The position numbers and the translations under genes were made by a program. From the IMG/VR virus record IMGVR_UViG_3300025010_001835, positions 1 through 20,524 of that record: a DNA stretch of 20,524 nucleotides; one strand, 5' to 3'. Position 1 is the first letter of the stretch, and every line of letters begins with the position of its first letter. Of this stretch, positions 1-20,524 are shown piece by piece. This DNA comes from a virus. The notes below the pieces were generated by a model. It ran no database searches, was not told the origin of the DNA, and saw only the letters and a program-made list of their open reading frames with translations.

Positions 1-32
1 CTTTAGAGATTTTTATCCAGTATGGTGGTAAC

Positions 33-410
33 GTGGTCGAAAATCCCTATCTTATACGGAGATTATTTGGAGACGAGTATCTTGATGCAGTTTACGCAGA
101 AGAAGAGCAACAGACGAGAGAGGGAAACGAGGATGTACCCAACGTGGCTTCAAATGATAAGAGAAGCTACAGTGAAGAAAAAGAGGAATGGGTGAAATTA
201 CCTTCCAAAAAACCACGTCAGGCACAGAAAAAGCCTGACGGAACAACAGCAAAACCTCTACCAACCTGCCAAAAATGCGGTAAAATCCTAACTCCCGTAT
301 ATTCAAGGGGCCCACTGCGAACAGGTAAACGGGGTTTCCTCAAAGAAGGATGGGCTTGTCCTGATAAAAAATGTGATTATATAATAAAAGAATTTGTTGA
401 ATTGGAATAA
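33..410 (+). CDS. Zinc-ribbon hypothetical protein (start uncertain, may be 5'-partial)
   Basis: A 125-residue frame starts at GTG 33. I do not recognise the family. The middle (about residues 22-75) is charged and low in complexity, probably disordered. The C-terminal third is a zinc ribbon with Cys79, Cys82, Cys109 and Cys114, the last pair spaced CPDKKC. A GGTGGT stretch four bases before the GTG could be a ribosome binding site. The same frame is open back to the left edge of the window, so the gene may be the end of a longer protein. If the window is a closed circle, the upstream frame meets a stop at 20518-20520 and GTG 33 is the first usable start. The next gene begins 28 bases downstream on the same strand. 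A nucleic-acid-binding role is only a guess from the ribbon. Confidence 0.65.
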   Translation: MVENPYLIRRLFGDEYLDAVYAEEEQQTREGNEDVPNVASNDKRSYSEEKEEWVKLPSKKPRQAQKKPDGTTAKPLPTCQKCGKILTPVYSRGPLRTGKRGFLKEGWACPDKKCDYIIKEFVELE

Positions 411-438
411 TCCTCATAAAAAAGAACGGAGCTATAAC

Positions 439-636
439 ATGTCAAACGAACATATAACCAAATTTAGAACACTCCTCCAAGACGGCATCGACTTCCGAGA
501 GAAAGTACTCTTCCCTAAAAACTCAATAATGGAAATCTCGCAAAGCGTCCAAGATCAGGAAGTAACACGAAAAGAACAGGCTCTCTTAAAGTGTATCCTG
601 GCACAATTTGAAAAAGTCTTCGTGGTGGAAGAATGA
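439..636 (+). CDS. Small hypothetical protein, 65 aa
   Basis: No family recognised; the protein is charged and looks mainly helical. The start is placed at ATG 439 rather than at ATG 394, because ACGGAG lies seven bases before 439 while the 394 start overlaps the upstream gene and has no binding site. The leader AAAAAAGAACGGAG (418-431) is repeated exactly at 20396-20409 before another small gene, suggesting related translation modules. The stop codon overlaps the next start (ATGA at 633-636), so the two genes are probably translationally coupled. Confidence 0.7.
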   Translation: MSNEHITKFRTLLQDGIDFREKVLFPKNSIMEISQSVQDQEVTRKEQALLKCILAQFEKVFVVEE

Positions 637-1244
637 ACGCAAAACGGTGTCCATCCTGCACACAAACCCTCGATTTAGAGCTCTTTGGAATTAGGAACGG
701 AAAACCGTCACCCTACTGTATGGAATGCACTAGAAAAAAAGCAAAAGAGAAATACAAAAAGGATTTTAAAAAGATTGCAGCCCGGAAACATGCTGTTTAC
801 ATCCTGGATCATCCCGTAAAAAAGACCCACATCTACATCCCACTAAAGACTCATCCTCCGCTTGGTACAGTCTCTAAGAGGTGTCCAACATGCAATACTA
901 CTCTCTATGTATGCAGAGAGTCTAAAAATGGAACCTGCGCGAAATGCGGGGCTTCCTATGCAGTGCAGAAGACTTTAAGTGATACAAAGAGAACGAGAGG
1001 TGGGTTCCAATTAATTAAACCGGAACCGGTACGTGCTCTCTTAATCCCTGAGATTTTGAGTTATATTCAGAAAAAGCAGGTAACTTTCATAACTCATATT
1101 TCATCTCATTTTGAGAAGCCTAGGTCTACAGTACGGAACTATATCAGGAATATGGAATCCGATGGTCTTGTATGTACTGAGGTGATTGGAAAATATACTA
1201 CCGTGAGGTTGACTGAACACGGGGTTTCTGAGTGTTGCTCTTAA
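633..1244 (+). CDS. Two zinc ribbons plus winged-helix DNA-binding protein
   Basis: A 203-residue protein with three parts. Residues 1-35 hold a treble-clef-like finger (Cys6, Cys9, Cys29, Cys32) followed by a Lys-rich helix, an arrangement often seen in phage-encoded zinc proteins. Residues 84-105 hold a second ribbon (Cys84, Cys87, Cys102, Cys105). Residues about 135-197 fit a winged helix-turn-helix, with a recognition-helix-like segment near STVRNYIRNMESDGLV and a following beta wing. A transcription regulator of the element is the simplest reading. It lies directly upstream of the terminase promoter and is coupled by an ATGA overlap to the gene before it, so control of the terminase genes is possible but not shown. 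Confidence 0.7.
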   Translation: MNAKRCPSCTQTLDLELFGIRNGKPSPYCMECTRKKAKEKYKKDFKKIAARKHAVYILDHPVKKTHIYIPLKTHPPLGTVSKRCPTCNTTLYVCRESKNGTCAKCGASYAVQKTLSDTKRTRGGFQLIKPEPVRALLIPEILSYIQKKQVTFITHISSHFEKPRSTVRNYIRNMESDGLVCTEVIGKYTTVRLTEHGVSECCS

Positions 1245-1271
1245 CACAAAAAATAAATACAGTTAACGCGT

Positions 1272-1279
1272 TTTATATT
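1272..1279 (+). promoter_or_regulatory. TATA box for the terminase genes
   Basis: TTTATATT lies in the 66-base gap before ATG 1311. An archaeal start site about 25 bases downstream would fall near 1300 and leave a leader of roughly ten bases. AAGGTTAG, six to eight bases before the ATG, may serve as a weak ribosome binding site. Confidence 0.55.
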
Positions 1280-1310
1280 TAATTACTTTTTTTAAAACCA
1301 AGGTTAGAGC

Positions 1311-1739
1311 ATGGCATACCAGAAAAAACCTAAAAAGAGAAAGTCATCGTGCGTAAATCTTCAGGTTTTTAACTGGAATCCTCAAAAACGCAGAGCCGCG
1401 AGACTATTATCAGAAGGCACTAAAACAATTGATGAAGTTGCCGCAGAACTGAAAGTATCAGATCGAACTATATATAGTTGGAAACAATACCCTGATTTTT
1501 TGAAAGAAGTTGACCGCCTAACTTATCTCCTGGAAAATGCCACCCGAGCGGGAATTGTTAGAAAAGCTCTAATGGCACTCGATATTAAAGAATCTTATAT
1601 TTCTGAAGACAGAAGTACGTATCTTGATTATTTAGATTTCATTATAAAAATAATTCCGCAGGACATTAAAGAAGACGATGACAAGATGAAAGCTCTTACA
1701 GATGCTATCCTCAATAGTGCAAAGATGATAGGGAAATAA
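1311..1739 (+). CDS. terS: Terminase small subunit-like HTH protein
   Basis: A 142-residue protein whose residues about 23-72 form a homeodomain-like helix-turn-helix (WNPQKRRAARLL, then EVAAELKVSDRTIYSWKQYP). This phBC6A51-type domain is common in small terminase subunits and in DNA-binding proteins placed next to large terminases. In tailed viruses the small subunit recognises the packaging site and regulates the large subunit. The N-terminus is strongly basic (KKPKKRKSS), and the C-terminal half is predicted helical and acidic, as expected for an oligomerisation region. The large subunit follows after one base. Assignment rests on this HTH and the neighbour; a plain transcription regulator is the alternative. 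Confidence 0.75.
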   Translation: MAYQKKPKKRKSSCVNLQVFNWNPQKRRAARLLSEGTKTIDEVAAELKVSDRTIYSWKQYPDFLKEVDRLTYLLENATRAGIVRKALMALDIKESYISEDRSTYLDYLDFIIKIIPQDIKEDDDKMKALTDAILNSAKMIGK

Positions 1740-1740
1740 G

Positions 1741-3015
1741 ATGGTCTTCAAGCCTGGAATCTTTTCTGAAAAACAGATTGACGTAATGGCAAATTGTACG
1801 GCTACAATCAACCTTTTGGAGGGTGCCGTACGGTCCGGCAAAACGATAGCCTCTATTATTGCAGTCGTCAATCTCATTGTCAACGGCCCTCACGGCAATA
1901 TTCTCTTTGTCGGGAAAACGGATCGAACTCTTTTTAGAAATATCCTGCAACCAATCGAGGAAATATACGGGCCCTCAAATTTCAAATTTAGACGAGGAAC
2001 TGGAGAAGGCGAAATCTTCGGCAGGCACTTTTATACAGCAGGCGCTAACGATGAACGGGCCTACACTAAGATCCAAGGTTTAACGCTCTATCTCGCTTAC
2101 GGTGACGAAGTTGCAGCCTGGCCGGAATCATTCTTTCAGATGCTTATCTCTCGATTGTCTGAGCCTGGCGCGCGGTTCATCGGGTCCTTGAATCCAGAAG
2201 GACCATATCACTGGTTGAAAACAAAGTTTCTCGACCGGGAAAAAGAATTATCCTTGAAATCCTGGCATTTCAGACTTGAAAATAATCTTAATCTTGATCC
2301 TAACTACGTTGAGAATCTTAAAAAGTTCTATACAGGTATCTTCTACCGTAGATACATAAATGGAGAATGGTGTCTTGCGGAGGGCGCAATATACGACATG
2401 TTCTCGGAAGAGCGACACGTCGCAGAAGTAACACCTGATATCTGGATTAACGTTGTTCAAAAGTATGTTTTCGTTGACTATGGCACTTCCAATAAGTGTA
2501 TATTCCAACTGTGGGGTATCCTCGGAGGAAAACGCTATCTAAAAAAGGAATACTGTTATGACTCAAAAGAGCATGGCAAGCAAAAAACAGATAGTGAATA
2601 TGCCTCTGATATGGTTTCTTTCATCGGATCAGAGGACGTAATGTTCATCGGCGTAGACCCGTCAGCACTCTCTTTTAAGAACGAACTAGCAAGAAGAGGA
2701 CTCTGTATTCAAGACGCAGACAATAACGTCTTAGACGGCATTAGAGAGGTTTCCACGGAGCTCTCATTAAACAAGATTCAAATAGATCCTTCCTGCACGA
2801 ACTGTATAAGAGAATTCAGTGGTTACGTATGGGACACGAAAGCAGGCGAGAGAGGCGAGGATAAACCATTAAAACAGAACGACCATAGCATGGATGTACT
2901 TCGCTACTTTATTCATACAGTTCCGCTTATTGAATACGGGTATAATCACGCGAAAGATCAAGAAGTAGGATACTCATTCTCGGAATACTCAAATGACATA
3001 TATGAAAACTACTAA
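1741..3015 (+). CDS. terL: Terminase large subunit (packaging ATPase/nuclease)
   Basis: A full-length 424-residue large terminase. The N-terminal motor has a Walker A variant GAVRSGKT (residues 28-35), an adenine-side segment around FVGKTDRTLFRN, a Walker B strand ending in Asp122-Glu123 (LYLAYGDEVAAW), and a coupling motif GSLNPEG (148-154). The C-terminal RNase H-like nuclease shows its acidic set: Asp246 (VFVDYG), Asp306 (IGVDPSA), and Asp381/Asp385 (NDHSMDVLRYF). Such enzymes cut concatemers and pump dsDNA into a capsid through a portal. All catalytic motifs look intact, so the gene appears functional. Unusually, no portal, protease or capsid gene follows: the gene ends at a hairpin and converges on an unrelated operon. 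Confidence 0.93.
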   Translation: MVFKPGIFSEKQIDVMANCTATINLLEGAVRSGKTIASIIAVVNLIVNGPHGNILFVGKTDRTLFRNILQPIEEIYGPSNFKFRRGTGEGEIFGRHFYTAGANDERAYTKIQGLTLYLAYGDEVAAWPESFFQMLISRLSEPGARFIGSLNPEGPYHWLKTKFLDREKELSLKSWHFRLENNLNLDPNYVENLKKFYTGIFYRRYINGEWCLAEGAIYDMFSEERHVAEVTPDIWINVVQKYVFVDYGTSNKCIFQLWGILGGKRYLKKEYCYDSKEHGKQKTDSEYASDMVSFIGSEDVMFIGVDPSALSFKNELARRGLCIQDADNNVLDGIREVSTELSLNKIQIDPSCTNCIREFSGYVWDTKAGERGEDKPLKQNDHSMDVLRYFIHTVPLIEYGYNHAKDQEVGYSFSEYSNDIYENY

Positions 3016-3099
3016 ATGTTAACTTATATATACTACGCACTAAATATATTATATGGGTCTAAAATCCTCTTTCCCTTAAAAAACGACACTCCCCCGGAA

Positions 3100-3126
3100 A
3101 AGGGCAGTTTCTTACAGGCTGCCCTT
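3100..3126. terminator. Hairpin between convergent operons
   Basis: A perfect 8-bp stem, AAGGGCAG (3100-3107) with CTGCCCTT (3119-3126), has an 11-base loop and sits between the terminase gene and the opposing small-gene operon. On the plus strand it is followed by a pyrimidine-rich stretch (CTTTTCTCTCTTTT). The right arm lies in the end of the minus-strand gene. A two-way terminator is likely. Confidence 0.55.
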
Positions 3127-3336
3127 CTTTTCTCTCTTTTCGTAAAAATCTTGTAATGATTCATACCCACAATCAAGTGTTGCTGCGATCCAGCCGGCTT
3201 TTAGCGCGACATCTATTATTTCTTTGTCACTGTCGTCCCATCCTGCTTTGAATTCCTCAAATTGTTTTTTAGTTCGTTCGCTCATTACGATATCTAATAG
3301 TGTACTAAGGGCGTTGTATTCTTCAGTATATGACAT
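3112..3336 (-). CDS. Small hypothetical protein, 74 aa
   Basis: Last of ten genes in the minus-strand micro-operon. The protein is acidic and helical, with two short hydrophobic helices (VALKAGWIAATLDCGY near residues 43-58) but no membrane segment. No family recognised. GGAGG lies eight bases before ATG 3336 on the minus strand, inside the end of the previous gene. The end overlaps the terminator-like hairpin. Confidence 0.75.
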   Translation of the reverse strand: MSYTEEYNALSTLLDIVMSERTKKQFEEFKAGWDDSDKEIIDVALKAGWIAATLDCGYESLQDFYEKREKKGSL

Positions 3337-3338
3337 TT

Positions 3339-3482
3339 TTAAGCCTCCATCAATCTCAATACTTCTTCCATAACGGGAAATACACTAACTTCTCTGCACG
3401 CAAATCTCATTTCATCTTGGAAGTCGCGGGATTGTTCTTTTGAAAGTACGAGTTCATGGTTTTCCGAGAGGATTAGTTTCAT
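3339..3482 (-). CDS. Very small hypothetical protein, 47 aa
   Basis: The frame starts MKLILSENHELVLSKEQS and ends at a TAA two bases before the next gene. GAGAGG stands seven bases before the ATG. The spacing to both neighbours (2 bases each) and the clear binding site make this a real member of the micro-operon. No family recognised. Confidence 0.72.
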   Translation of the reverse strand: MKLILSENHELVLSKEQSRDFQDEMRFACREVSVFPVMEEVLRLMEA

Positions 3483-3484
3483 TT

Positions 3485-3670
3485 TTATTCCTCTCTTATT
3501 TTATCAAATTCATCCAGAGCAAACTGATAAGCCCATTTATATGAATTATTTTTAATTTCCCTTTCGGTGTCTTGCGCTTCAATTGCTTCCTTTTCATATT
3601 TCAAACGTTCATCTGACTGTGCGTTTAACCAGTCTCTGTATTTTTTTATTTTTGCGTCATCCATACACAT
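3485..3670 (-). CDS. Small charged helical protein, 61 aa
   Basis: A highly charged protein (many Lys, Glu, Asp), likely one long helix or coiled coil across about residues 5-58. AAGGAGG lies nine bases before ATG 3670; an inner ATG at 3664 is less well spaced. It lies between micro-operon neighbours with gaps of 2 and 4 bases. No family recognised. Confidence 0.75.
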   Translation of the reverse strand: MCMDDAKIKKYRDWLNAQSDERLKYEKEAIEAQDTEREIKNNSYKWAYQFALDEFDKIREE

Positions 3671-3674
3671 TGTT

Positions 3675-3797
3675 TCAATCCTCCTTCGGACAGTTCCCTT
3701 TTCTACACGCTTTCATATCGCCAAGCTTGCAACATCCTAGATAATGGTCAAAGTCTGGACACTCTGGATTATAGGTGTTCTCGTTTCCTCCTGTCAT
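3675..3797 (-). CDS. Cys-rich mini-protein, 40 aa
   Basis: A 40-residue protein with five cysteines (Cys13, Cys22, Cys23, Cys31, Cys36), in an order such as ECPDFDHYLGCCK and ACRKGNCPKE. It probably binds zinc or another metal. GGAGG precedes the ATG by ten bases in the same GGAGGAATAAAAACA-ATG leader used by its neighbours. It fills the space between two other operon members with gaps of 4 and 5 bases, which supports it despite its size. Confidence 0.7.
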   Translation of the reverse strand: MTGGNENTYNPECPDFDHYLGCCKLGDMKACRKGNCPKED

Positions 3798-3802
3798 TGT
3801 TT

Positions 3803-3961
3803 TTATTCCTCCACTTCTCCCCATCCTGCGTTATTCTCATTACATACCCATTCTAAAAACCGTTCGTTAATATCGTCCTCTGTTTCGTCATCGTCAAATT
3901 CAACGATTGCAGAGATTCTTCCGGTTGTTGTATATGTAACAAATTCTATTTTTTTAGTCAT
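3803..3961 (-). CDS. Small acidic hypothetical protein, 52 aa
   Basis: The protein has an N-terminal beta-like stretch (KKIEFVTYTTTGRISAIVEF), an acidic middle with Asp/Glu at residues 23-30, and a C-terminus containing ERFLEWVCNENNAGWGEVEE. The form resembles many small phage-encoded proteins of unknown role. GAGGAGTGAG stands before ATG 3961, with the ACA-ATG ending common to this operon. Confidence 0.72.
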   Translation of the reverse strand: MTKKIEFVTYTTTGRISAIVEFDDDETEDDINERFLEWVCNENNAGWGEVEE

Positions 3962-3978
3962 TGTTTTACTCACTCCTC

Positions 3979-4164
3979 TCAATCAATGAATTTATTTGCA
4001 TGGTAAATTAACCCCCAATGCGGGCATTTAAAACGGTCATAATCAAGTCCTTCGCATTTTACAGTACTTGCAAAGGCACATACATAATTGATTTTAGTAT
4101 AGCTTACATTCGTTGAAAATTTACATTTATAATCTTTGTCATAGTTGGTTGTTGGTTCTTTCAT
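3979..4164 (-). CDS. Small Cys-containing hypothetical protein, 61 aa
   Basis: Cysteines at residues 14, 29, 37 and 47 (YKCKFS, YVCAFA, VKCEGL, FKCPHWG) suggest a small metal-binding domain. GAGGGAGA precedes the ATG. The start overlaps the stop of the upstream gene (ATGA at 4161-4164), pointing to translational coupling. No family recognised. Confidence 0.72.
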   Translation of the reverse strand: MKEPTTNYDKDYKCKFSTNVSYTKINYVCAFASTVKCEGLDYDRFKCPHWGLIYHANKFID

Positions 4165-4322
4165 TTAGATTCTCCCTCGAAACTTGTGTAGATCTCCATA
4201 ATAATCCCAACACACTCATTTAATAGAAGAAGTCCTTCTTCTGGATTCAAATCAAGCCGGTTTACTGCTTTTTGAGTAGTTTCTAGAAGGTTTCTTTTCA
4301 GGACTATTCTTGATTTGGTCAT
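4161..4322 (-). CDS. Small helical hypothetical protein, 53 aa
   Basis: A mostly helical 53-residue protein with a hydrophobic segment (EGLLLLNECVGIIMEIY) that could pack in a dimer; it is too polar for a clear membrane helix. GGAGTGAAACA precedes ATG 4322, inside the end of the upstream gene, and both ends overlap neighbours by four bases. No family recognised. Confidence 0.72.
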   Translation of the reverse strand: MTKSRIVLKRNLLETTQKAVNRLDLNPEEGLLLLNECVGIIMEIYTSFEGESK

Positions 4323-4474
4323 TGTTTCACTCCACATACTTTTCTCTCTTCATTCCACCATGCACACTGATTCTCAATACATAGCGATGCTCTTTGCATA
4401 TCGGTAAGTGAGCTATGGCGCATCGTTATTGCTACTAAACCCGCGTACACAGGACATATTTTTTTATCTGACAT
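4319..4474 (-). CDS. Small zinc-binding-type protein with CAWW motif, 51 aa
   Basis: A 51-residue protein with Cys7, Cys32, Cys37 and Cys47. The pattern CP-AGL near the N-terminus followed by CIENQCAWWNEERKVCG matches a layout I know from many small bacteriophage and archaeal element proteins of unknown function; metal binding is probable. GAGGGAATAATAACA precedes the ATG. This is good evidence that the operon is viral-like accessory cargo. Confidence 0.75.
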   Translation of the reverse strand: MSDKKICPVYAGLVAITMRHSSLTDMQRASLCIENQCAWWNEERKVCGVKQ

Positions 4475-4479
4475 TGTTA

Positions 4480-4632
4480 TTATTCCCTCCTCAAACACTT
4501 ATTCCTATAATCTCGCCTTTGTTTTGCTCTCATGTTTCTGCAACCATCGGAGCAGTATTTCCTTTTCGGTGATGACGAAGGAAATGATTTTCCGCACACG
4601 CCACATTTTATTATATAGTATGAAAAACGCAT
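4480..4632 (-). CDS. Small zinc-finger protein, 50 aa
   Basis: A treble-clef-type finger: Cys10, Cys13, Cys27 and Cys31 (KCGVCGKSFPS, KYCSDGCRNMRAK), followed by a basic tail rich in Arg and Lys. Nucleic-acid binding is likely. The longest open frame starts at 4665, but GAAGGAGGAATAAAACA stands directly before ATG 4632, and that shorter form avoids a 29-base overlap with the upstream gene, so 4632 is chosen. Confidence 0.75.
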   Translation of the reverse strand: MRFSYYIIKCGVCGKSFPSSSPKRKYCSDGCRNMRAKQRRDYRNKCLRRE

Positions 4633-4636
4633 TGTT

Positions 4637-4819
4637 TTATTCCTCCTTCTTCTCAAATTCTTCAAGCTTCTTTCTTAAGAGTTCATTCTCAATCTTGTAA
4701 GTTCTCGCTTCGTATTTATAAGCACGAATCAACGAATCATAAGATGTGTGCCCTTCGTCCTTTTTCTGAGTGTCTAACTCTATCTTGAGTTCATCACTAA
4801 CTGAAATCATTTTTACCAT
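4637..4819 (-). CDS. Antitoxin-like or RHH-like small protein, first gene of micro-operon
   Basis: A 60-residue protein. The N-terminus (MISVSDELKIELDTQKK, then SYDSLIRAYKYEA) matches the strand-helix-helix layout of small archaeal VapB-like or ribbon-helix-helix proteins. The C-terminal half is a charged coiled coil. The start could be ATG 4819 or ATG 4810. TATAAATA lies about 25 bases before ATG 4819 on the minus strand, so this mRNA is probably leaderless from there. As first gene of a ten-gene operon, it may be an autoregulator. No toxin partner is evident. Confidence 0.7.
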   Translation of the reverse strand: MVKMISVSDELKIELDTQKKDEGHTSYDSLIRAYKYEARTYKIENELLRKKLEEFEKKEE

Positions 4820-4840
4820 GAGAGTCTATACACACTTATT

Positions 4841-4850
4841 TTATTTATAG
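4841..4850 (-). promoter_or_regulatory. TATA box of the minus-strand micro-operon
   Basis: CTATAAATAA on the minus strand is centred about 26 bases before ATG 4819. This spacing fits a leaderless transcript, in agreement with the absence of a ribosome binding site before the first gene, while all later genes of the operon have one. Confidence 0.6.
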
Positions 4851-4895
4851 TTTACTATTGGTTTATTATAAATATAGCTAAAATAAAGCAACACT

Positions 4896-4907
4896 AAACA
4901 TTTAAAT
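4896..4907 (+). promoter_or_regulatory. TATA box with AAACATTTAAAT element
   Basis: TTTAAATA is centred about 60 bases before ATG 4966, so transcription should start near 4930 with a leader of about 35 bases. The 12 bases AAACATTTAAAT recur exactly at 19251-19262 in the promoter of the ribbon-helix-helix-like gene at 19312. The leader holds a 4-bp hairpin, GGGC-ATAA-GCCC (4937-4948), immediately before the GGAGGAG binding site. Confidence 0.6.
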
Positions 4908-4965
4908 ACTTTGTATGCCTAGTAATAGTATAGAAAGGGCATAAGCCCGGAGGAGATACAAGAAC

Positions 4966-5154
4966 ATGGTATCAGGCGTTTTTGAAATTCCAGAACGTAG
5001 CATGGAACAATTATATGATATGTATGAAAAATTAGTGAATCATGGCATTGAAAAAGAAACATTTGAGGTGTTTTGTGGAAGATTATTGATAGAGGGTTGG
5101 ATTTCCCTGTCCAAAGAACTGGTTGAAACTGAATGGTACACTGTCAAAAAATAA
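4966..5154 (+). CDS. Small hypothetical protein, 62 aa
   Basis: First gene of the plus-strand small-gene run. It is a soluble, mainly helical protein (MEQLYDMYEKLVNHGI, then TFEVFCGRLLIEGWISLSKEL). No family recognised. GGAGGAG stands about ten bases before the ATG. The promoter shares a 12-base element with the ribbon-helix-helix-like gene at 19312, which may mean joint control. Confidence 0.75.
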   Translation: MVSGVFEIPERSMEQLYDMYEKLVNHGIEKETFEVFCGRLLIEGWISLSKELVETEWYTVKK

Positions 5155-5183
5155 TTTTTAGATGAATAAAGGAGTGATCAACA

Positions 5184-5309
5184 ACGCAAGACATTAACTT
5201 AATCCTCCTTAAAAAATCAAACTCCCTCAAAGAATCGGCGAGAGAAAACAGTGTAGGAAGAACTATCTCGAAAGGGACAAAATGTATTTTTGTAAAGGTG
5301 AGAAAATGA
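5184..5309 (+). CDS. Possible 41-aa protein with ACG start
   Basis: The frame from 5184 reads QDINLILLKKSNSLKESA after the first codon and runs to a TGA that overlaps the next ATG (ATGA at 5306-5309). There is no ATG, GTG or TTG in it before the coding stretch. AAAGGAG (5168-5174) lies nine bases before an ACG codon at 5184, which is normal spacing. Either the gene uses a rare ACG (or ATT 5193) start, or it is broken at its start, or it is not a gene. The close coupling to the next gene favours a gene. Confidence 0.4.
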   Translation, partial: TQDINLILLKKSNSLKESARENSVGRTISKGTKCIFVKVRK

Positions 5310-5368
5310 CTTACAGAATAAAACTAAAATCGCGTGTGAAAGAACTAAAGGAGAAACGTAACAAATGA
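5306..5368 (+). CDS. Basic micro-peptide, 20 aa
   Basis: A 20-residue, very basic peptide (MTYRIKLKSRVKELKEKRNK). AAAGGTGAG lies right before ATG 5306, and the stop overlaps the next start (ATGA). An in-frame ATG at 5282 would add eight residues and has AAAGGGA before it. The chain of ATGA overlaps is the main support; it might act only as a coupling leader. Confidence 0.45.
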   Translation: MTYRIKLKSRVKELKEKRNK

Positions 5369-5457
5369 AACCTCTAAAATACATAAAAGCTCTAACATGG
5401 ATCACCATTTTCCTGGGAATTGCGTTTTTAGGATGGATTATCAGGAGGGAGAAATGA
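5365..5457 (+). CDS. Single-pass membrane mini-protein, 30 aa
   Basis: A 30-residue protein: short basic N-terminus, one hydrophobic helix (about residues 9-26, ALTWITIFLGIAFLGWII), and a basic end (RREK) that places the C-terminus in the cytoplasm. AAAGGAG lies 13 bases before the ATG. The stop overlaps the next start (ATGA at 5454-5457). Role unknown. Confidence 0.6.
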   Translation: MKPLKYIKALTWITIFLGIAFLGWIIRREK

Positions 5458-5837
5458 AATTAAAATATATATTTGCATTTGGGATACTAATAATGAGTCC
5501 ATTACTGTTACTCATAAAATTAATATTCTTAAAACCAATCCAACCAGATATAGGATTTTTAATATTAAGCGCCATATTCGCGGGATACATACTCGTAAAT
5601 TTTCGTGAAATCGGTAACGTGCACATCGGATATAAAAAAAGACATTACTTTAGATGGTTATTCGAAATGTATTTTATTTCAGTATTCGGGGTTTTTTCGT
5701 ATCATCTTATCAAAAGGATATCTGAGACATTCTCCGTATCAGTGAGTGGATTTTGGGTTGTAATCTATGCAGTTTGGATTTTGTTATTTCTGCGTGTAAT
5801 GTATTTTACTACAAAAAAATTTGTTAATGGAGATTAA
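5454..5837 (+). CDS. Four-helix membrane protein, 127 aa
   Basis: Four predicted membrane helices at about residues 5-27, 33-50, 69-87 and 97-118, with a basic loop (YKKRHYFRW, residues 60-68) between the second and third. No family recognised. The longest frame opens at 5397, but AGGAGGGAG stands just before ATG 5454 and this start is coupled by ATGA to the previous gene, so 5454 is used. It is the largest member of an operon of tiny membrane proteins and could be a holin-like, transport or exclusion protein; nothing in the sequence decides this. Confidence 0.75.
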   Translation: MKLKYIFAFGILIMSPLLLLIKLIFLKPIQPDIGFLILSAIFAGYILVNFREIGNVHIGYKKRHYFRWLFEMYFISVFGVFSYHLIKRISETFSVSVSGFWVVIYAVWILLFLRVMYFTTKKFVNGD

Positions 5838-5852
5838 AATTGTGAGGAAAAA

Positions 5853-6071
5853 ATGAACATTTTAACATCTGTCAGGATGATCATCTTTGTTTTATGGACT
5901 GCCGGTTTTGCAACAATTGTTGTTTCACTGTGTTTATTTATGCTGCTCGGTGTGCTCCCGGTTAATGAGATGGGCATAATACTCTTAATTCTTGATGCCA
6001 TAGCTGTTTATATTGGCTTGGAATGTGTTGAAAATGTGACAGTTGAGATTGTAAGAGGGGAAAATGATTGA
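5853..6071 (+). CDS. Two-helix membrane protein, 72 aa
   Basis: Two hydrophobic helices, about residues 8-33 and 38-57, joined by a very short turn, with an acidic C-terminus (VEIVRGEND). The shape is that of a helical hairpin as in holin-like or small-channel proteins, but no family is recognised. TGAGG lies six bases before the ATG. The end overlaps the next gene by eight bases. Confidence 0.75.
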   Translation: MNILTSVRMIIFVLWTAGFATIVVSLCLFMLLGVLPVNEMGIILLILDAIAVYIGLECVENVTVEIVRGEND

Positions 6072-6231
6072 ATATTTAATACAGTTCGATAAACTAACTG
6101 ATACATTCATGATTAATCATCCGGTTATCATGATTATAATAATTGCGTTCGCGATTGCGGCAACCATAACTGTTTTTTCTGAGGAACTCCACAAGGAAAA
6201 AATTAGATTGAAATATATGTATAGAAAGTGA
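6064..6231 (+). CDS. Single-pass membrane protein, 55 aa
   Basis: One strong membrane helix at about residues 21-39 (VIMIIIIAFAIAATITVF), followed by a charged tail (EELHKEKIRLKYMYRK). GAGGGGAA stands before ATG 6064, inside the end of the upstream gene. Last gene of the plus-strand membrane-protein run. Confidence 0.7.
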   Translation: MIEYLIQFDKLTDTFMINHPVIMIIIIAFAIAATITVFSEELHKEKIRLKYMYRK

Positions 6232-6256
6232 AAAAAAGTAAGTAAAAAACGGTTTT

Positions 6257-6264
6257 AAAAAAAA
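6257..6264 (-). terminator. T8 tract after the 6274-6949 operon
   Basis: Eight A on the plus strand, i.e. CTTTTTTTT-type tract on the minus strand, lie about ten bases after the stop of the gene at 6274. Archaeal RNA polymerase terminates at such tracts. No clear hairpin precedes it. Confidence 0.5.
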
Positions 6265-6273
6265 GAAGTTAAA

Positions 6274-6687
6274 TTAATTATTCACAAGTTTATCATACTT
6301 CATATTCATATCCGAAGTATCTGCTGTTTTACCGTCCTGCATTTCATCAATAACCTGAACACACGCCAAAAGATATTCCTGGAACTCTTCCTTATTATCG
6401 CCTACTTCTCTTTCAGACCAATTCCAATGCGTTATCAATAATTTATTTTTTGCAATCCTAAGATTATATTCAGTTGGATCAGCAATAACACCCTGCATCA
6501 TATCATCAACAGCTAAAGCCCGATCCGAAAACGGATCAAAGTTGACAAACTCAGGTGACTCTAAAATAGATTGCGATGGTGTAGAATTTGAGAGGCTGTA
6601 CCCAGAAACCCCTATCAGAATAGTTATCAGAGCAACACATAATTGCTCAAACGGTGTTAAATTCTTTACAGTTGCCGCGATATCCAT
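6274..6687 (-). CDS. Membrane-anchored hypothetical protein, 137 aa
   Basis: One membrane helix near the N-terminus (about residues 13-32, FEQLCVALITILIGVSGY) followed by a soluble domain of about 100 residues that is acidic and helical. With a short N-terminus inside, the domain would face outward, as in VirB8-like or virion-associated anchored proteins, but no family is recognised. AGAGGT lies before the ATG, within the end of the upstream gene; the two are separated by one base. It is cut off from the secretion-like operon by about 660 bases. Confidence 0.72.
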   Translation of the reverse strand: MDIAATVKNLTPFEQLCVALITILIGVSGYSLSNSTPSQSILESPEFVNFDPFSDRALAVDDMMQGVIADPTEYNLRIAKNKLLITHWNWSEREVGDNKEEFQEYLLACVQVIDEMQDGKTADTSDMNMKYDKLVNN

Positions 6688-6688
6688 A

Positions 6689-6949
6689 TCAATACCTCTT
6701 TGTGAAAATCCTTACCTCTGTTCCCACTGGCACATCTTTAGGAAACCGGACACTGATAACCCTGCTTTCTGGAACAGTATGTGCAGATCTTTCAACCCAT
6801 TGGCTTTTATCGAGTAGATAACCAGATTCAGCATTACCTAACGTTTTTTTAATATATTCTTCGATTAGTTTTTTATTCTTTTTCGAGAGATGGGACAAAA
6901 AAAGCTGTTCATCCCCATCATTTTCGGATTCTTTGTCTTTAGTGTCCAT
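6689..6949 (-). CDS. Soluble hypothetical protein, 86 aa
   Basis: The N-terminus is acidic and probably disordered (residues 1-15), the middle is a Lys-rich helix (22-36), and the C-terminal 25 residues look like beta strands (SRVISVRFPKDVPVGTEVRI). No family recognised. GAGGA precedes the ATG by about four bases. It forms a two-gene operon with the membrane-anchored protein that follows, so the two may interact. Confidence 0.72.
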   Translation of the reverse strand: MDTKDKESENDGDEQLFLSHLSKKNKKLIEEYIKKTLGNAESGYLLDKSQWVERSAHTVPESRVISVRFPKDVPVGTEVRIFTKRY

Positions 6950-6989
6950 CGGTCCTCAAAAATTTACAGATATACTGATTGTAAACATT

Positions 6990-6999
6990 ATATTTAAAA
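6990..6999 (-). promoter_or_regulatory. TATA box of the 6274-6949 operon
   Basis: TTTTAAATAT on the minus strand is centred about 46 bases before ATG 6949. A start site 25 bases downstream leaves a leader of about 20 bases containing the GAGGA binding site. Confidence 0.5.
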
Positions 7000-7327
7000 G
7001 ATTACTACATTCGTTCTTATTTCGGGTTTACTTTGTACTTCCAGCCTTATTTTTTATGAACGCTCCAGTTTTTGTACTCAGGTTCTTATTTTCCATGAAA
7101 TCCCTTGGATTTGTAACATCTGAAAGATGTCTCAACGAAGTTGACTGACCGGAAGGAAGTTATTTTTTTAGATATAGTTCCGATTCCGCAGGATGTTAGG
7201 AACGCATTCTGAAAAAATAGCTTCATGAAGGGAAGTAGCGACTCGCATCCGATGCCGGACATTCCTCTGTTTAGCTTAAAAGCACGTTCAAATCTGCCCG
7301 TTTTGCTGCTTTTTGTTTTCACTATGT
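7000..7327. other. Gap without a convincing gene; possible host-type repeat
   Basis: About 330 bases between two minus-strand operons. Two overlapping frames are open here: an 85-codon frame on the minus strand (7343 to 7086, TTG start) and a 34-codon frame on the plus strand (7225-7329). Neither has a good start context, and the minus-strand frame directly follows a T8 terminator. The stretch 7150-7320 looks less A/T-rich than other gaps in the window. It reminds me of short sequences repeated in Methanosarcina chromosomes, but this is from memory and unverified. I see no clear target duplication or terminal inverted repeat. Confidence 0.35.
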
Positions 7328-7335
7328 AAAAAAAA
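7328..7335 (-). terminator. T8 tract ending the secretion-like operon
   Basis: On the minus strand, TTGCTTCC followed by eight T comes ten bases after the stop of the VirB4 gene. This is a typical archaeal oligo-T terminator and marks the end of the operon that starts near 12685. Confidence 0.6.
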
Positions 7336-7345
7336 GGAAGCAATA

Positions 7346-9991
7346 TTAAGCCTCCATTTCAACGGAAAGCTGCTGAAAACCTGCTAGATTTTCATTTGGT
7401 TGGTTTTGTTTTTCTGCCTGCATCTCGTCCCGGATCTGCTCAAGTTTTCCAAGCAATTTATAGCCCTGGGGGAATACATAATAATACTCTCCATCTTCGT
7501 TTTTACCTGATAACATGCACTCAGGCGATGAAGTCATTTCTCCGCAGGTTGCCCCGGTCCCTGTAAAGATAATATGCTTATAACCAGCAGCCCGCGCAGC
7601 TTTTAATTTATCATTCCACTTCTCAATTATGTGATTTGTGGACCCTTCAAACTCAAGACAGCCCCCTTTCCAAGTGATGTCTGCGTTATCGGTGTGATGG
7701 ATCTCAACGTCTTCAAAACCGTGAATTCTCATCCAACCTGCTATTATACAGACGGCTGCATAATGTTTGTAGCCTTCAACACCTACTTTATCCTGTTTTT
7801 CGGTTCCGTCAACATTCAGCCCGTCGATGAATTTGAGCCTATCTGTCCGGATCTTTACAAAAATTCTGCCAGATGCGAACGGGTCCTGAACTCTGTACTC
7901 TGTAAACCCTGGATAAGTCTTTCTTGGTTCTCCACTTATCCAGCTATCAATAAATATTTCCTCTTTTATGTAAATTTCTCTTACGGGTTTTATGATTTCA
8001 AAACCAGACGCAGTTGCTACTTTTTGTTCTACTGGTTCCAGCCCTCTTGTACTTTCAAAGGCTGCTTTTCTAGGCATTTCATCAAGTTCAACTATGAACT
8101 TTGTAGCAATTCTATTTCTGATATAGTGTCCATGTCCAGACCCTTTCTTCATAAGTCCAAGTCTGTATTTTTCAGGGATTTTTAATACTTCCATGTAAAT
8201 ATCTATGTTCATATCATCGAGGTTATCAAGGATGAACAAATTTTTACAGTTTGCACGGAGTGTATCCATAAACTGAACATTTGTTAGAGGGTTCTGCATT
8301 CCAAATAAAGGAGTAATACCCGGAGCCCTGCCTTCTGTCAAGCTTCTTTCCATGTACGGGATGAGTTCTTTTGTTTGTGACAGGTTCCTTACTTCATCGA
8401 AAATTAAGAATGTTTTCACTCTCGGCTGCCCGTTTGCAGGTTTAGGGAAGTATAGCGAGTTACACGCCCCCATGATCTGAATGCTTACAGCACTTCTGAG
8501 CCTGTCAGGGAGCTGGCTAATATCAAATAGCTGAAGGTTTTCTCCTAAACTCATATGCTCGTGGCTACTTGCCCACCACCAAAGAGTCCCGCCCTTCTCT
8601 GCGTTCATGGTGTTCATTATGAGCATATCAAGGGATGGATCGTGATAATAAGTTTCAGATGCTTTGTTGTTATACTGTTCCTTCCAGTATTCTCTAAATT
8701 CATGAACTGAATACCAAGGGATAGCTCCGGGAATATCCCACAATTCCGTATTGATAGGGTTGCCGTCTTCGTCTATAACACCACACTTTTTATAAATGTC
8801 AATCAGAAGTCCGGTGAGAAGCCCAGACTGCCTTTCATTAAGCCCACCGACCCATGCACTAAAGATACCCTGCACGACCTCAAACCAATCGTCTTTAGCT
8901 TTTCTGTAGGAAGCCGGACTTGTACCCATGTAGGTTTTATCGTAGAATATAATAAGAGGGTCAGGGTTTACACCATTTGAGCCCCATATTGATATCCCTC
9001 CTCCGTATTCCATGCAGAAATTAATATAGTCTGTTCCGTCATTATCTTCATTTTTCGGCTCAATTAATTTTACATGGTATCCAAGCGCGAGAGCATGAGA
9101 TATGATGTTAAGGAACATTGTTGTTTTGCCAGACCCCGGAGGACCTATTATAATTGATCCTTCCGGGTTTCTCTGGTTTGGACATACTTTTATAGGTATT
9201 AATGTCTCGGCGTTTGTGCAGAAGATAGGTCCTTCCTGTGCGAATCCAGCGTCCTGGTTTCTGATTGGGAACATGGACATTATAGTATAATTGTTAACGG
9301 GCTGCAAGAAGTTAGCACTTATCTGATTGGAAGGAATGACAGCTTTAAGAATATCCTGTTGTGCAAACTGAGGGATTTCACATCTAATTCCTCCCCTCAA
9401 GAGTCCTGCTCTTATCCTCGAAACTGCCGTATCTACTTTCTGTTTGTTTGGCCCAGTAATTACAATAGGCATTGCATACCAGGAATAGTGATCATCGCCA
9501 TCAAAAACTACGGTGGTATGTCGCGTCACATCTCTCTCGGCGACATTATTGTACATGATGTTAGAAGACGTGGCATCTCCGTTATGGACCTGCACTTTGA
9601 CAGTTGAGATGTTTCTATGAATAGCTTTTAATTTCTGCGCTTCAAGTTCTCTTCTCATCGTAATGAATTTGTGACCAATAAGAACAGGTACTCCTTCCTG
9701 TTTTGCGATTGTTAGTATTTTTGTGATAGTATCAATTCTGTAATGTTTATCAAATCCCTTTTCCATAGGGTTAAGTTTGTCCTGCCTACCTACAAGCATT
9801 CCCTGAGCAATTGTGTATTTATTGATCTGTGTGTAATACCCATTATCCGGCCCGTCTGTCACGGGCTTAAGATCATTAATACAAGATTGAAAAGCTATTT
9901 CCTGCTGTAGAAGGGCATAAGACTGATCTGTAATTATGGATTCCGTACTCTTCTGAACCTTCCTGTTGCTCCACATGGTCTTAATATTCAT
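7346..9991 (-). CDS. virB4: VirB4-like ATPase with extra C-terminal nuclease-like domain
   Basis: An 881-residue VirB4/TraC-type ATPase, the motor of type IV secretion and conjugation systems. Residues about 95-280 match the VirB4 region before the motor. Walker A is GPPGSGKTT (283-291). NPDPLIIF (342-349) corresponds to the conserved NP motif after it. Walker B is FLIFDEVRNLSQ (528-539), followed by LTEGRAPGITPLFGMQNP with the conserved Arg and Gln of this family. Residues about 680-860 are not part of a standard VirB4: they contain VEGYKHYAAVCIIAGWM, then ADITWKGGCLEFEGST with Asp771, Glu780 and Glu782, then KHIIFTGTG, a layout like PD-(D/E)XK or replication-relaxation domains. The ATG overlaps the previous gene by 11 bases, with GGGAGG before it. 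Confidence 0.9.
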   Translation of the reverse strand: MNIKTMWSNRKVQKSTESIITDQSYALLQQEIAFQSCINDLKPVTDGPDNGYYTQINKYTIAQGMLVGRQDKLNPMEKGFDKHYRIDTITKILTIAKQEGVPVLIGHKFITMRRELEAQKLKAIHRNISTVKVQVHNGDATSSNIMYNNVAERDVTRHTTVVFDGDDHYSWYAMPIVITGPNKQKVDTAVSRIRAGLLRGGIRCEIPQFAQQDILKAVIPSNQISANFLQPVNNYTIMSMFPIRNQDAGFAQEGPIFCTNAETLIPIKVCPNQRNPEGSIIIGPPGSGKTTMFLNIISHALALGYHVKLIEPKNEDNDGTDYINFCMEYGGGISIWGSNGVNPDPLIIFYDKTYMGTSPASYRKAKDDWFEVVQGIFSAWVGGLNERQSGLLTGLLIDIYKKCGVIDEDGNPINTELWDIPGAIPWYSVHEFREYWKEQYNNKASETYYHDPSLDMLIMNTMNAEKGGTLWWWASSHEHMSLGENLQLFDISQLPDRLRSAVSIQIMGACNSLYFPKPANGQPRVKTFLIFDEVRNLSQTKELIPYMERSLTEGRAPGITPLFGMQNPLTNVQFMDTLRANCKNLFILDNLDDMNIDIYMEVLKIPEKYRLGLMKKGSGHGHYIRNRIATKFIVELDEMPRKAAFESTRGLEPVEQKVATASGFEIIKPVREIYIKEEIFIDSWISGEPRKTYPGFTEYRVQDPFASGRIFVKIRTDRLKFIDGLNVDGTEKQDKVGVEGYKHYAAVCIIAGWMRIHGFEDVEIHHTDNADITWKGGCLEFEGSTNHIIEKWNDKLKAARAAGYKHIIFTGTGATCGEMTSSPECMLSGKNEDGEYYYVFPQGYKLLGKLEQIRDEMQAEKQNQPNENLAGFQQLSVEMEA

Positions 9992-11057
9992 TTATATTCC
10001 TCCCGACGGCAAGATCTCCTGTAAACAGTCCATTAATGATATACGCGAGGTCTTCAGGGTCTTTTATCAATACGGTTTCAATTCCAATTTCATTAAGTGT
10101 AAGTTCAAATTCATCTCTTACCTTTCTCATGTTTTCAACGTGTTCATATTCATGCACTGCGGGGGGTAGTCCAATATGAATAATAAAAAGAGGCTCTTCC
10201 ATGCCTACTCTGTCTTTAAATTGGTTGTATATGCTCCAAAGTGCCTGTTCTCGAATCGGGCTAAGATTCGGAAGTTTAAGCTGTTCTTCCACATCGTCCA
10301 TGATATAGCTGATATTGTGCCCGGATGCCATTGTGGTACTCACCAAATGATCTGCTGGAAGGGTTGCTACTGCTTCTAGAAAATTAGCAATTATTACTTC
10401 ATCTGTATCTGAAAACTGAGGTACTGCCAGCAGGTTAAAACCGTGATCTCCCTGATATGGGTGCTCATAAAACTCAGTATCTTTATTGATTTTTTCAGTA
10501 GTCATCCCAGTTTCTCTATCAAAGTGGGTAATCCCAGTGAATGCTATAATTACATCTCTCGGATTCGCGAAAAAGTGGAATCTTTTAAATATGATTCTCA
10601 GAAATTTGAATAATATTCTCTTAAATACATTTGGTTCGACTCCGGTTCCATACTTTGAAAAACTTTCTTTCCCTTTTAATATTCTCATTTTAAAGCGGAA
10701 ATGAGCAATATTGTAATCGAGTTTCTGCTGATTTCCTGCGTGCGTGTACCAAACAGCAGGAACCAGAACCATGAAAATTATAATGACAATACTTTTCAAA
10801 ACGTTCTTCCAGACTATACTACTCAAAAGAAAGCCTATTGTGATACCATTTTCAATGTATGCAGGATCATTTTCATAGTTTGCTGGAAATGAGATAGTAT
10901 GTAACGCCGACCACGCAAAACCAAACACGCTCAGTACTTCAAAGAATAGGAGCCCGTAAAAAACAAGATTCCAAGTGGCTGAATGACCATCTTTGTTCGG
11001 GTCCACGATATCAACGAGAATATTCGGCTCGTACTTTGCTGGATTAGTTTCACTCAT
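9981..11057 (-). CDS. VirB3/VirB4-N-like membrane protein
   Basis: A 358-residue protein. Two membrane helices lie at about residues 30-50 and 72-104, as in VirB3/PrgI proteins. The rest is a basic linker (118-162) and then a cytoplasmic domain (about 165-350) with the look of the VirB4 N-terminal domain: alternating strands and helices, e.g. GFNLLAVPQFSD, EPLFIIHIGLPPA, then a helix VRDEFELTLNEIGI. VirB3 is often fused to VirB4 in bacteria; here the joint would lie after the N-domain, and the motor follows as a separate gene overlapping by 11 bases. The start is ATG 11057, with AGGTG eight bases before it, rather than TTG 11063. The family call is by pattern and position only. Confidence 0.7.
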   Translation of the reverse strand: MSETNPAKYEPNILVDIVDPNKDGHSATWNLVFYGLLFFEVLSVFGFAWSALHTISFPANYENDPAYIENGITIGFLLSSIVWKNVLKSIVIIIFMVLVPAVWYTHAGNQQKLDYNIAHFRFKMRILKGKESFSKYGTGVEPNVFKRILFKFLRIIFKRFHFFANPRDVIIAFTGITHFDRETGMTTEKINKDTEFYEHPYQGDHGFNLLAVPQFSDTDEVIIANFLEAVATLPADHLVSTTMASGHNISYIMDDVEEQLKLPNLSPIREQALWSIYNQFKDRVGMEEPLFIIHIGLPPAVHEYEHVENMRKVRDEFELTLNEIGIETVLIKDPEDLAYIINGLFTGDLAVGRNINEY

Positions 11058-11059
11058 AA

Positions 11060-12148
11060 TCAAACACCTGCAACTTTTTTACCTTTTAATACTGCATATA
11101 CAAGAAGAACTGTCACAAAGACAATGTTAAGAATCGCACCAAACACTATTCCAACTGTGACATATATCTGAGATCCTAACCATTGACTTGTAATTACTCC
11201 AAATGATGTACAGCAAATCCTAATTAAATCACATAAACAGAATACTCCAAACGCCCCCCATGCAACTAATTCAATGTTTTTTGCAGTGTCGGGAGCATTA
11301 AACAGGACTACAAAATCAGTTATAATATACATTACAAAAATTAATGCCCCAAATGCATAAACCCCGTACTCCCCGACTTGGGTTTGAAATGCGCTGAGAA
11401 ACATTGCAATTCCGGTAATTGCCCGGATAAATATATTATCAGTAGCAGAACTAAGCACCCCGGACGAGGTTTGCAGCATAGAAGTAATTAGATAATTCCT
11501 GAGTAAAATGATTAATACAAATGCAACAATGGCTTTTGCAGGTCTTGTTATAGCCCACATACAAGTTGTATGAACTCTATTAGGATTATAAGGTGCATAT
11601 GCCCCGCTTGCACTTCTTTTCCAATCTCCATATACTTCAGGTTTATGTTCTTGAAATCCGGCTAATAACATTGAACCAAGAATAACTATAATTGTTGAAA
11701 GTAACAAAAAAACACCAGAAATTAATAATGCTGGAACAACAATTGGATGTTTAAACGGGTTGAGTTCTTTAGCGGTGGCCGTATAAGAAACTACACCGTT
11801 TGTATCGGTTTCGATATCAGTAGCATAAATAGAAACAGACCCTTCAAACAAATCGTCAATCATGGTATTTGTGTACCCCATATAGGATTTTTCCATTGCC
11901 GTCTGAAGTGCCTTTATACTGTTGTTTCTATCTTCTGTAGGATCAACTTTAATGGTATCCTGTGTATTTTTTTGTGATGATCCCCCGTCCTCATCCTTTG
12001 AATCCCCTTTTTCATGGTTTTCATCTGTCACATCCGTTTTAGATCCGTCATCGTTGATGTGGATAACCCGCACGCTTCCAGTGCCTGCCATAGCTGTAAA
12101 TGGCATCATTAAAAGAATAAAAAGGATAAGGAGTGTAATTACTTTCAT
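11060..12148 (-). CDS. VirB6-like polytopic membrane protein
   Basis: A 362-residue protein with a signal peptide (residues 1-21, ending AMA-G), an acidic extracellular segment (about 22-135, many Asp, with DDGSKTDVTDEN), and about six membrane helices near 136-162, 203-223, 237-257, 262-283, 294-313 and 327-352. A basic loop (165-203) should be cytoplasmic. In type IV systems VirB6/TrbL proteins of this shape form the inner-membrane channel, and CedA has the same place in archaeal DNA import. GAGGG lies seven bases before the ATG. It ends four bases before the ATG of the next gene. The role comes from topology and operon order; no signature motif was identified. Confidence 0.7.
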   Translation of the reverse strand: MKVITLLILFILLMMPFTAMAGTGSVRVIHINDDGSKTDVTDENHEKGDSKDEDGGSSQKNTQDTIKVDPTEDRNNSIKALQTAMEKSYMGYTNTMIDDLFEGSVSIYATDIETDTNGVVSYTATAKELNPFKHPIVVPALLISGVFLLLSTIIVILGSMLLAGFQEHKPEVYGDWKRSASGAYAPYNPNRVHTTCMWAITRPAKAIVAFVLIILLRNYLITSMLQTSSGVLSSATDNIFIRAITGIAMFLSAFQTQVGEYGVYAFGALIFVMYIITDFVVLFNAPDTAKNIELVAWGAFGVFCLCDLIRICCTSFGVITSQWLGSQIYVTVGIVFGAILNIVFVTVLLVYAVLKGKKVAGV

Positions 12149-12162
12149 CGTTTACCCTCGCG

Positions 12163-12660
12163 TTATCTAAACAGTGCAACCAGGAAAATGACTCCTGCTA
12201 CGCAGAGAACCCCCTCGACTATCTGAGAAGTATATGCCCTCGTTATTCCCTTTGAATCTTTTATTGCCTGTGCTGCTTTAACAGGGTTGTCTCCATGAGC
12301 GGCTTTGCCTCCTTTCAAGGTATTCCAGACGACTACAGAGATATACGTGAAAACAACAGCCACCCCTAATATAAGGATCACAATGACGGCCAGCCCCCAC
12401 ACCGGGATGGATGCAGCCAGATCTATTGCATTTTGTACGCTGATGTCCTCGAATGGATCAACATTGTGCTTTCTCTCAAATCCTAAAAACTCATCATCCG
12501 AGATTATTTTATCAGTTACATCTTTATCAGAATCAACTCTATCGGTGACGACGTTCCCATCTTTATCTTTTATTGTAACGGCCCCGAATGCCGGAGAAAC
12601 CGTTAAGCTCAGTACCATAAACAGAATCAGTATAGATCCTATAGTTTTCAGAGTTCTCAT
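12163..12660 (-). CDS. VirB2-like pilin candidate
   Basis: A 165-residue protein with a signal peptide (residues 1-26, AFGA), an Asp-rich segment (28-75), a long hydrophobic helix (83-112), a basic loop with many Lys (113-143), and a second hydrophobic helix ending at the last residue (144-164). Two helices joined by a basic cytoplasmic loop after a signal peptide is the layout of VirB2/TrbC pilins and of archaeal CedA1/TedC pilins; the added acidic segment is unusual. The start is ATG 12660, which has CGAGGG before it and fits the signal peptide, not the open-frame start at 12717, which lies upstream of the predicted transcript start. First gene of the secretion-like operon. Confidence 0.68.
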   Translation of the reverse strand: MRTLKTIGSILILFMVLSLTVSPAFGAVTIKDKDGNVVTDRVDSDKDVTDKIISDDEFLGFERKHNVDPFEDISVQNAIDLAASIPVWGLAVIVILILGVAVVFTYISVVVWNTLKGGKAAHGDNPVKAAQAIKDSKGITRAYTSQIVEGVLCVAGVIFLVALFR

Positions 12661-12705
12661 TTTATCCCTCGGTTTTACTAAGTATTCAGTATAAATGTTT
12701 ACAAA

Positions 12706-12715
12706 GTATATAAAC
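12706..12715 (-). promoter_or_regulatory. TATA box of the secretion-like operon
   Basis: GTTTATATAC on the minus strand is centred about 50 bases before ATG 12660. Transcription would start near 12685, giving a leader of about 25 bases with the GAGGG binding site. Confidence 0.6.
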
Positions 12716-12744
12716 ACATCGCAATTTTGTAAACATTCTAATAT

Positions 12745-12791
12745 AAAAAAAATAAGATTGTTCAGGCTAAATGTTTCACTGACAGCCTGAA
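12745..12791 (-). terminator. Hairpin plus T8 after the beta-helix gene
   Basis: A perfect 8-bp inverted repeat, TTCAGGCT (12761-12768) with AGCCTGAA (12784-12791), spans the stop codon with a 15-base loop. On the minus strand it is followed eight bases later by eight T (12745-12752). This looks like a classical intrinsic terminator and separates the beta-helix gene from the secretion-like operon, which has its own promoter just beyond. Confidence 0.75.
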
Positions 12792-14255
12792 AAACAAGTA
12801 TGCAATTATAAAAGAAATTACAATTAGTATTGCTGCCGGATGAAACTTGTTAGGCTTAAACGTCTCTGAAGAAACACTCATCGACGGCGTGAACTTTCCG
12901 GTTGGAGTAACGCAGGTTATTTTAATCTGGTCTGCTGAAACATTACCAGGGACATGTAATGAATCTCCAATATGAATAAATTCTCCATCCCATATCGAAG
13001 TTTCAGTAAATACTATTCCATGTATGGTTTTTTCTCCGATCATGAGAGTATGGGTTTCACGTTCTCCATTGATGTCATACACTACCTCAGAAACACCGTT
13101 TAAAGCTGTTTTAGGGATGTAAATTATTGTTGTTGTATTGTTCCCTAACGTGTAATAGGTAATTGTCCCATGTGCCTTTAGAGAGCTTTCATCCATGTGC
13201 TCCGGGAGAACGACGGTGGTATTGGCTCCGACCTGTGTATATGCATCGACGTTTAAAAAATCAAATATCGAATCAAACACTTCCTCGCTATCCTCAATAC
13301 TCGGCTGATTATCCCACGAAACAGGCTCCCCGTCAATCTCAACAGGCGCGGCATCCAAAAATTCATTGTCATGAATATAAATGTTATCCGATGGCTTCTG
13401 CCCTGCTGCATCAAGCCAGATCGCCCTAAGCCCAGGATCAGCGAACGTATTAAACCGAACTTCAATGTTTGAAGTGTGCCACTTGGATTTCACACCGTTA
13501 TAACCTTTTGAAGCTCCTGCATCTCCGATCTGTAAACCGCTATGACCATTTTTGTAAAACCCGTAACTGTCACCTTCGTATGAGTAGAATAGGTTATTCT
13601 CGATTAGGCAGTCTTGGCAGTTATCCAAGCGAGCACAATCGGATGTAATACCGGCAATTTTATTATTTTGAATGAGTCCGTTCTTGACAACTGAATAATA
13701 AATCCCTTCATGTTGACAATTGGAAATTACATTATCATGACAGGATACACCATCTGCAAATCTCACATAAACAGCATCAGAGAATGAGTTATAGAATTTC
13801 ATATCGCATATTTCGATATTCTCAACAAAATTATTTGATGATCCATAAATCTGAATAAGTTTCTCACAGTCATGAGCGGTATCCGATCTCGATTGATGAT
13901 ATTTCTGAGGGAGATTTCCGATATTTCCATCAATCTGAAATCCTGAAATCTCAATATTACTGACTCCACTGCCGGTTATTACTCCCGTGGAACCTGTGAA
14001 CCATTGTGAAGAGCCGGGCCATACTCTTATTATTGCGCCTGGATCACCGCTCAGGACTCTATCAGATTTCAAATAGATGGGTGCATCGACTTCATAGACG
14101 CCAGGCTCTAAGTAAACGTTTCCATCTTTTAAAGCATCATTAATTTGTTTTTGGTTAGAGTGCCCGGAATCAGGACTTAATGTCGTGCCCGCTTGTGCGA
14201 GTGAAACTGAATAATATAAAAGTAACAAGATTAAAAGTATTTTCTTAATGTGCAT
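12762..14255 (-). CDS. Secreted, membrane-anchored parallel beta-helix protein (disaggregatase-related)
   Basis: A 497-residue surface protein. A signal peptide covers residues 1-22. Residues about 45-315 form a right-handed parallel beta-helix of the pectate-lyase/NosD class, with many turn repeats containing Asn and Asp such as NIEISGFQIDGN, NCQHEGIYYSV and RLDNCQDCLIENNLFYS. A beta-rich domain follows (about 340-465), then a membrane helix (472-491) and a short basic tail. The helix region closely resembles, as I recall it, Methanosarcina disaggregatase-related cell-surface proteins, which act on or bind the methanochondroitin matrix. TATATATT about 25 bases before the ATG indicates a leaderless mRNA. 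Enzyme activity cannot be judged; it may instead be an adhesin or receptor-binding protein. Confidence 0.85.
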   Translation of the reverse strand: MHIKKILLILLLLYYSVSLAQAGTTLSPDSGHSNQKQINDALKDGNVYLEPGVYEVDAPIYLKSDRVLSGDPGAIIRVWPGSSQWFTGSTGVITGSGVSNIEISGFQIDGNIGNLPQKYHQSRSDTAHDCEKLIQIYGSSNNFVENIEICDMKFYNSFSDAVYVRFADGVSCHDNVISNCQHEGIYYSVVKNGLIQNNKIAGITSDCARLDNCQDCLIENNLFYSYEGDSYGFYKNGHSGLQIGDAGASKGYNGVKSKWHTSNIEVRFNTFADPGLRAIWLDAAGQKPSDNIYIHDNEFLDAAPVEIDGEPVSWDNQPSIEDSEEVFDSIFDFLNVDAYTQVGANTTVVLPEHMDESSLKAHGTITYYTLGNNTTTIIYIPKTALNGVSEVVYDINGERETHTLMIGEKTIHGIVFTETSIWDGEFIHIGDSLHVPGNVSADQIKITCVTPTGKFTPSMSVSSETFKPNKFHPAAILIVISFIIAYLFFRLSVKHLA

Positions 14256-14272
14256 AAGTGTTAAACGTTTCC

Positions 14273-14284
14273 AAAATATATAAC
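14273..14284 (-). promoter_or_regulatory. TATA box of the beta-helix gene
   Basis: GTTATATATTTT on the minus strand is centred about 24 bases before ATG 14255. No ribosome binding site precedes the ATG, so a leaderless transcript is expected. Confidence 0.6.
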
Positions 14285-14290
14285 TCTTTT

Positions 14291-14317
14291 TCCCACTTTT
14301 ATATAAATGAAGTGGGA
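14291..14317. promoter_or_regulatory. Inverted repeat between divergent promoters, candidate operator
   Basis: TCCCACTT (14291-14298) and AAGTGGGA (14310-14317) are a perfect 8-bp inverted repeat with an 11-base A/T spacer, so the half-sites are 19 bases centre to centre, on nearly the same DNA face. The repeat lies between the two TATA boxes (14273-14284 minus, 14321-14328 plus) and its right arm touches the plus-strand box. A dimeric repressor here could control both directions. Confidence 0.6.
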
Positions 14318-14320
14318 AGC

Positions 14321-14328
14321 TTTAAATA
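14321..14328 (+). promoter_or_regulatory. TATA box of the plus-strand accessory operon
   Basis: TTTAAATA is centred about 27 bases before ATG 14352, fitting a leaderless first gene. It also rules out ATG 14307 as start, since that codon lies upstream of the box. Confidence 0.62.
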
Positions 14329-14351
14329 GTTACATTGCATATCAATACACA

Positions 14352-14522
14352 ATGCCTAAATTGATTTTTAACTCAGGTGAGATTGTAAATCATCTAAAAA
14401 TTGACAGAGAATTGAAACCGGATGAAATTCATAAAGGGAGGTTAGCTTTAGGTGTTAATTTTTTGAAAGATTTTGATACCACAAAAGAAGTTATTGAGGT
14501 TATTAGGAGGAAGAAATCATGA
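14352..14522 (+). CDS. Small hypothetical protein, 56 aa
   Basis: First gene of the plus-strand accessory run. The protein starts MPKLIFNSGEIVNHLKID and is basic at its end (VIRRKKS). No family recognised. A longer open frame begins at 14307, but the TATA box at 14321-14328 places the transcript start near 14352. It is placed across a palindromic operator from the beta-helix gene, so a regulator role is possible. It overlaps the next gene by four bases. Confidence 0.65.
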   Translation: MPKLIFNSGEIVNHLKIDRELKPDEIHKGRLALGVNFLKDFDTTKEVIEVIRRKKS

Positions 14523-14818
14523 CCGACAGATACAAAAAACTTAAACTGGTTCAAGAAATGACTCCTGCCGAAATGAAATCCGCGAAGGAGACACAATTTG
14601 ATTTTGATGAGGACGCACTTGGTGCGTTTGTACCGTTGGATAATACATGGTACACTGAAATCCCACAAAATTGTAAATTGGACACTTTCCCGGTATCGTT
14701 TAGAAGTGAAAATTATAGAGCTGATGCTGTATGTGATGGGTACATAGACGAAAAACGCGAAGTATACATTTCAGAGACAGAGTTAGATGCGGGAATCTGT
14801 ATAGAATGGCCTATTTGA
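14519..14818 (+). CDS. Hypothetical protein, 99 aa
   Basis: An acidic soluble protein with a helical first third (TPAEMKSAKETQFDFDEDAL) and a beta-rich remainder ending CIEWPI. No family recognised. AGGAGGAAG lies seven bases before the ATG, and an ATGA overlap links it to the gene before. Confidence 0.72.
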   Translation: MTDRYKKLKLVQEMTPAEMKSAKETQFDFDEDALGAFVPLDNTWYTEIPQNCKLDTFPVSFRSENYRADAVCDGYIDEKREVYISETELDAGICIEWPI

Positions 14819-14834
14819 AAATGGAGTGAAAACA

Positions 14835-15029
14835 ATGACTAAACGTGAAGATCTTATAAATGAACTATTAGAGGAAAATTACGACATCGTTGATATTGTG
14901 AATGTCATATGGGAACGAGATAACACAAGCGATTTAGAATTATGTGAAGCACTTGTCGGAATTATGACAGATAAAGAAGTTGAAAAGGTATTAGCAGAAA
15001 TTGAAGAAAATAGAGAAGAAGAGGATTAA
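14835..15029 (+). CDS. Small acidic helical protein, 64 aa
   Basis: Very acidic, all-helical protein (DLINELLEENYDIVDIVNVI, later EVEKVLAEIEENREEED). The open frame begins at GTG 14826, but TGGAGTGA is best spaced for ATG 14835, so this start is used. No family recognised; an acidic protein of this size could be a DNA mimic or inhibitor, which is speculation. Confidence 0.68.
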   Translation: MTKREDLINELLEENYDIVDIVNVIWERDNTSDLELCEALVGIMTDKEVEKVLAEIEENREEED

Positions 15030-15033
15030 AAAA

Positions 15034-15612
15034 ATGAACCTGAAACATATCATAACTGTACTCATTCTCTCATTTTTTGTATGCTCAGCGGCATCAGCAG
15101 AAACAGCAAACAAAGACCTGCCCACAAAAGGAGAACTGACCGATTTCACAGAAAGTATTTCATTCATGTATGATTTCACAGCATCCGCCTCGGCTCACTC
15201 AGAAGAAGAACACCCTACATGGAAATGGGATCTCTGGACATATGAAGACGGAAACAAATCAAAAAACGTGATCAGTTTTTATTATACAGATCCTGAATCA
15301 CAAAAAGGATACGGAAGCATCTATTATGATGAAAACGGGGAGATAGTAAAAAGCATGTGTGGCGTAAATTATGAGCTATATGAGAGTTATCGCGGAAAAG
15401 AACCAGTCGAAGAAGAGAAAATAATTGAAGATACATCTGAAAGAGAGACAATCGAAGAAGAAATCGAAGAAGAAGTAAAACAGGAAGATGAACTGGAAGA
15501 AGACGAAACCATAATTAAAATTGAATATACAAAAAATGACCTGAAAAAAATGGATAATAAGGAAAGATGGGGATTGATTAAGGATATATATCATGCATTA
15601 TTCGGAGAGTAA
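15034..15612 (+). CDS. Secreted Glu-rich protein, 192 aa
   Basis: A signal peptide covers residues 1-22 (cleavage after SASA). Residues about 30-120 form a beta-rich domain with aromatic strands (FMYDFTASAS, WKWDLWTYEDG, GYGSIYYDENGEIV). Residues 123-159 are a low-complexity Glu-rich stretch, followed by a basic helical end (170-192). I see no membrane anchor. GAGGATT precedes ATG 15034, and the longer TTG-15001 frame would add a charged stretch before the signal peptide, so 15034 is chosen. It may be an exported or virion-associated protein; the other large exported proteins (beta-helix, VirB2/VirB6-like) are on the opposite strand nearby. Confidence 0.72.
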   Translation: MNLKHIITVLILSFFVCSAASAETANKDLPTKGELTDFTESISFMYDFTASASAHSEEEHPTWKWDLWTYEDGNKSKNVISFYYTDPESQKGYGSIYYDENGEIVKSMCGVNYELYESYRGKEPVEEEKIIEDTSERETIEEEIEEEVKQEDELEEDETIIKIEYTKNDLKKMDNKERWGLIKDIYHALFGE

Positions 15613-15654
15613 TTCTCTGAATAACTTTCTTTCTCGGGTATTTCACCGGGAAAG
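15600..15654 (+). terminator. Two hairpins after the Glu-rich protein gene
   Basis: Arms ATTCGGAG (15600-15607) and CTCTGAAT (15615-15622) pair over eight bases with one G-T pair across the stop codon, followed by the pyrimidine stretch CTTTCTTTCT. A second stem pairs 15629-15637 with 15646-15654 (one wobble, 8-base loop). Termination or processing here is plausible; the T runs are short. Confidence 0.4.
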
Positions 15655-15693
15655 GATACACATTTGAGATGTTGAATTTTATATGAGGTATCC

Positions 15694-15936
15694 ATGCCTA
15701 ATCCAAATCCAACATTAGAAAAAATACATTTTCTCATGTACCCGGAAGACGAGAAAGAAGTACTCCGCTTAAGAACACAAAAAAAGCCTCTGTTATGCCA
15801 TCCCCCGTTTCGAGCTTGCCATAATTGGAGCAAGAGCAAGAATGGAATCTCTTACTGCCTGAAATGTGGAAAAGTTGATTTTTATGTCGGACTCACGGGA
15901 ATGTTAAGGTATCATAAAGAGAAGGAGGAAATATGA
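15694..15936 (+). CDS. Zinc-ribbon-like hypothetical protein, 80 aa
   Basis: Cys35, Cys42, Cys55 and Cys58 (LLCHPPFRACHNW, then YCLKCGK) form a probable zinc site in the second half. The N-terminal half is charged and helical. TATGAGG lies before ATG 15694. The last four bases overlap the next gene (ATGA). No family recognised. Confidence 0.7.
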   Translation: MPNPNPTLEKIHFLMYPEDEKEVLRLRTQKKPLLCHPPFRACHNWSKSKNGISYCLKCGKVDFYVGLTGMLRYHKEKEEI

Positions 15937-16394
15937 CTGACGATCTTTACAAAAAAATGGTTCTAGCCTTACCGGGAGACTTCTTCAAAGACTGGCAATG
16001 GCACATAGGAGATAAAGCACTCTGCTTAGATTCTTTATCAAGAGGCGAAGTCATCCTTATGGAGGGTATATGTCACGGGTTGGTAAAAGTCGCATGGGTA
16101 GACAGGATCTTTCTTGAAACAGAACAAGAATGTATTGATAGATTGAGACCGGTTCCATCACAGAAACAGCTTCAATCTATAATTAAACAACATTGGCTCA
16201 AATCCGACGATACAGTAAAAGATTATGACGTTTTGGTCTTTTTTCAAGATTGGTTTAGAGTGCGTTATGGATCTAGTTATACATATGGTCTCAGATATAA
16301 AGAAATTGAAAATGAATCTATTGATTGTATATGGTTAAGATACACAATGCATGTGATTTATAATAAAAATTGGAACGGGGAAGCGTGGATATAA
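15933..16394 (+). CDS. Phage-type hypothetical protein, 153 aa
   Basis: The protein begins DLYKKMVLALPGDFFKDW and has a WHIGDKALCLDS stretch followed by a segment around RPVPSQKQLQSIIKQHW. This arrangement, with a Pro-x-x-x-Gln-Leu-Gln core, occurs in many prophage proteins of unknown function in my memory. The second half is rich in Tyr and Trp and looks mixed alpha/beta. GAAGGAGG lies before the ATG. Function unknown. Confidence 0.72.
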   Translation: MTDDLYKKMVLALPGDFFKDWQWHIGDKALCLDSLSRGEVILMEGICHGLVKVAWVDRIFLETEQECIDRLRPVPSQKQLQSIIKQHWLKSDDTVKDYDVLVFFQDWFRVRYGSSYTYGLRYKEIENESIDCIWLRYTMHVIYNKNWNGEAWI

Positions 16395-16501
16395 TGAGAG
16401 AAATATGCAAACTCTGTATCCTGAGAAGTCGGTGCAAGCCGATTTATGATAAGGGATGGGTAGTGTATCGGTATAGAAAATGTGCAGCGTGTCAAAGGTA
16501 A
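16394..16501 (+). CDS. Zinc-finger mini-protein, 35 aa
   Basis: A 35-residue protein with CKLC near the N-terminus, Cys14, and CAAC near the end, spaced by a basic Tyr/Arg-rich stretch (YRYRK): a compact zinc knuckle. The ATG overlaps the stop of the previous gene (TAATGA). No independent binding site is obvious beyond GAAGCG, so expression would depend on coupling. The next 95 bases hold a small hairpin, GGCTC (16505-16509) with GAGCC (16516-16520), and no clear gene. Confidence 0.55.
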   Translation: MREICKLCILRSRCKPIYDKGWVVYRYRKCAACQR

Positions 16502-16596
16502 GCAGGCTCAATATAGAGCCGCCTGGATGGCTTGGTTTAAGTTACAGTGCATTTGAAAAAAGATTTGAGCCTTGGTATTAATTTGGAGGATAAAAC

Positions 16597-16764
16597 ATGA
16601 ACGTAAAAGAACTAATCGAGAATCTAAAAGAGTATGATCCTAACCTTGAAGTCGTGGCAACAACCTACCGAGGAGAAGCTGAAATTGATGAAATCTATCG
16701 AGCACACGGCGTAGTAGTGCTGAATACAAAATGGTATGAGTTGCCTGTGCCTGATCGAGAGTGA
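16597..16764 (+). CDS. Small phage-type protein, 55 aa
   Basis: The N-terminus MNVKELIENLKEYDPNLEV matches a short protein type found widely in phages and prophages, whose role is unknown. The rest (EIDEIYRAHGVVVLNTKW) fits a small beta sheet. GGAGG lies eight bases before the ATG. Confidence 0.75.
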   Translation: MNVKELIENLKEYDPNLEVVATTYRGEAEIDEIYRAHGVVVLNTKWYELPVPDRE

Positions 16765-16769
16765 AAAGC

Positions 16770-17225
16770 ATGTTCCCAAAACTAACCGATCGAGAACGAA
16801 AGAAACAAACGCTCGGTACTTTCGACAACCCTCCAAAGTTATGTCCTGATGATTGTGAACATCTTAGTATCACGGAAGCAGAACAGAACAGAATGAAAGA
16901 CAAGCCTGATCATATATGCAGGAAGTATAACGTGAGAATAATACATGGTCCGTTTCATCCTAAAATAATGAAGTGTGATGTCTGCATATCAGATGAAATC
17001 ATGCTAAATACTCGTATGAATAGACTTCAGTCGAGGCACAAACGATATCTGAACAAAATAGCAGAACTTGAATTATTGCCGCCAACACGCGCAAGAATAA
17101 AACATCTTAGAACATTTAAAGAAAAGAAGTTTAAAGCGTTTCATAAGTTCCGTTTTGCAGTCCAAGGGGCTGTAATAGAGGGGTATCAATCCGACTGGCA
17201 GAGTGGGATATGGTATCAAAGATGA
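16770..17225 (+). CDS. Zinc-binding phage-type protein, 151 aa
   Basis: The N-terminal half carries a dense Cys/His set: Cys25, Cys29, His31, His48, Cys50, His59, His63, Cys69, Cys72 (LCPDDCEHLS, HICRKYNVRIIHG, FHPKIMKCDVC). This CPxxCxHL...HxCxxY...H...HP...C layout is one I know from small phage-encoded proteins of unknown role; it can bind up to two zinc ions. The C-terminal half is basic and helical (RLQSRHKRYLNKIAEL and on), suggesting nucleic-acid contact. An in-frame GTG at 16761 overlaps the previous stop; GAGAGTG favours ATG 16770. Confidence 0.72.
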   Translation: MFPKLTDRERKKQTLGTFDNPPKLCPDDCEHLSITEAEQNRMKDKPDHICRKYNVRIIHGPFHPKIMKCDVCISDEIMLNTRMNRLQSRHKRYLNKIAELELLPPTRARIKHLRTFKEKKFKAFHKFRFAVQGAVIEGYQSDWQSGIWYQR

Positions 17226-17308
17226 GTCAAAGACGTGAAAGAGAGATGCCATTGTATCAAGAGTGGCTTGAAAAAATAAGAGAGGTGCTTAAGAACTATG
17301 GCAGATGA
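17222..17308 (+). CDS. Micro-protein, 28 aa
   Basis: A 28-residue basic helix (MSQRREREMPLYQEWLEK, then IREVLKNYGR). Its start overlaps the previous stop (ATGA), and its end overlaps the next gene by 11 bases. The C-terminal KIREVLKNYGR closely matches the end of the 18156 gene (KIREAIKKHVR), part of a duplicated gene junction. It may serve mainly to couple translation. Confidence 0.5.
   Translation: MSQRREREMPLYQEWLEKIREVLKNYGR
17273..17300 (+). repeat. Gene-junction leader repeat, copy A
   Basis: A 28-base element with core AATAAGAGAGGTGCTTAAGA ends at the start codon of the 17298 gene. Copies at 18131-18158 and 18366-18393 each match it at 24 of 28 positions by eye. It includes the ribosome binding site and encodes the C-terminus of the gene before. 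Confidence 0.65.
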
Positions 17309-17543
17309 ACCAATAAATTATGAAATTAAAATCAGAGAACGAATAAAAGCATATGAACAGTGCCTGGATGACCTGGAAAACAAACAGCACGAGTTAACCC
17401 CGGATGAAATTATTTTAAAATATGGAATAGGGGACACCGAGGATCACTGGTATTTATGCGAATCGATATATAACACACTGGATGAATTGTGTGGACTTCT
17501 TGGGGAAAAATGGGAGGGGAAACGAGAGAATTATTGTATGTGA
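17298..17543 (+). CDS. Hypothetical protein, 81 aa
   Basis: An acidic, helical protein with a coiled-coil-like first half (RERIKAYEQCLDDLENKQHE) and Cys at 22, 54, 65 and 80, not in a clear zinc pattern. GAGAGGTG lies twelve bases before the ATG within a leader repeated twice more downstream. No family recognised. Confidence 0.7.
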   Translation: MADEPINYEIKIRERIKAYEQCLDDLENKQHELTPDEIILKYGIGDTEDHWYLCESIYNTLDELCGLLGEKWEGKRENYCM

Positions 17544-17549
17544 GGGAAT

Positions 17550-18137
17550 ATGCCAGATGAAACTAAAGTCGTCTTTGATGATGTACAGATTGGAACATGT
17601 GAGGATGTCCACTTTGAAGAAAGAAGAGCACACGGCGACGTTGAAAACTTAATCTCTCCCGAATCAATACAAGCGCTTCAGAACGCGTTCCTTACAATAC
17701 AGAACGCTTTAAAATCATTCAGTGAAGCAGTTAACGAGGCTCTTGTAAATGCAGAAAATGAAAATCATGAAACTGTAACTAAACTCATTGAAGCATATCA
17801 AACCGCACGCGAAGTTAAAAAACGTGAATATGATCCTGAAATAATAGAGCTCTCACAGACTACAATCTACCGTTATGATGACTGTGAGCTAGTGAAATAT
17901 GTTTTTGGGGATGCTGTAAAGATATATTTAGATCTGTTTGCAATGCATGGTTTTACAAGCGGTGACATTCTAAGATACTGCACTGAAGTATTAATGGAAC
18001 GCGATATGAAGAAAATGGAAGGATTCTCAGAAGAACTAAAAGATACAAATAAGAAACTTGAAACAAACGGATTGGATAAAAAACGTAATGCTGAAAAGAA
18101 ACTCCCCATGCACTTAATAAAAGGATGGAGACAATAA
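17550..18137 (+). CDS. Helical coiled-coil protein, 195 aa
   Basis: The protein is almost all helical, with amphipathic repeats around residues 36-90 (LQNAFLTIQNALKSFSEAVN) and a charged end (150-195). A central segment (IYRYDDCELVKYVFGDAVKI, ending CTEVLMERDM) may be a compact helical domain. GTGAGGGA lies before the ATG. No family recognised. It is the largest soluble protein of the accessory run and could be structural or regulatory. Confidence 0.7.
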   Translation: MPDETKVVFDDVQIGTCEDVHFEERRAHGDVENLISPESIQALQNAFLTIQNALKSFSEAVNEALVNAENENHETVTKLIEAYQTAREVKKREYDPEIIELSQTTIYRYDDCELVKYVFGDAVKIYLDLFAMHGFTSGDILRYCTEVLMERDMKKMEGFSEELKDTNKKLETNGLDKKRNAEKKLPMHLIKGWRQ

Positions 18138-18158
18138 GAGATGTGCTTAAGAAACATG
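18131..18158 (+). repeat. Gene-junction leader repeat, copy B
   Basis: Core AATAAGAGATGTGCTTAAGA ends at ATG 18156. Here the preceding gene stops at 18137, so the part coding for the KIREVLKK-like tail is out of frame, and the binding site GAGAGG has become GAGATG. Confidence 0.6.
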
Positions 18159-18401
18159 GAACACTCTTTAAAAGTCGGTGACGAAATAGGGATTAGATAT
18201 GATGGAATTGCAGGTTTTGGAATATATAGACTAGGAAAAATTTTAGAAATCAAAGACAATGATCTTATCATAACTGATTTTGCATCTTTCTATAAAGGGA
18301 GAAAAATAATGGGGGTACGTGGAGAACATATGTTATCTTTAGTTCCCGCAGTCGAAGCAAAAGAAAAAATAAGAGAGGCGATTAAGAAACATGTCAGATG
18401 A
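18156..18401 (+). CDS. Hypothetical beta-barrel-like protein, 81 aa
   Basis: The protein reads as short beta strands (LKVGDEIGIRYDGIAGFGIY, KILEIKDNDLIITDF) like a small SH3 or KOW-type barrel, then a helical tail (KEKIREAIKKHVR). No family recognised. The open frame begins at ATG 18141, but the repeated leader places the start at ATG 18156. The end overlaps the next gene by 11 bases. Confidence 0.68.
   Translation: MEHSLKVGDEIGIRYDGIAGFGIYRLGKILEIKDNDLIITDFASFYKGRKIMGVRGEHMLSLVPAVEAKEKIREAIKKHVR
18366..18393 (+). repeat. Gene-junction leader repeat, copy C
   Basis: Core AATAAGAGAGGCGATTAAGA ends at ATG 18391. As in copy A, it encodes the last residues of the upstream gene (KIREAIKKHVR) and supplies the binding site for the next, with an identical 11-base gene overlap. 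Confidence 0.65.
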
Positions 18402-18672
18402 AAGAGAACACACTGATTCAGAAAAAGAACTATTCAAATTAAAAGATAAAGCAGACTCAGCCGGATATACTGAATTCAAGTTTGCAGACGGGTCCTATCT
18501 CTGTGAAATCACAAAAGTACATGATAGATATATGATCTCATTTTATAAAGGAATAGAAGAATGTGAACTTTTGAAAACTTTTAGAGTTAGTGAATTCCCG
18601 AATTCCGAATGGTGGCACGCTAAAGCGAATTCTGTTATATTGAGTAAGTCTTTGAGTACATTTGGATTGTGA
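18391..18672 (+). CDS. Hypothetical protein, 93 aa
   Basis: A charged N-terminal helix is followed by beta strands (YTEFKFADGSYLCEITKVHD, then RYMISFYKGIEECELLKTF). It may be a small beta-sheet domain. No family recognised. GAGAGG lies eleven bases before ATG 18391 in the repeated leader. Confidence 0.7.
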   Translation: MSDEREHTDSEKELFKLKDKADSAGYTEFKFADGSYLCEITKVHDRYMISFYKGIEECELLKTFRVSEFPNSEWWHAKANSVILSKSLSTFGL

Positions 18673-18678
18673 GGTTAA

Positions 18679-18864
18679 ATGATCACTCTAAAATTAATCC
18701 TCCTCTGTGCACCATTCCTTTTTCTGTATGCTTACTTTCTAGGACTCTTTTTTTCAAAAGTAAAAAAGGTTCATACCGGCTTTGTGGAATGGATTTGTGT
18801 TCTTTTCTATCTGAGGGTTGAGCTTGGAGTACATAGGATAAGAGTGTTATTCAATAATCTTTAA
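18679..18864 (+). CDS. Small membrane protein, 61 aa
   Basis: A hydrophobic N-terminal helix (residues 2-26, ITLKLILLCAPFLFLYAYFL) and a second weaker hydrophobic segment (about 34-46), ending basic. Two passes or one pass plus an amphipathic helix. TGAGGTTAA precedes the ATG. Last gene of the run begun at 14352; T-rich TTCTTTTTTT after the stop could terminate it. Confidence 0.65.
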   Translation: MITLKLILLCAPFLFLYAYFLGLFFSKVKKVHTGFVEWICVLFYLRVELGVHRIRVLFNNL

Positions 18865-18865
18865 T

Positions 18866-18875
18866 TCTTTTTTTA
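18866..18875 (+). terminator. T-rich tract after the accessory operon
   Basis: TTCTTTTTTT directly follows the TAA at 18862-18864 and is the kind of oligo-T stretch used for archaeal termination. No hairpin is seen before it. Confidence 0.45.
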
Positions 18876-18882
18876 ATAAGGA

Positions 18883-18898
18883 TGTGTACGTGTACACA
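18883..18898. promoter_or_regulatory. Perfect 16-base palindrome, candidate operator
   Basis: TGTGTAC (18883-18889) and GTACACA (18892-18898) form a perfect inverted repeat with a two-base centre. It lies about 60 bases upstream of the TATA box for the gene at 19015, an arrangement compatible with a binding site for a dimeric regulator. Confidence 0.5.
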
Positions 18899-18958
18899 CT
18901 AAAAGAACCAATTCATTTCTCATTCTCCTGTTTTTTACGCATTATCACAGTTAGTAAG

Positions 18959-18968
18959 TTATATATAC
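18959..18968 (+). promoter_or_regulatory. TATA box of the 19015 gene
   Basis: TTATATATAC predicts a start near 18988 and a leader of about 27 bases with AAAGGAGGG (19001-19009) as binding site. A short inverted repeat, TTTGTA with TACAAA (about 18980-18997), lies at the predicted start site. Confidence 0.6.
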
Positions 18969-19014
18969 TATTAGTACATTTGTATTATTGTACAAATTCT
19001 AAAGGAGGGCTACA

Positions 19015-19173
19015 ATGCCAAACGAATTTACAAAGGCTAACATCAAAAAGGATACTAAAAGAATACTCAATAAGATAGTAGCCGACGGGGAAAAGTTCGA
19101 GTACGAGGTATTAGAGGACTTACTCAGGGAAAAATATCCTAATTACTTTCCAGAAAAAGAAATAACAGCTTGA
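19015..19173 (+). CDS. Small RHH-like protein, 52 aa
   Basis: A 52-residue protein reading NEFTKANIKKDTKRILNKIV, then a helix FEYEVLEDLLREKYPNYF. A strand followed by two helices is the layout of ribbon-helix-helix regulators, which are dimers binding short palindromes; the fit is by shape only. A very strong binding site, AAAGGAGGG, precedes the ATG. It has its own promoter with two nearby palindromes, consistent with autoregulation or a copy-control role on a plasmid. Confidence 0.65.
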   Translation: MPNEFTKANIKKDTKRILNKIVADGEKFEYEVLEDLLREKYPNYFPEKEITA

Positions 19174-19252
19174 GAACAATAAGCATCAGGGATGTTACCA
19201 GCACCCCCGAAGCCGAACAATTAAGAACGCCATATTAGTATTATATCTTCAA

Positions 19253-19264
19253 ACATTTAAATGT
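19253..19264 (+). promoter_or_regulatory. Palindrome covering the TATA box of the 19312 gene
   Basis: ACATTTAAATGT is a perfect 12-base palindrome that contains the TATA box TTTAAAT. A protein bound here would block TBP. The box is centred about 54 bases before ATG 19312. The 12 bases AAACATTTAAAT (19251-19262) recur exactly at 4896-4907. Confidence 0.55.
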
Positions 19265-19311
19265 ATTGTTTGGCTGTTTTTTGCTTATGTGTTCTCCGTG
19301 TAGGTGTTGCT

Positions 19312-19818
19312 ATGGCTAAACGGGGACGAAAACCGATATTCAACGATAAAAGGACAACTTGCATTACTGCTGAAAATGATGATTTTGAGTTTCTGAGGGA
19401 TCAAGGAATTGAATCATCTGAGTTTTTCAGGGAAAGTGTGGCAGCCTTAAGAAAAACGAAAAGCTCGCCTATCGAACGTTTAAGAAAAGAAATAGATGAA
19501 ACCAGAGCTACAATACTTGGATATGAAATTATCCTGCATCAACAGGAAACGCAATTAAAAGAACTTGAAGGTAAAGCAGAGATTGAAGCACGGGAAGACA
19601 AAGAGAAGAGTGAATTTGAAGAAAAAAGATTGGAATACATAAAGGGCTGCATCAAATCAATGCAGACCCAGAGTACATATAACAGATATTGGATGGAACA
19701 CCTAAGAGACGCATGGAAATTCCAGACATTTGAAGAAGCAAAAGAGTATGTAAGGAATGTCTGGATTGAGGAAGGCGTACCCGTAAAGAAGGTTAACAAT
19801 TACTTAAGATTGAATTGA
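19312..19818 (+). CDS. RHH-like DNA-binding protein with coiled coil, 168 aa
   Basis: The N-terminus is basic (AKRGRKP), followed by a strand and two helices (TTCITAENDDFEFLRDQG, SSEFFRESVAALRKTK, residues about 15-49) like a ribbon-helix-helix fold. Residues 53-115 form a strong coiled coil, and the last 50 residues are a small helical domain with several Trp and Tyr. The open frame starts at 19261, inside the TATA box, so the true start is ATG 19312, with AGGTG before it. DNA binding plus a long coiled coil suits a partition or copy-control protein, and the A/T-rich repeat region begins immediately downstream. Smaller relatives are at 20140 and perhaps 19015. Confidence 0.72.
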   Translation: MAKRGRKPIFNDKRTTCITAENDDFEFLRDQGIESSEFFRESVAALRKTKSSPIERLRKEIDETRATILGYEIILHQQETQLKELEGKAEIEAREDKEKSEFEEKRLEYIKGCIKSMQTQSTYNRYWMEHLRDAWKFQTFEEAKEYVRNVWIEEGVPVKKVNNYLRLN

Positions 19819-19847
19819 ATATATATGAAATTCAATTTCGCATATAT
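19819..19847. repeat. 29-base imperfect palindrome
   Basis: ATATATATGAAATT (19819-19832) and AATTTCGCATATAT (19834-19847) are inverted copies matching at 12 of 14 positions around a single central C; the inner six pairs are perfect. It starts at the stop of the ribbon-helix-helix-like gene. Confidence 0.6.
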
Positions 19848-20139
19848 GATTTAAACCTCTCGGAAATGTCTGTATATAGATATAAAACGAATTTAATATC
19901 GTATATATATAATATATTTAATTAGTAAAGTATAGTAGTAGTATAGTATAGAGAGATGTTTAATTCATATATATCAAATTGCTTTTTGTATATAATAAAT
20001 TACCTCGTTAGCGTTTTCAAAGTGGATTGTGCAAAATCTTGACTAAAAAAAGAGTTATTCTCAGGAATCAGATAATTGCTGGTCTTGATTTAGTAATACT
20101 TAATTCAATTTGATATATACAAAAAAAAGAGGATTAAAC
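19819..20139. other. A/T-rich repeat-bearing gap, candidate origin or partition site
   Basis: About 320 bases with no plausible gene. The first 175 bases are extremely A/T-rich, with the 29-base palindrome, runs of TATATATA, and short direct repeats of AGTATAG around 19926-19952. TTCATATATATCAAAT (about 19965-19980) is partly repeated in inverse orientation near 20107-20118 (ATTTGATATATA). The remainder (about 20000-20100) is less extreme. It lies between two genes for probable DNA-binding proteins, typical of plasmid origins or centromere-like sites. A TATA-like TGATATATAC (20111-20120) may drive the gene at 20140. No replication gene is seen beside it. Confidence 0.45.
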
Positions 20140-20388
20140 ATGACACATTCGGAAATGGAAACAGTAGAAGTAGAGCTCGAAGACTACAAACTTGCATATC
20201 TTGAAAAAAACAATATAGATCTATCAAAATTAGTTCAAGACACGATAGATGCTATGTTATCAGGCTCTACGTTAGCCAATCTCAAATTAGAAGCCACACA
20301 CTTAAAGAAATCAATAGAAATGAGTAAGGAAATGTTATCACAGGTAGAAGAAGAAATAGAATTACTTGAGAATACCGGATGTAAATAA
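20140..20388 (+). CDS. Small RHH-like coiled-coil protein, 82 aa
   Basis: Residues about 6-40 (METVEVELEDYKLAYLEKNN, then DLSKLVQDTIDAMLSG) fit a ribbon-helix-helix fold; residues 45-78 are a coiled coil (SIEMSKEMLSQVEEEIELLE). The architecture is a short form of the protein at 19312. The open frame begins at TTG 20110, but AGAGGATT lies just before ATG 20140. It is followed by a small gene in the same direction 29 bases on. Confidence 0.7.
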   Translation: MTHSEMETVEVELEDYKLAYLEKNNIDLSKLVQDTIDAMLSGSTLANLKLEATHLKKSIEMSKEMLSQVEEEIELLENTGCK

Positions 20389-20417
20389 CATTTTAAAAAA
20401 AGAACGGAGTCTAAAAC

Positions 20418-20524
20418 ATGCGATTAAAACTAAAACCCACTCATCTCAAAGGTGACCTATTCCGACTTGAAACACCAACCCGGATAATATATCTCACCGA
20501 ACGCAACGGTAAAGTTCTGATCAG
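20418..20524 (+). CDS. Partial hypothetical gene at right edge
   Basis: Starts MRLKLKPTHLKGDLFRLETP and runs off the window after 35 codons. It looks beta-rich and basic. The leader AAAAAAGAACGGAG is identical to the one before the gene at 439. If the window ends are joined, the frame closes after 45 codons at a TAA at 29-31, two bases before the GTG start at 33. No family recognised. Confidence 0.6.
   Translation, partial: MRLKLKPTHLKGDLFRLETPTRIIYLTERNGKVLI

Follow-up and report, generated by a model that had tools for sequence, protein, structure and literature searches.

The Ced and Ted machines of Thermoproteota are presented as minimal archaeal T4SS with VirB2-, VirB6- and VirB4-like parts (PMC9905601), and a second account reports that homologues of bacterial relaxases are absent from archaeal conjugation (PMC11868833). 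In Thermus transjugation, the TdtA motor (FtsK-HerA family) and a NurA-like nuclease are both needed for efficient DNA donation (PMC5365140). Looking at Bacillota plasmids, we also observed that in four plasmids (loci L033-L040) a Replic_Relax-type gene comes immediately after an FtsK/SpoIIIE motor gene and overlaps its end by 4 nt, and that a Replic_Relax protein is present in the conjugative plasmid pGS18, which also has a VirB4. This vicinity of Replic_Relax and motor genes suggests a recurrent pairing of motor and nuclease, as separate genes.

Here we analyzed a window of 20,524 nucleotides, which is the entire IMG/VR record IMGVR_UViG_3300025010_001835. A single ORF on its minus strand (7346-9991) encodes 881 residues, in which a VirB4-type motor is followed by about 240 further residues (Table 1). 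The motor and a separate conserved C-terminal region are found in one chain, and this chain belongs to a conserved gene module.

Table 1. Positions in the window of the 881-residue protein, its predicted parts, the surrounding module and the terminase genes
Feature	Coordinates	Strand	Basis or remark
VirB4-like ATPase with C-terminal nuclease-like domain, 881 aa	7346..9991	(-)	profile and hhalign matches
RecA-like motor region, residues ~271-640	8072..9181	(-)	VirB4 profile and hhalign matches
Walker A, GPPGSGKT, residues 283-290	9122..9145	(-)	homologues identical except A/S at 287
Walker B, FLIFDE, residues 528-533	8393..8410	(-)	D532 and E533 invariant
Linker region, residues 641-727	7811..8071	(-)	lower conservation; without confident fold
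PD-(D/E)XK-like domain (predicted), residues ~728-865	7397..7810	(-)	AF2 pLDDT 78, Foldseek matches, motif
H743, first helix	7763..7765	(-)	invariant; equivalent His invariant in Replic_Relax alignment
Mosaic segment, residues 750-779	7655..7744	(-)	site counts
D771, start of second strand, PD position	7679..7681	(-)	invariant, AF2; GPD in P0004
E780, third strand, D/E position	7652..7654	(-)	invariant, AF2
E782, third strand, place of Lys in canonical ExK	7646..7648	(-)	invariant, AF2
K795, second helix, candidate relocated catalytic Lys	7607..7609	(-)	invariant; Lys equivalently placed in Replic_Relax
137-aa protein, one N-terminal hydrophobic stretch	6274..6687	(-)	conserved in all records
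86-aa small protein	6689..6949	(-)	matched by sequence in G003/G004 alone; G001/G002 have ORFs of similar size in this position
360-aa protein, two N-terminal TM helices and soluble domain	9981..11063	(-)	candidate VirB3/VirB4-N-like partner; no profile match
362-aa polytopic membrane protein	11060..12148	(-)	VirB6/CedA-like by position and topology only; no sequence match
184-aa protein, signal peptide, two hydrophobic helices around basic loop	12163..12717	(-)	VirB2/CedA1-like, topology only
497-aa secreted beta-helix (NosD-like) protein, C-terminal TM anchor	12762..14255	(-)	
Terminase small and large subunit genes	1311..3015	(+)	viral context

The VirB4-type motor and its homologues

A profile search with TIGR00929 (VirB4) matched the motor at residues 82-297 (E 2e-9, 36 bits), and hhalign aligned residues 161-552 with the VirB4 proteins of the Geobacillus pGS18 and Halobacillus plasmids with 96.7% probability (E 4e-10). 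Together with the conserved Walker A and B motifs, these matches extend the VirB4 similarity over the motor and bear out the initial annotation, which had called it a VirB4 ATPase. As the score lies under the curated TIGR00929 cut-off (36 versus 643 bits), the motor is a divergent VirB4 relative, not a member by that cut-off. The CedB profile also matched the motor weakly (E 7e-6), reaching 24.9 of the 700 bits of the CedB equivalog NF041017 cut-off.

The plasmid VirB4 proteins are only about 617-622 residues long and have no counterpart of the C-terminal ~240 residues, which are therefore an addition. The stretch 7412-7954, which had been proposed to hold a domain beyond the motor, corresponds exactly to residues 680-860 and does lie past it; its boundary was nonetheless drawn too early, since residues 641-727 form a poorly conserved linker, and the compact domain covers residues ~728-865. 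Identity in the linker is 52% with close relatives and 32% with the divergent homologue P0004, against 78-80% and 46%, respectively, in the motor.

Apart from the window, scans of viral contigs turned up relatives in only four records, G001 (2667528052), G002 (3300005263), G003 (3300005405) and G004 (3300027566). As the motor gene of G004 is identical to that of G003, there are four distinct sequences with the window included, and the three others share 69, 69 and 41% identity with the window protein. The patterns used picked up no relative in GTDB contigs, and searches of the phage and plasmid collections with the window protein gave no match, while P0004 retrieved Bacillota VirB4 proteins at 20-23% identity. 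The additional C-terminal region was intact in all four distinct sequences, which come from independent records, and the fusion is thus not an assembly error.

Predicted fold and candidate active-site residues of the C-terminal domain

The initial annotation had seen in the C-terminal region a resemblance to the PD-(D/E)XK core. AF2, run on the four-sequence alignment, modeled residues 724-866 as an alpha-beta-beta-beta-alpha-beta core (pLDDT 78, pTM 0.73), in agreement with that proposal; this is the one confident model of five, the remaining four being at 42-50. Its elements follow the order helix, short strand, strand, strand, helix, strand, helix, strand, helix. A separate full-length run gave the identical order, and its model was discarded for a pLDDT of 38. 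Conserved acids fall on predicted strands 2 (D771) and 3 (E780), as expected for PD-(D/E)XK proteins.

The best matches in Foldseek searches were mostly restriction-endonuclease-like by name. Against BFVD, about 17 of the ~26 named matches in the top 50 were nucleases, resolvases or RPB5; among the best ones were restriction endonucleases (the first with E 0.017), endonuclease I, Holliday junction resolvase, ERCC4, RNA polymerase subunit 5 and a PD-(D/E)XK domain protein (TM 0.53). Against the PDB, matches were mainly RPB5 chains, plus EcoT38I, at E 0.12 and above. The N-terminal domain of RPB5 is classed as restriction-endonuclease-like. No match in BFVD or the PDB had E < 0.001, Pfam and hhalign linked the domain to no nuclease family, and a sequence search of the PDB with the C-terminal profile returned unrelated matches only, the best being a kinase (E 0.008).

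We also looked at the residues themselves. H743, D771, E780 and E782 were found where the initial annotation had placed them and, together with K795, are invariant in the four distinct homologues (window included), so that its three acids withstood the comparison; since the four sequences agree at about one third of all columns of the domain, this conservation by itself is moderate evidence. In one homologue the Pro-Asp is spelled out (GPDITWRGGCLEYE). At the deepest split, the nuclease-like domain is 55.6% identical versus 41.1% for the whole protein, an excess that is partly due to a mosaic segment described below. The canonical Lys of the ExK motif is absent, position 782 being Glu, and K795, a K-L in the following helix, may substitute for it judging from the alignment. 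The proposed residue set keeps its three acids and H743 and has to be extended by K795; the nuclease resemblance stands for the predicted core and the acid positions and fails for the ExK Lys, and the fold matches are enriched in nuclease-related names at E-values of 0.017 and above. Considering the AF2 core, the best Foldseek matches and the motif in common with Replic_Relax, the C-terminal region likely has a PD-(D/E)XK-like (restriction-endonuclease-like) fold.

A particular likeness to replication-relaxation proteins had also been suggested. Plasmid pGS18 encodes a true PF13814 protein (P0005, E 9e-10), and its alignment with five relatives showed invariant H, PD, ExQ and K. The expression H-x(24-40)-D-[hydrophobic]-x(6-20)-[hydrophobic]-E-[hydrophobic]-[EQD]-x(11-14)-K-[hydrophobic] matched all six of these Replic_Relax-related proteins and all motor homologues, none of the other 735 ORFs of the five viral records, and shuffled domains in 0 to 5 of 2000 trials. 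Having been written after both families were seen, it supports a similar arrangement, not descent. Profile PF13814 did not match the C-terminal domain, while it matched P0005 as a control, and hhalign of the domain against Replic_Relax gave a probability of 0.1. The suggested likeness thus holds at the level of the motif (H..D..Ex[EQ]..K) and not as membership in the family.

Of 299 informative sites, 262 place the window protein with G001/G002 and 37 place it with G003, but within residues 750-779 13 sites go with the distant G003 and 1 with G001/G002, versus 24:261 elsewhere (Fisher 2e-12, for a segment chosen post hoc; none of 1000 permutations attained the scan maximum). At the DNA level, the stretch for residues 745-782 is 71.9% identical to G003 and 54.4% identical to G001. 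This 30-residue segment is, as a statistically clear result, a mosaic between lineages. Synonymous sites look saturated, which would mean either an old exchange or the existence of two alternative versions of the active-site segment.

Gene module and viral context

The genes at 6274-14255, all on the minus strand, are conserved and syntenic in all records, the small and the two-TM proteins being the most divergent. The module runs from the beta-helix protein through a two-TM VirB2-like protein, a polytopic VirB6-like protein and a second two-TM protein to the motor and two small proteins, with TM positions taken from a hydropathy scan. In the window and in L002, the motor gene and the gene of the 360-aa protein just upstream of it share 11 nt; the overlap is also present in L003 (G002) by ORF coordinates, and in L009 it is 11 nt too, provided that the TTG at 8078 is the motor start. 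The VirB2-, VirB6- and VirB3-like roles are putative assignments from topology, gene order and the precedent of Ced/Ted, and sequence comparison does not support them: PF04956 (TrbC family) was found neither in the 184-aa protein nor in the five records, and a TrsD-like protein for the two-TM protein and the TrbL family for the polytopic one were rejected for lack of profile similarity. Searches for VirD4 (PF02534), for a relaxase (PF03432, the relaxase family searched) and for Replic_Relax found none in the five records, which are possibly incomplete; the pair of relaxase and VirD4 coupling protein expected of a conjugative T4SS was not detected in them.

Beside the module, on the opposite strand (15001-15612, +), lies a gene for a probably secreted 203-aa protein, kept in G002 and G003/G004, which may belong to the module. 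In L003 (5128-5694, +), a 188-aa ORF of G002 that reads as HNH/NUMOD-looking comes just before the beta-helix gene.

Profiles support the genes for terminase, minor head protein and tape measure. In G004, the module (24033-32403) has the minor head protein gene (18924-19856) on one side and a conserved gene at 32746 on the other; by gene order only, the latter and the genes from 34290 onward would be the prohead protease and capsid genes. The gene order in G001 is as in G004, so that in G001 and G003/G004 the module adjoins head genes in the same order and strand, and G002 has head and tail genes in the same record, 40-60 kb from the module. An Orc1/Cdc6 closest to those of Methanosarcina plasmids (32.5%) in G001 and an MCM in G002 point to an archaeal host, and the module carriers are probably tailed viruses of methane-producing archaea (Methanosarcinales).

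The window has no tRNA or Rfam family, and TTTAAATA boxes occur at chance frequency, giving no evidence for promoters. Between terminase and module lies a tandem run of small ORFs of 47-74 aa (3033-4819, -). A 40-nt repeat, 73-88% alike, is found at 17270-17309, 18128-18167 and 18363-18402, where it spans three successive gene junctions (the end of one ORF and the start of the next). Large proteins starting with an Mtd_N (major tropism determinant) domain are encoded in G001 (47875-49974) and G002 (55199-57427), one with a polysaccharide deacetylase domain and the other with a beta helix; they are possible variable receptor-binding proteins of archaeal viruses.

Proposed role and comparison with known systems

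We give about half of our confidence to a reading in which the 881-aa chain serves as the motor, with a nuclease built in, of a minimal T4SS-like machine that is carried by tailed archaeal viruses, probably of Methanosarcinales. The polytopic (VirB6/CedA-like) protein and the two-TM (VirB2-like) protein would form a channel, and the motor would lie on its cytoplasmic side, together with the two-TM partner encoded just upstream, and would move DNA that the C-terminal domain would cut or nick during loading or delivery. One chain would then do the work of the relaxase or NurA-type nuclease that elsewhere acts beside a separate motor. VirB4 motors also move proteins. In a wider reading, which is conceivable and which we hold to be improbable, the viruses encode a conjugation-like machine in which one VirB4-nuclease chain takes the place of both relaxase and coupling protein, and viral or host DNA either passes between cells with no need of a virion or is processed during entry.

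The domain might instead derive from a PD-(D/E)XK fold and be catalytically dead, binding DNA or docking substrates or partners as RPB5 does. The missing canonical Lys agrees with this, and so does the predominance of the non-enzymatic RPB5 jaw domains among the fold matches in the PDB, but D771, E780, E782, K795 and H743 are all retained across 41% identity and the Lys at an alternative place agrees with Replic_Relax, and we find a dead domain doubtful. That the region is an unrelated alpha/beta domain with a nuclease likeness by chance seems unlikely to us, as topology, the acids on strands 2 and 3 and the names of the fold matches all agree, even if no sequence profile matched and Foldseek E-values exceeded 0.01.

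Other explanations concern the whole locus. Pairs of a HerA-like motor and a nuclease are frequent among defence systems, and a superinfection-exclusion or defence effector, in which a HerA/VirB4-type motor with a nuclease destroys incoming DNA at the membrane, would also fit the mosaic active-site segment and the match of PADLOC mad8 to the motor. This match is limited to the ATPase core, however, and the neighbours are conserved membrane and surface proteins, placed in the head cluster of G001 and G003/G004, not defence genes, which makes an effector quite unlikely. To the idea of a conjugation system from a host or plasmid that ended up in mis-binned or mis-assembled viral contigs we give very little weight: in the window, terminase and module are on opposite strands and the terminase is unmatched in the other records, but the module genes are syntenic, and the head genes on either side of them in G001 and G003/G004 agree in order and strand.

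If the reading of a T4SS-like motor with a built-in nuclease is true, a T4SS-type motor and a DNA-cutting domain share one polypeptide, and such a machine resides in tailed-virus genomes; the open-access literature searched contained no description of a VirB4 with a nuclease domain, nor of a VirB4 in tailed viruses. The protein would be a testable candidate for the missing DNA-processing step of archaeal conjugation, and the line between viral and conjugative spread would be blurred.

Compared with known systems, the motor is closest to the VirB4/TrsE-type motor of pGS18 (DUF87, WP_012301112) from Bacillota conjugative plasmids, with which it shares a homologous RecA-like motor of ~390 residues and a separate preceding gene, there of ~345 aa; the pGS18 protein, in contrast, has 617 aa without a C-terminal nuclease-like domain and is accompanied by a relaxase and VirD4. 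Replic_Relax (PF13814) of Bacillota plasmids has the same order and spacing of H..PD..ExQ..K, but it is a separate protein beside an FtsK-type motor, with no VirB4 fusion and no profile similarity. The Ced/Ted systems resemble the module in their VirB2/VirB6/VirB4-like parts and in the weak CedB profile match, whereas they are host-encoded, the window motor misses the CedB cut-off, and the available portions of the two accounts (PMC9905601, PMC11868833) mention no fused nuclease domain. TdtA and its NurA-like partner, although encoded by separate genes on an ICE and not a virus, and with a different nuclease fold, offer a functional precedent for a motor plus a nuclease in DNA donation.
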